A stretch of DNA of 64,000 bases. It comes from Rhodopseudomonas sp. Its GTDB lineage: Bacteria; Pseudomonadota; Alphaproteobacteria; Rhizobiales; Xanthobacteraceae. The notes beneath the pieces are model-generated. The model made no database searches. It was not told the DNA's origin and was given only the letters and a program-made list of their open reading frames with translations. Within the stretch, counting starts at the first letter, position 1. Every line of letters starts with the position of its first letter. The DNA lies in assembly GCA_016124795.1 (NCBI GenBank), contig WGNB01000014.1, positions 1 through 64,000 on the forward strand, read 5' to 3'. The position numbers were made by a program, and so were the translations under genes. This document shows positions 1 to 64,000 of this stretch, piece by piece.

Positions 1-21
1 GGCCGGCGGCTCTCGCCGGCC
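1..21. repeat. GC-rich inverted repeat at the window edge
   Basis: An 8-bp perfect stem (1-8 with 14-21) encloses a 5-base loop. It could be the terminator of a gene lying left of the window, but no T-run follows, so it may act as a rho-dependent or attenuator structure or be incidental. Confidence 0.35.
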
Positions 22-36
22 AAGTTACCTACGGAT

Positions 37-111
<75 letters not shown>

Positions 112-257
112 ATTATTCTCGGAACATCAGAAGCCTGAACCGGATGCCGCAAACTTGACGGCGTTGTTCGCGCGATCGCGGCCGCCGAGGCCGATGCGGC
201 ATCGTAAGCCGCATGGCATGGTCGCCCGGCAGGGTTAGTTTGTCCCGCTTGTCGCGC

Positions 258-1484
258 CTATGGCGGTGCCGGAAGCGCCGACGGCCCGGTCGACGCCGGT
301 GACACGAATAGCCGGGCCGCAATGTTGCTCGCCGCGAGGCCCGCCAGGATCAGCAGGAACGGTTCCAGCGGCAGCCGGTAACGAATGGTGCCGACCAGCA
401 CCATGTAGGCCATCGTATAGAGCAGACCGAAAATCAGGACCGGCGACAATTGCCGAAGTCTGCCGCGGCCGAGCCATAGGCCGAGGCCGCTCAACAGCAG
501 AACCGGGATGAAGGTCAGCGCCGAGATCACGATATTCCGCATGCTGGCATAGGCCGTGTTGACCGGCCACAGCCGCCATATCCGCATGAACTTGAGGCCC
601 GCCAGTTCGAAGAACCGGGCGGGGTGGCTGACGATATAGGCATGGGCGGCCTTGCCCATCGCCCGGTCGCGCTCGGCGTCGTTCTTGAACTGTGCGAAGT
701 CGTCGATCTTGAAGTCGACGCCGATATTGCCACCGCCCGAGGTATTGAGCGGGTTGTTACCGGCATAGAGAGTGTAGCCGGCTCCGGCGGTCAGTCGAAC
801 GAATTCGCCGTAACGTCGATAATTATGCGCCCACCATGGCGCCAACAGGACGCCATAGATCACCGCGTAGACGATCACATGCTTCAGGGTTTGCGTCAGA
901 GGCTGGCGATGGATGACCAGCGAAAAGTAGACGATGAAAAGCGGCGCGATGTCGAAGATCGGCCGTGTCAAAATCGTCAGAACCGCAAACAAGGACGCGG
1001 CGGCGAAGTTGCCGCGATACCAGAACAGGAACGTTGTCAGAAGCAATGCAATAAACAGGGTTTCCGAAAGCCCGACGACGGCAAAGAAGATCAAGGGTGG
1101 ATAACAGGCGCAGGCAAGCGCGGCAAAAATCGCGGCCAGCCGGTTGCCCACCATTTCCAGCGCTAAAGCATAAACGAGCCATATCGTGATCGTCGATATG
1201 GCGATGTCGGCCGCGATCTGCCATTTGCCGAATAGCGCGATGAGCAAAGGATAAAGCGGCATCTGGAACGGCGATATCATCAGTCCGTTCGCCAGAAGCT
1301 GCGCAGCCGATTCGCGATAGGTGACGATGTCGGGTAGCGCAGCGCTCTGGTTTGGCAACCAATAGGCCGCGGCGATGCGCAGTAGCAGGCCGAGAGTCAG
1401 TATCGCCGTCACGACGGCGCGGTCGCGTGGCTGAGCCGGAGCGAAACTCGCCCCGCGGCATAGCGTCTTAGCAACGTCGAACAT
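258..1484 (-). CDS. ArnT/GT39-like polytopic membrane glycosyltransferase
   Basis: A 408-residue hydrophobic protein with about ten membrane segments and the organisation of dolichyl-phosphate-mannose/ArnT-type (GT39/GT83, PMT_2) transferases. These use polyprenyl-phosphate sugars on the periplasmic face. An acidic residue and PLYP motif in the first periplasmic loop (PDIVTYRESA, then QMPLYPLL) and the later TRPIFDIAPLF segment fit this family. The ATG at 1484 is chosen because a GGAGGGG ribosome site lies 6 bases ahead of it; an in-frame ATG at 1499 would overlap that site. It is the last gene of the minus-strand group, behind the O-antigen ligase-like gene. The acceptor is unknown; it may add a sugar to lipid A, core or a glycan repeat. 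Confidence 0.75.
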   Translation of the reverse strand: MFDVAKTLCRGASFAPAQPRDRAVVTAILTLGLLLRIAAAYWLPNQSAALPDIVTYRESAAQLLANGLMISPFQMPLYPLLIALFGKWQIAADIAISTITIWLVYALALEMVGNRLAAIFAALACACYPPLIFFAVVGLSETLFIALLLTTFLFWYRGNFAAASLFAVLTILTRPIFDIAPLFIVYFSLVIHRQPLTQTLKHVIVYAVIYGVLLAPWWAHNYRRYGEFVRLTAGAGYTLYAGNNPLNTSGGGNIGVDFKIDDFAQFKNDAERDRAMGKAAHAYIVSHPARFFELAGLKFMRIWRLWPVNTAYASMRNIVISALTFIPVLLLSGLGLWLGRGRLRQLSPVLIFGLLYTMAYMVLVGTIRYRLPLEPFLLILAGLAASNIAARLFVSPASTGPSALPAPP

Positions 1485-1507
1485 GTGTCCCCTCCACATT
1501 TGACGAA

Positions 1508-1529
1508 GAAAAACGATGGCGTCATCGTT
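1508..1529 (-). terminator. Possible intrinsic terminator after the ligase-like gene
   Basis: On the minus strand a 7-bp stem (AACGATG/CATCGTT, loop ACGC) runs into a short T-run at 1513-1509. It lies between the O-antigen ligase-like gene and the GT39-like gene. It could lower readthrough, so the last gene may have its own promoter in the roughly 140-base gap. The stem is AT-rich for this genome and therefore weak. Confidence 0.45.
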
Positions 1530-1628
1530 GATGGATTTTTATGTCAATCGAAGTGAGTTCGTCCTTTCAGTGCGGGCTCGCGACCTTGCCCGATATGCAA
1601 GAGTTGTCCTTGACGGTTGGTTCCGAGG

Positions 1629-2849
1629 TCAGGCTTTCCGCGCTGCGCGCTCTTTCAAAACGGCGCCGCCGGCGACGCCGACGCCGATGACGTAGGCCCA
1701 GCCATGGGTGAAGTCGGACAGGTGCGAATTAAACAGCGAGCCGACGACGTTCTGGATCACGACGACAAGTCCGACCCAGGCCGCGAAACTGTTCGACGCA
1801 AACAATGCCAGATGCGCCAGCCACATCGCCAGCAGCACGGCAATGCCGATCAGGCCAAGTTGGATGCCGATGGCCAGGATCTGATTGTGCGGGTTTTCGG
1901 CCACTTCCGCGGCCATGCCGGCCCGGCCGACCGCCGACTGGGCGAATTGTTCGCGGATGGACCCGGTGCCGTGGCCGACGATAGGCGCGGCTTCGATGAA
2001 TTCAATCGACTTCTTCCAGAAGGTCAGCCGTTCGCCGGCCGAGGTCGCCTTGCCATCGGCCTTGTACGAGTGAATTTCGGCAAAGAACGTATCGACCCTG
2101 GTGCGCAGATAGTCGGCCGATGACCAGGCTATGCCGGTCAGCACGATAACGCCGGCGGCAAGTCCGATGAGGCCCTTCCAACTGAACCGCCGGAGCCCGA
2201 ACACGACCAGCAGCACGGTTATGACGACCAGCGATGTCCGGCTGGTCGCGACATAGAGAATATTGGCCACGAAGATGACGGCCAGCATTATCGATAGCAG
2301 CGCGCGATCGCGCCTTCCGTTGCGCCAGGCGTCGTGCGCGAACTGGAGCATGACGAAAACGCAAATCGTGAACATCGCGCTTTGCGAGATGTAGTCCTTG
2401 ACCGGAATGCCGACGGTGCTGGAGCGGCCGGGAAACGGAATTTCCGGCCAGATCAATAACGCCCACGAGGTTGCCAGCAGAATTGTGCAGGAGACGAGAA
2501 AGCCGATCAGGATTTGCGGCGCCCGATCCGAGCGTTCGATCTGGTACAGCAGCAGCGGGATATAAAGCAGTTTGATATAGGCGCTGACGCCGTTGAAGCG
2601 TTCGGGCCAGGCGACATCGGCCCAGAGCGTGCCCGCCAGTCCAAGCGCGATCAGCACCAGCGGAATGCCGCCGGCCGGGCTCAAGACAACGCGCCGTAAC
2701 CGGGTCAGGTCGAGGCCGGGCAGGATCGCGAGCAGCCACAAGACCGAACAGATGCTGGTTGCGGAAGTCGACCACGGCACCGACATGGCCAGCGCCACGG
2801 CGAGGCCGTCGGCCAACCGAGAACTCTGAATCCGGAGGTTTGCTGTCAT
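1629..2849 (-). CDS. O-antigen ligase / Wzy-type polymerase-like membrane protein
   Basis: A 406-residue polytopic inner-membrane protein with about ten to twelve hydrophobic segments and the Wzy_C/O-antigen ligase (WaaL/RfaL) pattern. There is a large periplasmic loop around residues 235-320 with the motif ERLTFWKKS, then APIVGHGTGS and NPHNQ. Such proteins transfer lipid-linked glycan to lipid A-core (or to protein), or polymerise repeat units; sequence alone does not separate these. It is the only ligase or polymerase candidate here, so it may finish the glycan made by the plus-strand genes. A TATAAG sequence about 20 bases before the ATG could be part of a promoter. Confidence 0.75.
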   Translation of the reverse strand: MTANLRIQSSRLADGLAVALAMSVPWSTSATSICSVLWLLAILPGLDLTRLRRVVLSPAGGIPLVLIALGLAGTLWADVAWPERFNGVSAYIKLLYIPLLLYQIERSDRAPQILIGFLVSCTILLATSWALLIWPEIPFPGRSSTVGIPVKDYISQSAMFTICVFVMLQFAHDAWRNGRRDRALLSIMLAVIFVANILYVATSRTSLVVITVLLVVFGLRRFSWKGLIGLAAGVIVLTGIAWSSADYLRTRVDTFFAEIHSYKADGKATSAGERLTFWKKSIEFIEAAPIVGHGTGSIREQFAQSAVGRAGMAAEVAENPHNQILAIGIQLGLIGIAVLLAMWLAHLALFASNSFAAWVGLVVVIQNVVGSLFNSHLSDFTHGWAYVIGVGVAGGAVLKERAARKA

Positions 2850-3055
2850 AACGGCGGGCGGATGCTTATAAAGACTGGCGAGCGACGAGCGGGTCGATCG
2901 AAGCGCGGCGAACTGGCAGGCGATTGCGATTCATTCTGAATGGACACCGCTGGTCGGGTTGCCGGCAAAGACGTGTTCGATTCAGTCTCGCGCGGACTAT
3001 GTGGGAGTTTACCGCCGATCTCAAGGGGAATGCCGTTGGCTGACCGCAGTCCGGT

Positions 3056-3844
3056 TTATCGCAAGATCGCGTGCCGTTCGGGCGCTGACGCTAATAGTTT
3101 GCCGATCGTGTCTGCATCAAGGCTTCGGGCCAGATATTCGGCCGCGATCGCGTCGGTGAAATCGGAGTTCCGAGTGTAGCGAATTTCCAGCGATTTATCC
3201 TGCGGAATCGGCTTCGCATCGAGGATGCGATTATGCGCGATCGCTTCGGCAAGTTTCTGGTGTGCGGCGGCGACGGCATACATCCCGAGGTCAAAAGGCT
3301 CGCAAGCTTCCCGCGGCGGTAAAGCATGAAACAGCATGTCGCCAGAATCGAGGCCCTTGGAAAGCAGATGAATTGTTGCCCCGACGAGGTCGGGATTGCC
3401 GTCGTAAAGCGCCCAGAAGTTACAGGCGCTGCCACGATAATACGGGGAAATGCCCATATGAATGTTAAGGGCTTTTCGTTCGATCAGGGCGTCGATCAAC
3501 TGGCCTTTTATCCAGCTTGCGCCGAATACGACGATGACGTCGGCGTTCAACGCCTCGCGCAGCGTCGACAGGGGAAGGCTGCTGACGTCGCCCATCTGAA
3601 GCGACATGGTCCGCACATTCGGAGCGCTCATTTCCAGGGCGCCGAAGATGCGTCCTTCGGCGGCGAGCATTTTGGCAAAATAGGCCCGCATGATGTCGCT
3701 GGAGCCGGAAGACCCGTCCTTGAGAATGCCCGGCAAGACCGTCGTACATTCCTGAATCGCGAATACCGTATCGCCGATCGCGGCCAGGCTGCGGATCAGC
3801 GCCAGATGGCGTGGCTGGTTGCTGGTGAAAACGGGGATGTTCAC
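3056..3844 (-). CDS. Sugar N-formyltransferase (methionyl-tRNA formyltransferase fold)
   Basis: Read from the GTG at 3844 this gives 262 residues starting with the family-typical IPVFTSNQPRHLALI. The catalytic core follows: ALNIHMGISPYYRGS (Asn-x-His), then TIHLLSKGLDSGD with the Asp-Gly-like end of the formyl_trans_N domain. Homologues use N10-formyl-THF to formylate amino sugars on nucleotide or lipid carriers. The frame stays open upstream, but that part encodes the remains of a deacetylase, so I prefer the internal GTG (weak AGGA-like site upstream). Such formyltransferases often sit beside a polysaccharide deacetylase, as here. The amino-sugar substrate is not shown by the sequence. Confidence 0.75.
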   Translation of the reverse strand: MNIPVFTSNQPRHLALIRSLAAIGDTVFAIQECTTVLPGILKDGSSGSSDIMRAYFAKMLAAEGRIFGALEMSAPNVRTMSLQMGDVSSLPLSTLREALNADVIVVFGASWIKGQLIDALIERKALNIHMGISPYYRGSACNFWALYDGNPDLVGATIHLLSKGLDSGDMLFHALPPREACEPFDLGMYAVAAAHQKLAEAIAHNRILDAKPIPQDKSLEIRYTRNSDFTDAIAAEYLARSLDADTIGKLLASAPERHAILR

Positions 3845-4476
3845 GATGCCATGATCCTGCGCCGGCAGGCTGGCAAGACGGGTCGGATGCCGGAACGAAT
3901 GAAGCCAGACGGTCTGACCGCCTTTGACCAGCGTGCGTAGATGTTCGTCGCTCATCCAAACGGCGTCTTTGATTTTCGGAATCGAGAATGTCCGATCCAC
4001 GATTATGGCATCCATCACCGCGCGATATTTGGCTTCGCCTGGCACGTCGTCGCGTAGATAGCGAAAGCGGCGGTTCTGAAATAACGATAGACTTCCCGCG
4101 GCTCGAGGCCGCCGCAGAAAACCGACGAGTAAATGAACCAGAATGCCTTGAGGCCGACGCTGTCGAGGACGGGCAGCGTAACCTCATATTGGCAAAGCAG
4201 CGCGTCGTCGAAGGTCAGGCATAAGTCGGAAGCGGCAAGCTTGCCGGCCGCGTCGCGTTCCGCGAATTCGTGCGGCGCGAGGATGTTCCGCGGTCCGAGA
4301 AATTCGATCATCGCGGCCATTTCGTCGGCCGAAATCGCGCCTTGTCCGCGCGGGGCAGAACTCATGCCGGAGCCGTCTGGTCGGACGTTTTGCGGTCCCT
4401 TGTGGCTATGGCAGGGACGACGACCCGATAATTTGGCGGCAAACCAGGATACTTCATCGGGGCCGTCGACAAGCAT
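3845..4476 (-). pseudogene. Polysaccharide deacetylase, frameshifted and C-terminally truncated
   Basis: The left part of the domain is read in one frame: NVRPDGSG, then SDLCLTFDDALL with the NodB-type Asp-Asp, then LKAFWFIYSSVF (about 4400-4090). Near 4060-4090 the homology moves to another frame (FRYLRDDVPGEAKYRAVMDA, then WMSDEHLRTLV and LHSFRHPTRLASLP). The usual last 80 or more residues, including the SyPfG-type region, are absent because the frame runs directly into the formyltransferase. The N-terminus is also degraded. A single-base indel plus a deletion would explain it. A sequencing error could account for the frameshift but not for the missing C-terminus. Confidence 0.65.
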
Positions 4477-4553
4477 TTTCCGACAGGTCGGGGCGATGCG
4501 CCGGGCCGGTGAAACTGGCGTCCGGCACTTGGCCGGTAGCGTGGCAAGCCGGC

Positions 4554-4979
4554 TTATGCGGCCGCCAATTTTTGGCGCAGTTTTGTCAGCAACGCATCTC
4601 TGGCCGCGGTTTCGTAGGGCCGTGGCGGGGCGATGCCCCAGACCGGTTTGGGCCAGGCTGCATCGACGTGGAAACGAGCGATGACGTGGCAATGAAGCTG
4701 GGCCACCATGTTGCCGAACGTGGCGACGTTGATCTTATCGCAGCCGGTGACCTCCTTGAGGGCGGTCGAGGCTTGAACGATTTCCTCCATCAGCATTTCG
4801 CGTTCATGTCGCGACAGGTCGGCGAGTTCGGCGATGTCCGGCCGGCGCGGCACAAGCATCAGCCACGGATAGGTGGCGTCCTGGCTGAGCAGCACCAGCG
4901 ACAGAGGTAATTCGCAAACCTGAACCGTCTCGCTCGCGATGACGGAATTGAGCGAGAAACCCAGCGCTTGGCTTGTCAT
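4554..4979 (-). CDS. HIT-family nucleotide-binding protein
   Basis: A 141-residue cytosolic protein whose signature QLHCHVIARF lies near residues 92-101. This is the histidine-triad active site in the common variant where Gln replaces the first His. The C-terminal AWPKPVWG segment is typical of this subgroup. HIT proteins hydrolyse or transfer nucleoside monophosphates; the substrate cannot be read from sequence. It lies between the broken deacetylase and the dioxygenase on the same strand, with about 100 bases to the latter. It may be a conserved bystander rather than a glycan gene. Confidence 0.85.
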   Translation of the reverse strand: MTSQALGFSLNSVIASETVQVCELPLSLVLLSQDATYPWLMLVPRRPDIAELADLSRHEREMLMEEIVQASTALKEVTGCDKINVATFGNMVAQLHCHVIARFHVDAAWPKPVWGIAPPRPYETAARDALLTKLRQKLAAA

Positions 4980-5081
4980 GCGATCACTTCCTTCAATGCC
5001 AGGCCATCAGGCGCTTGTCGCGCCAGGCATCCGGCCAAGATCGATAAGGTCCGGCCGGATGCTGAACCGCGATCGGTGGCG

Positions 5082-5873
5082 TTACGATTGGAACAGCGAC
5101 GAGCGGTTCTTGTGCGGCAGGCAATAACCGACCAGGTTGCGTAACCGCTGCATCGGCTTCGATGCGCCGAAGTTATAAGGCGCAGCTTCGAGATTGCGAT
5201 ATTCCGGCCATGACGCGGCGTCCGTCCGGGCGGTATCGATGAAGCGCAAATGCAGATGCAGCCGCGGATCGTTGTTGTAGCCGCGATGCAGCAGGTACGA
5301 CTTCATGAACAGAATCGATCCGGCCGGCGCCGAGGCCGTCAGTTCCCCTTCAAGCGGGCCGAAGAAATGCTGCCGCTGGATGTCGTCGCCGTAGGGCTTG
5401 TCGACCGCGCTCCACTGGCTGCCGGCGGGGGCGATCCGGAAGCCGGTCTCGTCCCGGAAATAAACCACGCCGACGACCGAGTGCTCCGCGCGATCCGTGG
5501 TCGCGTCGCGATGCCAGAAGCCCTGGTATTTGAAGCGGTCGTTCATATGCAACCGCGCCAGTTCGAGTTCCGAGCCCGGCCAGCCGGTCAGCGCCGCGAG
5601 AATGTCGTCAATGCCGGCCGTTGCCATCCATTGCTTCAGCATTGGCGACAGAAAAAACGGGTCCTCGATGCCGGCGACATTGATGCCGCCGAGCATGTGC
5701 GGGTAGTCCTCGTAGACCCGGATCTGATTGACCTGGCCACGTTTGGCGCGTTGCCAAAGTCGCGTTAACTCGTTCCGTAATTCAGTCAGTTTCGGTTCCG
5801 GGATCAGGTTCTCGACGACGGTGTAGCCGAGTTCCCGGAACTCCGATTTCTGCCTTTCAGTAACCTGCTGCAT
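5082..5873 (-). CDS. Phytanoyl-CoA dioxygenase (PhyH)-like Fe(II)/2-oxoglutarate oxygenase
   Basis: 263 residues with a double-stranded beta-helix pattern. The iron triad is visible: His121-x-Asp123 in the FWHRDAT motif and the distal His196 in LLHRGYN, followed by a likely 2-oxoglutarate-binding Arg. PhyH enzymes hydroxylate small molecules or lipid- and sugar-linked substrates in the cytosol. It is the first gene of the minus-strand group, divergent from the regulator at 6068. A second, different PhyH protein lies at 16940, so hydroxylation of a glycan or its lipid carrier is plausible but unproven. Confidence 0.8.
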   Translation of the reverse strand: MQQVTERQKSEFRELGYTVVENLIPEPKLTELRNELTRLWQRAKRGQVNQIRVYEDYPHMLGGINVAGIEDPFFLSPMLKQWMATAGIDDILAALTGWPGSELELARLHMNDRFKYQGFWHRDATTDRAEHSVVGVVYFRDETGFRIAPAGSQWSAVDKPYGDDIQRQHFFGPLEGELTASAPAGSILFMKSYLLHRGYNNDPRLHLHLRFIDTARTDAASWPEYRNLEAAPYNFGASKPMQRLRNLVGYCLPHKNRSSLFQS

Positions 5874-6006
5874 GGCTTGTTCCCCGCCGGCGTCCCGTCA
5901 GGCGACCTCCCGACCGCGCCAGTTTTCAGTTCCCCACGAATTCCCAGCTTATACTTAACGGTAATAATATCAAAGGCTTAAATCGCCAGGGGGCGATTCG
6001 ACAGGC

Positions 6007-6036
6007 TTGACGTTCACGCCATGAACGCTGTACAGG
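6007..6036 (+). promoter_or_regulatory. Candidate promoter with palindromic operator ahead of the regulator gene
   Basis: TTGACG (6007-6012) and TACAGG (6031-6036), 18 bases apart, resemble a sigma-70-type promoter about 30-60 bases before the ATG at 6068. A perfect 6-bp inverted repeat, CGTTCA-n5-TGAACG (6011-6027), lies between the two elements, where a repressor would block polymerase. An AT-rich stretch at about 5950-5985 could serve the divergent dioxygenase gene. This is pattern matching only. Confidence 0.4.
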
Positions 6037-6067
6037 TACGCCGCACAGCAGCGTAGCCCGGCCGGTC

Positions 6068-6706
6068 ATGGCAAGTCCGATGACGAGTTTCAAGACCGAA
6101 AAAGACCTGGTGGTCCTCAGCCTGCTGGAGCAGGTCGAGCGGGACGGCGCCAAGTCCCAGCGGCATATGGCCTCGGAACTCGGGATCGCCGTCGGCCTCG
6201 TTAACGCTTACCTGAAACGCTGCGTCAAAAAGGGCCTGGTCAAGGTCAACGAGGCCCCGGCCCGCCGTTACGCCTATTACCTGACGCCGCAGGGTTTTGC
6301 CGAAAAATCCCGCCTGACGCTCGATTACCTGTCCTATTCGTTCTCCTTTTTCCGCGATGCCCGTGCCGATTGCGCCGACGTTTTCGCTGTCGCCACCGCC
6401 CGTGGCTACAAGCGGGTCGCGATCGCCGGCATGTCGGATCTGGCCGAAATCGCCCGTATCTGCGCGCTCGATAGCGGCGTCGATATCGTCGCGGTGGTCG
6501 ACGATAACGCCGGGGCGGCGACATTTGTCGGCGTACCGGTGGTGGCGAGCTTTGCCGCCATTGGCGAACCCTTCGATGCCGTGGTCGTGACGGATTTGCG
6601 GAAAGCCCGCGAGGTCTTCGATGCGGCGGTCGCCCATATCGGCGCCGACCGTGTGCTGGCGCCCAAAATGCTCGGGTTGCGCCCGCGCGTGGAGCTGGCC
6701 GAATGA
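6068..6706 (+). CDS. Winged-helix regulator with a C-terminal Rossmann/PglD_N-like domain
   Basis: Residues about 10-80 form a MarR/winged-helix DNA-binding domain (RHMASELGIAVGLVNAYLKR, then KKGLVKVNEAPARRYAYYLT as wing). Residues about 110-205 look like a small Rossmann domain (KRVAIAGMSDLAEIA, then VDIVAVVDDNAG, then GVPVVAS). This resembles the N-terminal sensor-like part of PglD/NeuD proteins and suggests it may bind a nucleotide-sugar or coenzyme ligand. It overlaps the RfaH-like gene by 4 bases, so the two are co-translated. It probably controls the glycan operon and perhaps itself through the palindrome at 6011-6027. An alternative ATG lies 12 bases downstream. Confidence 0.75.
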   Translation: MASPMTSFKTEKDLVVLSLLEQVERDGAKSQRHMASELGIAVGLVNAYLKRCVKKGLVKVNEAPARRYAYYLTPQGFAEKSRLTLDYLSYSFSFFRDARADCADVFAVATARGYKRVAIAGMSDLAEIARICALDSGVDIVAVVDDNAGAATFVGVPVVASFAAIGEPFDAVVVTDLRKAREVFDAAVAHIGADRVLAPKMLGLRPRVELAE

Positions 6707-7206
6707 CCCAGAGTTGGTACGTCGTGCAGACACAAGTCCATGGCGAGAGCAAAGCCGCGGCGCATCTGTTGCGGCAGGAGTTTTCGGTCTATCTGCCGCG
6801 CTATCAGAAGCGGCGTCGGCATGCCCGCCGTACCGAGCTCGTCGCCGTCCCGTTGTTCTCGCGCTATCTGTTCGTCGGCGTCGATATGGAAGCGCAGCGT
6901 TGGCGATCGATCCAGTCGACCGTGGGCGTGTCACGGATCGTCTGCAATGGCGATCAGCCGACGGCGGTACCGGAAGGCGTCATCGAGGCGCTCAAGCGGC
7001 GCGAGGACGAGAATGGCTTTGTCGCCTTCGACCAACGCCCGCGGTTTTCGGCCGGCGACCGTGTCCGTGTGACCGAAGGCGCATTTGCCGATTGCCTTGG
7101 TCTGATTGAAGGCATACGCGACGACGAGCGTGTGACGCTGCTGCTGGATCTGCTCGGCCGCAAGGTCCGGGTCTTGATCGATGAAATGGCGGTCGCCGCC
7201 GTCTGA
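6703..7206 (+). CDS. rfaH: RfaH/NusG-type transcription antiterminator
   Basis: 167 residues. The NGN domain (SWYVVQTQVHGESKAAAHL, then YLPRYQKRR, then PLFSRYLFVGVD, then VGVSRIVCNGDQPTAVPEG) is followed by a short C-terminal KOW region (FSAGDRVRVTEGAFADCLGLIE). This is a specialised NusG paralogue rather than housekeeping NusG: it lacks the usual length and sits at the head of a polysaccharide locus. Such proteins join RNA polymerase at an ops site and suppress termination and polarity over long operons. An ops-like sequence occurs at 7287-7298, just behind this gene. Start ATG overlaps the regulator's stop codon. Confidence 0.85.
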   Translation: MTQSWYVVQTQVHGESKAAAHLLRQEFSVYLPRYQKRRRHARRTELVAVPLFSRYLFVGVDMEAQRWRSIQSTVGVSRIVCNGDQPTAVPEGVIEALKRREDENGFVAFDQRPRFSAGDRVRVTEGAFADCLGLIEGIRDDERVTLLLDLLGRKVRVLIDEMAVAAV

Positions 7207-7258
7207 GTTCGCTGATGGAAAGTGGCGCGTTGCCGCTTTCGAACCCCGAAATTTTGCG

Positions 7259-7298
7259 CTTCGAGTGAAAACCGTTTCACCCGAAGTGCGGTAGCGTG
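7259..7298 (+). promoter_or_regulatory. Hairpin followed by an ops-like RfaH recruitment element
   Basis: A stem-loop at 7259-7286 pairs CTTCG with CGAAG and GTGAAA with TTTCAC (one mismatch, loop ACCG). It is followed at once by TGCGGTAGCGTG (7287-7298). The enterobacterial ops consensus is GGCGGTAGNNTN, and the commonly cited form GGCGGTAGCGTG differs from this site only at the first base. It lies 16 bases before the neuB start and 80 bases after the RfaH-like gene, the expected place for loading an antiterminator onto a long operon. The match is seen directly; the function is inferred. Confidence 0.6.
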
Positions 7299-7314
7299 GA
7301 AATTCCGCCACCGG

Positions 7315-8403
7315 ATGAACAAGCTTTTGTCCTCGCACGTCACGATTATCGCGGAGGCTGGCGTCAATCATAACGGCCAGCTCGATCTCGCGCTGGCTCT
7401 GGTCGATGCCGCCGCCGCCGCCGGCGCCGACGTGGTGAAGTTTCAGACTTTCTCGGCCGAACGTCTGGCGACCGGTGCGGCCGGAATGGCCGATTATCAG
7501 AAGCGCAACCTGGGGGGTGCCGAACCGCAGATCGAGATGTTGCGTCGGCTGGAATTGACCCCGGCCATGCATGCGCCGGTGATCGAACGCTGCAAAAGCC
7601 GCGGCATCGAATTCATGTCGTCGCCGTTCGACCTCGAAAGCCTGCGGTTTCTGGTCGAGCAATGCGATGTCGCGACGATCAAGATCCCGTCCGGCGAGAT
7701 CACCAACGGGCCCTACCTGCTGGCGATCGGCCGCAGCGGCCGCAAGGCCATCCTGTCGACCGGCATGGCCGAGCTTGCCGAGATTGCCGCGGCGCTCGAC
7801 CTTCTGGCCTGGGGTTATCTCGGCAAAGGCGATCCGGTGACGATCGATGAAGTCGCCGGCACGCGGAATTTGCCGGAAGCGCGGGCGGTGCTGGCCGACA
7901 AGATTGTCATTCTGCAATGCACGACCGAATATCCGGCCGAATTCTCGACCATCAATCTGCGGGCGATGGATACGCTGCGCGAGACGTTCGGTTTGCCGGT
8001 GGGTTTTTCCGACCACAGTGAAGGCATCGCCATTCCGATCGCGGCGGTGGCTTTGGGTGCGGTCATGGTTGAAAAGCATCTGACGCTGGATCGGACGATG
8101 CCCGGCCCCGACCACAAGGCATCGATCGAGCCGCAGGAATTGGCCGCGATGGTGGCTGGGATCAGGGCCGTCGGGCTGGCGCTCGGCGATGGCGGCAAGT
8201 CGGTCTATCCGGTCGAACTGAAAAATCGCGCGATTGCCCGCAAGTCATTGGTGGCCGCGCGTCCGATTGCGTCAGGCGCGGTGATCGCCGCCGACGATAT
8301 CGTCGCCAAGCGTCCGGGCACCGGTCTTTCGCCGATGCGGTTCTGGAGCGTGATCGGCAGCACCGCCGCCCGCGCTTATGCGCCCGGCGATCTGATCGAA
8401 TGA
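7315..8403 (+). CDS. neuB: Nonulosonic acid synthase (NeuB/LegI family)
   Basis: 362 residues. The TIM-barrel starts with TIIAEAGVNHNGQLDLAL and VKFQTFSAERL, continues with PSGEITNGPYL, LSTGMA, GFSDHSEG and EKHLTLDRTMPGPDH, and ends in a C-terminal antifreeze/SAF domain (SLVAARPIASGAVI, KRPGTGLSP). The family condenses phosphoenolpyruvate with a 6-carbon amino sugar to give sialic, legionaminic or related nonulosonic acids. The Met at 7315 is chosen because homology begins there; the open frame upstream spans the hairpin/ops region. The stop overlaps the next start. The specific acid is uncertain; the LegC/LegG-type neighbours favour legionaminate, and the KdnAB pair suggests a variant. Confidence 0.88.
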   Translation: MNKLLSSHVTIIAEAGVNHNGQLDLALALVDAAAAAGADVVKFQTFSAERLATGAAGMADYQKRNLGGAEPQIEMLRRLELTPAMHAPVIERCKSRGIEFMSSPFDLESLRFLVEQCDVATIKIPSGEITNGPYLLAIGRSGRKAILSTGMAELAEIAAALDLLAWGYLGKGDPVTIDEVAGTRNLPEARAVLADKIVILQCTTEYPAEFSTINLRAMDTLRETFGLPVGFSDHSEGIAIPIAAVALGAVMVEKHLTLDRTMPGPDHKASIEPQELAAMVAGIRAVGLALGDGGKSVYPVELKNRAIARKSLVAARPIASGAVIAADDIVAKRPGTGLSPMRFWSVIGSTAARAYAPGDLIE

Positions 8404-9053
8404 TCGAACGGCCGGTAATCGTCATCGGTGCCGGCGGTCATGCCAAAGTGGTGATCGATCTGTTGCTGAAGCTCGGCCGGACGGTGACAGTCGCGCTCGA
8501 CAAGGACGAGCCGACCTCGGCTCGTTCGCTGCTCGGTGTGCCGGTCGCCGGTGAAAGCGCGGCCTTTGGTTACGGCCCCGACGACGTCGATCTGGCGCTC
8601 GGTGTCGGTATGCCGACCGATCGTCCGATTCAGGGGCTGTCGGGGCGGCGGGCGCTGACCGCGAAGTTCGAGGCCGGCGGTTATCGCTTTCCGGCTCTGG
8701 TTCATCCGTCGGCGATCATCGGCGCCGATGTCAGACTCGATCGGGGCGTTCAAATCATGGCTGGCGCCGTCGTTCAGCCGAGCTGCGTTGTCGGAGATTT
8801 TGCCATCGTTAATACCCGCGCCAGCGTCGACCACGATTGCGTCATCGGCGAGGGCTGTCATGTCGGCCCGGGCGCGACGCTCGGCGGTGGCGTTCGCGTC
8901 GGCGCTGACAGCCTGGTCGGCATCGGTGCGACCGTGCGGCAGGGCGTCACCATCGGCGCACGCGCGCTGATCGCCGGCGGCGCGATGGTGATCGGTGACA
9001 TCGCCGACGATAGCCAAGGTTTCGGCGTGCCGGCACGCGGGCGAATGTCGTGA
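8400..9053 (+). CDS. neuD: NeuD/PglD/LegH-type sugar O/N-acyltransferase
   Basis: 217 residues. An N-terminal Rossmann-like PglD_N domain (PVIVIGAGGHAKVVIDLLL) is followed by hexapeptide repeats forming a left-handed beta-helix from about residue 95 (HPSAIIGADVRLDRGVQIM, then NTRASVDHDCVIGEGCHVGP with the catalytic His). Members acetylate 4-amino sugars in the bacillosamine/legionaminate routes or O-acetylate sialic acids, using acetyl-CoA. ATGA overlap with neuB and a tight join to the nucleotidyltransferase place it in this pathway. The role of LegH fits the set LegC-LegG-LegI-LegF, but O-acetylation of the final acid cannot be excluded. Confidence 0.85.
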   Translation: MIERPVIVIGAGGHAKVVIDLLLKLGRTVTVALDKDEPTSARSLLGVPVAGESAAFGYGPDDVDLALGVGMPTDRPIQGLSGRRALTAKFEAGGYRFPALVHPSAIIGADVRLDRGVQIMAGAVVQPSCVVGDFAIVNTRASVDHDCVIGEGCHVGPGATLGGGVRVGADSLVGIGATVRQGVTIGARALIAGGAMVIGDIADDSQGFGVPARGRMS

Positions 9054-10114
9054 AGGACTGGCACAACACCCTGGCCGCGCCGCAGGACACCATCCTGTCG
9101 GCGCTCGCCACGATCGATCGCGGCGCGATGCAGATCGCGCTGGTGGTCGATCAGGATCAGCGCCTTCTCGGGTTGGTGACCGATGGCGATATCCGCAAGC
9201 ATATCCTGAAGGGCGCGGCGCTCGACGGTCCGATCGCGCCCTTGATGAATACCGATCCGGTTGTCGCCAGCCCCGCCGAAGGCCGCACGGAAATGCTGGC
9301 GCGGATGCGGGCCCGTGGCATTCATCAACTGCCGTTGGTCGATGCATCGCGTCGCGTTGCCGGTCTCGTCACGCTCGACGAATTGCTGGAGGCCGAGCGT
9401 CAGCCGAACATGGTGGTGCTGATGGCCGGTGGCATGGGCAGCCGGTTGCGGCCGCTGACCGCCAATACGCCGAAGCCGATGCTGCGGATCGGCGAACGGC
9501 CGATCCTCGAAACCATCCTGATGCAGTTCATGGAATATGGTTTCCATCGCTTTGCCATCACGATGCACTATCTCGGCCACAAGATCGTCGAACATTTCGG
9601 CGACGGCAGCCGCTTCGGAGCCGAGATCACTTATGTGCGCGAAACCGAACCATTGGGTACCGCCGGTGCCTTGTCGCTTTTGCCGGAGCGACCGGAACAT
9701 CCGTTTTTCGTGATGAACGGCGACGTCCTGACCAAGCTCAACTTTGGCAACCTGATGGCGTTTCATCGCGATTGCAGGCCCCCGGTGACGATGTGCGTTC
9801 GCGAGCATTCGGTCACGGTGCCTTATGGCGTCGCCGAGATTGAGGGCGATCATCTCAAGACGCTGATCGAGAAGCCGACCTACCGTCACATGGTCAATGC
9901 CGGCATCTATGTTTGTAATCCGGAAATCGTTGATATCGTTCCGCGTGGCCGGCCGAGCACAATGGTCGATCTCGTTCACATGCTGATGAAGCGTCAGCAG
10001 CGGCCGGCGGTATTTCCGGTTCAGGAATATTGGGTCGATATCGGACAGCATAGCGATCTGGCGCGCGCCGATGCCGAATTCGATGAAGTTTTCGCGGAAG
10101 TTCCGCAACCGTAA
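9050..10114 (+). CDS. ptmE: CBS-domain nucleotidyltransferase (PtmE-like sugar-1-phosphate guanylyltransferase)
   Basis: 354 residues. Two CBS repeats occupy about residues 1-120 (VVDQDQRLLGLVTDGDIRKH, then MRARGIHQLPLVDA). The nucleotidyltransferase domain starts at residue 122: VVLMAGGMGSRLRPLT, then PKPMLRIGERPILE and FVMNGDVLT. This is the layout of Campylobacter PtmE, which makes GDP-glucosamine from GlcN-1-phosphate in the legionaminate pathway. The start is GTG in a stop/start overlap. The CBS pair may sense adenine nucleotides. Another hexose-1-phosphate is possible as substrate. Confidence 0.75.
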   Translation: MKDWHNTLAAPQDTILSALATIDRGAMQIALVVDQDQRLLGLVTDGDIRKHILKGAALDGPIAPLMNTDPVVASPAEGRTEMLARMRARGIHQLPLVDASRRVAGLVTLDELLEAERQPNMVVLMAGGMGSRLRPLTANTPKPMLRIGERPILETILMQFMEYGFHRFAITMHYLGHKIVEHFGDGSRFGAEITYVRETEPLGTAGALSLLPERPEHPFFVMNGDVLTKLNFGNLMAFHRDCRPPVTMCVREHSVTVPYGVAEIEGDHLKTLIEKPTYRHMVNAGIYVCNPEIVDIVPRGRPSTMVDLVHMLMKRQQRPAVFPVQEYWVDIGQHSDLARADAEFDEVFAEVPQP

Positions 10115-10135
10115 CGCTCCAACACTGGGTACGAC

Positions 10136-11305
10136 ATGCGCGATACGTTCTTCTTTCAACTCGACAACAGACTGCACTACGGGATCGGCTGGTCGCGCGG
10201 GCTGGGCGACTTCGTCAAGGCGCAAGGCTGGCATCATGTCGCCATTCTGGTCGACGAGGGCGTGGCGGCGCACAGCCCTTATTACGCCGAGATCAAGCCT
10301 CTGCTCGCAGCAGCGGTCGATAGTTTGACCGAAATCAAGATGCGCGGCAGCGAAGAGCCGTCGTACGATTATCTCGATCAGGTCGCCGATCAGTTGCGGC
10401 GCCTGCCCGCGCTTGACGGCATCGTCGCCATTGGCGGCGGCAGCGCGCTCGATAGCGCCAAGGCGCTTGCCTGCCTGCGCACCAATCCCGGTCCGGCGCT
10501 TGATTATCGCGGCTTCGACAAGGTGACGGTGCCGCCGGTGCCGACGATCTGCATTCCGAGCACGGCTGGTACCGGCAGTGAAGTGACGATCAACGCGGTG
10601 TTCACTGACAAGTCGGAGCAGCGCAAGCTGGGCATCAACGGCCGCTATCTCAATGCGACCTATGCCGTTCTCGACGCCGAATGGACCATGAGCGCGCCGG
10701 CTTCGGTGGCGATCTCGTCGGGCATGGATGCGTTGGTCCACACGCTGGAAAGCTTCATGACCGGCAATGCCAACCCGCTGACCCGGGCGCTCAATCGTGA
10801 GGCGTTCCGGTTGCTTTACACCAATCTGCCGAGCCTGATCGATGCGCCCGGCGACAAGGTCAAGCGCCAGGCCCTGCTGCTCGGCAGCTATCTGGCAGCG
10901 GCCGGTTTGTTCAACTCGGGATCCGGCATTGCCGGCGCCCTGTCTTATCCGATCGGCGTTCACTTCAAGGTTCCGCACGGCATTGCCGGCGGCATCTTCA
11001 TTGCGTCGGTCGTCGACTTCAACGTGGCGCACGGTTGGTACGACTACGCCGAGCTGCTCGATGTGGTCGAGCCGCATCCGGACTGGACGGCCGAGCAGAA
11101 GTCGAAGCGCTTCGCCGAGGCAATGCATGCGCTGGCCGATCACCTTGGCGTGCCGAAGACGCTCGGCCAATGGGGCATTACCCGCGCCAACCTCGATCAC
11201 GTCGTGAGCCTGGTGACGCCGCTACAGGCCGCTTTCAACCAGAATCCCATCCCGTTTACGGGTGAGACCGATGCCCGCGCCATGTTGGCGCTGCATACGG
11301 CTTAA
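10136..11305 (+). CDS. kdnB: KdnB-like iron-containing alcohol dehydrogenase
   Basis: 389 residues of the Fe-ADH fold: VAIGGGSALDSAKA (97-110) for NAD binding, PSTAGTGSEV (141-150), then GMDALVH with metal ligands Asp198 and His202, and the last ligand His281 in VPHG. The next gene is KdnA-like. In Shewanella the KdnB/KdnA pair oxidises C8 of Kdo and aminates it to Kdo8N. Oddity: the position that normally holds the third metal-ligand His appears to be Gly267 (GIAGALSYP), with His276 nearby as a possible substitute. The substrate may be Kdo or the nonulosonate made by the surrounding genes. Confidence 0.7.
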   Translation: MRDTFFFQLDNRLHYGIGWSRGLGDFVKAQGWHHVAILVDEGVAAHSPYYAEIKPLLAAAVDSLTEIKMRGSEEPSYDYLDQVADQLRRLPALDGIVAIGGGSALDSAKALACLRTNPGPALDYRGFDKVTVPPVPTICIPSTAGTGSEVTINAVFTDKSEQRKLGINGRYLNATYAVLDAEWTMSAPASVAISSGMDALVHTLESFMTGNANPLTRALNREAFRLLYTNLPSLIDAPGDKVKRQALLLGSYLAAAGLFNSGSGIAGALSYPIGVHFKVPHGIAGGIFIASVVDFNVAHGWYDYAELLDVVEPHPDWTAEQKSKRFAEAMHALADHLGVPKTLGQWGITRANLDHVVSLVTPLQAAFNQNPIPFTGETDARAMLALHTA

Positions 11306-11333
11306 TTTCAGCGTTCCACACAGGACAGCAGAC

Positions 11334-12503
11334 ATGCCCGGTTTTGAACTTTTTGGCGAAGAAGAACGTCAGGCGATCAACGAGATTTTCGATCACGGCG
11401 GCGGCGTCGTTTTCGCTCATGGCTTCGACGCCATGCGCAACGGCAGCTACAAGGTCCGTGAGTTCGAGCGTGAATTCGCCGCTCGTCTCGGTGCGAAATA
11501 TGCGCAGGCGGTGTCGTCCGGCACGGCGGCGCTTAAAGTCGGCCTGCTTAGCCTTGGCGTAGGTCCTGGCGATGAGGTCATTACCCAGGCTTTTACTTTC
11601 GTCGCCACCGTCGAGGCGATCCGCGAAACCGGCGCGGTGCCGGTCATCGTCGACGTTAACGATACACTGAATATGGATCCGGCGGCTTTTCGCGCCGCGA
11701 TCACGCCGCGCACCAAGGTCGTTCTGCCGGTGCACATGATGGGCGAATGCGCCGAGATGGACGAGATCATGGCCATCGCCAAGGAGCACAATATTCTGGT
11801 GATGGAAGACGCCGCGCAGGCGCTGGGTGCGAGCTATTTCGGCCGCAATGCCGGCACGATGGCGGCGGTCGGCGCTTATTCGACCGATGCCGGCAAGTCG
11901 CTCAACACCGGCGAAGGCGGCCTGGTCGTGACGAACGACGAGCAGCGCTACGTGCTGGCGCGCGGCCTGCACGATCACGGCCATGAATACAGCAAGACCA
12001 AGGGCCGCGGCGAAGAAGGCGCGATCTGCTTCGGCTTCAATTACCGGATGACCGAAATGCAGGGCGCGGTCGGTGTCGCGCAGCTCAAGAAGCTCGACAC
12101 CATTGTCGCCCGTCAGCGCGAGAACAAGGCCAAGCTGATGAAGCGTTTGCAGGCGCTGCCGGTCAAGTTCCGTCGCAGCGCCGATCCGAACGGCGATCTC
12201 GGCGATACCATCGTGTTTTTCCTGCCGGACCGCGCCAAGACCGACAAGTTCGTCGCCGCCATGCGCGCCAAGGGACTCGGCACCAAGAACCTGCCGGATG
12301 CGATCGGCTGGCATTTTGCCAAGCACTGGAAGCACGTCATGCAAGGCAATCCGCGTTACGAGGGCAAATGCGACACGGCCTGGGAAAAGACCGCGGACCT
12401 GCTGGAGTGTTCGGTGGCGATCCCGGTGATGGTCAAGATGGATGACGCGCGTATCGAGCACGTCGCCGAAACCTTGCTACAGGTCGGTCGCGAGGTTCTG
12501 TGA
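11334..12503 (+). CDS. kdnA: KdnA-like PLP aminotransferase (DegT/DnrJ/EryC1/StrS)
   Basis: 389 residues, fold type I. The N-terminus (MPGFELFGEEERQAINEI, then FDAMRNGSYKVREFE) closely recalls KdnA, the 8-amino-3,8-dideoxy-manno-octulosonate transaminase. The substrate and cofactor sites are SSGTAALK, MEDAAQALGA (Asp159) and the Schiff-base lysine Lys188 in STDAGKSLNTGEGG. Glutamate is the likely amino donor. The start at 11334 has an AGGA site 8 bases upstream. It would aminate the aldehyde made by the preceding dehydrogenase. A generic sugar aminotransferase is the alternative. Confidence 0.75.
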   Translation: MPGFELFGEEERQAINEIFDHGGGVVFAHGFDAMRNGSYKVREFEREFAARLGAKYAQAVSSGTAALKVGLLSLGVGPGDEVITQAFTFVATVEAIRETGAVPVIVDVNDTLNMDPAAFRAAITPRTKVVLPVHMMGECAEMDEIMAIAKEHNILVMEDAAQALGASYFGRNAGTMAAVGAYSTDAGKSLNTGEGGLVVTNDEQRYVLARGLHDHGHEYSKTKGRGEEGAICFGFNYRMTEMQGAVGVAQLKKLDTIVARQRENKAKLMKRLQALPVKFRRSADPNGDLGDTIVFFLPDRAKTDKFVAAMRAKGLGTKNLPDAIGWHFAKHWKHVMQGNPRYEGKCDTAWEKTADLLECSVAIPVMVKMDDARIEHVAETLLQVGREVL

Positions 12504-13225
12504 GGGTCCTGGCGGTCATACCGGCGCGCGGCGGTTCCAAGGGCATCCCCCGCAAGAACATCGTTCCGCTCGCCGGCCGTCCTTTGATCGCCTACACGCT
12601 TGATGCTGCCCGGCAATCGACGGCGGTCAGCGATATTCTGGTCACGACCGATGACGACGAGATCGCGGCCCTGTGCGAGAGCCTTGGGGTCGCGGTGCCG
12701 TATCGCCGGCCGGACAAACTGGGCGGTGACGCCGTCGGCATGGTCGATACGGTGATTCACGCGCTCGATTGGTGGGCCGCGCTGAACGGTGGCGATCCTG
12801 ACCTGGTCGTGCTGCTGCAACCGACCTCGCCGTTGCGGGTGGCGGCCGATATCGACGGCGCGGTGCGGGCCCTGTCCGACAGTGGCAAGGCCAGTGCGAT
12901 CAGCGTTCACCGGCTGCGAGAGCATCCGATGGAAAGCGTGCGGGTGACCGGCGATTCCTGGGCCATGCTGGAAAGACCGCCGGCCGGGGCCAACCGCCGG
13001 CAGGATTACAATGCCGAATTCCAGTTCATCAACGGCGCGATTTATGCCGTGACGCCGCGGTTCCTGCGCGAGCGCCGGGCGTTCATGACCGAGGGTCATG
13101 AAACCGCGCTCTACACGATGCCCGCTCTGCGCGGCCTCGATATCGACTACCCCGAAGATCTTGATCTGGCCGAAGCTATTCTCGGACACGCCAGACTCAG
13201 CGCCAACATCCAACAGCAGAATTGA
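12500..13225 (+). CDS. neuA: CMP-nonulosonate cytidylyltransferase (NeuA/LegF family)
   Basis: 241 residues with the CTP-binding start VIPARGGSKGIPRKNI, then LAGRPLIAYTL, LLQPTSPLR, and the acidic end LDIDYPEDLDLAEAI. It activates a nonulosonic acid (Leg, Neu or a variant) with CTP for glycosyl transfer. The GTG start overlaps the stop of the KdnA-like gene. This position directly behind neuB-neuD-ptmE-kdnB-kdnA suggests it activates the product of that module. It is clearly different from the KdsB-like enzyme at 36921 and the SpsF-like one at 28696. Confidence 0.85.
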   Translation: MRVLAVIPARGGSKGIPRKNIVPLAGRPLIAYTLDAARQSTAVSDILVTTDDDEIAALCESLGVAVPYRRPDKLGGDAVGMVDTVIHALDWWAALNGGDPDLVVLLQPTSPLRVAADIDGAVRALSDSGKASAISVHRLREHPMESVRVTGDSWAMLERPPAGANRRQDYNAEFQFINGAIYAVTPRFLRERRAFMTEGHETALYTMPALRGLDIDYPEDLDLAEAILGHARLSANIQQQN

Positions 13226-13230
13226 ATCGA

Positions 13231-14367
13231 ATGACCATTTCGCTTTCTCGCGCTCAATCGATCGCTTACATAGCCAATGCGGACTTGCCTGAACCGGTCC
13301 GTGACGAGATCTTTGCGGAAGAGACGCGCGTTACAAACGAAGTCTTGAATCCTCGCGGTATGTCCCGTCGCCGTGTCTTGCTTGTCGGTGGCGCGGGTTA
13401 TATCGGCTCGCCGTTGACGCAGTTCCTTCTGGCGCGCGGATATGATGTCCGATGCCTCGATTTGCTCCTGTACCGTAATCGCGATTGCGTCACGCCATTT
13501 CTGGGGCATCCGAACTATCAGTTCGTCGAGGCCGATGTTGGCGATGCGCGCGCGACGGACGCCGCTTTGGCCGATGTGACAGATGTTATCATTCTGGCGG
13601 GGCTGGTCGGCGACCCGATCACCAAGAAATATCCTGTTGAGCATCAAGCAATCAATGAAGACGGTCTGGCTCGCTTTATCGACAGTCTCGATGGCCGCGG
13701 TTTGAATAAGGTCGTTATGGTTTCGACCTGTTCGAACTATGGTGAAATTCCGCCCGACGCGCTTGCCGACGAGAACTATGCCCTAAAGCCGATGTCGCTT
13801 TACGCTACCGCCAAAGTGGCGCGCGAAACCCAAATTCTTGGCGGGGCGAATAAGGTCGATTATTGCGGCACCGTACTGCGCTTTGCCACCGCTTTCGGGC
13901 TATCGAGCCGGATGCGTTTCGATCTGACGGTTTCCGAATTCACGCGTGATTTGTTCAGCGGCACCGTTCTCCAGGTCTATGACGCAGATACGTGGCGGCC
14001 TTATTGCCACGTTCGCGATTTCGCCCGGGCCTTGTCGCGCGTCTTGGAGATGCCTTCGAACGCGGTTCGCTTCGAAGTCTTCAATGCTGGCGGCGACGCG
14101 AATAATTATACCAAGAAAATGATCGTCGATGCCGTGCAGCGGCATTTTCCGCAATCGCGCTATGAGTTCGTCGCCGGTGGGTTTGATCGCCGCAACTACA
14201 AGGTCGACTTTCGAAAGATAAAGGAACGGCTGTATTTCGAGCCGGAATTCAGCGTTGAGCAAGGAATCGTTGAATTAATCGGTGCGCTACGGCAGGGGTT
14301 CTTCGCCGATTACGCGGAGCGGCTGCTATTCTATCGAAACGAAGAGCTGAGCTATAAGCCGGTATGA
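13231..14367 (+). CDS. NAD-dependent sugar epimerase/dehydratase (extended SDR)
   Basis: About 378 residues. An N-terminal extension of about 45 residues precedes the nucleotide site LLVGGAGYIGSPLTQFLL. The active site contains VSTCSNYG and the catalytic Tyr-x3-Lys in LYATAK; then FNAGGDANNYTKK and the C-terminal substrate region follow. It is not a classic LegB/PseB 4,6-dehydratase (no TDK/TDE-type motif). It precedes LegC and NeuC-type genes, so it may supply or epimerise their substrate. Third-position A/T looks more frequent from here to about 34 kb than in 7.3-13.2 kb. A TTG at 13222 is an alternative start. Confidence 0.65.
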   Translation: MTISLSRAQSIAYIANADLPEPVRDEIFAEETRVTNEVLNPRGMSRRRVLLVGGAGYIGSPLTQFLLARGYDVRCLDLLLYRNRDCVTPFLGHPNYQFVEADVGDARATDAALADVTDVIILAGLVGDPITKKYPVEHQAINEDGLARFIDSLDGRGLNKVVMVSTCSNYGEIPPDALADENYALKPMSLYATAKVARETQILGGANKVDYCGTVLRFATAFGLSSRMRFDLTVSEFTRDLFSGTVLQVYDADTWRPYCHVRDFARALSRVLEMPSNAVRFEVFNAGGDANNYTKKMIVDAVQRHFPQSRYEFVAGGFDRRNYKVDFRKIKERLYFEPEFSVEQGIVELIGALRQGFFADYAERLLFYRNEELSYKPV

Positions 14368-15584
14368 CGACGATGGCTTTACAGTCTGAAGCCTTCAATC
14401 GCTCCGCGGTGGCGGATGCCCTGGTCGCGGCTGTCAGGTCGGTGCTTGGTCCTGGCGAGAAATTTATCGCCTTGCATGAGCCCGAATTTGCCGGTCGCGA
14501 ATGGGAATATGTCAAGGATTGTATCGATACTGGATGGGTGTCGTCCGCCGGGGCCTATGTCGATCGCTTCGAGCGCGATCTAGCGGCCTATACCGGCGCC
14601 AAACATGCTGTCGCTGTGGTTAATGGAACGGCGGCGCTTCATCTGGCATTGGTGCTGGCCGGGGTGAAACCGGGGAATGAGGTCATCGTTCCGACGCTCA
14701 CGTTTGTCGCCACTGCGAATGCTGTGTCGCAGGCCGGCGCCGTTCCTCATTTCGTCGACATCAGTATGCCGGCGCTTGGTCTGGATGCAGAAAAGCTTGA
14801 CCAGTACTTGGCTGACATCCTCATCGATAAAGACGGACAGAGAATCAATCGCTTGACCGGCCGACGCATGTCCGCCGTTGTTGTCATGCATACTTTTGGC
14901 CACCCGGCGGAAATCGAAAAACTCGCGGCCGTTTGCGAGCGCCATGGCCTGTTGCTCGTCGAGGATGCCGCCGAGTCTCTTGGATCAACATGGCATGGCA
15001 AGCACTGCGGCACATTCGGCGTAGTCGCCGCCTTGTCTTTTAACGGGAACAAAGTCGTTACGACCGGCGGTGGCGGCGCTGTATTGACCTCGGACGAAAC
15101 GCTCGCGCGCCGGGCCAAACATTTGTCGACGACTGCGAAGTTGCCGCATCCCTGGCTTTATAGCCATGATGAGGTCGGTTTCAATTACCGCATGCCGAAC
15201 CTCAACGCGGCGCTTGGTTGTGCGCAGCTTGAGCGGCTGGACGGGTTCGTCGAAGAAAAGCGTCGATTGGCCGCCGCCTATGAAGCGGCTTTTGCCAAGG
15301 TCGGTCATGTGCAGTTCTTGCGTGAACCCGAGGGCAGTCGAAGTAACTATTGGCTGACAGCCATTCGTCTCGATGATGCGCTGGCCGATACAAGCCTGCG
15401 GGATGATGTTCTGACCTTGTTGAACAAGGCGAATTATATGGCGCGTCCAGCCTGGACGTTGATGCATCGTCTGGCGCCTTATGCGACGGCGCCGCGAATG
15501 GCCGACCTCTCGGTCGCGGAAGTGGTTGAGCGGACCCTTGTCAATTTGCCGAGCTCGCCGCGGCTGGGTCGTGGAATCGACTGA
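14364..15584 (+). CDS. legC: LegC-family PLP aminotransferase
   Basis: 406 residues. The opening FIALHEPEFAGREWEYVKDC followed by IDTGWVSSAGAYVDRFE is characteristic of LegC-type enzymes. VVNGTAALHLAL, VEDAAESLGST and the Schiff-base lysine Lys220 in SFNGNKVVTTGGGG complete the DegT/DnrJ active site. LegC aminates the 4-keto group of a 6-deoxy-4-keto-GlcNAc nucleotide on the way to legionaminic acid. It overlaps the SDR gene (ATGA) and is followed 1 base after its stop by the NeuC-like gene. The donor nucleotide (UDP or GDP) is not decidable here. Confidence 0.8.
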   Translation: MTTMALQSEAFNRSAVADALVAAVRSVLGPGEKFIALHEPEFAGREWEYVKDCIDTGWVSSAGAYVDRFERDLAAYTGAKHAVAVVNGTAALHLALVLAGVKPGNEVIVPTLTFVATANAVSQAGAVPHFVDISMPALGLDAEKLDQYLADILIDKDGQRINRLTGRRMSAVVVMHTFGHPAEIEKLAAVCERHGLLLVEDAAESLGSTWHGKHCGTFGVVAALSFNGNKVVTTGGGGAVLTSDETLARRAKHLSTTAKLPHPWLYSHDEVGFNYRMPNLNAALGCAQLERLDGFVEEKRRLAAAYEAAFAKVGHVQFLREPEGSRSNYWLTAIRLDDALADTSLRDDVLTLLNKANYMARPAWTLMHRLAPYATAPRMADLSVAEVVERTLVNLPSSPRLGRGID

Positions 15585-15585
15585 G

Positions 15586-16746
15586 ATGACGCGCTCGATT
15601 TGCGTCTTTACCGGTTCACGTGCCGAATATGGCTTGCTCGCGCCGTTGATGGCGGAAATTAAGGCTGATCCTCGCCTTGAACTCAGACTCATCGTTAGCG
15701 GAAGCCATCTCAGCGGTGAGTTTGGAGAAACCTGGCGCAATATTGAGGCTGATGGTTTCAAGATCGACAGCATGGTCGACATGCAACTCGATAGCGATTC
15801 GTCAGTCGCGATTGCCCGATCGATGGCCCAATGCCTGTCCGGCTGCGCCGAGGCGCTTGCGCAATTGTCTCCCGATTTGTTCGTTGTCCTCGGTGATCGC
15901 TACGAAGTCCTTGCTGCCGCCGAAGCGGCCATGGTGTTGAAAATTCCGATTGCCCATATTCATGGCGGCGAAGCGACCGAAGGCGCGATGGACGATGCCA
16001 TTCGTCATGCCGTCACCAAGCTCGCAAGCCTTCACTTCCCGGCGACCGAAGCCTATCGGCAGCGGATTATTCAGCTCGGTGAGCAGCCTGAGCGGGTATT
16101 CGCGACCGGCGCGCCCGGGCTGGACGTCATCGACACGATCAAGCTCCTGACACGCGAAGAGCTCGAAGCGGATCTCGGCTTCAAGTTCAGGCCGAAGAAT
16201 TTGTTGGTGACCTATCATCCGGTCACTCTCGATGCCGCCGATCCGGCGGATTCCATCACTCAATTGTTCGCGGCTTTGGACTCCTTTCCGGACATGGGCG
16301 TGGTTATCACAAAGTCCAATGCCGATTCCGGAGGCCGTACGATCAATCGGATGGTTGACGATTTTGCGGCGCGGAATTTGGGTCGTGTTCATGCCGCGGC
16401 ATCGCTGGGCCAGTTGCGCTATCTGTCGGTCATGGCTCACGTCGACGCGGTGGTGGGCAACTCCTCAAGCGGTATCATCGAGACGCCGGCGATGGGCAAG
16501 CCGACAGTCAATATCGGGAACAGACAGCGCGGCCGGTCGCGAGCGCCATCGGTGATCGATTGTGCCGGCGACACCCAATCGATTGTAACGGCGATCTCTA
16601 CCGCCCTGGGTTCCGAGATGCAGGGGGTCGCCGGTCGCCGAGTTTCACCCTACGGCCGTGGCGGCGCGTCCGCTCGAATCAAGCAAAAACTGGCGACGGT
16701 CGAGCTTGCCGGTATTTTGCGTAAGCCCTTCTATACCGCCGCATAA
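15586..16746 (+). CDS. neuC: Hydrolysing NDP-sugar 2-epimerase (NeuC/LegG)
   Basis: 386 residues, GT-B-like fold: ICVFTGSRAEYGLLAPLM at the start, VVLGDRYEVLAAA, HIHGGEATEGAMDDAIRH, FATGAPGLDVI, LVTYHPVT and VGNSSSGIIETPAMGKPTVN. These match hydrolysing UDP/GDP-GlcNAc 2-epimerases that release ManNAc or 2,4-diacetamido-trideoxymannose for the NeuB step. With LegC just upstream, the LegG role is favoured. It ends the first nonulosonate block; about 190 noncoding bases follow. Confidence 0.88.
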   Translation: MTRSICVFTGSRAEYGLLAPLMAEIKADPRLELRLIVSGSHLSGEFGETWRNIEADGFKIDSMVDMQLDSDSSVAIARSMAQCLSGCAEALAQLSPDLFVVLGDRYEVLAAAEAAMVLKIPIAHIHGGEATEGAMDDAIRHAVTKLASLHFPATEAYRQRIIQLGEQPERVFATGAPGLDVIDTIKLLTREELEADLGFKFRPKNLLVTYHPVTLDAADPADSITQLFAALDSFPDMGVVITKSNADSGGRTINRMVDDFAARNLGRVHAAASLGQLRYLSVMAHVDAVVGNSSSGIIETPAMGKPTVNIGNRQRGRSRAPSVIDCAGDTQSIVTAISTALGSEMQGVAGRRVSPYGRGGASARIKQKLATVELAGILRKPFYTAA

Positions 16747-16939
16747 ATGATGTTTTCGCACTGCGACGTCGCTGATCTTGTCGCGGCTCCGTGTCGGTCG
16801 GGGCGGGTCGAATATTTGCGAAGCGGTCGCGGGCATAGTTGGATAAGATGCGGCCGTGGCGCCTGGCGCGCTGTAAATGTCCGGGCGTCGGATGGCCTTG
16901 GCTCCAAAGCTTCTGTTGGTTTTTCCATAGGAGGTTGAG

Positions 16940-17989
16940 ATGTTGGGTGCTCTTCGGGATGCAGTCAAAGTTCCGATTGTGAACGGTCTGCATAAGAACA
17001 AGGACATCTACTACGGGCGCTATAAGGGCACCTCGGATACTTTCCCGCTTCTGGTGAAGAATCTGATGGACCCGTTCCGGTTCCTTCGGAAAGTCCGTTA
17101 CGGTCAGGTGCCGTTGCTGCCGCAATTCATGCAGGCTGGAAGGCCTTATCCAAAGGCTTTCGATAAATACATCGAAGATGCCAACCTGATGGGGCATTTT
17201 GAAACCTTCCGTGACACCGGCCTGACGGTGATTCCGGAATACTTCCCGGCGGCGAAGTGCGATGCCTTGATCGAGGCGTTGGATATTGCCGACGCCTTCA
17301 CAGGCGAAGCAGACGCTTACAAGGCCGCCGATTTGATCCTGCAGTTGAACGAGCTGACCTTGTCGTTCTGGCTCGACATGCCCCTGGTCGCGATTTTGGG
17401 AAAATATCTTCAGCGCTTTCCGTATGCTCGCAATTATCCAAACGTTTCCGTCGCTAACCCCAATTTCGACAGTTTGCCGACCCGCAAGGTCAATACGCCG
17501 CATGATATCAGCCTCAATGTCGGCTGGCATTTCGACACCGTTAACCTGGTTCAGTTTGCGGTTCTGTTGAACGATGTCGACGATACCGGCTCCTGTATGC
17601 AGGTCATCGCTGGCACACATCGCAAGCATCACCTGAAATTGACCCGCGACGATTACTGGTTGTCCGATGAATATGTTGAAAGCCGCGATTGGCCGGTCGT
17701 TAATTGCGTTGGCAAAAAGGGCACCGTCTACATATTTGATTCCAATGCCTATCACCGTCTGCGCGCCGTTAAGGGAAAGCCGCGGTCGATGTTGAAATGC
17801 GAATTCACCCCTGGGAATAATACGTTGATGAATTGCAGCGCGGTGGCCGAGTCGTTGAAAGACGACGCCAATGCCTTGAAGAAGCTGACGCCGTTGCAGC
17901 GCGAGCTCATTTCAGCAATCTATCCGATGCCCGGAAATGGCGGATATCGTTACGAAGCCGGCGTATTTCGCGGAGACAAGATCCGCTAG
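16940..17989 (+). CDS. Second PhyH-like Fe(II)/2-oxoglutarate dioxygenase
   Basis: 349 residues with a helical N-terminal part and a beta-helix core. The iron site is His197-x-Asp199 (VGWHFDTVN) and a distal His272 (SNAYHRLR). CMQVIAGTHRKHH is the usual PhyH loop between them. A strong ribosome site (AGGAGG, 6 bases upstream) marks the start. About 190 noncoding bases separate it from neuC, so it may have its own promoter. It is unlike the PhyH protein at 5082 in length and sequence. The target may be a sugar, acyl group or carrier lipid; nothing in the sequence decides this. Confidence 0.75.
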   Translation: MLGALRDAVKVPIVNGLHKNKDIYYGRYKGTSDTFPLLVKNLMDPFRFLRKVRYGQVPLLPQFMQAGRPYPKAFDKYIEDANLMGHFETFRDTGLTVIPEYFPAAKCDALIEALDIADAFTGEADAYKAADLILQLNELTLSFWLDMPLVAILGKYLQRFPYARNYPNVSVANPNFDSLPTRKVNTPHDISLNVGWHFDTVNLVQFAVLLNDVDDTGSCMQVIAGTHRKHHLKLTRDDYWLSDEYVESRDWPVVNCVGKKGTVYIFDSNAYHRLRAVKGKPRSMLKCEFTPGNNTLMNCSAVAESLKDDANALKKLTPLQRELISAIYPMPGNGGYRYEAGVFRGDKIR

Positions 17990-18173
17990 CGATATCCGAA
18001 TTGAAAATGTGGCGGCGTGCTTGCTGTCCGGGAAGGCGAAATAGGCCCCACGCCTGCATAAAGGGCGAATAAGCCAATTCAGTTTTCGTCTGGAAACTTC
18101 AAACTTGCTTGCTCCGGCGGCCAAGCCACGGCCGAGGCCGGTCTCGCGACGCAACTCAAAAAAGTCAGGTTTT

Positions 18174-19157
18174 ATGGCATCTCTCAGCGATAGCTCAATT
18201 CTCGTGACCGGCGGTACAGGCTCTTTTGGACGACGGTTCATTCGTCATCTGTTGGAAAAGCACAATCCGAAACGGATCGTCGTTTATTCGCGCGATGAGC
18301 TTAAGCAATATGAAATGGCGCAAGAGATCAGCGCGCCACAGCTTCGCTATTTCATCGGCGACGTGCGTGACCGCGAGCGGTTTGAGCGCGCTCTTAATGG
18401 CATTGACACCATCGTTCATGCGGCGGCGATGAAGCAGGTGGTGGCTGCAGAATACAATCCCATAGAATGTATCAAGACCAACGTCATCGGCGCCGAGAAC
18501 GTCATCAACGCCGCGATTAATTGCGGCGTGAAAAAAGTGATCGCGTTGTCGACCGACAAGGCTGTTAATCCGATCAATCTGTATGGCGCCACCAAACTGT
18601 GCTCGGACAAGATATTTACTGCGGCCAGCCACCTTGCGGGGATTAACGGGCCGCGTTTTGCTATCGTTCGTTACGGCAACGTCGTGGGATCGCGCGGCAG
18701 CGTCGTTCCGCTGTTCAAGAAGCAGCGTCCGAGCGGCAAGCTGACCATTACCGATGACCGGATGACGCGGTTCTGGATCACGCTTGAGGAGGGTGTGAAT
18801 TTCGTAGACCGTTGTCTTGGTTTGATGCGCGGTGGCGAAGTCTTTATTCCGAAGATTCCTTCAATGCGTATCACGGACCTGGCTCGATCGATGGCGCCAG
18901 AGTGCGAACAGGAAATTGTCGGCATTCGTCCGGGCGAAAAGCTTCACGAGTGCATGATCCCCCAGGATGAAGCTCGCTTGACGCGCGAATTTGAGGATTT
19001 CTATGTCATTCTGCCCGCCATGCCGACCGGGGCGGCGATAGGCGAGCCCATCTATGATGGCAAGCTGGGAAAGCCGGTTGCCGAGAATTTCGCCTATAAT
19101 AGCGATACCAATGATCGTTGGGCGACCGGCGAGCAGTTTCTGGCTATGGTGCAATGA
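18174..19157 (+). CDS. pseB: UDP-GlcNAc 4,6-dehydratase (inverting), PseB
   Basis: 327 residues, near the usual PseB size (about 330). SSILVTGGTGSFGRRFIRHLL binds NADP. VYSRDELKQYEMAQE, HAAAMKQVVAAEYNP, ALSTDKAVNPINLYGATK (Thr-Asp-Lys and Tyr-x3-Lys) and VRYGNVVGSRGSVVP are hallmark PseB/FlaA1 motifs. It converts UDP-GlcNAc to UDP-4-keto-6-deoxy-L-AltNAc, the first step to pseudaminic acid. The Met at 18174 is chosen from homology; the open frame extends further upstream. The stop overlaps the pseC start. Confidence 0.93.
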   Translation: MASLSDSSILVTGGTGSFGRRFIRHLLEKHNPKRIVVYSRDELKQYEMAQEISAPQLRYFIGDVRDRERFERALNGIDTIVHAAAMKQVVAAEYNPIECIKTNVIGAENVINAAINCGVKKVIALSTDKAVNPINLYGATKLCSDKIFTAASHLAGINGPRFAIVRYGNVVGSRGSVVPLFKKQRPSGKLTITDDRMTRFWITLEEGVNFVDRCLGLMRGGEVFIPKIPSMRITDLARSMAPECEQEIVGIRPGEKLHECMIPQDEARLTREFEDFYVILPAMPTGAAIGEPIYDGKLGKPVAENFAYNSDTNDRWATGEQFLAMVQ

Positions 19158-20338
19158 CATCTCCCTTTCTGGGCTACGGACGCCAGACCGTAGCGCAAGA
19201 CGACATCGACGCGGTCGTCGCTGTTCTGCGCGGCGATTACCTGACGCAAGGTCCGCTGGTTGATCGTTTCGAGCAGGCGTTGGCCGAACGGGTCGGTGCG
19301 GCATATGCCGTCGCAGTTTCCAACGGCACAGCGGGATTGCATTTGGCCTGCCTTGCCGCTGATTTTGGCCCGGGCCAGCGTGGGTTGACGTCCGCCTTGA
19401 CCTTTGTCGCGTCGGCGAATTGTTTTTACTACTGCGGCGGTGAAGCCGGCGTTGTCGACGTCGATGCGGAAACCTTGTGTCTTTCTCCTGCCGCGCTAGC
19501 CCAGTCTTTGGCGGACGGCGATAACGTAACCGCCATTGTACCGGTCGACTTTGGCGGTCTGGCGGCGGGAAATGCCGAGCTTCGCACTGCGGCTGGTAAG
19601 CGGGTTATCATCGAAGATGCGTGCCATGCCTTCGGTGGCGATTATGCCGACGGCGCGCCGGTCGGCTCAGGCAAGCATGCCGACATGACGGTGTTTTCCT
19701 TTCATCCGGTCAAGCCGATCACGACCGGAGAAGGCGGCGCAATTACCACAAACGATCCGGAATTTGCCCGCCGGTTACGGCTCTTGCGCAGTCATGGCAT
19801 CGAGCGGGAGCCGACACGTCTTCAAGACAAGGGGCCGGCCTCGGGAGAGCCCCGGCCCTGGCATTATGAGCAGCAGTCCCTGGGCTATAATTATCGGCTT
19901 ACGGATATGCAGGCAGCGCTTGGCTTGACGCAGTTGTCGAAGCTTGATGGGTTTTTGGCTCGTCGCCGCGAAATCGCTGCTTATTACGATGCACAGTTGA
20001 CGAAGTTGCCGGGCTTACAGGTTCCGCAGTCGGCCCCGGATATGCGTCGTCGCTCGGGCATGCATTTGTACCTCATTCAAGTCGATTGGCCGCGTTTCGG
20101 AACGACACGCGGTCGCGTCATGGAAGCTTTGCGGGGACGGGGTATCGGCACTCAAGTTCATTATATTCCGGTCTATCGGCAGCCTTATCATGCCCACCGC
20201 ATGGCGGTGAGGCCCGCTTTGTTTCCGAATGCCGAACGCTACTTTGACGAATGCCTGTCGATACCGTTGTTCCCGTCGATGACGGATACGGACGCCGAGC
20301 GTGTTGTTGCCGTGTTGCGCGAGGTCCTTGGTGCCTGA
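19154..20338 (+). CDS. pseC: PseC aminotransferase
   Basis: 394 residues. LGYGRQTVAQDDIDAVVAVL is the typical PseC opening. VSNGTAGLHLA, IIEDACHAFGGDY and FSFHPVKPITTGEGG with Lys187 as PLP lysine complete the active site. It aminates UDP-4-keto-6-deoxy-L-AltNAc with glutamate. It directly follows pseB with an ATGA overlap, as in pseudaminate clusters. Confidence is high because gene pair order and motifs agree. Confidence 0.93.
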   Translation: MTSPFLGYGRQTVAQDDIDAVVAVLRGDYLTQGPLVDRFEQALAERVGAAYAVAVSNGTAGLHLACLAADFGPGQRGLTSALTFVASANCFYYCGGEAGVVDVDAETLCLSPAALAQSLADGDNVTAIVPVDFGGLAAGNAELRTAAGKRVIIEDACHAFGGDYADGAPVGSGKHADMTVFSFHPVKPITTGEGGAITTNDPEFARRLRLLRSHGIEREPTRLQDKGPASGEPRPWHYEQQSLGYNYRLTDMQAALGLTQLSKLDGFLARRREIAAYYDAQLTKLPGLQVPQSAPDMRRRSGMHLYLIQVDWPRFGTTRGRVMEALRGRGIGTQVHYIPVYRQPYHAHRMAVRPALFPNAERYFDECLSIPLFPSMTDTDAERVVAVLREVLGA

Positions 20339-22244
20339 GACGCGCCGCCGGGTCGTGGTCGTTCGGCTGTTGACGCCGGGTCTTGCCCGGCTGGGCCGGT
20401 TGCTTGCCCGTTTGGGCGTCTCGGTGGTTTATCTCGATCTAGCGCCTTCGCTGCGTGATATTGCCACGGCGGCCGATTTGGCACGGCGGGGCGTTTATCA
20501 GGTCGATTACGCTCAGCTGCAAGGTTATGACGCTTACGCCTACTTCAAGACGCTCAATCACATTGTGAGCGAGCAAGCCAACCGGCTATTTCCGAGTCAG
20601 GTCTTGCGGCGCGCCAGTCAAGTCTTGCCGTTGGTCGCTGACCGAGAGCGGAAGCTGAGTATTTTGGTTCGCGAAGTGATCGCAGGTCATGTTGCGCCTG
20701 ACGTTCAACTCTATGCGCTGGTGGATTATTTTCGCCGACGCGGTTGGCGGTGCTTTGCCTGGCCAAGTGGGCGCATTCAGTCGATTCCGCTATTGAGCCC
20801 GGTTATCACCTGGGCGGAACTGGCCGTCGCGATACCGGTTGCCGGTGCTACGGCATTAAAGGCTTTTGCTTCGAGAAGGCGGCGTCGGGCGTCATTTCGC
20901 TCATCGCAGGACACATGCCCGCCGCCGTCGAACCAATTGTCGTCAGCGCGCGTCCTTATGTTTCCGCATCAGGGGCCGCTCTACGGAAGGCTGTTCCGGA
21001 AAGATCAATACTATTCGGCAAAGCCGGATAGCCTCTTGAACGCCGATCGGATCTTGCACGTTGAACTGGCGGACGCATTATCCGATGCGCAGCGGGAGCA
21101 GACGCTGGCCGATTATCGATCGGTCAATGTTGTTCCAGTGATGCTGAGTACCCCGGGGGCGACCGGCGGCTTTCGTCGCTGGTGGTCTGCCTGTCTAACG
21201 GGATGGAAGTTCGGCCTTTCGCCGCGTGCTGCGATCCTTCTGGAAATTGTCCGAAGCCGCGTCGAGCGTGGCCGCCAAGCGCTCCAGGCGTTTCCTTCAG
21301 CCCGTCTCGCACTGCTTGGCTACGAACACCTGTTTCCTGTCTGGCTGGCTTATGCATTGCAGGCCAATGGAGTTCGCGTGGCGGCGTCGCAGGAACGGCT
21401 GTTGCAATGCTATTTGCCCGGGTGGTCGGTTATCCTGGATGATTACTTTGTTCAGGGTGAGGCATCGCGTGTGGCGTTGTCGGCAAATACCTGTGCAAGC
21501 ATTGGCAGCGTTCACGTGATTGGCGATGTTCGCTTGCCGGATCTGATGCGAAGTGTGCCGCGTCATAGCGGCTTTCCAGTTGGGTTTGATCATGCGACCC
21601 TGGTTCTGGATTGGCATTCCGACCCCGACCCCTTGACCAATGCGCAACACACCACCAGCAATTGGGCAAATAACCGGCTATTTTATCGCGACATCGTCGC
21701 TTTGGCACGGCGGTTTCCGCGTTCTTGCTTCGTGATCCGCGGCAAGAATGTCGATTGGCTGACGATCGATGCTTTTGCCGACATTAGACGTGATATCGAG
21801 GCATCGCCGAATGTCGTCGTGAATCAAGACTATTCCCGATTGCTCGTGGCGCAGGATCTGGCGATCGCGGCCGATAGCGTCATCGCCCGCTATACGTCTC
21901 TTGGCGACCAGTGCATGGCGATTGGCAAACCGGTGATTTATCACGATGGCGCCGCTAACGGCGGTCCTTTGGTTGGATCCGTCTTGACCTTCACCCCCGG
22001 TGATTTGACCGTTCACAATATTGACGAGCTCACGCGGGCTTATGCTTGTGTCCTAGATCAGGGTCAGGTCCTGCCCAAGGGCGATATGGCGGCGATGGTC
22101 GACCATTACTTTGGTCGGCGTAGCGTACGCGAAACGGGCAGGGCGGAGATGTTGCGTGCTCTCGAGGTTTGTTTGGGCGGACCCACGTCGGATAGCCCCG
22201 CAGCGGCCACGAGCCTTCGCCCGATGGTGGTCGCCGCATGTTAA
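20331..22244 (+). CDS. Large GT-B-like protein of unknown function between pseC and pseG
   Basis: 637 residues from the GTG at 20331, which overlaps the pseC stop. I do not recognise a named family with certainty. The C-terminal third has a GT-B-like ligand region (RLLVAQDLAIAADSVIARY, then MAIGKPVIYHD), as in capsule and teichoic-acid glycosyl- or glycerophosphotransferases. The N-terminal half has an Arg-rich linker near residues 185-195 and FPHQGPLYGRLFRKDQYYS. Insertion between two pseudaminate genes suggests it transfers or processes that sugar. It is similar in size and style to the protein at 41311, and may belong to a surface-carbohydrate family of about 620-650 residues. Confidence 0.6.
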   Translation: MPETRRRVVVVRLLTPGLARLGRLLARLGVSVVYLDLAPSLRDIATAADLARRGVYQVDYAQLQGYDAYAYFKTLNHIVSEQANRLFPSQVLRRASQVLPLVADRERKLSILVREVIAGHVAPDVQLYALVDYFRRRGWRCFAWPSGRIQSIPLLSPVITWAELAVAIPVAGATALKAFASRRRRRASFRSSQDTCPPPSNQLSSARVLMFPHQGPLYGRLFRKDQYYSAKPDSLLNADRILHVELADALSDAQREQTLADYRSVNVVPVMLSTPGATGGFRRWWSACLTGWKFGLSPRAAILLEIVRSRVERGRQALQAFPSARLALLGYEHLFPVWLAYALQANGVRVAASQERLLQCYLPGWSVILDDYFVQGEASRVALSANTCASIGSVHVIGDVRLPDLMRSVPRHSGFPVGFDHATLVLDWHSDPDPLTNAQHTTSNWANNRLFYRDIVALARRFPRSCFVIRGKNVDWLTIDAFADIRRDIEASPNVVVNQDYSRLLVAQDLAIAADSVIARYTSLGDQCMAIGKPVIYHDGAANGGPLVGSVLTFTPGDLTVHNIDELTRAYACVLDQGQVLPKGDMAAMVDHYFGRRSVRETGRAEMLRALEVCLGGPTSDSPAAATSLRPMVVAAC

Positions 22245-23248
22245 GTGCCGCGCCGCACGTGCTGTTCAGGACCGACGCGACGGCGGAAATTGGCGCCGGC
22301 CATTTGATGCGGTGCCTTGGGCTGGCGCAGTACCTGCGGGACAACGGCGTCGAGGTGAGTTTGGCGACTGTCGCGCCGGGACATCGATTCGTCGACCTTT
22401 GGCGCGACGAGGGCGCGATTGTTCACGATTTGACCGGCGTTGCACGTGGCAGTGAAGCGGATGCGAATTTAACGCTTGGCTTGTCCGAAAAAGGTCTGGT
22501 CGTCGTTGACGGCTATGATTTCGGCGCTCGCTTTGTCGAAGCGCTTCGTCGCGTTGTAAGTGCTGTCGCGGTGTTCGACGATTTGAACGATAGGCCGGTG
22601 GATGCCGACGTCGTGATTAATCAGAATGCCGGCGCCGAGACCAATTTCAAATATGACCTGACGAACGGCGTCGCTCTGCTCGGCTGTCAATATGTCATAT
22701 TGCGCCGCACGATACGAACGGCTCAGCACCGAGGTCAGGGCGGCATTCTCGTGACGCTGGGCGGCGCCGACCGTGATAATCTTGGACTTGGCGTGTTGGA
22801 GCGTCTTGCGATCGCAAAGATCGATACGCCTGTCCACTTGATCTGCACTGCCGGCGACGAGGGATTGCGAAAGGCTCAGGAGTTTTGCGCCGCCAATCGG
22901 CGATTTTCGGTGTCCGGACCTGGTGAGATACTCGATTTCCTATGTCGGGCCGACGTTGCGCTTTGCGCGGGCGGAACGACTTCGCTCGAACTCGCTTTTC
23001 TTGGCGTTCCCGCGAGCATCGTCGTCCTTGCCGAGAACCAGCGGCCGGGGGCCATCGCTGTTGCAAGGGCAGGCGCCGCAATGATCGCCGATACAATAGA
23101 AGCTGCGGTCGCCAATATATCGATTCTCGCCGAGACTGCGGTCCACCGTCGGATGAGTGCTGCCGGTCGCTCGCTGGTTGATGGCAAAGGCGTCGAGCGC
23201 GTCGCTGCGGCGCTGCTGCCCGCTCACTTCTCCGAAACCGTCCATTGA
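22238..23248 (+). CDS. pseG: PseG: UDP-6-deoxy-AltdiNAc hydrolase
   Basis: 336 residues with the GT-B fold of PseG. VLFRTDATAEIGAGHLMRCL holds the signature (GxGHxxR with catalytic His), followed by VVVDGYDFG, VFDDLNDRPVDADVVINQN, LVTLGGADRDN and CAGGTTSLELAFLGVP. It removes UDP to give free 2,4-diacetamido-2,4,6-trideoxy-L-altrose, the sugar condensed with PEP in pseudaminate synthesis. No PseH acetyltransferase domain is fused to it. The start codon overlaps the preceding gene's stop. Confidence 0.9.
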   Translation: MLSAAPHVLFRTDATAEIGAGHLMRCLGLAQYLRDNGVEVSLATVAPGHRFVDLWRDEGAIVHDLTGVARGSEADANLTLGLSEKGLVVVDGYDFGARFVEALRRVVSAVAVFDDLNDRPVDADVVINQNAGAETNFKYDLTNGVALLGCQYVILRRTIRTAQHRGQGGILVTLGGADRDNLGLGVLERLAIAKIDTPVHLICTAGDEGLRKAQEFCAANRRFSVSGPGEILDFLCRADVALCAGGTTSLELAFLGVPASIVVLAENQRPGAIAVARAGAAMIADTIEAAVANISILAETAVHRRMSAAGRSLVDGKGVERVAAALLPAHFSETVH

Positions 23249-23257
23249 GCCCATTCT

Positions 23258-24325
23258 ATGACGTTATCGCCGACTATCGCCATTGAGCAGCGCAAGATCG
23301 GTGCGGGAAATCCTGCATTTATAATTGCTGAGATCGGCGTCAATCATAATGGCGATCCTGAAATCGCCCATAAGATGATCGATGCGATTGCCGATGCCGG
23401 CTGCGACTGCGTGAAGTTTCAAACCTTCAGCGCGGCGGAATTTTGCAACAATCCGGATGACGTTTACGAATATATTTCGCAAGGCAAGCTTGTCCGTGAG
23501 TCGATGCTGGAAATGTTTCAGCGGCTCGAGCTTAAGCGCGAGGAGTTCGTGAAGCTCTTCGCCCATGCGCGACAGCGCGGCCTTGCGGCGATGTCGACGC
23601 CGACCGATCGGGCCGCTGTCGATCTGCTGGTTGATATTGGCGTCGAGGCGTTCAAGGTTGGCTCGGACGATCTGGTTTATTCGCCGTTTCTGAAATACGT
23701 GGCCAGCAAGGGAAAGCCGGTCATTATTTCAACAGGCATGGCAGCTCTGGATGATGTCGAGCGCGCCGTTCACGCTTTGCAGGAAGCCGGCAACCGAGAG
23801 CTTGTCATTTTACATTGCGTGTCGCTTTACCCCACGCCGGAGAATGAGGTGAACCTTCGCCGCATCAAGACGCTGCAGCGAACGTTTCCGCAGGCCGCTA
23901 TTGGATTTTCCGATCATAGCTGGGGTATTCGGGCCGCGCTTGGCGCGGTTGCTCTTGGCGCCAGCGTGATTGAAAAGCATTTCACGCTCGATAATGACAT
24001 GCCCGGTCCGGATCATCGCTTTTCGGCTAATCCGGAACAGCTGAGGGACCTTGTGCGAGAAGTTCGGTTGCTCGAAAAGCAGCTCGGTCGGGATACATTC
24101 GAATTGTCGGACGAGGAGCAGAAGATGGCGGAGCTCTGCCATCGTTCCATCTATGCCGGGCGTGCTCTGCCAAAGGGGCAGATCTTGACTAATAACGATT
24201 TCGTTTACCGCCGTCCCGGAACGGGACTGATGCCTTATCACACCGATGCCCTTGTCGGACGACGTCTGAATACGGCGATCGCCGAGGGTGCGGCCCTGTC
24301 ATACGATCTTTTGGAGCCCCTATAA
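23258..24325 (+). CDS. neuB: Second nonulosonic acid synthase (NeuB family; PseI or LegI role)
   Basis: 355 residues. AFIIAEIGVNHNGDPEIAHK, VKFQTFSAAEFCNNPDDV, KVGSDDLVYSPFLKYV, ISTGMA, GFSDHSWG and EKHFTLDNDMPGPDHRFSAN are clear NeuB motifs; the C-terminus has the SAF domain (RSIYAGRALPKG, YRRPGTGL). It follows pseG, so a PseI role is expected. The opening EIGVNHNG is of the NeuB/LegI kind rather than the EMSGNHNQ form I associate with PseI. It is only moderately similar to the NeuB at 7315, so two acids are probably made. The next gene overlaps its stop by one base. Confidence 0.88.
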   Translation: MTLSPTIAIEQRKIGAGNPAFIIAEIGVNHNGDPEIAHKMIDAIADAGCDCVKFQTFSAAEFCNNPDDVYEYISQGKLVRESMLEMFQRLELKREEFVKLFAHARQRGLAAMSTPTDRAAVDLLVDIGVEAFKVGSDDLVYSPFLKYVASKGKPVIISTGMAALDDVERAVHALQEAGNRELVILHCVSLYPTPENEVNLRRIKTLQRTFPQAAIGFSDHSWGIRAALGAVALGASVIEKHFTLDNDMPGPDHRFSANPEQLRDLVREVRLLEKQLGRDTFELSDEEQKMAELCHRSIYAGRALPKGQILTNNDFVYRRPGTGLMPYHTDALVGRRLNTAIAEGAALSYDLLEPL

Positions 24326-25080
24326 TGGCCGTTATATCGACGCAAAAGAAGGCCGAAGAAGCGGCGTTTTGGGACAAGATCGCCCACGAGCGCATTTACG
24401 CGGCATTCGACCAGGAAGAGTATAGCAGCTTTATCGATAGTACGCTCGGCGTAGACCTGACAGGGATGACCGTGCTCGATGTCGGATCGGCGGCGGGCGT
24501 CACTGCGGCGCTGTTTGCCGCGCGCGGCGCGACGGTTCATGGCATTGACATTTCGCCGGACCTGATCGCTCAGTCTAAAAAGCTGTGGCCCGAATATGCC
24601 GAACGTCTCAACTTCCGGGTCGGCGACGCCGAAAACCTTGATCTGCCCGATAACAGCATCGATGCATGCTTTTTTGGCGGCGTCTTGCATCATTTCCAGG
24701 AGCGCGAGCAGGTCTGCGCGGAGGCATTTCGTGTTCTTAAGCCGGGCGGCCGGCTGATTGCGGTCGAGCCCAACCGGCTTGATTTTCTCGAATTGATTGA
24801 ATGGGCAGTGGCGGACCTGCGCGGCAAACTTAGTCCGAATGAATATCCGATCGACCCGCGCGAGATGAAACGAGAAATGATCGCCGCCGGGTTCAATCCG
24901 GTTCGGTTCTGGCCGGTCCGCCGTGATATTCCGGTGCTTGCCCAGATTCCCGGTGTAAAGCGTGCCTTCAATCGTCAGAAAGGCTTCTGGCTGAAACGCC
25001 CCTTGCTGAGCTTTATCAACGCATGGCGCGCGCCGGAAAAGCGCGGGACCTTCTTTGTCATCGATGGCCGCAAGCCCTGA
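24325..25080 (+). CDS. Class I SAM-dependent methyltransferase
   Basis: 251 residues. The SAM-binding motif I is TVLDVGSAAGVTAALFA, motif II GATVHGIDISPD, then FRVGDAENLDLPDNSIDACF and LKPGGRLIAVEPNRLD. It is most like Methyltransf_11/25 proteins. It lies one base into the second neuB and overlaps another methyltransferase, so methylation of the nonulosonate or a nearby sugar is likely. The target atom is unknown. Confidence 0.8.
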   Translation: MAVISTQKKAEEAAFWDKIAHERIYAAFDQEEYSSFIDSTLGVDLTGMTVLDVGSAAGVTAALFAARGATVHGIDISPDLIAQSKKLWPEYAERLNFRVGDAENLDLPDNSIDACFFGGVLHHFQEREQVCAEAFRVLKPGGRLIAVEPNRLDFLELIEWAVADLRGKLSPNEYPIDPREMKREMIAAGFNPVRFWPVRRDIPVLAQIPGVKRAFNRQKGFWLKRPLLSFINAWRAPEKRGTFFVIDGRKP

Positions 25081-25778
25081 TGGCGACGGAGCAGCATTGG
25101 GCGGCCTTCTGGAACAAGAAGGCCGGCGAGACGACTGATTTCCAGGCGACCGGTCGCGGCCGCATGGATGTCGTCGGTTTTCTCTACACGGTTCGGGAAT
25201 GCGCGCGCATCCTTGATCTGCAGCCAAGCGATAATGTGCTCGATATCGGCTGCGGCACTGGAATATTCGCGCTTGCTCTTTCTCCTTTCGTGCGGAGCAT
25301 TGTTGCATACGACATTAGTTCGCAAGCGGTTCAGCGTGCGAAAAATAATTTGTCCGACGCCGACAACGTCGTGGTTGACGTTGGTTCGATAACCTCGCTG
25401 CCGTGTACGGCGGACCGATTCGATAAGGTGCTGGCCTATAGCGTTCTGCAATATCTTGGGTCCGAAGACGCCGTGCTTGCGGCCTTTACCGAAATCGCGC
25501 GTGCCCTTCGGCCCTCCGGTGTCGGTTTATTGGCGGGGAATCCCGATCCGCAGCGGCGGAAAATGGTTGAAGACGAGATTCTGAGTGGACCTGATGAGGC
25601 CGTCGCACAAAAATCGCTGGCAATTCTTGCAGATACACTCTGGCTGTCGCGCGAGAAGATGATCGAACTTGCCGAGCGGGCGGGCCTGCAGGCGCGGGTG
25701 GTCGCTATCAGTCCCAGGATACAGCAGCATACGTATATGTTCGACATCGTCGTTAAAAAGCAGGGAGCAATGCCGTGA
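25080..25778 (+). CDS. Class I SAM-dependent methyltransferase
   Basis: 232 residues from the ATG that overlaps the previous stop. Motif I is NVLDIGCGTGIFALALS, followed by SIVAYDISSQAVQRA, VVVDVGSITSLPCTADRFDK and LAYSVLQYLG. The opening HWAAFWNKKAGETTDF is common in methyltransferases of polysaccharide loci. Two methyltransferases in tandem suggest two methylations on the same residue or on neighbouring ones. No specific substrate can be read. Confidence 0.8.
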   Translation: MATEQHWAAFWNKKAGETTDFQATGRGRMDVVGFLYTVRECARILDLQPSDNVLDIGCGTGIFALALSPFVRSIVAYDISSQAVQRAKNNLSDADNVVVDVGSITSLPCTADRFDKVLAYSVLQYLGSEDAVLAAFTEIARALRPSGVGLLAGNPDPQRRKMVEDEILSGPDEAVAQKSLAILADTLWLSREKMIELAERAGLQARVVAISPRIQQHTYMFDIVVKKQGAMP

Positions 25779-26227
25779 CACCCGACGAATTCCGCGCGCA
25801 GTTCCTTCAGATGATGCACAACAAGGAGAATCGCTTTCACCCGTTGGTCTGGATCAACGGAGAACCCGAGGTCGGCGAAAGAACTTATATCGGCGGGTTG
25901 AGCGAGCTGAATGCCAAGGGCGCTCGTGTGACAATCGGTGCTGACTGCGACATTGCTTCTTTCGTTGCGATTAATGTTGCTGATTCACATTTGCGTTGTA
26001 TCGGTCTTGCTGAACAGAACGTCTGTCGCGATATCGTTATTGGCGACAATGTGTTCATCGGGTCGCATTCAGGCATCTTCGGCGGTAGTGAAGTCGGCCA
26101 CCATTCCGTGATTGCTGCCGGAACAATGGTTCGCGGCGAAAAAATCCCACCTTATTCGCTGGTGATCGGAAATCCGGCGGTGGTGAAGCCGGGCTATTAC
26201 AAGCCGACTGATAACAAGGCCAGTTGA
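25775..26227 (+). CDS. Hexapeptide-repeat acyltransferase
   Basis: 150 residues, with a left-handed beta-helix made of hexapeptide turns from about residue 30 (GERTYIGGLSELNAKG, RVTIGADCDIASFVAIN, DIVIGDNVFIGSHSGI, SVIAAGTMVRGEKIPP, LVIGNPAVVKPG). The start is GTG with a GGAG site 6 bases upstream, overlapping the methyltransferase. With no PseH (GNAT) gene in sight, this protein is a candidate for acylating an amino sugar in the second nonulosonate or DegT branch. O-acetylation is the alternative. Confidence 0.75.
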   Translation: MTPDEFRAQFLQMMHNKENRFHPLVWINGEPEVGERTYIGGLSELNAKGARVTIGADCDIASFVAINVADSHLRCIGLAEQNVCRDIVIGDNVFIGSHSGIFGGSEVGHHSVIAAGTMVRGEKIPPYSLVIGNPAVVKPGYYKPTDNKAS

Positions 26228-27279
26228 GTTTGAGAATTCCGCATAACCGGCCTCAAGTGGCGCAAGCTGATAAGGACGCCGTCGCTGCCGTTCTTGCGTC
26301 CGGTTGGATCGCGGAGGGTGCGCGCGTGGCGGCACTCGAAGCCGCCTTTGTCGCGATGAATGGCGGTGGCCGTGCCTGCGCTGTTTCCTCCGGAACAGCA
26401 GCGCTGTTATTGGCTTTGCATGGACTCGGGGTTAAAGCCGGGATGACGGTCGCCGTGCCGAGCTATTCCTGCTCGGCGTTGTTGAATGCGGTCAATATGG
26501 CCGGGGCCCGACCGGTTCCGGTCGACGTGCGGCCGGACGACTTTACAGTCGACCCAGCGAGCGTAGAACGGTTGGCGCCGGATGCCGTGGCCGTGATTGC
26601 GGTGCATACGTTTGGTGCGACCGCGCAGGTTGCAGCGCTTAAGAGCAGCGGCAGATTGGTGATCGAGGATTGTTGCCAGTCGCTCGGCGGCCGGCAGGGA
26701 CTCGTGGGCGACGCCTCGGTCTATTCATTCTATGCCACCAAGATCATTACCGGCGGTCAAGGCGGTCTGGTATGGAGCCAGGCAGCGGAGGTAGCCGAGG
26801 CGGCGCGTGATTATCGCGAATTTGATTGCCGTGAGACATACGTGCCCCGCTTTAACTTTCAGATGACGGACATTCAGGCGGCAATGATAGAAAGCCAATT
26901 TGTGCGTCTTGACGAAATTCGGAGTCGCCGGCGCACGATTCGCTCGCGCTACCTGGCGGTCATGAGGGCGCTCACCGGGGCGGGCTGGCGTCTGCAAGCC
27001 GGCCTCGATGAGGCGACCCATTTGCCGTACCGGTTTATCCTCGTGGCTCCCGATAGTAACGCGCGTGACGCCATGAAGGAGCGGCTGGAGCGTGACAACG
27101 TCGCCAGTATCGTTCCGATAGAGAGATATGAGCTCCTGCATCGCTATCTGAACGCCGACTCGAGGCATTATCCGGTCAGTGAAATGCTGGCCGACCGCGC
27201 CTTGTCGATTCCGCTCTATCCCGGTTTGTCCGATGACGAGGTTGATTCGGTTTGCGAAGTCTTGGGGCGCGCGGCTTGA
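26224..27279 (+). CDS. DegT/DnrJ/EryC1-type PLP aminotransferase (divergent)
   Basis: 351 residues. The N-terminus IPHNRPQVAQADKDAVAAVL, SSGTAALLLALHGLG, IEDCCQSLGG and Lys173 in SFYATKIITGGQGG show a complete PLP site. It is more divergent than the LegC, PseC and KdnA-like enzymes in this locus; the Phe/Tyr-Ala-Thr-Lys form is like the family that aminates 3- or 4-keto sugars. The start is TTG within a TTGA overlap. It is followed by WbqC and PIG-L proteins, which may act on its product. It could also supply the missing WbpE step for the diamino-uronate genes at 47-49 kb. Confidence 0.78.
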   Translation: MSLRIPHNRPQVAQADKDAVAAVLASGWIAEGARVAALEAAFVAMNGGGRACAVSSGTAALLLALHGLGVKAGMTVAVPSYSCSALLNAVNMAGARPVPVDVRPDDFTVDPASVERLAPDAVAVIAVHTFGATAQVAALKSSGRLVIEDCCQSLGGRQGLVGDASVYSFYATKIITGGQGGLVWSQAAEVAEAARDYREFDCRETYVPRFNFQMTDIQAAMIESQFVRLDEIRSRRRTIRSRYLAVMRALTGAGWRLQAGLDEATHLPYRFILVAPDSNARDAMKERLERDNVASIVPIERYELLHRYLNADSRHYPVSEMLADRALSIPLYPGLSDDEVDSVCEVLGRAA

Positions 27280-27989
27280 TCCTGACGGCGCACCAACCGG
27301 TTTACCTTCCCTGGCTCGGTCTGTTTCACAAGATCGCGCTAGCGGATCAATTCATCAGCTTCGATCAAGTGCAATATGTCCCAAAGGACTGGATCAACCG
27401 TAACAAGGTGCTAGGCAGCAACGGGCCGACATGGCTGACGGTGCCTTGCATCAAGGTCGGACGTTTCGAGAGCACGATCAGCCAGACGAAAATCGACAGT
27501 ACGTCGAATTGGGCCACCAAGCACTGGAAGACCCTGCGGCTTTGTTACGGCAAGGCGCCATTTTTCAAACGTTATGCCGATTTTTTCGAGGATACCTACG
27601 GTCGACAGTGGGAACTGCTGTCTGATTTGAATATGCATATGTTGAAGTGGTTCCTGGCCGAGCTCAGCATCAAGGTGCCGGTGAAATCGGCCGGCGAATA
27701 TCGGTTTGTCGGCGAAAAGAGCGCGCTAGTGCTCGATATGTGTAAGCAGCTTGGCGCCGAATTGTACATATTTGGGGCGCTGGGCCGCGATTATGCGGAT
27801 CAAGCGGCTTTCGCCGATGCTGGTATCAAAATCATGTTCCAGGACTACATTCACCCGACCTATGCGCAAACCCAGCGTGGGTTCGTCTCTCATCTCGCAA
27901 TCGTGGATCTGCTTTTTAATTGTGGACCGAGCAGCTTCGATATCCTGATGACCGGAAACATTAATCCAGAGAGTCTTCGCCGTGGCTGA
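27276..27989 (+). CDS. wbqC: WbqC family protein
   Basis: 237 residues. LTAHQPVYLPWLGLFHKIAL, then FISFDQVQYVPKDWINRNKV, and the acidic/aromatic C-terminal part (FQDYIHPTYAQTQ) are the WbqC signature. The family is found in O-antigen and other polysaccharide loci; its reaction is not established to my knowledge. The TTG start lies inside the previous stop overlap. It partly overlaps the PIG-L gene, suggesting that aminotransferase, WbqC and deacetylase form a module. Confidence 0.85.
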   Translation: MILTAHQPVYLPWLGLFHKIALADQFISFDQVQYVPKDWINRNKVLGSNGPTWLTVPCIKVGRFESTISQTKIDSTSNWATKHWKTLRLCYGKAPFFKRYADFFEDTYGRQWELLSDLNMHMLKWFLAELSIKVPVKSAGEYRFVGEKSALVLDMCKQLGAELYIFGALGRDYADQAAFADAGIKIMFQDYIHPTYAQTQRGFVSHLAIVDLLFNCGPSSFDILMTGNINPESLRRG

Positions 27990-28674
27990 TACCGTTCTGA
28001 TCGTTGCTGCCCATCCGGATGACGAAGTGCTTGGCGTTGGCGGAACCGCCGCGCGCCATGTGCTTTCGGGGGATGCGGTTCATTCTCTTATTGTCGCGGA
28101 AGGCGTCACTTCCCGTTCGTTGCATCGCGATGCCGTTCAGGCGAAGCCGTCGCTGGCCCAGCTCGGATCTGAAGCCGCTCGCGCCGCGGCTGAATTGCGA
28201 TTGCCTCCACCGCGTCAGCTTGGATTGCCAGATAATCGGCTCGATAGTCTGGACCTCCTCGACATTATCAAGCCGATAGAAGCGATCATTGCTGAGGTGC
28301 GGCCGCAGGTGATTTATACGCACCATGCCGGGGACCTGAACATCGATCATGAATGTGTTCACCGCGCGGTGCTGACGGCGGCGCGGCGGCTGCCGGGAAG
28401 CACCGTGCGGGCCATTTATACCTTCGAGACGGTATCCAGCACCGAATGGGGCTCGCTCGAGCTCAGCAGCGGGTTCCGCCCCGCCCGCTTCGTCGACATC
28501 GGCACGACGCTCACCGCCAAACTCAGGGCGCTCGAGCAGTATGAAATGGAAATGCGACCGTTCCCACACGCGCGATCCGTTACCGCGGTTGAGGCGCTCG
28601 CCCGGGTGCGTGGTGCGCAGTCCGGCATGGAAGCCGCCGAGGCGTTCGGCGTGATGTACGAGTTGTGGAAATAG
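27982..28674 (+). CDS. PIG-L/LmbE family deacetylase
   Basis: 230 residues. The zinc site is AAHPDDEVLGVGG (residues 9-21) together with THHAGDLNIDHECVH. PIG-L enzymes deacetylate N-acetylglucosamine-type sugars on lipid, nucleotide or glycan carriers. The GTG start overlaps the WbqC gene by 8 bases. Working next to a DegT aminotransferase and an acyltransferase, it may swap an N-acetyl group for another acyl group. The substrate is unknown. Confidence 0.85.
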   Translation: MADTVLIVAAHPDDEVLGVGGTAARHVLSGDAVHSLIVAEGVTSRSLHRDAVQAKPSLAQLGSEAARAAAELRLPPPRQLGLPDNRLDSLDLLDIIKPIEAIIAEVRPQVIYTHHAGDLNIDHECVHRAVLTAARRLPGSTVRAIYTFETVSSTEWGSLELSSGFRPARFVDIGTTLTAKLRALEQYEMEMRPFPHARSVTAVEALARVRGAQSGMEAAEAFGVMYELWK

Positions 28675-28695
28675 CCGCCCGGCCGGGACGCTCTC

Positions 28696-29511
28696 GTGAA
28701 TAACGCGATCATCATTCAGGCCCGGATGAGCTCGACCAGGCTCCCGGGGAAAGTCCTGCTCCCGCTCGGCGACACCACGGTTCTCGGCCAGGTCCTGCGT
28801 CGCGCGAAGGCCATTCCGGGCATCACGCATGTCTGCGTTGCGGTCCCCGACACGGCGGTCGATGAGCCGGTGGCGGCGGAAGCCGCCGCCTGCGGCGCGC
28901 TGGTCTATCGCGGTCCCGAGGCCGATGTGTTGCGGCGCTACCACGACGCGGCCGCCTGGTTGAAGGCCGACACTGTCATGCGAATCACTTCGGACTGTCC
29001 GATCTTCAGTCCGGCACTCAGCGGCGCGGTGCTTCAGCTTTTGATCGATAGCGGCGCCGACTACAGCAGCAATAACATGCCGGCGTCATGGCCACACGGA
29101 ACCGAAACCGAAGTCTTCACAATGAGCTTGTTGGCCGCGTGCCAGCGTCAAGCTGAAACGCCATTTGAGCGTGAACATGTCACGGTGCTGATGCGTTATC
29201 GCGATGACGTCAAGCGGATTAATCTGCTTGGAGCGCATCCTGAGCAGCGAACGCTTCGCTGGACGGTTGACCACCCGCTCGACTACGAGTTCATGACCCG
29301 TCTGTTTGCCATCACCGGTCCGCAGGGCCCTCGCGACATGGACCATACCTTGGCGATCCTCGCCGAACGGCCGGAACTGTCGCAGATAAATGCTCATTTC
29401 GGCCATTACGACGCTGAAGAGCCGGAAGTGGTCAGCAAAATGATCGATAGCTGGTCTCCACTCCGCTTCCGCGATGCGTCAAGCCAACAACAAGAAGCGA
29501 TTGAAAACTAA
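28696..29511 (+). CDS. spsF: SpsF-like cytidylyltransferase
   Basis: 271 residues. IIIQARMSSTRLPGKVLLPL is the SpsF/PseF-type nucleotide site, then VAVPDTAVDEPV, YRGPEADVLRRYHDAA, RITSDCPIFSP and LRWTVDHPLDYEF. This CMP-sugar synthetase family activates spore-coat and nonulosonate sugars. In this position, behind pseBCG and the second neuB, it is the best candidate for CMP activation of the second nonulosonic acid. The start is GTG; the 21-base gap behind the PIG-L gene holds a short GC palindrome. Confidence 0.8.
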   Translation: MNNAIIIQARMSSTRLPGKVLLPLGDTTVLGQVLRRAKAIPGITHVCVAVPDTAVDEPVAAEAAACGALVYRGPEADVLRRYHDAAAWLKADTVMRITSDCPIFSPALSGAVLQLLIDSGADYSSNNMPASWPHGTETEVFTMSLLAACQRQAETPFEREHVTVLMRYRDDVKRINLLGAHPEQRTLRWTVDHPLDYEFMTRLFAITGPQGPRDMDHTLAILAERPELSQINAHFGHYDAEEPEVVSKMIDSWSPLRFRDASSQQQEAIEN

Positions 29512-29512
29512 A

Positions 29513-30253
29513 ATGAGTGACTGGGTACGTTTCCGTAACACCTATCTCCAGATGCATTGGCTGTTTCCGCTGGTGGTGAAGGATCATCATTTTGACGCGG
29601 TGCTCGAAGGTCGTCCGCGGACGTTTGCCGGGACGGTCCAGCGCGCCTTCGAAAAAGCCTTATGGTTCTGGCCGCGTGTGATCGATGCCAGGATTTGGGC
29701 ACATGGTGCAGCTGGCAAATTGCAGACGCCGCACAACTATACCGATATCGATGCCGACGCCAAACTTCTACTCGATTGGGTCGAGCGCGTCAGTCCGGAC
29801 CGGAACGCGCGCATTCTGGATGTCGGCTGCAATTGCGGTCGACACATGATCGAGCTGTGGGACCGGGGTTATCGCAACCTGGTCGGCGTCGATGCGATGA
29901 AGTCTGCCATTGCGCTCTTCAAGGAAAGGGCGCCGGCGGTCTTCAACGCGACCGAGGTGCATAATGATCTGTTTCAACGTTTCCTGATGCGGCAGCCGGA
30001 CAAGTCGTTCGACGTTCTTTATTCTCACGGCGCGACCATCGAGCTTGTGCATCCGTCTTTCGACATCGCGGCTCATATGTGTCGTATCGCTCGCGAGCAC
30101 ATTTGCTTGTTGCTGAGTCCGGACAACATTTTCCGTCGTGAATGGCTCAAGCAGTTCACCTCGCACGGTTTCACGATTGCCTACAGCGAGCAGCCAATTG
30201 CGCCGGATAGCGACTTGAGCCTGATCATTCTCCAGCGGTCGGCCCCGGAATGA
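29513..30253 (+). CDS. Class I SAM-dependent methyltransferase
   Basis: 246 residues from the ATG at 29513; an in-frame ATG at 29474 would add 13 basic residues. SAM motif I is RILDVGCNCGRHMIELWD, then NLVGVDAMKSAIALFKE and FDVLYSHGATIELVHPS. The Cys-Asn-Cys in the glycine-rich loop is unusual but still compatible with SAM binding. It lies between the SpsF-like gene and the ABC exporter and overlaps the exporter start. Capping methylation before export is an attractive idea but only an inference. Confidence 0.75.
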   Translation: MSDWVRFRNTYLQMHWLFPLVVKDHHFDAVLEGRPRTFAGTVQRAFEKALWFWPRVIDARIWAHGAAGKLQTPHNYTDIDADAKLLLDWVERVSPDRNARILDVGCNCGRHMIELWDRGYRNLVGVDAMKSAIALFKERAPAVFNATEVHNDLFQRFLMRQPDKSFDVLYSHGATIELVHPSFDIAAHMCRIAREHICLLLSPDNIFRREWLKQFTSHGFTIAYSEQPIAPDSDLSLIILQRSAPE

Positions 30254-32058
30254 ACGCCCGGATCAATCTAGGCGACCGGTATCGTGCGTTCGCCCGATTC
30301 TGTTTCGGCATCGTCGGGACGATGCCGGTGCTGTTTGTCGGTTTCGTCATTCTGGCTATTGCCGTGGCGTTAACCGAAGGCCTGGGAATTGGCCTTCTGG
30401 CTCCGCTATTGAACGGCTCCGCCGGGCGTGTCCCGTTCGTTGATGATCTGCTGACGATGTTGCTGCCGGCTGAACCGCAGGCCCGGATGATTGGTCTGGT
30501 CACGCTGCTGGCCGGGGTCATCCTGGCGCGTGGACTGCTTCAGGTGACGTCGTCCTATGTCGCGATTCTCCTGCCGCTGAGGGTACAGGCTCGCATAAGC
30601 GAAGCGAGCTATGAATCGATGCTGAACGTCGGGCTTGATTTCTTTACCCGTGCCGATGGCGGCATCCTGAGAACGCTGGTTCAGGAATACCCTCAGCGCG
30701 TGGCGTCGTCGATCAAGGCGATGACCGATATTATCGCCGGTCTCTTGCTCGGTGCGATTTATATCGTGATCATGGTGTCTTTGTCGTGGCAAATGACGCT
30801 GGTTGCCCTCGGACTGGTTGGCGTGTCCGGCTTTCTCTCGAAGCGAATCCTGATGGTTCCGCTTCACAACACCGGCGTTATTCTTTCCGAAAGTCAGGAG
30901 CGCTGGAATACGCTCATTCATGAGACGTCACTCGGCCTGAAGCTTATTCGATTGCTTGGCGCCGAGTCCTTGATGCGCGCGTCGCTACATAAGATCCTGA
31001 AGCGATATTTTCGTTATGACGCGCTCCGCCAACTTATTGGCGAGGCGCAATCTCCGCTTATTACAACGGTGAGCGGCTTGTTCGTTTGCGGCATGTTTCT
31101 TTATGGCATGATCGCGGACTCGGGCATGAGCACGGTGCAGCTTCTGGTATTGGTCCTGTGTCTCTATCGTCTGTCCACACCGGTGAGCCGCGTATTCACC
31201 AATCTTGTCATCATCGATACCAATCTTGACGCTTTGAAGCGTCAGGAAGCGGTGGCGGCGTCCACGAAGCCGGTGCCGCAGGATGGCGGCCGCCCGTTCT
31301 CCGTCCTCCATGACAAGATCGAGTTTCGCGGGGTGACCTTCACGTATCCCGGTGCGAGCCGTCCGGCCTTGAGCGATTTCAATCTGACTGCCCGTCGCGG
31401 CGAAATGATTGCGCTGGTTGGGCCGTCCGGCGCCGGAAAGACGTCGGTTGTCAATCTGCTCGGCCGACTTTACGACCCGCAACAGGGTCGCATCGAGCTG
31501 GACGGCCACGACCTGCGCGATTATCGTATTGGCGATTGGCGTCGACACATTGCTTTGGTGACTCAGGACATTACGCTGTTCAATATGACGGTCGCCGAAA
31601 ACCTGATGTTCGGCCTATCCGACATTACAAGGGAGCAGTTGGAAACGGCCGCGCGCCGGGCTGCGGCGCTGGAGTTCATCGAGGATCTGCCGGATGGCTG
31701 GGACACGTCGATCGGCGATCGCGGTGTCCGGCTGTCGGGTGGGCAACAGCAGCGTCTGTCGATCGCTCGCGCGATGTTGCGGACGCCGGAAGTCCTGATT
31801 CTCGACGAGGCCACCAGTCAACTCGATACCGTCACCGAATTGACGATCCAGAAGATCATCGAATCCTGTCGCGAACAGCAATGCGTCATTGTCGTTGCGC
31901 ATCGGCTTTCGACCATTCGGCGCGCCGACAAGATTGTTGTCATGAGTGACGGTCAGGCCATTGAAACCGGGACGCATCGCGAGCTTTTCGATAACAATAG
32001 TCGCTATCGTAGAATGCTCGATGCGCAGCAGATCGATATCATCGCCGACGCATCCTGA
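30250..32058 (+). CDS. ABC exporter, fused permease-ATPase (MsbA/PglK type)
   Basis: 602 residues. Six membrane helices occupy about residues 1-320. The nucleotide-binding domain has Walker A VGPSGAGKTS (about 390-399), signature LSGGQQQRLS (about 496), Walker B VLILDEATS (about 515) and the switch His in VVAHRLST. This half-transporter works as a dimer. In a locus without Wzx or Wzm/Wzt, a PglK-like flippase for a lipid-linked oligosaccharide is the most likely job; lipid A-core export is the alternative. ATGA overlap with the methyltransferase places it in the same operon. Confidence 0.88.
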   Translation: MNARINLGDRYRAFARFCFGIVGTMPVLFVGFVILAIAVALTEGLGIGLLAPLLNGSAGRVPFVDDLLTMLLPAEPQARMIGLVTLLAGVILARGLLQVTSSYVAILLPLRVQARISEASYESMLNVGLDFFTRADGGILRTLVQEYPQRVASSIKAMTDIIAGLLLGAIYIVIMVSLSWQMTLVALGLVGVSGFLSKRILMVPLHNTGVILSESQERWNTLIHETSLGLKLIRLLGAESLMRASLHKILKRYFRYDALRQLIGEAQSPLITTVSGLFVCGMFLYGMIADSGMSTVQLLVLVLCLYRLSTPVSRVFTNLVIIDTNLDALKRQEAVAASTKPVPQDGGRPFSVLHDKIEFRGVTFTYPGASRPALSDFNLTARRGEMIALVGPSGAGKTSVVNLLGRLYDPQQGRIELDGHDLRDYRIGDWRRHIALVTQDITLFNMTVAENLMFGLSDITREQLETAARRAAALEFIEDLPDGWDTSIGDRGVRLSGGQQQRLSIARAMLRTPEVLILDEATSQLDTVTELTIQKIIESCREQQCVIVVAHRLSTIRRADKIVVMSDGQAIETGTHRELFDNNSRYRRMLDAQQIDIIADAS

Positions 32059-32074
32059 TCCTGGTTGATTTATT

Positions 32075-32092
32075 GGCGTGGGACGCCACGCC
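32075..32092 (+). terminator. Hairpin after the ABC exporter gene
   Basis: A perfect 7-bp GC-rich stem (GGCGTGG/CCACGCC) with a GACG tetraloop begins 17 bases after the exporter stop. No T-run follows, so it is at best a weak or rho-assisted terminator, a pause site or an RNA-stabilising end. An antiterminated polymerase would read through it into the next genes. Confidence 0.4.
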
Positions 32093-32168
32093 TGTTATGA
32101 CCTTCGCGAAGCGGCGCAGGGTTGATGTCACCCCGCCGCTGCAAATCGCAAGCCTTCGCGTTATCTCA

Positions 32169-33347
32169 ATGGCCCGTTATGTCATCTTTACGGAAAGCCT
32201 TTTTACAAAACGTGATTGGGACCGCTTTGGTTGCGCCGATTTTGTCGCTGCCGGCTATGATGTGGTTTGCATCGAAATCGGCCATTTGTTTGGTAGCAAG
32301 AGCGGAACGCTGGGTCGTGGAGATTTCACATCCATTCCGGAAGCTGTCGTGCCGGCTGACCTCGCGGCGCTCGATGCCTTCCTGCGCTTGATCGCCGATG
32401 CGGATCTTGTCTTCATGCAGGTCTCGCTATCCCAGCGTACCCGCGGCTTCTTCCGGATGCTGAAGGTTCGTAATGTTCAATATTGCGTTGCAACAATGGG
32501 GCCGATTCCGACCTCGAGGATGCGAAGCTTCAAGTCGGCGCTATCGCTGTCGAATTATCTGAAACTGCGGACCGAGGATTTTAGGAGCATATTTTATTGG
32601 CTCGGCAAACTGGGCCGGCAAATTCTATCCGAAGGTACGGATTACTTTCGTTTACAGCCACCTAAAGTCTGGCTCACGTCCGGCACACGTTCGCTGTCGC
32701 ACTATCTACACTGGCCGCAGTTATGGCGGGCGCGGCCGGTTCCCGTCGCAAGCTATGACTACAAAATTGCCCGTTCTTGCCAGCGCCAAGGAAGTCCTGC
32801 GGGCCGGACCGCGGTATTTCTCGACGAGGCCTATGCCGATCATCCCGATTACGACATTCTCGATCAGAAATCTCCCGTCGATGGCAATCGATACTGGACG
32901 TCGCTCGAGAAATTGTTCCAGGCTGTCGAGAAGGAGACGGGCCTGACGGTTATAATCGCGCCTCATCCGAAATCGAGCGGGGTGCCCGCTCAGATAGAGC
33001 CGCGCCGTTGGATAAAAGACCATTCGTCGGCTGAACTTGTTCGCGACAGCGAATTGGCTCTGTGCCATTCGAGCACGGCGGTGTCATTTGCGGTCTATTT
33101 CCGAAAGCCGGTGATTTTTCTCACGACCGACCAGATCGAAGGCTCGATACCGGGTGCGTTGGTCGTGAGAATGTCGAGCTATTTCGGCGCCCGCCGGGTT
33201 AATGCCGACAGGTTCGTTTCCTCGGAGCTTCGGATTCCCGAGGTCGATGAGGGTGTCTACGCACGGTATCAAAATTCGTACCTCAAGCCGCGGGATGCGA
33301 CCGATGCATCGCCGTGGGAGGTAATGCGCAAAGAAATGAAGAAGTGA
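32169..33347 (+). CDS. Unknown protein with GT-B / sialyltransferase-like motifs
   Basis: 392 residues from the ATG at 32169; the frame is open upstream through the hairpin. No family recognised with certainty. Visible motifs: FLDEAYADHPDYD, VIIAPHPKSSG (an HP motif) and LCHSSTAVSFAVYFRKPVIF (a Ser-Ser-Thr motif followed by a GT-B donor-site helix). Acidic, HP and S-S/T motifs in this order recall bacterial CMP-sialic acid transferases (GT38, GT52), although CDP-glycerol-type transferases share parts. It sits between the exporter and a methyltransferase. A role in adding one of the CMP-nonulosonates made here is possible. Confidence 0.6.
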   Translation: MARYVIFTESLFTKRDWDRFGCADFVAAGYDVVCIEIGHLFGSKSGTLGRGDFTSIPEAVVPADLAALDAFLRLIADADLVFMQVSLSQRTRGFFRMLKVRNVQYCVATMGPIPTSRMRSFKSALSLSNYLKLRTEDFRSIFYWLGKLGRQILSEGTDYFRLQPPKVWLTSGTRSLSHYLHWPQLWRARPVPVASYDYKIARSCQRQGSPAGRTAVFLDEAYADHPDYDILDQKSPVDGNRYWTSLEKLFQAVEKETGLTVIIAPHPKSSGVPAQIEPRRWIKDHSSAELVRDSELALCHSSTAVSFAVYFRKPVIFLTTDQIEGSIPGALVVRMSSYFGARRVNADRFVSSELRIPEVDEGVYARYQNSYLKPRDATDASPWEVMRKEMKK

Positions 33348-33348
33348 C

Positions 33349-34296
33349 ATGAATAAAGAATTGTTGACGGTGCTCGATTCGATCGCGCGCGAGGCCGATA
33401 GCGGTCAATTTGAAAGGCGCGATTTCAAAGGCGTCCTGACCGGGTTCAGCGGTGAAAAATTGATGCACTGTCTGCAAGCGCTGACCCGCGCGCTTTGCGG
33501 TAAGGACGCCGTGTATGTCGAAATCGGTGTGTTTCAAGGCCTGACACTGTTGTCGAACGCGGTCGCCAACCCAGGGGTAGATTGTTTCGGAATCGATAAT
33601 TTTTCGTTGTTCAACGAGGGCAAGGGAAATTTCGCCCTGGTTCAGGAACGGATGAAGAAGCTCGGCGTCACCAACGCCACGATCATCAACGCCGATTACG
33701 AAGACGCCTTGCATCACCTCGCGAGCCATATTGGCCCTCGCAAAGTCGGGGTATTCTTCGTCGACGGTCCGCATGATTACCGCAGCCAATTGTTGCCGTT
33801 ATTGCTGGCCAAACCGTTCCTTGCCGAGAACTGCGCGATCGTGGTCGATGATTCGAATTATGCCCATGTCCGGCAGGCAAATGGGGACTTCCTGCGATCG
33901 GAGCCGGAATTCGCGCTGCTGTTCGAAGCCTATACCCGCGCTCATATCGCCAACCTGCCCGCTACCGAGAAAGCGGAGGTTGCCGCCGGCTGGTGGAATG
34001 GCGCGCATGTAATGGTTCGCGATCCTTCAGGCCTGATTCCCCGTGCCTATCCGGCCGAAGATGCCAAGCATCTTTATGTCGAGTCGCATGAAACGTTCCG
34101 GCATGAGTTCGCGGAACTGGCCTTTCCGGCTTTGAAGGCGGCGCAGACGATGCTGGATGGTACGCCCGAACAGGCTAACGAAGCGATGGCGAGGCTTAAA
34201 ACCATGCTGATCGAAGCGCGTCGCGATCATCCCGACCGGTTCAAGAACCAGAACACTTACAGCGAACGGCTGCCCCAATTTAAGCTTCACGCCTGA
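33349..34296 (+). CDS. CmcI/Methyltransf_24-like SAM-dependent methyltransferase
   Basis: 315 residues. AVYVEIGVFQGLTLLSNAV is the SAM loop, then DCFGIDNFSLF and VGVFFVDGPHDYRSQ with LLPLLLAKPFLAENCAIVVDD. This is typical of class I methyltransferases of the cephalosporin hydroxylase/Methyltransf_24 type. The C-terminal 90 residues are helical and specific to this protein. It starts one base after the preceding stop. The target is unknown; glycan O-methylation fits the context. Confidence 0.7.
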   Translation: MNKELLTVLDSIAREADSGQFERRDFKGVLTGFSGEKLMHCLQALTRALCGKDAVYVEIGVFQGLTLLSNAVANPGVDCFGIDNFSLFNEGKGNFALVQERMKKLGVTNATIINADYEDALHHLASHIGPRKVGVFFVDGPHDYRSQLLPLLLAKPFLAENCAIVVDDSNYAHVRQANGDFLRSEPEFALLFEAYTRAHIANLPATEKAEVAAGWWNGAHVMVRDPSGLIPRAYPAEDAKHLYVESHETFRHEFAELAFPALKAAQTMLDGTPEQANEAMARLKTMLIEARRDHPDRFKNQNTYSERLPQFKLHA

Positions 34297-34318
34297 TCCG
34301 TAGCCGGTAGAAAGAAAA

Positions 34319-35413
34319 ATGTCGCTGAGGGTTGGTATTGCCGGATATGGCGTCGTGGGAAAGCGGCGCCGGCATTTCATCGACTTGCATCCGGAACTGA
34401 AAACAGTGGCGGTGTGCGATCGAACGTTCGCCGGAGACGGTGTTCTCGACGACGGCGTGCGGCATTTCCGCGATTATCGGGACCTGCTCAGGCAGGACAT
34501 CGATTTGTTGTTCGTTTGCCTGACCAACGACATCGCGGCCGAGGTGACGGTTGCCGGTCTTGAAACGAATCGGCATGTTTTCTGCGAGAAGCCGCCGGGC
34601 CGCAATCTGTCTGATATCGCCAGCGTGATCGCTTGCGAACGCAGGAATCCGCATCTCAAGCTGAAATACGGCTTTAATCATCGGTATCACGATTCTGTCC
34701 GCGATGCCGAGCTGATCATCAAGTCGGGCGAATTGGGCCGTGTCTTGAATTTGCGTGGCGTTTACGGCAAGAGCAAATTCATCAATTTTGGCGATCAAAA
34801 TGCCTGGCGGGTGCATCGTGACAAGGCCGGCGGCGGCATACTGCTCGATCAGGGCATCCACATGGCCGACCTGATGCGGCTGTTCGCCGGAGAGTTCGTC
34901 GACGTTCACAGCTTCGTCAGCAATGACTACTGGAAATATGACGTCGAAGATAATGCTTACGCGCTGATGCGGACCAGGGATCGCGTTGTCGCGATGCTGC
35001 ACTCAAGTGCGACTCAGTGGCGGCATTATTTTAATCTCGAGATCACCTTGGCCAAGGGCTCCCTGTTATTGTCCGGTATTCTGTCGGGCTCCAAGAGCTA
35101 CGGCGCCGAGACACTGACGGTTGTGCGCGCTTCCGATGACGATTCGGGCGATCCGAAGGAAACGACGACGCGCTACAATCAGGATCCGTCGTGGCAATCC
35201 GAAATCGCGGATTTTGCCAGCGCCGTGATCGATGATCGGCCGGTGTCGGTCGGGTCGTCGGTGGATGCTTATCGGACGATGGAGCTGGTTTATCGGATTT
35301 ATTGCGCCGATCCGGAATGGCAGGCGCGCTGGCAATTATCCGGCGACCTGGCCGCCGATCCGGCACTGGCGGATATTGTTGGCCCGCTGTCGGTCGCCGC
35401 GGGTGGGCAATAG
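34319..35413 (+). CDS. Gfo/Idh/MocA-family sugar oxidoreductase
   Basis: 364 residues. The N-terminal Rossmann domain has VGIAGYGVVGKRRRHFI. The family motif is VFCEKPPGRNL with the catalytic-region EKP. KYGFNHRYHDSV and GGGILLDQGIHMADLMRLF form the substrate side. Members oxidise or reduce a sugar hydroxyl (often C3 of a nucleotide sugar) using NAD(P). A second family member at 47334 is more WlbA-like. The partner for this one may be the acyltransferase that follows; no aminotransferase adjoins. Confidence 0.8.
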   Translation: MSLRVGIAGYGVVGKRRRHFIDLHPELKTVAVCDRTFAGDGVLDDGVRHFRDYRDLLRQDIDLLFVCLTNDIAAEVTVAGLETNRHVFCEKPPGRNLSDIASVIACERRNPHLKLKYGFNHRYHDSVRDAELIIKSGELGRVLNLRGVYGKSKFINFGDQNAWRVHRDKAGGGILLDQGIHMADLMRLFAGEFVDVHSFVSNDYWKYDVEDNAYALMRTRDRVVAMLHSSATQWRHYFNLEITLAKGSLLLSGILSGSKSYGAETLTVVRASDDDSGDPKETTTRYNQDPSWQSEIADFASAVIDDRPVSVGSSVDAYRTMELVYRIYCADPEWQARWQLSGDLAADPALADIVGPLSVAAGGQ

Positions 35414-35418
35414 CGGCG

Positions 35419-36099
35419 ATGGCGGCCTCGGCGCGACGATCCCTGGTTTGGCGGATCTTGTCGATTCTCGTTTGTCCGTTATCGGCGAACCGCCGCGCGT
35501 TGCTGAATTTGTTGTTCTGCCGGTACTGGCCGCAAATCTGGGGCACGCCGCTCTACTGGCTGCAAAGCTGGTGGCTGGGTATCGAACAGGCGGCGATGCC
35601 GCAGGTCTATGGGTTGCCGGAAATCAAACGCGCGCCGGGTGCGCGGATTGTTTTGGGCCGGCGGGTGCAGTTGAATTCGTCATCGGTGCGCACGGTTGCT
35701 GCCACGCTTTCCGGGCCGGTGCGCCTTGCCGCCCTGTCGGCATCGGCTTCCATCCTTGTGGAAGAAGGTGTTGGCCTCAACGGGACATCGATCACGGCGC
35801 GTTCGAAAGCGATCAGAATTGGCGCGGGTACGCTCGTCGGACCGAATGTCGTGATCGTCGACGCTGATTTTCATGCTATCTGGCCGCCGGATGCCCGCGC
35901 CGTCTCGCCGGCGATCGAGTCGGATGCCGACGTCACCATCGGACGAAATGTCTGGATCGGTATGGGCAGTATGATCCTCAAGGGTGTCACCATCGGCGAC
36001 GGCGCGGTGATCGCGGCCGGTAGCGTGGTGACTCGCGATGTCGCGGCCAATTCGTTGGCTGGCGGGTTGCCCGCGCGCTTTATTCGCTCGCTTCCATAA
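35419..36099 (+). CDS. Hexapeptide-repeat O-acetyltransferase (WcaF/NodL type)
   Basis: 226 residues. A basic, hydrophobic N-terminal stretch (about 1-60) may contact the membrane. Hexapeptide turns run from about 75 to 215 and end in the xenobiotic/maltose-acetyltransferase-like pattern: VVIVDADFHAIWPPDAR, VTIGRNVWIGMGSMILKGVT, AVIAAGSVVTRDVAAN, AGGLPARFIRSL. It probably O-acetylates a sugar of the glycan with acetyl-CoA. It starts 5 bases after the oxidoreductase stop. Confidence 0.8.
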   Translation: MAASARRSLVWRILSILVCPLSANRRALLNLLFCRYWPQIWGTPLYWLQSWWLGIEQAAMPQVYGLPEIKRAPGARIVLGRRVQLNSSSVRTVAATLSGPVRLAALSASASILVEEGVGLNGTSITARSKAIRIGAGTLVGPNVVIVDADFHAIWPPDARAVSPAIESDADVTIGRNVWIGMGSMILKGVTIGDGAVIAAGSVVTRDVAANSLAGGLPARFIRSLP

Positions 36100-36144
36100 A
36101 ATCGGGACACAAGTTCCGGCATGAGGACGACCCAAGGGTAACCG

Positions 36145-36924
36145 ATGGCAAAAAGTCTGAAACAGAAATTGCGGGAGCGGCAGCTCACCGTCGGCAGCTG
36201 GCTGAGTCTGTCCGGGTTGGACAGCTGTGAAATCATGGCCAAGGCCGGCTTTGAATGGCTGGTCATCGACATGGAACATACGGCCATCAGCTCGGGCCGG
36301 ATGGTCGACCTGATCCGTATTATCGATCTGTGTGGCATTACACCGTTGGTGCGGGTCGGCGCCAACGATCCACTGCTGATCAAACACGCGATGGATGCCG
36401 GCGCGCAGGGCATCATCGTGCCGATGATCCGGACGGCGGAGGAAATGGCCGCCGCGGTATCGTCGGCTTATTACCCGCCGACCGGCACCCGTGGGGTTGG
36501 ACTGTTTCGTGCCCAGGACTATGGCCGGTCCTTCCCCGAATATCGCGAACGCGCCGGCCGAGAAACCGTTGTGATTGCTCAAATCGAGCACAAGGATGCG
36601 GTCGAGAATCTTGACGCGATCCTCGCGGTCGATGGGGTCGATGGCTTTCTGATCGGCCCTTACGACCTGTCCGGTTCGCTCGGCAAACCAGGTGACTTTG
36701 AAAGCGCCGCCTTCAAGGCCTGCATGGCCAAAGTCACCGACGCTCTGAAAAACGCGCCGGTGCCCGGCGGCGTGCACTTGGTGCATCCGCAGCGCGATCA
36801 ATTGAAGAAGTTGGCCGATGAAGGCTACAAATTCCTCGTTTATGGCGTCGATCAAATCTTTCTCGTAAACGCCATTGTCGGCGAAGCGGCATTTGCCCAC
36901 GAACTTGTCGAGACATCGAAATGA
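36145..36924 (+). CDS. HpcH/HpaI-family class II pyruvate aldolase
   Basis: 259 residues, TIM barrel. The catalytic and metal residues line up with HpaI: His45 (IDMEHT), Arg70 (TPLVRVGAND), metal ligands Glu148 (IAQIEHK) and Asp174 (GPYDLSGSLG). HpaI-type enzymes reversibly condense pyruvate with an aldehyde to give 4-hydroxy-2-keto (3-deoxy-2-ulosonic) acids. The next gene overlaps it and is a KdsB-like CMP-transferase, whose substrates are such acids. A degradative role is usual for this family, so an anabolic role is an inference from context. Confidence 0.82.
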   Translation: MAKSLKQKLRERQLTVGSWLSLSGLDSCEIMAKAGFEWLVIDMEHTAISSGRMVDLIRIIDLCGITPLVRVGANDPLLIKHAMDAGAQGIIVPMIRTAEEMAAAVSSAYYPPTGTRGVGLFRAQDYGRSFPEYRERAGRETVVIAQIEHKDAVENLDAILAVDGVDGFLIGPYDLSGSLGKPGDFESAAFKACMAKVTDALKNAPVPGGVHLVHPQRDQLKKLADEGYKFLVYGVDQIFLVNAIVGEAAFAHELVETSK

Positions 36925-37685
36925 AGGCGATTTGTGTCATTCCGGCGCGCATGGCATCGAGCCGGTTCCCGGGTAAGCCGCTCAAGCCGCTTGTCGGTAT
37001 GTCTTTGATTCAGCATGTCTATTTACGCTGTCGTTTGTACGATGGATTCGACCGGGTGGTGGTCGCGACCTGCGATGACGCGATCGCCGACAATATCCGG
37101 TCGGTCGGCGGCGAGGCCGTCATGACCGCCGATAGCCACGAGCGGGCGACCGATCGCGTCGAGGAGGCCGTCGGACATCTCGCCCTTGGCTTGAGCGACG
37201 ATGACCTCGTGCTGATGGTGCAGGGTGACGAAATCCTTGTAACGCCCGATATGCTGTCGCGTATCGTGGCCGCGTTTCAGGCAACCCGCCCGGCCGTCGT
37301 CAATCTCGTCAGCCGGCTTTATAGCGAGGCCGATCACAATGACCCGAATTGCGTGAAGGTCGTGATGGCGCCCGATCAGCGCATTCTCTACTTCTCGCGT
37401 TCCGCGATCCCGTCGCGGTCGCGAGCGCCGGATGCGCCGATCTATCAACAGACCGGCGTTATCGCCTTTCGCGCCGACTTCTTGCGCAAGTTCAGCCAGC
37501 TTCCTCAGACCCCGCTGGAGAAAATCGAGTCCTGTGACATGCTGCGGGTCGTCGAGCATGGCCTGCCCATCAGCGCCGTGCTGAGCGATCTGGAGACCAT
37601 CGGCGTCGACACGGAAGCCGACTGGCGTCGCGCCGAAGCTGTTCTTGCAAATGACCCGCTGCTCCCGGCCTATCGCCGGAATTAA
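36921..37685 (+). CDS. kdsB: KdsB-like CMP-3-deoxy-ulosonate cytidylyltransferase
   Basis: 254 residues. The CTP site is CVIPARMASSRFPGKPLKPL, followed by VVVATCDDAIAD, DSHERATDRVEEA, VMVQGDEILVTPDML (KdsB normally has QGDEP) and YQQTGVIAFRADFLRKF. KdsB proper would have DHxSGTDRxxE; here the corresponding loop is DSHERATDRVEEA, so the substrate may not be Kdo. It overlaps the aldolase gene (ATGA). A true housekeeping kdsB is usually elsewhere on the chromosome, which supports a special role. Confidence 0.78.
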   Translation: MKAICVIPARMASSRFPGKPLKPLVGMSLIQHVYLRCRLYDGFDRVVVATCDDAIADNIRSVGGEAVMTADSHERATDRVEEAVGHLALGLSDDDLVLMVQGDEILVTPDMLSRIVAAFQATRPAVVNLVSRLYSEADHNDPNCVKVVMAPDQRILYFSRSAIPSRSRAPDAPIYQQTGVIAFRADFLRKFSQLPQTPLEKIESCDMLRVVEHGLPISAVLSDLETIGVDTEADWRRAEAVLANDPLLPAYRRN

Positions 37686-37754
37686 TAAAACGCTGAAGCG
37701 CGCATTGCCTTTAAATTCTTCGCCACGGATGCTCGTCAAACGAGGGCATTTTAA

Positions 37755-38831
37755 ATGACCGATTTAAAGCAGAGACTCGAAAAATATATCGCCTCCGCCG
37801 CCTTCTCCGAGATTCCGGATTACAGCTTGTCGGAATATTGGAGCCATTATCATAGCGGTATGACGATCAATATCGGCGTGGCCGGCGTCAAGGTCGCAGG
37901 CGGCAGCGGCCTTTACGAGCCTCGCGCGTCGCGCAAGTGGTTTCAAAAAATCGCCAGCCTCGTTTCCGATCCGCGCGGCTATGGCCGAATCGTCGGCCAG
38001 CAGCTTATCCGGCGCGGTTTGCGTAAGTTCGACATGCTGGATGAGCTGGTGACCATGCCGGGCGATGCCGCGTTTGATGCGGTTCATCGCCATTCGCCCG
38101 TAGCGGATATCGATATCAGCCCCCATCGGCTGAACTTTATCGAGATCGCCAAAGTCGATTCGAGCTTTCCCACCAGTGCAGCGGTGAAGGCGGATTTCGC
38201 GAAAAGCGGCCTGACGGCGGAGCCCACCGGTCATATCTTCCTGACGTATTATTACTACAATATTTTGAATAGCCGTGGTGTTTTCGATGACAGTTTTGCC
38301 TTCCTCGAAATTGGCGCGGGGAACGGTAACCTGGCGCGGCTCCTGCTGAAGCGCAGGAAGCGGACGTCCTATATCGTCGATCTGCCGAAGACGCTGATCG
38401 GATCGATCGAGTTCCTGACACGAACGGCGCCGGGCCTTAAGGTCGTTCTGCCGAACGAAGTCGCTGCCGGCTTTGTCGATGCCGATCTTGTATTTCTGAC
38501 ACCCGCGCAGATTTCGTTGATCCCCGACCGATCGGTTTCGCTGGTTGCCAATGTTGCGTCGTTTCAGGAAATGACGCCGACGCAAGTCGCCGAGTATTTC
38601 GCCCTGGCCGATCGGGTGGCCGCGTCAGACGGGTATTTCTTTTCGGTCAATCGTGTCGAGAAGATTCCAGGCGGGCCGTCGATCACCCGCGACGGTTCGG
38701 ACGAGCGTGTCATGCGGGCCGCCGAATTCCCATGGCGCCCGGGCTGGCGTCAGTCGGTCAGGGAGATATGCCGCCTCAACCGTCTGATGATACGAGATAA
38801 CTGCGAGCTTCGTTTGTGCCGGGTGTCGTGA
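37755..38831 (+). CDS. Putative sugar O-methyltransferase
   Basis: 358 residues. The opening IPDYSLSEYWSHYHSG and the central FLTYYYYNIL...FLEIGAGNGNLARLLLKR organisation are those of the putative sugar O-methyltransferase family found in O-antigen loci. The SAM loop is LEIGAGNGN, with the following YIVDLPKTL as motif II. The enzyme probably methylates a hydroxyl of a glycan sugar. It stands 69 bases after the KdsB-like gene and 1 base before the phosphatase start. Confidence 0.75.
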   Translation: MTDLKQRLEKYIASAAFSEIPDYSLSEYWSHYHSGMTINIGVAGVKVAGGSGLYEPRASRKWFQKIASLVSDPRGYGRIVGQQLIRRGLRKFDMLDELVTMPGDAAFDAVHRHSPVADIDISPHRLNFIEIAKVDSSFPTSAAVKADFAKSGLTAEPTGHIFLTYYYYNILNSRGVFDDSFAFLEIGAGNGNLARLLLKRRKRTSYIVDLPKTLIGSIEFLTRTAPGLKVVLPNEVAAGFVDADLVFLTPAQISLIPDRSVSLVANVASFQEMTPTQVAEYFALADRVAASDGYFFSVNRVEKIPGGPSITRDGSDERVMRAAEFPWRPGWRQSVREICRLNRLMIRDNCELRLCRVS

Positions 38832-38832
38832 T

Positions 38833-39603
38833 TTGAACGCGCTGTCCGACGATCAGCTGCGATCCTATTTGAAGATCGCCGAGTCTGCTGCATTGCGGGC
38901 CGCCGACAAGATCAAGGGCCGTGACGCCGAACTGCTGACGGCCGATTCAATCGGACGACGCGATATCAAGTTGGCGGCTGATCGCGCGGCGGAAGCCGCT
39001 ATTCTCGACTATCTTGCCGTAGAAACCGGCATACCGGTTTTGTCGGAAGAGGCCGGGGAAGTCGGCGGTGCGTCAGGCAATGGTTTGCGTTGGGTGGTCG
39101 ATCCACTCGACGGCACCGCTAATTATAGCCGTGGCATACCGTTTTTTTGCGTTTCCATCGCCTTGGAGCATGACGGCGAACCCGTTCTCGGCGTGATCCA
39201 TGATGTAACGCGCGGCGAAACATTCACCGGCGGGGTCGGTCTGGGGGCGTGGCTGGATGGCGTTTCCATTACCGTGGCCCGGAATGCCGATCCGGCGCGG
39301 GCCGTGTTCGCTACCGGCTTGCCGGCGCGCCGTGATTTTTCCGCCGACTCACTCGGTGAATTCGGGCGCTCGCTTGCGCGATGGCAAAAGGTCCGGTTGC
39401 TCGGCAGCGCGGCATTGTCGCTAGCTTATGTCGCGGCGGGACGTTGCGATGCTTATGCCGAGCAGTCGATCATGCCTTGGGACGTGGCGGCCGGCATTGC
39501 GCTCGTTCGCGCGGCCGGCGGCGCGGCCCGTGTCGTCAAACTTGACGCGGGCGGTCTCGACGTGATCGCCGGAAACGCAGCGCTGTTAGAAGCAGCATTT
39601 TGA
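38833..39603 (+). CDS. Inositol monophosphatase-family phosphatase
   Basis: 256 residues. The metal and substrate sites are LSEEAGEV, VDPLDGTANYSRGIPFF and MPWDVAAGIALVRAAGG. The family dephosphorylates inositol phosphate, fructose bisphosphate, PAP or sugar phosphates. Next to an aldolase, a cytidylyltransferase and a dehydrogenase, a sugar-phosphate (or 2-ulosonate phosphate) phosphatase is likely, comparable in logic to KdsC. Start is TTG, 1 base after the previous stop. Confidence 0.82.
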   Translation: MNALSDDQLRSYLKIAESAALRAADKIKGRDAELLTADSIGRRDIKLAADRAAEAAILDYLAVETGIPVLSEEAGEVGGASGNGLRWVVDPLDGTANYSRGIPFFCVSIALEHDGEPVLGVIHDVTRGETFTGGVGLGAWLDGVSITVARNADPARAVFATGLPARRDFSADSLGEFGRSLARWQKVRLLGSAALSLAYVAAGRCDAYAEQSIMPWDVAAGIALVRAAGGAARVVKLDAGGLDVIAGNAALLEAAF

Positions 39604-39610
39604 ACCTGTC

Positions 39611-40588
39611 ATGAACAGCCCAATCGTTCGCGTCGCCGTCGCCTCCCGCTCGTTCTCGCGACATCCGCAATTGCGCAAGGCGCTGTCTGACCGCTATCCG
39701 AACGTGACGTTTAACGATGCCGGCGCATCGCTGGCCGGTGATCAGCTGATCGAGTTTCTGCGCGGTCACGACAGGGCGATTACCGCGCTTGAGAAGCTCG
39801 ACGACGCTCTGTTTTCAGCCGTCCCGGAACTGAGAGTGATTGGCAAATACGGCGTCGGGCTTGATATGATTGATCTTGAGGCGATGCGGCGTCACGGCGT
39901 GAAACTCGGCTGGACCGGCGGGGTCAATCGCCGCGCCGTCTCGGAACTTGTCGTTGCCTTCGCGATCGCGCTCTTGCGCCATGTGCCCGAGGGCGATGCG
40001 CTGGTGCGGGGCGGAGGCTGGCAGCAGCTAAAAGGTCGACAACTATCGGGCCGGACCGTCGGCATTATTGGACTAGGTCACGTCGGCAAGGACCTGGTGC
40101 AATTACTCAAGCCATTCGGCTGCCGGATCCTCGCAAACGATATCCTTCAATTCCCGAATTTCTGCCGCTTGCATGGGGTAACCCAGGTCGCCCTGGATGA
40201 GCTGTTGCGCGAAAGCGATATCGTAACCTTGCACGTACCGCTTGACGGCTCGACGCGCGGTTTGCTGACGAATGCCAGACTGGACTTGATGCGGCGTGAC
40301 GCCGTGCTTATTAACGCGGCGCGCGGCGGCCTGGTCGACGAAGTCGCCTTGCGGGAGAAATTGCGCGACGGTCATCTGGCCGCGGCGGCCTTTGACGTAT
40401 TTGCCGACGAGCCGCCAAGCGATCGTGAGCTTTTGACTCTGCCGAATATGCTGTCGACGCCCCATATCGGCGGCAGCTCGGAAGAGGCTATTTTGGCGAT
40501 GGGGCTGGCCGCGATCGACGGCCTCGATAAGGCCGGCGATCCGATCGAGGTTGCGACGGGCCGGTTTCAGCCAGCGGCTTCGGCGTGA
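39611..40588 (+). CDS. D-isomer-specific 2-hydroxyacid dehydrogenase
   Basis: 325 residues. The NAD site is VGIIGLGHVGKDLVQLL; the catalytic Arg is in INAARGGLVDE, the catalytic Glu/Asp in DVFADEPP and the His in TPHIGGSSEEA. It is similar to phosphoglycerate dehydrogenases. With the aldolase, KdsB-like and IMPase-like genes, it may reduce or form a 2-keto acid used in the pathway. Its last 22 bases overlap the end of gmhA on the other strand. Confidence 0.82.
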   Translation: MNSPIVRVAVASRSFSRHPQLRKALSDRYPNVTFNDAGASLAGDQLIEFLRGHDRAITALEKLDDALFSAVPELRVIGKYGVGLDMIDLEAMRRHGVKLGWTGGVNRRAVSELVVAFAIALLRHVPEGDALVRGGGWQQLKGRQLSGRTVGIIGLGHVGKDLVQLLKPFGCRILANDILQFPNFCRLHGVTQVALDELLRESDIVTLHVPLDGSTRGLLTNARLDLMRRDAVLINAARGGLVDEVALREKLRDGHLAAAAFDVFADEPPSDRELLTLPNMLSTPHIGGSSEEAILAMGLAAIDGLDKAGDPIEVATGRFQPAASA

Positions 40589-41184
40589 ACGATTCGCATC
40601 AGATAGGTGCCGACCAGGTGATCGAGGAACATGTGCATGTCCTCGACGGGGCCGTATTCGCCCTTCGCGGTCTGGATATGAACGGCGAGATCGGCGATCT
40701 GACGCATCTTGCCACCGTCAAACCCGGTCAAGACCACGGTTTTGTTGCCGCGCGATTTTGCCAGCTCGATGGCTTTGACAACGTTCGGCGAGTTTCCGGA
40801 GGCCGAAATGGCGACCACGATGTCGCCTGGCTCCATCAAAATTTCGAGTTGCTTGGTGAACAGCTCGTCATAGCCGAAATCGTTGGCGATGGCGGTCATC
40901 ACCGCGTTGTTGTCGGTCAGGCTGATCGCCTTGAACGGCTTGTGCGGGGTGCGCGTGCCAATGGCAATGTCGTTGGCGAAATGCGAGGCGGTGGCGGCGC
41001 TGCCGCCGTTGCCGCAAAAGAATATCCGGGCGCCGCGGCTGCGCGCGTCGATCAGCGTCTCGATGAAACGGCCGACCGCGTCGATATCGAGTGCCTGCAG
41101 TAGCGATTGCAAATGGTCGCTATAGGCGCGTGCATAGTCCGTCGGGTTCTGGGAGCGCGCGAAAATCTGGTCGAGTTGGTTCAT
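40567..41184 (-). CDS. gmhA: GmhA-like SIS-domain sugar phosphate isomerase
   Basis: 205 residues. The SIS domain has FCGNGGSAATASHFANDIA, ALTDNN-type motif (ISLTDNNAVMTAIAND), VVAISASGNSPNVVKA and TGFDGG. GmhA converts sedoheptulose 7-phosphate to D-glycero-manno-heptose 7-phosphate, the start of heptose nucleotide synthesis. No GmhB/HldE/HddA partner is adjacent. It is transcribed opposite to its neighbours and divides the plus-strand genes into two units. Its product may also feed the 7-carbon or aldolase chemistry next door. Confidence 0.85.
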   Translation of the reverse strand: MNQLDQIFARSQNPTDYARAYSDHLQSLLQALDIDAVGRFIETLIDARSRGARIFFCGNGGSAATASHFANDIAIGTRTPHKPFKAISLTDNNAVMTAIANDFGYDELFTKQLEILMEPGDIVVAISASGNSPNVVKAIELAKSRGNKTVVLTGFDGGKMRQIADLAVHIQTAKGEYGPVEDMHMFLDHLVGTYLMRIVHAEAAG

Positions 41185-41220
41185 GGGTCTATCACGCTTG
41201 AGTGCCGCCGCTTGCGGAAG

Positions 41221-41249
41221 TTGAGCCTTGGGTCAATTCGAAACTAGCA
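41221..41249 (+). promoter_or_regulatory. Weak promoter candidate for the 41-56 kb unit
   Basis: TTGAGC (41221-41226) and CTAGCA (41244-41249) are separated by 17 bases and lie about 60 bases before the ATG at 41311. This is the divergent gap with gmhA, where a promoter is expected on each strand. Neither box is close to consensus, so this is only a suggestion. Confidence 0.25.
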
Positions 41250-41310
41250 CATTGATGCGCTGGCGAACGAACGGCAACCGTCGGATTTCTCGGATTATTT
41301 TGACATCGTG

Positions 41311-43173
41311 ATGCATACGAGCCGCGTTTCTGTCGCGTCGTACACCGCCGCCCTAGCCAAAGCAAATCGATTCGCAGCCGGCCCGGGCCAGCCCTGGACC
41401 GTCTGGTACCTGGGAAACGACTACGCGCGTTTGCTGCGGCTGAAGTCCGAATTGCCGCCGTCGGCGGTATTCGCCCCGGTTTCGCAGGCGGTCAATGATA
41501 GCGCGCGGGGTCTGCTGTCGCTGATGCTGGACCTGGACGGCTTTCTCGCCGGGTCGTTGCCTGATCGCGCGGCGTGGGACGCCAGCGATATCGCGGACAG
41601 GTCGCGTTATAATAGTCCGTTCTTTCTGGAACTGGCCCGGGTCGTTGCGGTGCTGCGTGGCGTTGGGTCCGGCGGCCGGCATGTTGTGATCGTCGATGAC
41701 GATTCTTTTGCGATGACGGTGTTCGACGCGATGATCGCCAATAAGATCGCCACGACCTGGCACAGGCCCTTTCCCGGATGGTTCCGGTTGCGCCATGAAA
41801 CGCGGAATCTCATTAGTTTGATGCGCCGGCTTCTGGGCGACGGCCGCGCTGGTCTGCGGCGCTTGTCCTCGCTGCGCGGGTTGCGCGCGGCACGACCATT
41901 GACGCCTGCCGATGTCGGTGGCGTCGATGTCTGGATCGCGGTGTGGGCGACCGACAAGACCTTCGCGGCTGGCGCGCCGCTGCAATCCGAGGATCGGGTT
42001 GGCCGATTGCCCGCGATCCTGCGTACCGCCGGAATAAAGGTGGGCTATCTCGTTTTCCCGTTGTGGCCGGAACGTTACGATGAAATCGCAAGCGCCGCCT
42101 TGCGTTGTTCGGAACCCGTGTTGCTGGCCGAGGACGCGCTTTCTCGCATCGACATCGTGGCGACCGATTTCGTGGTCCGCCGACATTTGCCCGGCGTGAA
42201 GCATCGGCTTTCATGGGAAGGCCTCGATCTTTCGCCGGTCTTGAAGCGGGCGTTGAAGCAGGAGCGCATATCCGGTCGCCCGATGAAGGCGCGGTTGTTG
42301 AGCCAATTGCCGCGGTTAATGGCGCGCCTGGGCGCGTCGCCGAAAGCCGTCGTAACGACGTATGAGAACCATAGCTGGGAAAAGGTGCTGACGGCTTCGG
42401 TGCACCGTCATATGCCGTCGAGTCATGTGATCGGCTATAACCATGCGTCGTTTTCGTCTTTCTATATCAGCCTTAATCCCAGCCCCGGCGATATCGCGGC
42501 GAATGTGATTCCGGATTGTGTTCTAACGCTGGGACAGACCGCGGCGAGCGATTTGGCTGCTCGTGGCTTTCCGCGCGACCGGCTCAAGGTGGCGGGGGGC
42601 TTGCGCTACGAGGCTTTCTTCGAACGCGCGCGCCAGCTCCCGCCGCCGCCGGCTTCGGGTGTCCGCAACGTGCTCTGCTGCGTTGGGGTCGATCTCGATG
42701 AAGGCGTTGAACTGGTACATAAAGGCGCCGAAGCCGCCGCTGGTAGCGATGCGCTGGCACTCAAAGTCAATTTTCATCCGATGTCCGGCCCGCAATTTCG
42801 CGATACGCTGAAGGCGATGTTACGTTCGCGCAACGCTGCCGGTTTCGAGCGAATCCAGTTTGACGATCGCCCGGTGCGTGACCTGCTCGTGGATTGCCAT
42901 GCGGTTTTGTATATCGACAGCAACGCGGCTCTCGAAGCCGCGGCTGCCGGACGGCAGATTATCTATGTCGTGCGCGAAACCGGTCTCGATTACGACAAGA
43001 TGCCGCCCGGGCTGTCGCAGCATTGCCGAACATCGGAGGAGATCAGGCAGGCGCTGCTCGATCCGCCGCGGCGCGACTCGGCTCAACTAAATGACATCAT
43101 GCGGCGTTGTATTGGAGACGTCGATGTCGATGTCATACGCGATACATTTCAGAGACAGGATAAGGCTGCGTGA
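41311..43173 (+). CDS. Large GT-B-like surface-carbohydrate protein of unknown function
   Basis: 620 residues from the ATG at 41311 (a GTG lies one codon upstream). The C-terminal half looks like a GT-B transferase: VIGYNHASFSSFYIS, CVLTLGQTAASDLAARGFP, LKVNFHPMSG (HP motif) and AVLYIDSNAALEAAAAGRQIIYV. The N-terminal half has no recognised domain. It resembles in size and arrangement the protein at 20331. It begins the second plus-strand unit, 126 bases from the divergent gmhA. A glycosyl or nonulosonate transferase role is plausible; confidence is in the gene, not its activity. Confidence 0.62.
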   Translation: MHTSRVSVASYTAALAKANRFAAGPGQPWTVWYLGNDYARLLRLKSELPPSAVFAPVSQAVNDSARGLLSLMLDLDGFLAGSLPDRAAWDASDIADRSRYNSPFFLELARVVAVLRGVGSGGRHVVIVDDDSFAMTVFDAMIANKIATTWHRPFPGWFRLRHETRNLISLMRRLLGDGRAGLRRLSSLRGLRAARPLTPADVGGVDVWIAVWATDKTFAAGAPLQSEDRVGRLPAILRTAGIKVGYLVFPLWPERYDEIASAALRCSEPVLLAEDALSRIDIVATDFVVRRHLPGVKHRLSWEGLDLSPVLKRALKQERISGRPMKARLLSQLPRLMARLGASPKAVVTTYENHSWEKVLTASVHRHMPSSHVIGYNHASFSSFYISLNPSPGDIAANVIPDCVLTLGQTAASDLAARGFPRDRLKVAGGLRYEAFFERARQLPPPPASGVRNVLCCVGVDLDEGVELVHKGAEAAAGSDALALKVNFHPMSGPQFRDTLKAMLRSRNAAGFERIQFDDRPVRDLLVDCHAVLYIDSNAALEAAAAGRQIIYVVRETGLDYDKMPPGLSQHCRTSEEIRQALLDPPRRDSAQLNDIMRRCIGDVDVDVIRDTFQRQDKAA

Positions 43174-44063
43174 CCCCACGTGTCAGTGTGATCATGACGG
43201 TGCGTAACGGCGCTCGCTATTTGCCGGAGACGCTCGACGCCCTGTCGCGGCAGACCTTTGCCGACTATGAGTTGGTCGTGAACGATAACGGATCGACTGA
43301 CGGTACTTTGGCGATCCTGGCCGATTATGCCAGTCGTGACAGTCGCATCCGTGTGCTGCCGCCATCGTCGCGGCGCGATCCCACGTTCACGCAAGGTATC
43401 CAGCGGGCATTTGAAGCGGCGACGGCGCCGCTGGTCGCTGTCAACGATTCCGACGACGTTCCGGAACCGACGCGGCTTGAAAAGCTGGTCGTTCGGCTCG
43501 ATGCCGACCCGCGTGTCGCCATTGCGACGAGCTGGTTCGACAATATCGATGAAGCGGGGTGTCACCTGGCCTCGCATCGCCTGCCGATGGCGCTCGCCGA
43601 CGCTTATCAGACTGGCAACCCGGTTGCGCATTCCAGTATCATGTATCGGCGGGTGCTCGCCGTTTCGGTCGGTGGCTATCGCGAGAAGTTCACCTTCGCA
43701 TCCGATTTTGCCTTGCAGGTGGCGATGATGTCGGCCGGCGGTGGCGTTGCGATCGTGCCGGAGCCATTGATCAAGATCAGACTGCACGCCCAGCAGGCAT
43801 CGCTGATGCCCGGCAAGCGGCCGCAGTACTATTGGGAGCCGCTCGATATTCTGCGCGCCGCCAGCCGTCTGCCGGGTGTCTCATGGCGGGCGCGGCTTCG
43901 CGGCATGGTCGCGCGGCAGAAGCTCGCGTTGCGCTACGGCTGGGCGCTCTGGTGCGAAGGCCGCCGCACGGCGGGCGTCGCTGGCGTTATCTATTGGCTA
44001 TTTGTATCGCTAACGTCGCTTTGGGCGGGTCCAGCGGCGTATCGTTCAGGAGGAATGGCGTGA
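43170..44063 (+). CDS. Family 2 glycosyltransferase
   Basis: 297 residues. The GT-A domain begins VSVIMTVRNGARYLPETLDA, with NDNGSTDGT for the nucleotide and VAVNDSDDVPEPTRLEK as the DxD-type metal site, then SSIMYRRVLAVSVGGY and FASDFALQVAM. The C-terminal segment after residue 235 has one hydrophobic helix (YWLFVSLTSLWAG) that may anchor it to the membrane. The GTG start overlaps the previous stop. Donor and acceptor are unknown. Confidence 0.88.
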   Translation: MTPRVSVIMTVRNGARYLPETLDALSRQTFADYELVVNDNGSTDGTLAILADYASRDSRIRVLPPSSRRDPTFTQGIQRAFEAATAPLVAVNDSDDVPEPTRLEKLVVRLDADPRVAIATSWFDNIDEAGCHLASHRLPMALADAYQTGNPVAHSSIMYRRVLAVSVGGYREKFTFASDFALQVAMMSAGGGVAIVPEPLIKIRLHAQQASLMPGKRPQYYWEPLDILRAASRLPGVSWRARLRGMVARQKLALRYGWALWCEGRRTAGVAGVIYWLFVSLTSLWAGPAAYRSGGMA

Positions 44064-44839
44064 AGGTTGTCATTTTGTGCGGCGGGCAAGGCACTCGAAT
44101 CCGCGGTGTTGCCGATGATTTGCCAAAGCCGATGATCCCGGTCGGTGGCTATCCGATTCTGTGGCATATCATGAGCGGATACGCGGCGGCGGGCTTCAAG
44201 GATTTCGTGCTGTGCCTCGGCTACAAAAGCCACGTTATCAAGGATTTCTTCCTGAATTATAACACTCGTGTCGCCGATTTCTCGATCGACTTGGCCAGCC
44301 AGGCCGTGTCGTACGAGAAGACAAGCCCGCAGATCGATTGGCGGGTAACGCTGGCCGAGACTGGACAGAACACCTTGACCGGCTCGCGCCTCAAGCGCAT
44401 CCAGCGTTACATCGGCGACGATGAGAATTTCATGCTGACGTATGGCGACGGCGTCAGCAATATCGACCTCAAAGCCTTGATCGGCTTTCATTTGCAGCAC
44501 AATGCGGTAGTGACGGTGAGCGGCGTGCGTCCGCCGGGTCGCTTCGGCGAGATCGACACGGATGCGTCCGGTCTGGTGAAGGAATTTAACGAGAAGCCGC
44601 AGGCGACCGGCGGTCGGATATCGGGTGGCTTCTTCGTCTGCAACCGCCGTATCTTCGATTGTCTGGACGCCGGCCGCGAGGATCAGGTTCTGGAAGCTGA
44701 TCCGTTACAGGGGCTCGCGCGCGACGGCAAAATGGCGATGTACTCGCACGATGGCTTCTGGCAATGCATGGACACCTATCGTGACTATGTGTTGCTCAAC
44801 GACATGTACGACAAAGGAAACGCACCTTGGCCGCTATGA
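44060..44839 (+). CDS. rfbF: Glucose-1-phosphate cytidylyltransferase
   Basis: 259 residues from the GTG at 44060, which has a strong AGGAGG site and overlaps the GT2 stop. KVVILCGGQGTRIRG, PKPMIPVGGYPILWHIM, LCLGYKSHVIKDFFLNY, FMLTYGDGVSNIDL and GRFGEIDTD are RfbF/DdhA motifs. It makes CDP-glucose from CTP and glucose-1-phosphate. The next gene consumes CDP-glucose. Confidence 0.95.
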   Translation: MKVVILCGGQGTRIRGVADDLPKPMIPVGGYPILWHIMSGYAAAGFKDFVLCLGYKSHVIKDFFLNYNTRVADFSIDLASQAVSYEKTSPQIDWRVTLAETGQNTLTGSRLKRIQRYIGDDENFMLTYGDGVSNIDLKALIGFHLQHNAVVTVSGVRPPGRFGEIDTDASGLVKEFNEKPQATGGRISGGFFVCNRRIFDCLDAGREDQVLEADPLQGLARDGKMAMYSHDGFWQCMDTYRDYVLLNDMYDKGNAPWPL

Positions 44840-45900
44840 CATCGACACTGGACACGTTTCGTGGCCGGCGCGTTCTCGTCACCGGTTCGACCGGGTTCAA
44901 GGGAAGTTGGCTGTGTACTTGGCTGGTCAATCTCGGTGCCGATGTCTCAGGCTTCGCGCTGGAGCCGGAAAGCGACGCTCCGCTGTTCGATATGCTGGGG
45001 CTGCGCGGGAAAATCCGGCAGCATATCGGAGACATCCGCGACGTCGATGCCATCAAGGCCGCGGTTGAAGCGGAAAATCCGGAAATCGTTATCCATCTGG
45101 CGGCACAGGCGCTCGTTCGGCGAGGCTATAACGAGCCGAAGCTGACGTTCGATACCAATGTCGGCGGCGGCGTTAATCTTCTTGAAGCGATCCGTGGCTC
45201 GAACACCGTGCGGTCGCTGGTCTTCATCACATCGGACAAGTGCTATCTTAACAAGGAGTGGGAACTGGCTTATCGCGAAGACGATGAACTGGGCGGCCAC
45301 GATCCCTATTCGGCATCGAAGGCGGCTGCGGAGATTGTTTTCGCCTGTTATCAGTCGGCCTATTTTCAAGGGCGCGCCGAATTCCTGGCCGCGACAGCCC
45401 GTGCCGGCAACGTCATCGGCGGCGGCGACCGCTCACGGGACCGCATTCTGCCCGATTGCATCCAGGCGCTTGAAAGTGACGCGCCGATCAAACTGCGCCA
45501 TCCCAACGCGACGCGGCCCTGGCAGCATGTGCTGGAGCCGTTGTCCGGGTATCTGACATTGGCCGCCGCTCTGTTCAAGGGTAATGCTAAGGCTCGTGGC
45601 GCTTGGAATTTCGCGCCGAACAGCGAGAACGTGCGCACGGTTCGCGAAGTCGCCGAGCGCGTCGCCAGCCATTGGAGTGGCGGTCAGGTGATTGTCGCGC
45701 CGGAAACCGGTGCGAAGCCCGAGGCCCAGCTCCTGATGTTGTCGAGCGACAAGGCAAAGACGGTGCTCGGCTGGCGGCCGCGTTGGTCGTTCGAGGAAGC
45801 GGTCGATCAAACCACGGCCTGGTATCGCGAGGTTGGCGCCGGCGCCAATCCGACGGCGGTTGCCGAGCGGCAGATCGAAGAGTACCTGGCCGACCGATGA
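44836..45900 (+). CDS. rfbG: CDP-glucose 4,6-dehydratase
   Basis: 354 residues, extended SDR. RRVLVTGSTGFKGSWLCTWL binds NAD; LAAQALVRRGYNEPKLTFDTN, ITSDKCYLNKEW (Thr/Ser-Asp-Lys dehydratase motif) and DPYSASKAAAEI with Tyr-x3-Lys form the active site; RPWQHVLEPLSGYL is a typical RfbG segment. It yields CDP-4-keto-6-deoxyglucose. ATGA overlap with rfbF; an upstream in-frame TTG at 44827 is the alternative start. Confidence 0.94.
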   Translation: MTSTLDTFRGRRVLVTGSTGFKGSWLCTWLVNLGADVSGFALEPESDAPLFDMLGLRGKIRQHIGDIRDVDAIKAAVEAENPEIVIHLAAQALVRRGYNEPKLTFDTNVGGGVNLLEAIRGSNTVRSLVFITSDKCYLNKEWELAYREDDELGGHDPYSASKAAAEIVFACYQSAYFQGRAEFLAATARAGNVIGGGDRSRDRILPDCIQALESDAPIKLRHPNATRPWQHVLEPLSGYLTLAAALFKGNAKARGAWNFAPNSENVRTVREVAERVASHWSGGQVIVAPETGAKPEAQLLMLSSDKAKTVLGWRPRWSFEEAVDQTTAWYREVGAGANPTAVAERQIEEYLADR

Positions 45901-46343
45901 GTATCGCCGGCCTCGAGATTATTCCGCTTCGGATTATCGCCGATGACCGCGGTTCGGTCATGCATATGCTGCGGGCGGACGCGATGCATTTTGCCTCGTT
46001 CGGCGAGATATACTTTTCGACGGTGCATCGCGGCGTGGTCAAGGGCTGGAAGCGTCATCGTCAGATGCAGCTCAGTCTCGCCGTGCCGGTCGGCGCGATA
46101 CGTTTCGTCTGCTTCGACGGTCGTCCCGACAGCGTGACGGCCGGCCGTTCCGTCGATCTGACCATCGGGCCGGCCAATTACAAGTTGCTGATCATTCCGC
46201 CCGGCGTCTGGACGGCATTTCAGGGTGTTGCCGAGGGCACATCGTTGCTGGCGAATTGTGCCTCAATCCCGCACGATCCGGCCGAAGCCGATAACCGCTC
46301 GCTTGACGATTCGCCGATGAACGTGGACTGGACGCTGGCGTGA
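45897..46343 (+). CDS. dTDP-4-dehydrorhamnose 3,5-epimerase-like protein (RmlC family)
   Basis: 148 residues, cupin fold, shorter than RmlC (about 180). IIADDRGSVMHMLRAD, GEIYFSTVHRGVVKGWKRH (catalytic-His region) and IPPGVWTAFQGV are family motifs. Following rfbFG, it probably epimerises CDP-4-keto-6-deoxyglucose at C3 and/or C5 rather than the dTDP sugar. That would lead to a CDP-linked L-configured or C3-epimeric 6-deoxyhexose after reduction. ATGA overlap with rfbG. Confidence 0.8.
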   Translation: MSIAGLEIIPLRIIADDRGSVMHMLRADAMHFASFGEIYFSTVHRGVVKGWKRHRQMQLSLAVPVGAIRFVCFDGRPDSVTAGRSVDLTIGPANYKLLIIPPGVWTAFQGVAEGTSLLANCASIPHDPAEADNRSLDDSPMNVDWTLA

Positions 46344-47275
46344 CCGTTGTCGTCACCGGCGTTTCCAGTTTTGTTGGATATCATGTTGCGCGGCATTTTG
46401 CCTCGCGTGGCGATAAACTCGTTGCCACGATAAGCCGGCCGCGGGATGCCTATACCGGCATTGCCGCCGAGCGGCTGGCGGCGCTCGAAGGCCGCATTGA
46501 ACTGGCCCCGCTCGATCTGCGCGACGATGCCGGGATCGCGGCCTTGATCCAGAAGGTCGCCCCCTCGCTCTGGATTCACCACGCCGGATTTGCCGAGGGC
46601 TATGCCTCGGCCGATTACGACATGGCCCGGGCCGAAGCGATCAATGTCGCGCCTCTGGAGGCGCTTTATCGCGGCCTGGCCGGTGGCCACTGTGGCGTCA
46701 TCGTTACCGGGTCGTCGGCGGAATACGGCGAATCCGAAAGCGCGAGCCGGGAAGACGATACGTCCACGCCATCCATGCCTTACGGCCTGTCCAAGCGCGC
46801 CGAAACGCTGCGCGCCGGTGAGCTGGCCGAACGCCATGGCGTAGCGACCCGGGTGGCGCGGCTTTTTATTCCATTCGGCCACCTCGATAATCCGGCCAAG
46901 CTGGTGGCGCAGACGGTCCGGAAATTGCGCGCGGGCCTTCCGGTCGCATTGTCGCCCTGCCGGCAGCGCCGCGATTTCGTCGGCGTATCGGACGTCTGTG
47001 ACGGCTATGAAAAACTTCAGGCCGATTTCAGCCGGACGCGATTTGACGTCTTCAATATCGCCAGCGGGCGGGGTGTGATGCTGAAGGATTTTCTCGTCGA
47101 AATCGCCCGCCGCCTGTCGGCGCCGGAAAGCCTGCTGCAATTCGGCGCCATTCCGATGCGGGCCGGCGAGCCTGCGGTATCTTACGCCGACATCGGCAAA
47201 GCCGAGCGGATTCTGAAGTTCTCGCCGACGCCGCTGCCTCTGGCCATCGAGCGTGAGTTGCTCGCGTTCGGCTGA
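46340..47275 (+). CDS. NAD(P)-dependent sugar reductase/epimerase (SDR)
   Basis: 311 residues. VVVTGVSSFVGYHVARHF is the nucleotide site; VTGSSAEYGESES and the Tyr-x3-Lys in PYGLSKRAE are catalytic; FNIASGRGVMLKDFLVEIA is the usual epimerase tail. In gene order after RfbF, RfbG and the 3,5-epimerase-like cupin, it is the expected 4-keto reductase finishing a CDP-6-deoxyhexose. The GTG start overlaps the previous stop. Confidence 0.78.
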   Translation: MTVVVTGVSSFVGYHVARHFASRGDKLVATISRPRDAYTGIAAERLAALEGRIELAPLDLRDDAGIAALIQKVAPSLWIHHAGFAEGYASADYDMARAEAINVAPLEALYRGLAGGHCGVIVTGSSAEYGESESASREDDTSTPSMPYGLSKRAETLRAGELAERHGVATRVARLFIPFGHLDNPAKLVAQTVRKLRAGLPVALSPCRQRRDFVGVSDVCDGYEKLQADFSRTRFDVFNIASGRGVMLKDFLVEIARRLSAPESLLQFGAIPMRAGEPAVSYADIGKAERILKFSPTPLPLAIERELLAFG

Positions 47276-47333
47276 ATCGCAGCCCGAACAATCGTGTTAC
47301 AAGTCCCGACATCAGACTGAAGAAGAACGCACC

Positions 47334-48278
47334 ATGACATCCTTCGCGCTTATCGGAGCATCGGGCTATATCGCGCCCCGTCACTTGCAGGCCATGAAGG
47401 CCGTCGGCGGGGATTTGAAGGCCGCTCTGGACCGCAGCGACTCGGTCGGCATCATCGACAGCTATTTTCCGGAGGCTCATTTCTTCACCGAGTTCGAGCG
47501 CTTCGATCGTCACATCGACAAGCTGCGCCGCAAGCAGGAAAAGATCGATTATATCTCGATCTGCTCGCCGAATTACCTGCACGACGCGCACTGCCGGTTT
47601 GCGCTTCGTTCCGACGCCGATGCGATCTGCGAAAAGCCGCTTGTTCTCAACCCGTGGAATATCGATGGCCTCGCCGAAATCGAAAGCGATACCGGACATC
47701 GCATCAACACGATCCTGCAATTGCGTCTGCACGATGCCATCCGGGCGTTGAAGGCCAAGGTCGAAGCCTCGCAGAAAGACGACTTCGCCGTCGATCTGAC
47801 CTACATCACCTCGCGCGGTCGTTGGTATCATGCGTCGTGGAAAGGCAATGACGATATGTCCGGCGGCGTCGCCACCAATATCGGCATCCATTTCTTCGAC
47901 ATGCTGTCGTATATCTTCGGGCCCTTGCAGCGCAGTGTCGCGCACCTGCGCGATCGGGAGCGCGCCGCCGGCTATCTCGAGTTCAAGCGCGCGCGGGTGC
48001 GTTGGTTCCTGTCGATCGATCGCAACGACCTGCCCGAAGCCGTCAAGGGCAAGAAGACGACCTTCCGCTCGTTCAGTATCGATGGCGACGAGGTCGAATT
48101 TTCCGACGGCTTCACCGAACTGCACAATCGCAGCTATGAGGAAATCCTCGCCGGGCGCGGTTTCGGGCTCGATCAGGTGCGGCCGTCGGTGGAATTGGTT
48201 TCGGCGTTTCGCGGCATGACGCTTTCGCCGCAACTCGGCGAACAGCACCCCTTCGTTGCGCGGTATAGCACGCCGTGA
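47334..48278 (+). CDS. wlbA: WlbA/WbpB-like UDP-GlcNAcA 3-dehydrogenase
   Basis: 314 residues, Gfo/Idh/MocA family. FALIGASGYIAPRHLQAMK is the family's unusual start; DYISICSPNYLHD, DAICEKPLVLNPWN and QLRLHDAIRALK plus NIGIHFFDMLSYIFGPLQ fit WlbA/WbpB. The enzyme oxidises C3 of UDP-N-acetylglucosaminuronic acid, preparing it for 3-amination. The Met at 47334 is favoured (GAAGAAG upstream); the open frame extends 27 codons further up. The acetyltransferase WbpD follows with an overlap. Confidence 0.88.
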   Translation: MTSFALIGASGYIAPRHLQAMKAVGGDLKAALDRSDSVGIIDSYFPEAHFFTEFERFDRHIDKLRRKQEKIDYISICSPNYLHDAHCRFALRSDADAICEKPLVLNPWNIDGLAEIESDTGHRINTILQLRLHDAIRALKAKVEASQKDDFAVDLTYITSRGRWYHASWKGNDDMSGGVATNIGIHFFDMLSYIFGPLQRSVAHLRDRERAAGYLEFKRARVRWFLSIDRNDLPEAVKGKKTTFRSFSIDGDEVEFSDGFTELHNRSYEEILAGRGFGLDQVRPSVELVSAFRGMTLSPQLGEQHPFVARYSTP

Positions 48279-48871
48279 ATCCGCAAATGAAAGCAGACCC
48301 CCGGTTCCCGGGCGTCAAGATTCACGAAAGCTCTTATGTCGACGCGCCGGTGTCGATCGGCGAGGGAACGTCGATCTGGCATTTTTGTCATGTGCTCGGC
48401 GATGTGACGATTGGGCCGCGTTGTTCGATCGGCCAGAACGTCGTGATCGGGCCGAAGGTGGCGATCGGGGCCGGCTGCAAGATTCAGAATAACGTCAGCA
48501 TCTACGAAGGCGTCACGCTCGAGGACGATGTGTTCTGCGGCCCGAGCTGCGTTTTCACCAATGTCATCAATCCCCGCGCGGCGATCTCGCGCAAGGCGGA
48601 ATTCAGGAAAACCGTGGTCGGCCGCGGCGCGACCATCGGCGCCAATGCGACGATCATTTGCGGTCATTCCGTGGGCGCTTATGCGTTTATCGCGGCCGGC
48701 GCCGTCGTCGCGCATTCGGTGCCGGATTACGCGCTCGTGGCCGGTGTGCCGGCGCGGCGGATCGGCTGGATGAGCGAGGCCGGCGAGCGTCTGCCGCCTT
48801 CGCTGGTCTGTCCGCGCGACGGATCGCGTTATCGCGAAACAGACGATGGCCGGCTGGAAAAGCTGGGATGA
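48275..48871 (+). CDS. wbpD: WbpD/WlbB-like UDP-GlcNAc3NA acetyltransferase
   Basis: 198 residues of hexapeptide repeats: KIHESSYVDAPVSIGEGTSI, WHFCHVLGDVTIG, IGPKVAIGAGCKIQNNVSIY, VTLEDDVFCGPSCVFTNV, YAFIAAGAVVAHSVPDYALV and GVPARRIGWM. This is the WbpD/WlbB pattern for N-acetylation of the 3-amino group of UDP-GlcNAc3NA. GTG at 48275 overlaps wlbA; an ATG at 48287 is possible. No WbpE transaminase lies beside it, although DegT genes exist elsewhere in the locus. Confidence 0.9.
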   Translation: MNPQMKADPRFPGVKIHESSYVDAPVSIGEGTSIWHFCHVLGDVTIGPRCSIGQNVVIGPKVAIGAGCKIQNNVSIYEGVTLEDDVFCGPSCVFTNVINPRAAISRKAEFRKTVVGRGATIGANATIICGHSVGAYAFIAAGAVVAHSVPDYALVAGVPARRIGWMSEAGERLPPSLVCPRDGSRYRETDDGRLEKLG

Positions 48872-49842
48872 GGGTTCTGGTGACCGGCGCTGCCGGCTTT
48901 CTCGGCAGCCACCTCGTCGATGCTCTGTTGGCGCGTGGGGACGACGTTGTCGCGTTCGGCCATCGTTTGCACGGTGGGTCGCTGAGCGGCGACGTGCTGG
49001 CCCGCGTCCGGGCGATTGAGGCGGATATTTTCGACGCGGACGTGGTGGCATCGGCCGCGCAGGGCTGCGCGGCGATTTATCATTGCGCGGCCATCGTGGG
49101 TGTCGATGCCTATGGCAGGCAGCCGGCCCGCACCATGGAAACCGAGGAAGTCGGCTTGCGCCACGTCTGCAAGGCCGCGCTGGCGCAAGGCGCGGCGGCG
49201 CCCGTCGTCGTTTATGCGTCGTCATCGGCGGTCTATGGCCACGCCGGCGGCGCGGCCAAACTCGATGAATCGATCGAGGTCGCGCCGACATCGAATTATG
49301 GTATCGCCAAGCGATATGGCGAGCTCTATCTCTCCGCGCAACACGCGGAGCATGGCTTGAATTCGACGGCGTTCCGGATCTTCAATATTTACGGACCGCG
49401 TCAGGACGAGCGGTTGGTGTTGCCGCGTTTCATCCGGCAGGCGCTCGCGGGCGATCCGCTCGAGCTTTTTGGCGCCGGCGATCACACGCGCGATTTCGTT
49501 TTCGTGTCCGATGTGGTGGCCGCGATGCTGGCGGCGTCGAATGTCCGAAACGGGCATCAGATCGTCAATGCCTGCAGCGGCGAGGAAACCTCGGTGCTGG
49601 CGCTGGCGCAAAGTGTCATTCGTCTCGCTCACTCGCAATCCAGGATTGTTCATAAGCCTCAGCCGGCCAACCGGGCGGCCTTCGAAGTGGCGCGGTCGTT
49701 TGGCAGCCGGGTGAAGCTCGAAGAGCTTTACGGCCCGTTGCCGCGCACGTCGCTCGAATCGGGGCTGACGCTGACTATCGACGCCATCGCGCAACGGGGC
49801 CTTGAGCGCCCGGCGGGTTCGGTTGCGGGGCCGTTGGCGTGA
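48868..49842 (+). CDS. NAD-dependent nucleotide-sugar epimerase (GalE-like SDR)
   Basis: 324 residues. RVLVTGAAGFLGSHLVDALL, YASSSAVYGHAGG, TSNYGIAKRYGELYL (Tyr-x3-Lys) and FNIYGPRQDERLVLPRFI plus DFVFVSDVVAAML are typical of 4-epimerases and related SDRs. It follows wbpD by ATGA overlap, so it may epimerise the same UDP-sugar (for example gluco to galacto uronate) or an unrelated sugar. Confidence 0.85.
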   Translation: MRVLVTGAAGFLGSHLVDALLARGDDVVAFGHRLHGGSLSGDVLARVRAIEADIFDADVVASAAQGCAAIYHCAAIVGVDAYGRQPARTMETEEVGLRHVCKAALAQGAAAPVVVYASSSAVYGHAGGAAKLDESIEVAPTSNYGIAKRYGELYLSAQHAEHGLNSTAFRIFNIYGPRQDERLVLPRFIRQALAGDPLELFGAGDHTRDFVFVSDVVAAMLAASNVRNGHQIVNACSGEETSVLALAQSVIRLAHSQSRIVHKPQPANRAAFEVARSFGSRVKLEELYGPLPRTSLESGLTLTIDAIAQRGLERPAGSVAGPLA

Positions 49843-51011
49843 ATCCCAAGCTTCTCGTTGTCGCGGCCGGTTATCCGACCGAGACCAGCTTCGCCGGCGC
49901 GTTTCATCGCGACCAGTTCCGGCTGGTCGCCGAGAGCGGGTTCGACGTGACCGTCGTCGTGCCGACGCCGTGGGTGCCTCCGGTGCTGGGCCGATTGCGG
50001 CGCAGCGCCGGCGCTTATGCGGCGGCGCCGATGCGGCAGGTCGACGGCGCCGTTACGATCCTGCGGCCGCGTTATGTCACCGTGCCGCGCGAGACCCGCT
50101 GGTTCTTTCCGGATCTGACCCAATATCTGTCGGTGCGCGCGCTGGGCTTGCCGCGGCCCGATATCATTCAGGGATTTTATGGATATCCGCCCGGCGCGGT
50201 CGCCCGCCGTCTCGCGCTGGCGTGGCGGGTGCCTTACTTTGTCGGTCTGCTGGGCGACGACGTGAATCTTTATCCGGCGCAGCGAGCCCGCACGCGCCGT
50301 GTGCTGACGGCCGTCGCGCGCGACGCGGCCTTTGCCTTCGCCAATGGCCCGACGCTCGCTGCCACGGCGACGCAGGTCACTCAGGTGCCGGTGCATAATC
50401 TGCCGATCGGCGTTGCCGCCGAGCGGTTTTCAAATCTGCCGGCACGGCGCGAGGCGCGCGCCGCGCTTGGCCTTCCGGACGACAAGGTGCTGGCGCTCTA
50501 CGTTGGCTCTCTGTTGCCGGCCAAGGGCACGGCCGAACTGGCGGATGCGCTCGGTCGTTTGGCGGAGACCAATATCGTCGGCGTTGCCGTCGGCGACGGA
50601 CCGTTGCGCGACCGCTTCTGTCAGGAAAAGAACGCGCTATGGCTCGGCAGCCGTCCGGCCAACGAAGTGGCGCTTGCGATGGCGGCGGCGGATTTTCTGG
50701 TGCATCCGTCGCATTCCGAAGGTCTGCCGATCGCCGTGCTGGAGGCGGCCTTCGCGCGCCTGCCGATCATCATCACCGATGCGCGCGGTTGCATCGATCT
50801 GGGCCGCGACGGCCGTGCCGTGCTGGTGCCGGTAAACGATCCGGCGGCACTGGCCAGCGCGATGCGCCAGGCCGCGGACGATCCCGCCGCGATGACGTCG
50901 CGGGCGCAAACGATGTTCGATCACGTTCAGGAGCATTATTCGCTCAAGACTAATACCCAGCGTCTGATCTCGCTCTATCGCGAACAACTCGCCGGCCGGG
51001 GACAGCGCTGA
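49839..51011 (+). CDS. Family 4 glycosyltransferase
   Basis: 390 residues, GT-B. The N-domain begins LLVVAAGYPTETSFAGAFHR; the C-domain has ALYVGSLLPAKGTAELADAL, GVAVGDGPLRDRF, LWLGSRPANEVALAMAAADF and HPSHSEGLPIAVLEAAFARL (the E-x7-E region). It probably transfers a sugar from an NDP donor to the growing lipid-linked glycan. The start is GTG within an overlap; the next gene begins directly after its stop. Confidence 0.9.
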   Translation: MNPKLLVVAAGYPTETSFAGAFHRDQFRLVAESGFDVTVVVPTPWVPPVLGRLRRSAGAYAAAPMRQVDGAVTILRPRYVTVPRETRWFFPDLTQYLSVRALGLPRPDIIQGFYGYPPGAVARRLALAWRVPYFVGLLGDDVNLYPAQRARTRRVLTAVARDAAFAFANGPTLAATATQVTQVPVHNLPIGVAAERFSNLPARREARAALGLPDDKVLALYVGSLLPAKGTAELADALGRLAETNIVGVAVGDGPLRDRFCQEKNALWLGSRPANEVALAMAAADFLVHPSHSEGLPIAVLEAAFARLPIIITDARGCIDLGRDGRAVLVPVNDPAALASAMRQAADDPAAMTSRAQTMFDHVQEHYSLKTNTQRLISLYREQLAGRGQR

Positions 51012-52919
51012 ATGTGCGGCATCGCGGCCATCGTGACGATGCCGGGCCATGCCATTGACGGCAATCTGGTCGGCCTGCTCGATCGCAAGCTGGCGCATCG
51101 CGGGCCGGACGCTTCCGGCGCCGCGTTTTTCCGGCGTGACGGTTTGCCCGGCGATACATCGCAGGCGGCGATCGCGCTGATCCATCGGCGGCTGTCGATC
51201 ATCGATCTCGACGCCCGCGCCAACCAGCCGATGACGTCGTCGGATAACCGTTACGATCTTGTTTTCAACGGCGAGATCTACAACTACATCGAATTGCGCC
51301 AGGAGCTGCAACGCGCCGGCTATCAATTCCGCACCGAGTCGGACAGCGAAGTTCTGATGACGGCCTATGCGGCCTGGGGCGAGAAAGCGCTGACGCGTTT
51401 CACCGGCATGTTTGCCTTCGCCCTGCTGGACCGGCAAAAGCGGGAATTGTTCATTGCCCGCGATCCGTTCGGTATCAAGCCGTTGTTCTGGACGGTGGGA
51501 CGTGATGCCTTGGCGATTGCGTCCGAGATCGGCCCGCTGCTCGACGTGCCGGGCGTCAGCCGAAACGTTAATCTCGCGCGCATGTCGCTTTATCTGTCGG
51601 TGGGGCAAACCGACGCCGGCGACGAGACGATGTTCGCCGACATCTTCAGCCTGCCGGCGGGCAGTTATGCCCGCATTTCGCTCGCTGGGCCGCAGCGGCC
51701 GGCCCCGATTTCATACTGGCGACCGCGCATCGAGCGACGCGAAAGATCGCTTGCGGTGTCCGCGCAGGAGCTGCGCGAGGCCTTTCTGCAATCGGTCGGC
51801 TTTCATCTGCGCAGCGATGTTCCGGTCGGTATCGCCTTGTCGGGCGGCATCGATTCGAGCGCGATCCTCGGCGCGGTGCGCGCTATCGCCGGACAAAATC
51901 AGGAAATCCACGCCTTCAGCTTTATTGCCGCGGGCTCCGAAGTCGACGAGACGCGGTTTATCGATCTGGCCGCGCGCGCCGGCAACGCCGTCCGGCACGA
52001 CGTCTATATCGAGCCCGAGGATATCGTCGGCGACATCGATCAGTTGATTGCGCTCCAGGGCGAGCCTTTCGGCAGCCTGTCGATCTATGCCCAGCAGCGC
52101 GTCATGCAATTGGCGGCGGCGAATAATATCAAGGTGATGCTCGATGGACAGGGCGCCGACGAGCTTTTCGCCGGATACCGGCCTTATGTTGCGCGTCGCC
52201 TGAGCGAGCTGCTCGCATCGGGGCGATTGGCCGAAGCGGCGGCGCTGATCGGCGCGATCCGGCGAATGCCACAAGGCGGCCTGCGTCTCGTCTTGCAGGC
52301 CTTCGAAGCCATGACGCCGCGCTATCTTCAGGATACGGCCCGCGCGTTGATCGGCAGGCCGCTGTTCTCGCCCTGGATCGAGAAGGCATGGTTCGCGGAC
52401 AGGGGCGCGTTGAATGCCGGGCCCTTGCCGCCGCGGGGGCCGGGCTTCCTGCACAATGCGCTGGTCCAGAGCCTGACCGATACGGTCCTGCCGGCTCTGT
52501 TGCGTTACGAAGACCGAAACTCGATGGCGGTCGCGATCGAGTCGCGTGTGCCTTTCCTGACGCCGGCTCTGGCCGACCTTGCCTATTCGCTGCCGTCGGA
52601 TCATCTGGTGGACGGCAACGGGACGTCGAAAGCCGTGCTCAGGGCCGCGATGCGCGGGCTGGTGCCCGACGAAATTCTCGATCGGAAGGACAAGATCGGT
52701 TTCGCGACGCCGGACCGGCAATGGGCGGCCCGGCTTCGTCCGTGGTTCTCGAAAGTCCTGCGATCCGATACCGCGCGCGCCAGCTCATGGCTGCGCCCGG
52801 ACGATGCTTTGGCCGCGCTGGAAGGGCGCAGCGGCAAGGGCGTTCAGTTCGGGTTCGATGTGTGGCGGACCGTCAATTTCCTACGCTGGGTCGAAGTGTT
52901 TAATGCAAAAGTCGTCTGA
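51012..52919 (+). CDS. asnB: Glutamine-hydrolysing asparagine synthase-like amidotransferase
   Basis: 635 residues. Cys2 (MCGIAAIV) is the glutaminase nucleophile; HRGPDASG and VFNGEIYNY belong to the same domain. The synthetase domain has the PP-loop SGGIDSS (277-283), LDGQGADELFAGY and RYEDRNSMA. In glycan loci with uronic acids such proteins (WbpS type) convert the sugar carboxylate to an amide. The wlbA-wbpD-tviB genes around it make uronic sugars, so that role is likely. Simple asparagine synthesis is the alternative. Confidence 0.88.
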   Translation: MCGIAAIVTMPGHAIDGNLVGLLDRKLAHRGPDASGAAFFRRDGLPGDTSQAAIALIHRRLSIIDLDARANQPMTSSDNRYDLVFNGEIYNYIELRQELQRAGYQFRTESDSEVLMTAYAAWGEKALTRFTGMFAFALLDRQKRELFIARDPFGIKPLFWTVGRDALAIASEIGPLLDVPGVSRNVNLARMSLYLSVGQTDAGDETMFADIFSLPAGSYARISLAGPQRPAPISYWRPRIERRERSLAVSAQELREAFLQSVGFHLRSDVPVGIALSGGIDSSAILGAVRAIAGQNQEIHAFSFIAAGSEVDETRFIDLAARAGNAVRHDVYIEPEDIVGDIDQLIALQGEPFGSLSIYAQQRVMQLAAANNIKVMLDGQGADELFAGYRPYVARRLSELLASGRLAEAAALIGAIRRMPQGGLRLVLQAFEAMTPRYLQDTARALIGRPLFSPWIEKAWFADRGALNAGPLPPRGPGFLHNALVQSLTDTVLPALLRYEDRNSMAVAIESRVPFLTPALADLAYSLPSDHLVDGNGTSKAVLRAAMRGLVPDEILDRKDKIGFATPDRQWAARLRPWFSKVLRSDTARASSWLRPDDALAALEGRSGKGVQFGFDVWRTVNFLRWVEVFNAKVV

Positions 52920-54861
52920 TCGCCGCTCGGTTGCTTACCTCAGTCTCGAGGCGCCGCGCGAGGGCGTTGCGAGCTATGTTCATGTGACGGAAATCATCGC
53001 CGGTCTGCAGCGGCGCGGCTGGACCGTCGATCTCTATTCGTTCGGCTATGGCTGGCAGCGTCTGTCCTTGCCGTTCCGCATGATCGCTCATGTCGGTTTG
53101 CAAGTGCGGCTGATCGCGAAGATCTTTCGCTATCGCTATGTCTATGTGCGGGCGCATCCCCTGGCCTATCCGGCGGCGATGCTGGCGAAGTGGCTCGGTC
53201 GTGTGGTGGTTCATGAGGTCAACGGGACCTGGGACGATATCTTCATCGCGCACCCGATCGGTCGTTTTCTGCGCTCCTTCATTGAGTATCTTCAGCGCGC
53301 GCAGTTTCGCGCCGCCTCCGGTTTGATCGCCGTTACGCCGCAGCTCGAGGACTGGCTGCGACGGCAGACGGCGCCGGTCACGCCGCCGGTTGCCGTGATT
53401 TCGAACGGCGCCAATGTCGACCTGTTCTCGCCCGATGCGGCGACCGGACAATCGCTGCCGGCGCGCTATGCCGTATTCTTCGGCGGGCTGACGCTATGGC
53501 ACGGCGTCGATACGATGCTGGCGGCATTATCGTCTTCCGACTGGCCCGACGACATATCGCTCGTGGTCGTCGGCGACGGACCGGAGATGGGGCGTTTGCG
53601 CGCGCACGCCGCCGCCGACAAGAGGCTTGTCCTGCTCGGCCGGCAGCCGTATCGCGAGATCGGTGGTATCGTCGCGCGGGCGATGGCCGGTCTGGTGCCG
53701 ATCGGCGATCCGAACGGGCGTTCGCTGAGCAGCGGTCTTGCGCCGCTCAAGCTGTTCGAGACGCTGGCCTGCGGCGTGCCGGCGATCGTGTCCGACCTGC
53801 CGTTTCAGTCCGGCTTGATCCGGGACAATGATATCGGACTGGTGGTGCCGGTCGACGACGGGCCGGCGCTGGCGAGAGCGGTCGCGCAGCTCGTGCGCGA
53901 CCCGGATCGTGTTCGGCGGATGGGCGAGCGGGCCAGGGCCTTCGCCGTGGCCGAACATTCCTGGGACCGGCGGGCGGAGGATACGGCGCGTTTCATGAAA
54001 CGGATTTCCGAGCCGGCGGCGGCCGGCAACAATATCGACCGGCGGACGGTCGAGAGCTTCGGCCACGAGTGGACGACCTTCAAGCAGTCAGACGACGAGC
54101 TGTCGAAGCGTGAGCGCGAAATCATCTTCGACAAATATTTCGGCATTTTCCCGTGGCCGCAATTGAAGCCGGACAGCGTCGGCATGGATATCGGCTGCGG
54201 CAGCGGCCGCTTCGCGGTCGAAGTGGCGCCCCGGGTCGGTCATCTTCACGCCGTTGACGTGAGCGCGGATGCGCTGTCGACGGCGCGGGCCAATCTCGCC
54301 GACTATCGAAATGTCAGTTTTCACGAGGCATCGGTGGCGGAATTGCCAGTGCCGGATGGCTCGCTGGACTTCGCCTATTCCCTCGGCGTGCTTCACCACG
54401 TCCCGGACACGCAAGCCGCGATCCGGTCGGTTGCGAAAAAAATGAAGCCGGGCGCGCCGTTCCTGGTCTATCTTTATTACGCGCTCGACAACCGGCCGGC
54501 CTGGTATCGTCTGCTGTGGCGGGCCAGCGACCCAGTCCGTATCCTCATCAGCGCATCGCCGCGCTTCATGCGATATGCCGCGAGTCAGCTGATCGCGGTG
54601 ACCGTGTATTGGCCCCTGGCCCGAATGGCGGCGCTCATGGAGAAGCTCGCCATCCTGCCCAAGTCGATGCCGCTGTCGTTCTATCGGCATAGCCCGTTCT
54701 ATGTGATGCGGACCGATGCCTATGACCGCTTCTGCACGCCACTGGAGCAGCGTTTCTCCAAGGTCGAGATCGAGGCGATGCTGACGGCCGCCGGCTTTGG
54801 CAATGTGCGGTTTTCCGACGGCGAGCCGTATTGGTGCGCGGTCTCGACCCGTAATGCCTGA
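52903..54861 (+). CDS. Fused family 4 glycosyltransferase and SAM-dependent methyltransferase
   Basis: 652 residues in one frame. Residues about 8-365 are a GT4 enzyme (VAYLSLEAPREGVASYVHVT, HEVNGTWDDIF, VVVGDGPEMGRL, LAPLKLFETLACGVPAIVSD). Residues about 385-650 are a methyltransferase (FGHEWTTFKQSDDELS, DIGCGSGRFAVEVA at about 427-440, LDFAYSLGVLHHVPDT). An ATG at 53996 lies at the domain border, so a separate methyltransferase could also be produced. It overlaps asnB by 17 bases. A coupled add-and-methylate enzyme, perhaps for chain-end capping, is an attractive reading. Confidence 0.85.
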   Translation: MQKSSDRRSVAYLSLEAPREGVASYVHVTEIIAGLQRRGWTVDLYSFGYGWQRLSLPFRMIAHVGLQVRLIAKIFRYRYVYVRAHPLAYPAAMLAKWLGRVVVHEVNGTWDDIFIAHPIGRFLRSFIEYLQRAQFRAASGLIAVTPQLEDWLRRQTAPVTPPVAVISNGANVDLFSPDAATGQSLPARYAVFFGGLTLWHGVDTMLAALSSSDWPDDISLVVVGDGPEMGRLRAHAAADKRLVLLGRQPYREIGGIVARAMAGLVPIGDPNGRSLSSGLAPLKLFETLACGVPAIVSDLPFQSGLIRDNDIGLVVPVDDGPALARAVAQLVRDPDRVRRMGERARAFAVAEHSWDRRAEDTARFMKRISEPAAAGNNIDRRTVESFGHEWTTFKQSDDELSKREREIIFDKYFGIFPWPQLKPDSVGMDIGCGSGRFAVEVAPRVGHLHAVDVSADALSTARANLADYRNVSFHEASVAELPVPDGSLDFAYSLGVLHHVPDTQAAIRSVAKKMKPGAPFLVYLYYALDNRPAWYRLLWRASDPVRILISASPRFMRYAASQLIAVTVYWPLARMAALMEKLAILPKSMPLSFYRHSPFYVMRTDAYDRFCTPLEQRFSKVEIEAMLTAAGFGNVRFSDGEPYWCAVSTRNA

Positions 54862-54985
54862 AGATGCGCGGCTTCGCCGGCGTCGTGGTTCGTTGAGCTT
54901 TTCCCTATCAGATGATGGCCGTTGCGGGCCGCTTGGCACTTCGGCTAAAGCAACGCCCGTTCGGTTCGGGCTTGGAGACTAATCG

Positions 54986-56269
54986 GTGGGTCATTCGCGC
55001 AAGATTGCCGTCATTGGGCTGGGTTATGTCGGACTGCCGGTCGCGGTCTCTTTTGCGCGCTCGGGAGTGCCGGTCGTCGGTTTCGATATCAACGAGGAAC
55101 GGATCGCCGAATTGCGCGCGGGCCTCGATCGAACCCGCGAGGTTGACGCGGCGGAATTGTCGCAAAAGACGCTGGTCTATTCCAGCGATCCGGCGGCGCT
55201 GAAAGAGTCCGACTTCCATATCGTAACCGTGCCGACGCCGATCGATGCGGCGCGCCGGCCCGATCTCGGCGCCATGTTGGGCGCGTCGCGGACGCTCGGC
55301 GGCGTCCTCAAGCGCGGCGACATTGTCGTCTACGAGTCCACGGTTTATCCGGGCGCGGTCGAGGAAGACTGCGTGCCCGTCCTCGAGGCGTTGTCGGGTC
55401 TTAAGGCCGGACCGGATTTCACCGTTGGTTATTCGCCCGAGCGAATTAACCCTGGCGACAAGGTGCATCGCTTCGAGAGCATCGTTAAGGTCGTCTCCGG
55501 GCAGGACGCTCGAACCCTCGACATTGTCGCCGACGTTTACGGTTCGGTGGTGACCGCCGGCATTCACCGGGCGCCGTCGATCAAGGTGGCCGAGGCGGCG
55601 AAGGTAATTGAGAACACCCAGCGCGATCTCAACATCGCCTTCATGAACGAATTGTCCGCGATCTTCCAGAAGCTCGGCATCGACACCGCCGATGTGCTGG
55701 CGGCGGCATCGACCAAGTGGAATTTTCTCAATTATCAGCCCGGCCTTGTCGGCGGTCACTGCATCGGCGTCGATCCTTACTATCTAACCTATCGGGCGGA
55801 AAAAGCCGGTTATCACCCGGAGGTCATTCTCGCCGGGCGACGGATCAACGATGGCGTCGGCGCGCGCGTCGCGCGCGAATGCGTGCGCAGTCTGATCGCG
55901 CGCAATTGCACCAACGCGCTCGTGACCGTTCTCGGCATGACCTTCAAGGAAGACGTGCCGGATATCCGCAATTCGCGCGTGATCGATATCGTGCGTGAGC
56001 TGGAGGGTTTCGGCGTGCGTACCCAGGTGCACGATCCTCTGGCGCTGGCGGACGAGACCGAACATGAATACGGCGTGTCGCTGACCGCCATGTCCGACCT
56101 CAAGCCGGCCGATGCCGTGATTCTCGCGGTGGCCCATCAGGATTATGTGACGGGTGGCTGGCCGCTGATGACCGGGCTGCTCAAGAACGGCAAGGGCAGC
56201 GTGCTGGACGTCAAGTCGCGGCTGGATCGCACGGCCAAGCCCGACGGGGTCGACTTGTGGCGCCTGTAG
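54986..56269 (+). CDS. tviB: UDP-N-acetyl-hexosamine 6-dehydrogenase (TviB/WbpA/WbpO family)
   Basis: 427 residues. KIAVIGLGYVGLPVAVSFA binds NAD; VTVPTPIDAARRPDLG, VVYESTVYPGAVEEDCVP, GYSPERINPGDKVH, KVIENTQRDLNIAFMNE and the catalytic Cys259 in GLVGGHCIGVDPYYL match TviB/WbpO. It oxidises UDP-GlcNAc or UDP-GalNAc to the uronate, the substrate needed by WlbA. The start is GTG; 124 noncoding bases separate it from the fusion gene. It is the last glycan gene and converges with ggt. Confidence 0.93.
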   Translation: MGHSRKIAVIGLGYVGLPVAVSFARSGVPVVGFDINEERIAELRAGLDRTREVDAAELSQKTLVYSSDPAALKESDFHIVTVPTPIDAARRPDLGAMLGASRTLGGVLKRGDIVVYESTVYPGAVEEDCVPVLEALSGLKAGPDFTVGYSPERINPGDKVHRFESIVKVVSGQDARTLDIVADVYGSVVTAGIHRAPSIKVAEAAKVIENTQRDLNIAFMNELSAIFQKLGIDTADVLAAASTKWNFLNYQPGLVGGHCIGVDPYYLTYRAEKAGYHPEVILAGRRINDGVGARVARECVRSLIARNCTNALVTVLGMTFKEDVPDIRNSRVIDIVRELEGFGVRTQVHDPLALADETEHEYGVSLTAMSDLKPADAVILAVAHQDYVTGGWPLMTGLLKNGKGSVLDVKSRLDRTAKPDGVDLWRL

Positions 56270-56306
56270 CGGCGCGATCTCGGTCCGCCTGAAAAAATCG
56301 TGAGCC

Positions 56307-56329
56307 CGGCGGGTCTGTGAACCCTGCCG
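56307..56329. terminator. Possible terminator between convergent tviB and ggt
   Basis: CGGCGGGT and ACCCTGCCG can pair (8 bp with one bulged T, loop CTGTGA) in the 64-base gap between the two converging genes. On the minus strand a T-run lies about 10 bases beyond the stem (56292-56297); on the plus strand there is none. It is a reasonable but weak terminator for one or both genes. Confidence 0.35.
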
Positions 56330-56333
56330 TTGG

Positions 56334-58085
56334 CTAGTATCCCGCCGCCAGCGCGCCACGGGTGCGGCTGTCGGCGGCGCCGACATAGCCCTGCGGTTTG
56401 AACTCGGTCCTGGCGATGACTTCGATGGAGTTGGCCGAGGTGTGCGGATCGGTTGGCACGATGCGATGGCCGCGCGCCTGCAACGCTTCGAGGACCGACG
56501 GGGCAAAGCCCGGCTCGACCAGCGTCTGGTCCGGTTGCCATTGATTGTGCAGGCGCGGCGCGGCCACCGCTTCGGCAATCGGCATGTCGAAGTCGATGAC
56601 GTTGGCGATGATTTGGAGCACCGCCGTAATGATGCGGCTGCCGCCCGGCGTGCCGGTCACCAGGAACGGTTTGCCGTCCTTGAGCACGATCGTCGGCGTC
56701 ATCGACGATAACGGCCGCTTGTTCGGCCCCGGTAGGTTGGCGGCGAAGCCGACCAGCCCATAGGCGTTCGACGCACCGGCCTTGGCGGTGAAGTCGTCCA
56801 GCTCGTTATTGAGCAATACGCCGGTCCCTTCGGCGACCAAACCCAGGCCATACGAAAAATTCAGCGTGTAGGTGTTCGACACGGCGTTGCCGTCCTTGTC
56901 GATGACGGAGAAGTGCGTCGTGTTCTGCCCCTCGGTGGCGGCCGGTTTGCCGGCGCGAATGTCGGCGGCCGGCGTTGCCTTGTCGGTGATGCCCGCGCGC
57001 AAGGTCGCGGCGTATTTCTTCGAAATCAGTCCGGCAATCGGCATTTTCACCGAATCGGGATCGCCCATGTAGACCGCGCGGTCGGCGTAGGCCCGCTTCA
57101 TCGCCTCGATCTCGTCATGCAGCGCTTCGTCGCGCGGCAGCTTCGCCAGATCGTAGCCTTCTAGAATGTTGAGCATTTCGATCAGCGCGACGCCGCCGGA
57201 CGATGGCGGCGGCATCGAAACGATGTCGTAGCCGCGGTAGGTCCCGCGCACCACCGGCCGTTCGATGGCGCGATAGTTCTTCAGGTCGTCGGCCGTCATC
57301 ACGCCGCCGGCCTTGCGGACGGCATCGGCGATGCCGTCGGCGACCGGGCCCTGATAGAATCCGGCGGCTCCCCGCTCGGCGATGGCCCTGAGCGTATTGG
57401 CGAGATCGTACTGAATCAGCCGGTCGCCGGCCTCAAGTGGTTCGCCGCCGTTCTTGAGCAGGATATCGGCGGTCGATGGCCAGCGCGCCAGCCGTTGGGC
57501 CGCTACCGGCAGCGAGTCGGCGACGTCGTCCTGCACCGAAAAGCCCTGCTCGGCGAGGCGGATCGCCGGCCGCAGCAATTCGGCCAGGGACAATTTGCCC
57601 GATCCGTATTTCTTGTAGGCCATGACCAGACCGGCGACCGTGCCGGGCACGCCGACCGCCAGGCCGCTGTCGCGCGACTTCGCCGGATCGGGATTGCCCT
57701 GCGCGTCGAGGAACATGGTTGGCGTCGCGGCGGCCGGCGCGGTTTCGCGATAGTCGATCGACGTATCGATATTGTCCTTGGCGAGATGGATCACCATGAA
57801 GCCGCCGCCGCCGATATTGCCGGCGCGCGGATAGGTCACCGCCATCGTGAAGCCGACCGCGACCGCGGCGTCGACCGCATTGCCGCCACGATCCAGCACC
57901 TCGACACCGATGCGGGCGGCATTGCGCTCTTGCGCGACCACCATGCCGTTGTGAGCGACAATGCCCCGAATTGGCGCAATGGTCTTCAACGTCGAGGCGA
58001 GTTGCGGCGCCGATTGGCTGAAGACAGGCGTCGCGGCAACGACCAGTGCGAGGCCGGCGGTCAGAAGTGAAGCAAGGCGGTTCAT
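56334..58085 (-). CDS. ggt: Gamma-glutamyltransferase precursor
   Basis: 583 residues, normal family length. A signal peptide (about 1-23, cleavage near VFSQ-S) sends it to the periplasm. The proenzyme self-cleaves before Thr399 in the NTTHFSVID motif to make the large and small subunits. RNAARIGVEVLDRGGNAVDA, NIGGGGFMVIH and PLSSMTPTIVLKDGK, then GTPGGSRI, are substrate-pocket motifs. It hydrolyses glutathione and other gamma-glutamyl compounds. It is a housekeeping gene that marks the right border of the glycan locus. Confidence 0.95.
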   Translation of the reverse strand: MNRLASLLTAGLALVVAATPVFSQSAPQLASTLKTIAPIRGIVAHNGMVVAQERNAARIGVEVLDRGGNAVDAAVAVGFTMAVTYPRAGNIGGGGFMVIHLAKDNIDTSIDYRETAPAAATPTMFLDAQGNPDPAKSRDSGLAVGVPGTVAGLVMAYKKYGSGKLSLAELLRPAIRLAEQGFSVQDDVADSLPVAAQRLARWPSTADILLKNGGEPLEAGDRLIQYDLANTLRAIAERGAAGFYQGPVADGIADAVRKAGGVMTADDLKNYRAIERPVVRGTYRGYDIVSMPPPSSGGVALIEMLNILEGYDLAKLPRDEALHDEIEAMKRAYADRAVYMGDPDSVKMPIAGLISKKYAATLRAGITDKATPAADIRAGKPAATEGQNTTHFSVIDKDGNAVSNTYTLNFSYGLGLVAEGTGVLLNNELDDFTAKAGASNAYGLVGFAANLPGPNKRPLSSMTPTIVLKDGKPFLVTGTPGGSRIITAVLQIIANVIDFDMPIAEAVAAPRLHNQWQPDQTLVEPGFAPSVLEALQARGHRIVPTDPHTSANSIEVIARTEFKPQGYVGAADSRTRGALAAGY

Positions 58086-58194
58086 GCCGTTTCAGTCTAT
58101 CGTCGTATCGTTCTGTCGTCGTAGGTGCGTCGGCGGCGATAGCGACGCCAATCGCGCCGCCGTCAGCTAAGCGCGTGGCAGCGCCGGTTTCAAG

Positions 58195-58848
58195 CTAGCG
58201 CGCCTGGCTGTGATAGGCGACGTTCGGCCGCATATCGGTCGCGGACGCGACGCGGTTCGACATGTTGAAGAAGCCGACGACGGCCGCGATGTCCCAGATG
58301 TCGCGATCGCTGAAACCGGCGCGACGCAGCTTTTCGCGGTCGCCTTCTTCGACGCTGGCAGGCGTGGCGGTCAGCTTGACGGAGAAATCGAGCATGGCGC
58401 GCTGGCGCTTGTCGAGGCGCGCGGCCCGGTAGTTCATCGCCATCTGTTCGCCGAGCAATGGATTGCCGGAATATTGACGCACCGCCGCGCCGTGAGCGGT
58501 GAGACAATAGTAGCAGCGGTTCTGCGACGAGACCGCGACTGCGATCATTTCACGCTCGAGTTTGGAAAGCCCGCTGGGGCCCAGCATCAGGTCGTTGTAA
58601 AAGGCGACGAAGGCCTCCAGCTTGACGGTGTCGAAGGCGTAGGCCGCCAGCACATTCGGCACGAAGCCGAGCTTCTCCTGGCATTTCTTGAAATAGGCTG
58701 CCATCGCCGGCGATAGCTTGGCCGCGGGCAGATCGAGCGCGACGATCGGCAGATCGTCGGGCAATGCCGGAGCGGCCTTGATCGGAGCCGGCTTGGCGGA
58801 AGACTTGACGATTTTGACATTGGATTTTTTCGCGCCGGCTTTAGCCAT
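58195..58848 (-). CDS. AhpD/carboxymuconolactone decarboxylase-like peroxidase-related protein
   Basis: 217 residues. A Lys/Ala-rich N-terminus of about 30 residues precedes a CMD-fold domain with the redox pair in QNRCYYCLTAHG (Cys-x2-Cys and the downstream His). LDFSVKLTATPASV and DRDIWDIAAVVGFFNMSNRV are usual for the uncharacterised peroxidase-related family. It may reduce peroxides using a small thiol or protein partner. The Met at 58848 is chosen over an upstream start at 58917, because the extension is low-complexity and without homology. Confidence 0.82.
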   Translation of the reverse strand: MAKAGAKKSNVKIVKSSAKPAPIKAAPALPDDLPIVALDLPAAKLSPAMAAYFKKCQEKLGFVPNVLAAYAFDTVKLEAFVAFYNDLMLGPSGLSKLEREMIAVAVSSQNRCYYCLTAHGAAVRQYSGNPLLGEQMAMNYRAARLDKRQRAMLDFSVKLTATPASVEEGDREKLRRAGFSDRDIWDIAAVVGFFNMSNRVASATDMRPNVAYHSQAR

Positions 58849-59187
58849 GGCCTGAGCATTCCCTCGATTGGCTGGTCCGGTTTGCCCGGTCCTTGCGGAT
58901 CTCAGCCTACACCGCAATCGATTTTGGTGAAATTGCCGCTTGTCGCGATAGTTTGCCGGAGGCCCTGCTTTCGCCTTTTATTTCAGGCTCTTAATCTTTT
59001 CCCGCAGACCCCGGTCCGCCGCGTTGCAACAAAGCGTCATGGCGCCGTCACCAAATGGTGTGTTGCTCTCCCCGCGACCGCTCGGACAATGAAATTCAAA
59101 CGCTTCGAACCGAATCTTCTTCGCTCACGATCTGCAATGACGGCCATCGGCTCCGATCGCGCGCGACACTAAAGGCGAGGTCTTCTC
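58849..59187. other. Intergenic region between the peroxidase-like gene and NAD-GDH
   Basis: About 340 bases between divergent genes. It must hold promoters for both directions. I see no convincing -35/-10 pair, tRNA or conserved RNA. There is a pyrimidine-rich patch (about 58960-59005). Short open frames here lack good start sites and homology, so I call no gene. A GCGAGG ribosome site for the glutamate dehydrogenase lies just before 59188. Confidence 0.6.
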
Positions 59188-62100
59188 ATGCTCGACAAAC
59201 TGGATATCGAACGCTCCGGCAATGATCCGAGCATCGCCGCCCGCGCTTTGATCGAGAAGGCCGATCTCGCTTTGTCCAGCCGGCGCACCGGTGCGCCGTC
59301 GAATTTTGTCGCGCAGCTTTATGCCAGGGTGGCGCCGGACGATATGTTGTCCTACGGCCCCGAAGACCTTAGCCGGCTGGCCGAGCGGGCTTATGAATAT
59401 CTTAAGGATCGACAGCCCGGCATCGCCAAAATTCGCTGCGAGACGGTGCCGCTTGTCGATTCCGGCGAACGCAAGTCGGTGACCGTCATTGAAGTCGACA
59501 ATGACGACATGCCGTTTCTGGTCGATTCGGTGATGGGCGAGATCGCCGACCGTCGTCTTGACGTCCGGCTGGTGTCGCATCCGGTGTTCGGCGTTCGGCG
59601 CGATAACGGTGCGGCCGTCGCGCTCGGCGCGCCCGAAGCCGTCGGTGGCGCGCGCGAAAGCTTCATCCATATTCATGTCGAGCCGATCGAGGACGAGGCG
59701 GCCCGCGCCGATCTGGTCGCGGCGCTCCAGAACGTGCTCGGCGAGGTCCGGCTCGCGGTGCAGGACTGGCGGCCGATGCTCGAGCGCGTCAACGGCATCG
59801 TCGCGGATTTCAAGACCAATCCGCCGCCGTTGCCGGCCGATGAAGTCGCGGAGACGATCGCATTTCTGCAATGGCTGCTCGCCGACAATTTCACGTTTCT
59901 CGGCGTGCGTGACTACACCGTCGCCAATCAGACGCTTGAGGCCAGCTTCGACAGCGGGCTTGGCATCATGCGCTCCCGCGATCTGAAGGTCCTGCGCCGC
60001 GGCAGCGAGCATCTCGAATTCACGCCGGAGATCATGGCCTTCTTGCAGGAGCCCCGGCCGCTGATCATCGCCAAGGCCAATATTCACGCGCTCGTTCATC
60101 GCCGCGTTTATCTCGACTATATCGGCATCAAGAGCTTCGATGCGGCGGGCAAGCTGACCGGCGAGCATCGTATCATCGGTCTCTTCACGTCGAGCGCTTA
60201 TACCCGCGCCGCCCATACCATCCCTTATCTTCGGCGCAAGATCGCGGCGATCGAGGCGCGCGCCGGCTTCGATCCGGCCAGCCATTCCGGCAAGGCCCTG
60301 GCCAACGTGCTGGAGCACTATCCGCGCGACGAGCTGTTTCAGGTTGACGAGGAATCGCTTTATGAATTCTCGCTGGCCATCCTGCAACTCGATGAACGGC
60401 CGCGCGTGCGCGTTCTGGCCCGCCGCGACCGTTTCGACCGGTTCGTATCGGCGATCGTATTCGTGCCGCGCGACCGTTATGACAGCGCGATCCGCGTCAA
60501 GATCGGCGATTATCTGGCGAGCGCCTTCGTCGGCCGGGTGTCGGCTTTTTACCCGTTCTTCCCGGAAGGCCCGCTGGTGCGGGTGCATTTCATCATCGGC
60601 CGGTCCGGCGGCACGACGCCGGATGTGCCACGCGAGACGCTGGAACGCGAAGTCGGCAACATTGTGCGGTCATGGACCGACGGGCTGGCCGAGGCTTTGG
60701 CGCTGGCCAATCCGCCGGCCAAGGCGCGCGACTTGTTGCATCGCTACCGCGACGCCTTTTCGCCCGGCTTCCACGACACTTACGCGCCGGCGGTGGCGGC
60801 CTCCGACATCCGCGTGATGGAAACGCTGACCGAGCAGCATCCGCTGGGCGTCGATTTTCATCATCGGCTTGAGGAAGAGCAACGCGCGGTCGGCCTCAAG
60901 GTCTGGAGCTATGCCCGGCCGTTGCCGTTGTCGGAGCGCGTGCCGGTGCTTGAGAACATGGGCTTCCGGGTGGTCGACGAGCGGACCTACCACATCGAGC
61001 CGCCGGACTCGCCGGGCATCTGGTTCCACGACATGTTGCTGGAACGTCAGGACGGCGCGCCGATCGATCTCGATACCGGCAAGGCGCGGCTCGAAGCCGC
61101 CTTCATCATGATCATGAGCGGTGGCGCCGAGAACGACGGCTACAACGCCTTGACGCTGGCCGTCGGCCTGATGTGGCGCGACGTCGCGTTGGTGCGCGCC
61201 TTGTCGCGTTATATGCGGCAGATCCGCGTGCCCTATTCGCAGGACTATATGTGGGCGACCCTGGTCAAGCACGGAGAGGTCGCCGGCCATGTGGTCGATC
61301 TGTTCCACGCGCGTTTCGATCCGCGGCCCGAGGTCGAAGCGGCGCGCGAGGCCAGGCAGGCGGAAATCGTTGCGCGGATCGAGCATGAACTGGAGAAGGT
61401 CGACAGCCTCGACGAAGATCGCATTCTGCGTCACTTCGTCAATGTCGTGCAGGCGGCGATCCGGACCAATTTCTTCCAGATCGACGCGGCCGGCGGCATC
61501 AAGCCGCTGATCGCGATCAAGTTCGAGAGCGGCAAGATCGCCGACATGCCCTTGCCGCGGCCGCTCTACGAAATCTTCGTCTATTCGCCGCGCGTCGAGG
61601 GCGTGCATCTGCGGTTCGGCAAGGTGGCGCGCGGCGGCATCCGCTGGTCGGACCGGCCGCAGGATTTCCGCACCGAGGTGCTCGGACTGGTCAAGGCGCA
61701 GCAGGTCAAGAACGCGGTCATCGTGCCGGTCGGCGCCAAAGGCGGCTTCGTGCCCAAGCTGATGCCGAAGAATCCGACGCGCGATCAGTTCATGGCGGAA
61801 GGCATCGCCACCTATAAGCTGTTCATCGGCACGTTGCTTGACATCACCGACAATTATGCGCCGGACGGTGCGGTGATCGCGCCGGAAAACGTGGTGCGGC
61901 ACGAGGGCGACGATCCTTATCTGGTGGTGGCCGCCGACAAGGGCACCGCGACGTTCTCCGACATCGCCAACGCGCTTGCCATCGAGCACGGCTACTGGCT
62001 GGGCGATGCTTTCGCGTCCGGCGGTTCGGTCGGCTACGACCACAAGGCGATGGGCATCACCGCGCGCGGCGCCTGGGAATCGGTCAAGCGCCATTTCCGC

Positions 62101-64000
62101 GAGATGGATGTCGACATCGGCGTGACGCCGTTTACCGCGGTCGGCATCGGCGACATGTCGGGCGACGTGTTCGGCAACGGCATGTTGCGCGAGGATACGA
62201 CCAGGCTGCTGGCGGCTTTCGACCATCGCGACATTTTCATCGATCCCGATCCTGACCCGAAGGCGAGCTTTGCCGAGCGGGCGCGCCTGTTCGCGCTGCC
62301 GCGTTCGAGCTGGCAGGATTACAACAAGGAACTGATCTCGCGCGGTGGCGGCGTTTATCCGCGCCATCTCAAGGAAATCAGGCTGTCGCCGGAAGCGCAG
62401 ACGCTGATCGGCGTGCCGGAAAGCGTAACGCCGCAGGCCTTGATGAAGGCCATCCTGAAGATGCCGGCCGATCTGCTGTTTTTCGGCGGCATCGGCACCT
62501 ATGTGCGCGCCTCCGGTGAAAGCGACGATGCCGTCGGCGATCGCGCCAACGATGCGATTCGCATTTCCGGCGCCGATCTTCGGGTCAAGGTGGTCGGCGA
62601 AGGCGCTAATCTCGGCATGACCCAGCGCGGCCGTATCGAGGCGGCGATGGCGGGCGTGCGGCTCAATACCGACGCCATCGACAACTCGGCCGGCGTCAAT
62701 ACGTCCGACGTCGAGGTCAATATCAAGATCGCGCTCAGCCTGCCGCTGCGCTCCGGCGCCTTGACCGAGGCGGCGCGCAATGCCCAGCTCGCGGAAATGA
62801 CCGACGAGGTTGCCCGGCTGGTGTTGCGCAACAATTACCAGCAGACGCTGGCGATCTCCCTGGCGCAACGGCGTGGTCTAGAGGATCTCGGCTTTCAGCA
62901 GCGCTTGATGCAGACGCTGGAGCGGCACGGTCTGCTCGACCGCGCGGTTGAATTCCTGCCCGACGAAATGGCGCTGGCGGATCGCCGCAAGCGCAATGTG
63001 CCGCTGACCCGGCCGGAGCTTTCGGTGCTGCTGGCTTACGCCAAGCTGACGCTTTATTCCGATTTGCTCGTATCGAACGTGCCGGACGATCCGTTCCTTG
63101 GTCGCGAACTCGGCCGCTACTTCCCGAAGGAAATGTCCGAGCGTTATCCCGACGCGCTGCATGCGCATCGGTTGCGGCGCGAGATCATCGCCACCCAGTT
63201 GACGAACTCGATGATCAATCGTGGCGGCGCGACGTTAATTGTGCGTATCGGCGATCAGACCGGCGCGACGCCGGCGGCAATCGCGGCCGCCTTCGCGGCG
63301 GTACGCAACAGTTACGATCTGATCGGGCTCAACGGCGAGATCGACAGCCTCGATAACAAGCTGCCGGGCAAGACCCAGTTGTCGCTATACGCCGCGATCC
63401 AGGATCTGTTGCTGGACCGGCTGGTCTGGTTCCTGCGCAATGTCGATCTCGGTCAGGGTCTGGAAAAGATCGTCTCGCATTATCGCGCCGGCATTACCCA
63501 GGTTGAGGTGGCGCTCGATGGTGCTTTGCCGAAGCCGGCGGCGAACGAGCGCGACCGCCGGGTGTCGGAATTGACGCGCGCCGGCGTGCCGGACGAGATC
63601 GCCCGCCGGATCGGAAATCTCGTATTGTTGAAGGCGGCGCCGGATATCGTTCAGGTCGCGGACCGCGCCCGGAAGCCGATTGGCGATGTGACGGCGACTT
63701 ACTTTGCGACCGAGGCATTCTTCCAGCTCGACAAGGTCGCTTCGGCGGTGCCGGGCATTGTGGTGTCGGATTATTTCGACCGGCTGGCGCTCGATCGCGC
63801 GCTCGATTCAATCGAGGAAGCCGAACGCCGCCTGACGGCGGCGATGGTCGGCAATGGCGTGGCCGGCGCCGGGGCGGTCGAACATTGGGTCGAGCCGCGT
63901 CGTCTGGAAGTCGAGCGTATTCGCGCCGCGATTCACGAAATCGCCGGCTCCGGCCTGACATTGTCGAAGCTGTCGGTGGCGGCAAGCCTGCTCGGCGATC
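59188..64000 (+). CDS. gdhB: NAD-specific glutamate dehydrogenase, large (GDH180) type, cut by window end
   Basis: About 1,604 residues are visible without a stop; the family is about 1,550-1,650, so only the C-terminal tail is missing. The N-terminal third carries the ACT-like regulatory regions (DDMPFLVDSVMGEIADRRLD, ESFIHIHVEP). The catalytic part has KVARGGIRWSDRPQDFRTEV, NAVIVPVGAKGGFVPK, GVGDMSGD-like (AVGIGDMSGDVFGNGM) and VVGEGANLGMTQRGRIE. It oxidises glutamate to 2-oxoglutarate in catabolism. ATG at 59188 has a GCGAGG site. It is unrelated to the glycan genes. Confidence 0.95.
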   Translation, partial: MLDKLDIERSGNDPSIAARALIEKADLALSSRRTGAPSNFVAQLYARVAPDDMLSYGPEDLSRLAERAYEYLKDRQPGIAKIRCETVPLVDSGERKSVTVIEVDNDDMPFLVDSVMGEIADRRLDVRLVSHPVFGVRRDNGAAVALGAPEAVGGARESFIHIHVEPIEDEAARADLVAALQNVLGEVRLAVQDWRPMLERVNGIVADFKTNPPPLPADEVAETIAFLQWLLADNFTFLGVRDYTVANQTLEASFDSGLGIMRSRDLKVLRRGSEHLEFTPEIMAFLQEPRPLIIAKANIHALVHRRVYLDYIGIKSFDAAGKLTGEHRIIGLFTSSAYTRAAHTIPYLRRKIAAIEARAGFDPASHSGKALANVLEHYPRDELFQVDEESLYEFSLAILQLDERPRVRVLARRDRFDRFVSAIVFVPRDRYDSAIRVKIGDYLASAFVGRVSAFYPFFPEGPLVRVHFIIGRSGGTTPDVPRETLEREVGNIVRSWTDGLAEALALANPPAKARDLLHRYRDAFSPGFHDTYAPAVAASDIRVMETLTEQHPLGVDFHHRLEEEQRAVGLKVWSYARPLPLSERVPVLENMGFRVVDERTYHIEPPDSPGIWFHDMLLERQDGAPIDLDTGKARLEAAFIMIMSGGAENDGYNALTLAVGLMWRDVALVRALSRYMRQIRVPYSQDYMWATLVKHGEVAGHVVDLFHARFDPRPEVEAAREARQAEIVARIEHELEKVDSLDEDRILRHFVNVVQAAIRTNFFQIDAAGGIKPLIAIKFESGKIADMPLPRPLYEIFVYSPRVEGVHLRFGKVARGGIRWSDRPQDFRTEVLGLVKAQQVKNAVIVPVGAKGGFVPKLMPKNPTRDQFMAEGIATYKLFIGTLLDITDNYAPDGAVIAPENVVRHEGDDPYLVVAADKGTATFSDIANALAIEHGYWLGDAFASGGSVGYDHKAMGITARGAWESVKRHFREMDVDIGVTPFTAVGIGDMSGDVFGNGMLREDTTRLLAAFDHRDIFIDPDPDPKASFAERARLFALPRSSWQDYNKELISRGGGVYPRHLKEIRLSPEAQTLIGVPESVTPQALMKAILKMPADLLFFGGIGTYVRASGESDDAVGDRANDAIRISGADLRVKVVGEGANLGMTQRGRIEAAMAGVRLNTDAIDNSAGVNTSDVEVNIKIALSLPLRSGALTEAARNAQLAEMTDEVARLVLRNNYQQTLAISLAQRRGLEDLGFQQRLMQTLERHGLLDRAVEFLPDEMALADRRKRNVPLTRPELSVLLAYAKLTLYSDLLVSNVPDDPFLGRELGRYFPKEMSERYPDALHAHRLRREIIATQLTNSMINRGGATLIVRIGDQTGATPAAIAAAFAAVRNSYDLIGLNGEIDSLDNKLPGKTQLSLYAAIQDLLLDRLVWFLRNVDLGQGLEKIVSHYRAGITQVEVALDGALPKPAANERDRRVSELTRAGVPDEIARRIGNLVLLKAAPDIVQVADRARKPIGDVTATYFATEAFFQLDKVASAVPGIVVSDYFDRLALDRALDSIEEAERRLTAAMVGNGVAGAGAVEHWVEPRRLEVERIRAAIHEIAGSGLTLSKLSVAASLLGD

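Follow-up and report, generated by a model that had tools for sequence, protein, structure and literature searches.

Details of recruitment have been described as known only for RfaH of E. coli, a specialised NusG paralogue (PMC7593976), and the recruitment of other NusG paralogues has been called unclear (PMC12691694). Base 6 of ops, a T, is bound by RfaH, residues K10, H20, R23 and R73 making the contacts with ops (PMC5995543), and the RNA 3' end of the complex paused there lies at U11 (PMC11001881). JUMPstart has been listed for the Gammaproteobacteria, with a conserved stem-loop, by Weinberg and others (PMC2864571). In the available text of Wang and others, 18% of RfaH genes are placed in the Alphaproteobacteria and one cluster is associated with an HTH regulator, with no ops site described for the alphaproteobacterial RfaH (PMC7593976); among open-licence papers, no description of ops or JUMPstart in Alphaproteobacteria, rhizobia or Bradyrhizobium was found.

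Two other kinds of NusG paralogue are also comparable. LoaP of Bacillus (dfn leader) resembles the present case in lying near a biosynthetic cluster and in having a small, essential hairpin in the leader RNA, but differs in that its hairpin produces no discernible pause and that no ops is mentioned in the available text of PMC12691694. Paralogues of the UpxY and TaA types are likewise encoded in cis with their target operon; their mode of recruitment is described as unknown in the text available (PMC7593976), and the locus reported here has a candidate site.

The window, that is, the whole stretch of 64,000 nucleotides from Rhodopseudomonas sp. that was analysed, contains the following features:

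6068..6706, + strand: marR-like gene for a winged-helix protein whose N-terminus resembles MarR_EPS regulators (TIGR04176)
6703..7206, + strand: RfaH-like NusG paralogue of 167 aa, stop TGA at 7204-7206 (TIGR01955, PF02357)
7259..7286, + strand: RNA stem-loop of 28 bases, arms 7259-7270 and 7275-7286, loop 7271-7274
7287..7298, + strand: ops-like element TGCGGTAGCGTG, read in the non-template strand, directly after the stem-loop
7315..8403, + strand: NeuB-type nonulosonate synthase, first downstream gene (TIGR03569, 445 bits, passes the cut-off)
8400..40588, + strand: run of surface-sugar genes, all on the same strand, the presumed target
8400-9053, + strand: NeuD-type gene, above the cut-off
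15550-16746, + strand: NeuC-type gene, above the cut-off
18174-19157, + strand: PseB-type gene, above the cut-off

The leader between the RfaH-like gene and the sugar genes is probably the alphaproteobacterial counterpart of JUMPstart/ops, in which hairpin and ops would form a composite pause that loads the RfaH-like protein. What has been observed is its anatomy, its conservation, the covariation of the hairpin, the fixed spacing, the co-occurrence with rfaH and the position before sugar genes. The element TGCGGTAGCGTG begins 80 bases past the RfaH-like stop, ends 16 bases ahead of the ATG at 7315 and is identical in 11 of 12 bases to GGCGGTAGCGTG, the ops of the E. coli K-12 rfb leader; its position and match had been reported in an earlier note on this DNA and are confirmed. 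The stem-loop named there also proved real: it consists of 5 + 6 pairs with an A7264.C7281 mismatch between them and a 4-base loop, folding of the RNA from 7250 to 7310 gives z = -4.3, a stability that none of 200 shuffles equalled, and the stem covaries in relatives.

The likeness to the E. coli system extends to a hairpin directly before GCGGTAGCGTG, long surface-sugar clusters downstream, a specialised NusG paralogue and more than one target per genome. The geometry is also akin, the E. coli rfb leader having a 5-pair stem, one G and then ops, with a stem-ops gap of 1 nt. In contrast to the E. coli JUMPstart, the alphaproteobacterial stem is longer and of different sequence, base 1 of ops is mostly T (46 of 53 elements) and the window's rfaH sits just upstream of its target cluster. 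The JUMPstart model RF01707 gives 16.0 bits at the window site against 60 bits at the E. coli rfb leader, and its gathering score of 35 was passed in none of 20 loci and none of 385 genomes of the class; conversely, the E. coli JUMPstart scores 11.4 bits with a new model of hairpin plus ops. What appears to be new is the sequence variant, its range in the class, its placement relative to rfaH and the covariation of the hairpin; the kind of element itself is known.

TIGR01955 (RfaH) is the top NCBIfam match of the window protein, with 124.7 bits (E 3.3e-36) against 48.7 bits for the LoaP model; its cut-off of 144.5 lies above this score and is reached in none of the 385 class genomes. The NusG N-terminal domain PF02357 is passed with 76.6 bits (cut-off 22.2), and the closest solved structures of relatives are those of E. 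coli RfaH. The earlier note had proposed comparing the DNA-contact residues with RfaH, and the outcome is divided: at K10, H20, R23 and R73 the window protein has Q, H, R and V, so that H20 and R23, as well as Q24, are kept and K10 and R73 are not. E48 and R138 are in contact in the autoinhibited E. coli protein. E48, which is required for this autoinhibition (PMC7593976), is a further difference, the positions E48, F130 and R138 being V, I and R in the window protein, where the E48-R138 pair is thus absent. The Rho-contact loop of NusG, I-F-G, is lost in RfaH (PMC7593976) and also in the window protein, with L-L-G at L145-I146-N147, where G alone matches NusG. Two AlphaFold2 models, with mean pLDDT of 33.6 and 40.4, were too poor to show how the C-terminal domain folds. 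Another contig of the same genome (C57; L113:5988-6665, minus strand) encodes a second NusG-like protein (225 aa, PF02357, 49.6 bits with the RfaH model). Its gene is next to an ORF that, judged by eye, looks like a phage DNA primase/helicase, and it may be a prophage-borne NusG paralogue.

The ops motif alone proves nothing, since five exact copies of the 11-mer occur in the 5.14 Mb genome and near matches in the window are unremarkable in number (GCGGTAGCGTG with at most one mismatch: 5 matches against 2.05 expected, a number reached in 4 of 100 shuffles). By itself the 11-mer is not significant; conservation is decisive, and it is conservation, not motif frequency, that rules out a chance match as the explanation of the site. 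The genome-wide comparison with chance suggested in the earlier note is accordingly unremarkable for the bare motif, and gains content from the context of the copies: two of the five (in the window and at C49:58068) have a hairpin ending 0-3 nt ahead of ops and sugar genes downstream, two lie inside same-strand ORFs of 701 and 330 aa, and the fifth lacks such a hairpin. A covariance model of hairpin plus ops gives 53 bits at the window site, from which it was partly built, and at most 12 bits elsewhere in the window. The statement that there is no second copy holds within the window but not for the genome, since a second site lies on a different contig (C49:58068-58107; 26.8 bits, E 7e-5). There, GGCGGTAGCGTG, with 12 of 12 ops bases, follows the hairpin and heads gmd, fcl, a WcaI-family glycosyltransferase gene, more glycosyltransferase genes, a methyltransferase and a flippase gene. 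A third candidate, at C18:28445-28488, is weak (16.6 bits, E 0.12); the ORF after it resembles by eye an O-antigen polymerase or ligase. C18:146526 (21.1 bits) was rejected as an element, as it lies inside a 409-aa ORF.

Of 100 related genomes, 89 gave relatives of the RfaH-like protein; ordinary NusG accounts for many of the weak matches. Four further named or MAG contigs also carry relatives. Comparison of the 5' regions at 34 loci, the window's own among them, showed the hairpin and GCGGTAGC in 25, always 3' of rfaH, at 47-271 nt and on the same strand, also in the seven of these loci with rfaH on the minus strand. The near-relative elements read [T/G]GCGGTAGC, each preceded by a hairpin. 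The alignment of homologous 5' regions that had been proposed for the site thus speaks for it, the stem-ops spacing being fixed. Two Bradyrhizobium contigs carry the element and a Ferrovibrio MAG does not; nine of the 34 loci are without it beside rfaH, one of them at a contig end. Among near-relative genomes the element is present in 25 of 38 with an RfaH-like gene and in none of 61 without, a comparison with some circularity, as those same relatives had served to build the model. Two leaders have variant ops: in one genome (G005, L082:1501-1562) two ops copies stand in tandem after the hairpin, an 18-base unit with GGCGGTAGCGTTTCGCAA twice, and in another (G217, L204) the hairpin precedes TGCGTGAGCATG, which is ops-like and altered at both bases that RfaH reads in E. 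coli.

A first model made from six elements retrieved 24 elements at E<=0.008, with a 25th (L025) at E 0.79. In the 24 elements, 87.9% of the cells are paired, and in 24 cells both partners have changed without loss of pairing; the elements have a covariation score of 0.298, compared with 0.120 for shuffled alignments and at most 0.084 with the partners slid. As this alignment was fitted to the structure, an independent set matters: 29 elements from other families, found by a second model and left out of its building, score 0.265 against at most 0.060 when slid, with 22 double-change cells. The inner five positions, CACCC/GGGTG, show little variation and most of the covariation falls in the outer four pairs. 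Stems of about 7-11 pairs are found in most folds of the near relatives and end 0-2 nt from ops in 24 of 25 folds (4 nt in L024).

An inverted repeat beside a regulator gene could also be a DNA operator of the MarR-like protein, only the ops part serving RfaH, and this has some footing: MarR-like relatives occur in 42 of 62 loci tested, and the inner arms often read GGTGA..TCACC. The window's marR-like gene overlaps the RfaH-like gene by 4 bases, its product scoring 61.1 bits with TIGR04176 (below the cut-off of 88) and passing that of HTH_24. We nevertheless consider an operator improbable. In the outer pairs both partners change and pairing is retained, the spacing of the would-be half-sites varies as the loop does (2-13 nt) while the stem abuts ops at a constant distance, and the stretch fetched around several unlinked elements contains no MarR-like gene. 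Moreover, the stems of E. coli, of a family outside the class (f219, below) and of locus L196, where a stem of wholly different sequence abuts ops, differ from it. A variable loop next to a fixed stem-ops junction fits an RNA hairpin better than a DNA operator with two half-sites. The MarR-like protein of the window has a C-terminal extension of about 120 residues past its winged-helix match.

Across the class, RfaH-like genes were taken as those with at least 86 bits for TIGR01955, a threshold chosen by us at a gap in the scores, and searches of more than 40 genomes at once ran with stricter filters. The element (E<=1e-6) is present in 35 of 384 other alphaproteobacterial genomes, 34 of which belong to the 86 genomes that have an RfaH-like gene (Fisher 5.5e-24, a statistic that ignores kinship); the remaining one is a 74% complete genome in which no RfaH-like gene was detected, and 52 of the 86 lack the element at this threshold. 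Seventeen of the 35 elements are found no more than 230 nt 3' of the RfaH-like gene, three about 0.9 kb from a divergent one, six farther along the same contig and eight on another contig. This distribution bears on the idea that the hairpin serves the marR-rfaH mRNA as an intrinsic terminator, an attenuator or a protector of the 3' end, the likeness to ops being incidental, as the hairpin's place after the rfaH stop in the window and in 25 of the 34 near loci might imply. That is very improbable: the same hairpin and ops head unlinked clusters and stand apart from the divergent genes, GCGGTAGC follows the hairpin at a fixed distance, no T run comes after it and a terminator scan found none.

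In a model-free test around the 60 best-scoring of the 89 RfaH-like genes, GCGGTAGC was found at most 400 nt 3' of 18, against a mean of 0.48 and a largest count of 5 for 200 permuted 8-mers; with 1200 nt of the divergent side added, it was found at 24 of the 60, against a permuted mean of 2.1 and a largest count of 12. At 17 of the 18 sites, a stem of at least 5 pairs ends at most 3 nt from ops (shuffles give 7.9). Among the same 60 genes, the same hairpin is followed by GCGGCAGC in three more and by GCGTGAGC in one. The RfaH-ops circuit proposed in the earlier note is therefore supported by a site conserved with its hairpin beside homologous genes and co-occurring with RfaH-like genes. In a phylum sample of 299 genomes, which contains the window's genome and other class members, matches at E<=1e-6 outside the class were confined to seven genomes of family f219, suspected to be Zetaproteobacteria; an RfaH-like gene is present in five of nine f219 loci fetched, and the stem differs in sequence from the alphaproteobacterial one.

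Base 6 of ops is T at position 7292 of the window, and C after the same hairpin at three loci of the class (L124, L164 and L166; genomes G429, G334 and G278), where the RfaH-like protein has E, A or D in place of R at residue 23. Residues other than R at this position accompany base-6 C in 3 of 3 cases and T in 4 of 21 (p 0.017, kinship ignored), so that a shift in specificity in this one small group is possible.

As for the mechanism, we infer the polymerase pause, the recruitment of the RfaH-like protein and the role of the hairpin as follows. RNA polymerase leaving the marR-rfaH genes would pause on ops, at a predicted position of base 11 (7297), by analogy with U11 of E. coli. Pause hairpins act at about 11 nt from the RNA 3' end. 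The stem ends 11 nt upstream of the predicted paused 3' end, which would place the hairpin at the RNA exit, where it could hold the complex. The RfaH-like protein would then read the exposed non-template strand (the GCGGTAGC loop), bind polymerase, relieve the pause and ride through the sugar cluster, excluding NusG and Rho; the hairpin would thus keep polymerase waiting until RfaH loads, and RfaH would free it. Since copies of the element exist elsewhere in the genome, the protein may also act in trans. RfaH has been reported to suppress pause-hairpin effects (PMC6391919), and the E. coli ops-paused complex has been described as distinct from hairpin-stabilised pauses (PMC11001881); the alphaproteobacterial leaders look like both kinds of pause at once.

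For the hairpin itself, a role as pause hairpin or against backtracking has roughly an even chance. It is rather unlikely that it is instead an RNA bound by the RfaH-like protein, with recruitment through RNA and non-template DNA, in part as in LoaP and in part as in RfaH. LoaP does bind a small RNA hairpin (PMC12691694), the 3' arm (CACC) and, in many elements, the loop edge (CG..TCACC) are conserved beyond what pairing requires, and the proteins of the Alphaproteobacteria have a basic stretch in common (R38, H40, A41 and R42, each in at least 90%) in which E. coli RfaH differs; yet stems of unrelated sequence stand at the same place in L196, E. coli and f219. More broadly, we put forward as tentative, and on balance doubtful, a class-wide bipartite signal in which an exit-channel RNA hairpin and the non-template ops would jointly recruit RfaH-family proteins in Alphaproteobacteria and f219. 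If true, it would combine the RNA-hairpin mode of LoaP with the DNA mode of RfaH, and the hairpin, rather than just ops, would be an ancestral part of the system. With the composite pause as the preferred reading, the leader offers a candidate signal by which dozens of RfaH-like proteins encoded in cis may be recruited, whose regulons become predictable with a searchable model, and a covarying hairpin at constant distance from ops makes the role of the JUMPstart RNA hairpin testable.

With regard to the putative targets, 77 element loci were considered, of which five had no GCGGTAGC at the centre and two yielded no ORF; of the 70 ORFs left, 66 were classified. Among the top 25 families of these first downstream genes there are 15 sugar epimerases/dehydratases and 13 Polysacc_synt_2 members (overlapping sets), 8 GFO/IDH/MocA oxidoreductases, 5 DegT aminotransferases, 5 UDP-sugar dehydrogenases and 2 UDP-GlcNAc 2-epimerases, so that, by family assignment, the genes behind the elements appear to be largely sugar-nucleotide or polysaccharide genes. 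For 40 of the 70 ORFs the starts were examined for Shine-Dalgarno-like 4-mers; the starts are no poorer in them (9 of 40) than controls (58 of 206) and thus give no sign of SD-less targets of the E. coli type; SD-less translation was dropped as support for an RfaH circuit. In the window, the cluster is a predicted nonulosonate (sialic-acid-like) pathway, judging from its genes of the NeuB, NeuD, NeuC and PseB types. A second NeuB/PseI-type synthase is encoded in it at 23258-24325, with scores under the cut-offs of the NeuB and PseI models alike; the presence of two such synthases (7315-8403 and 23258-24325, the latter sub-cut-off) suggests that the cluster may make two different nonulosonic acids.
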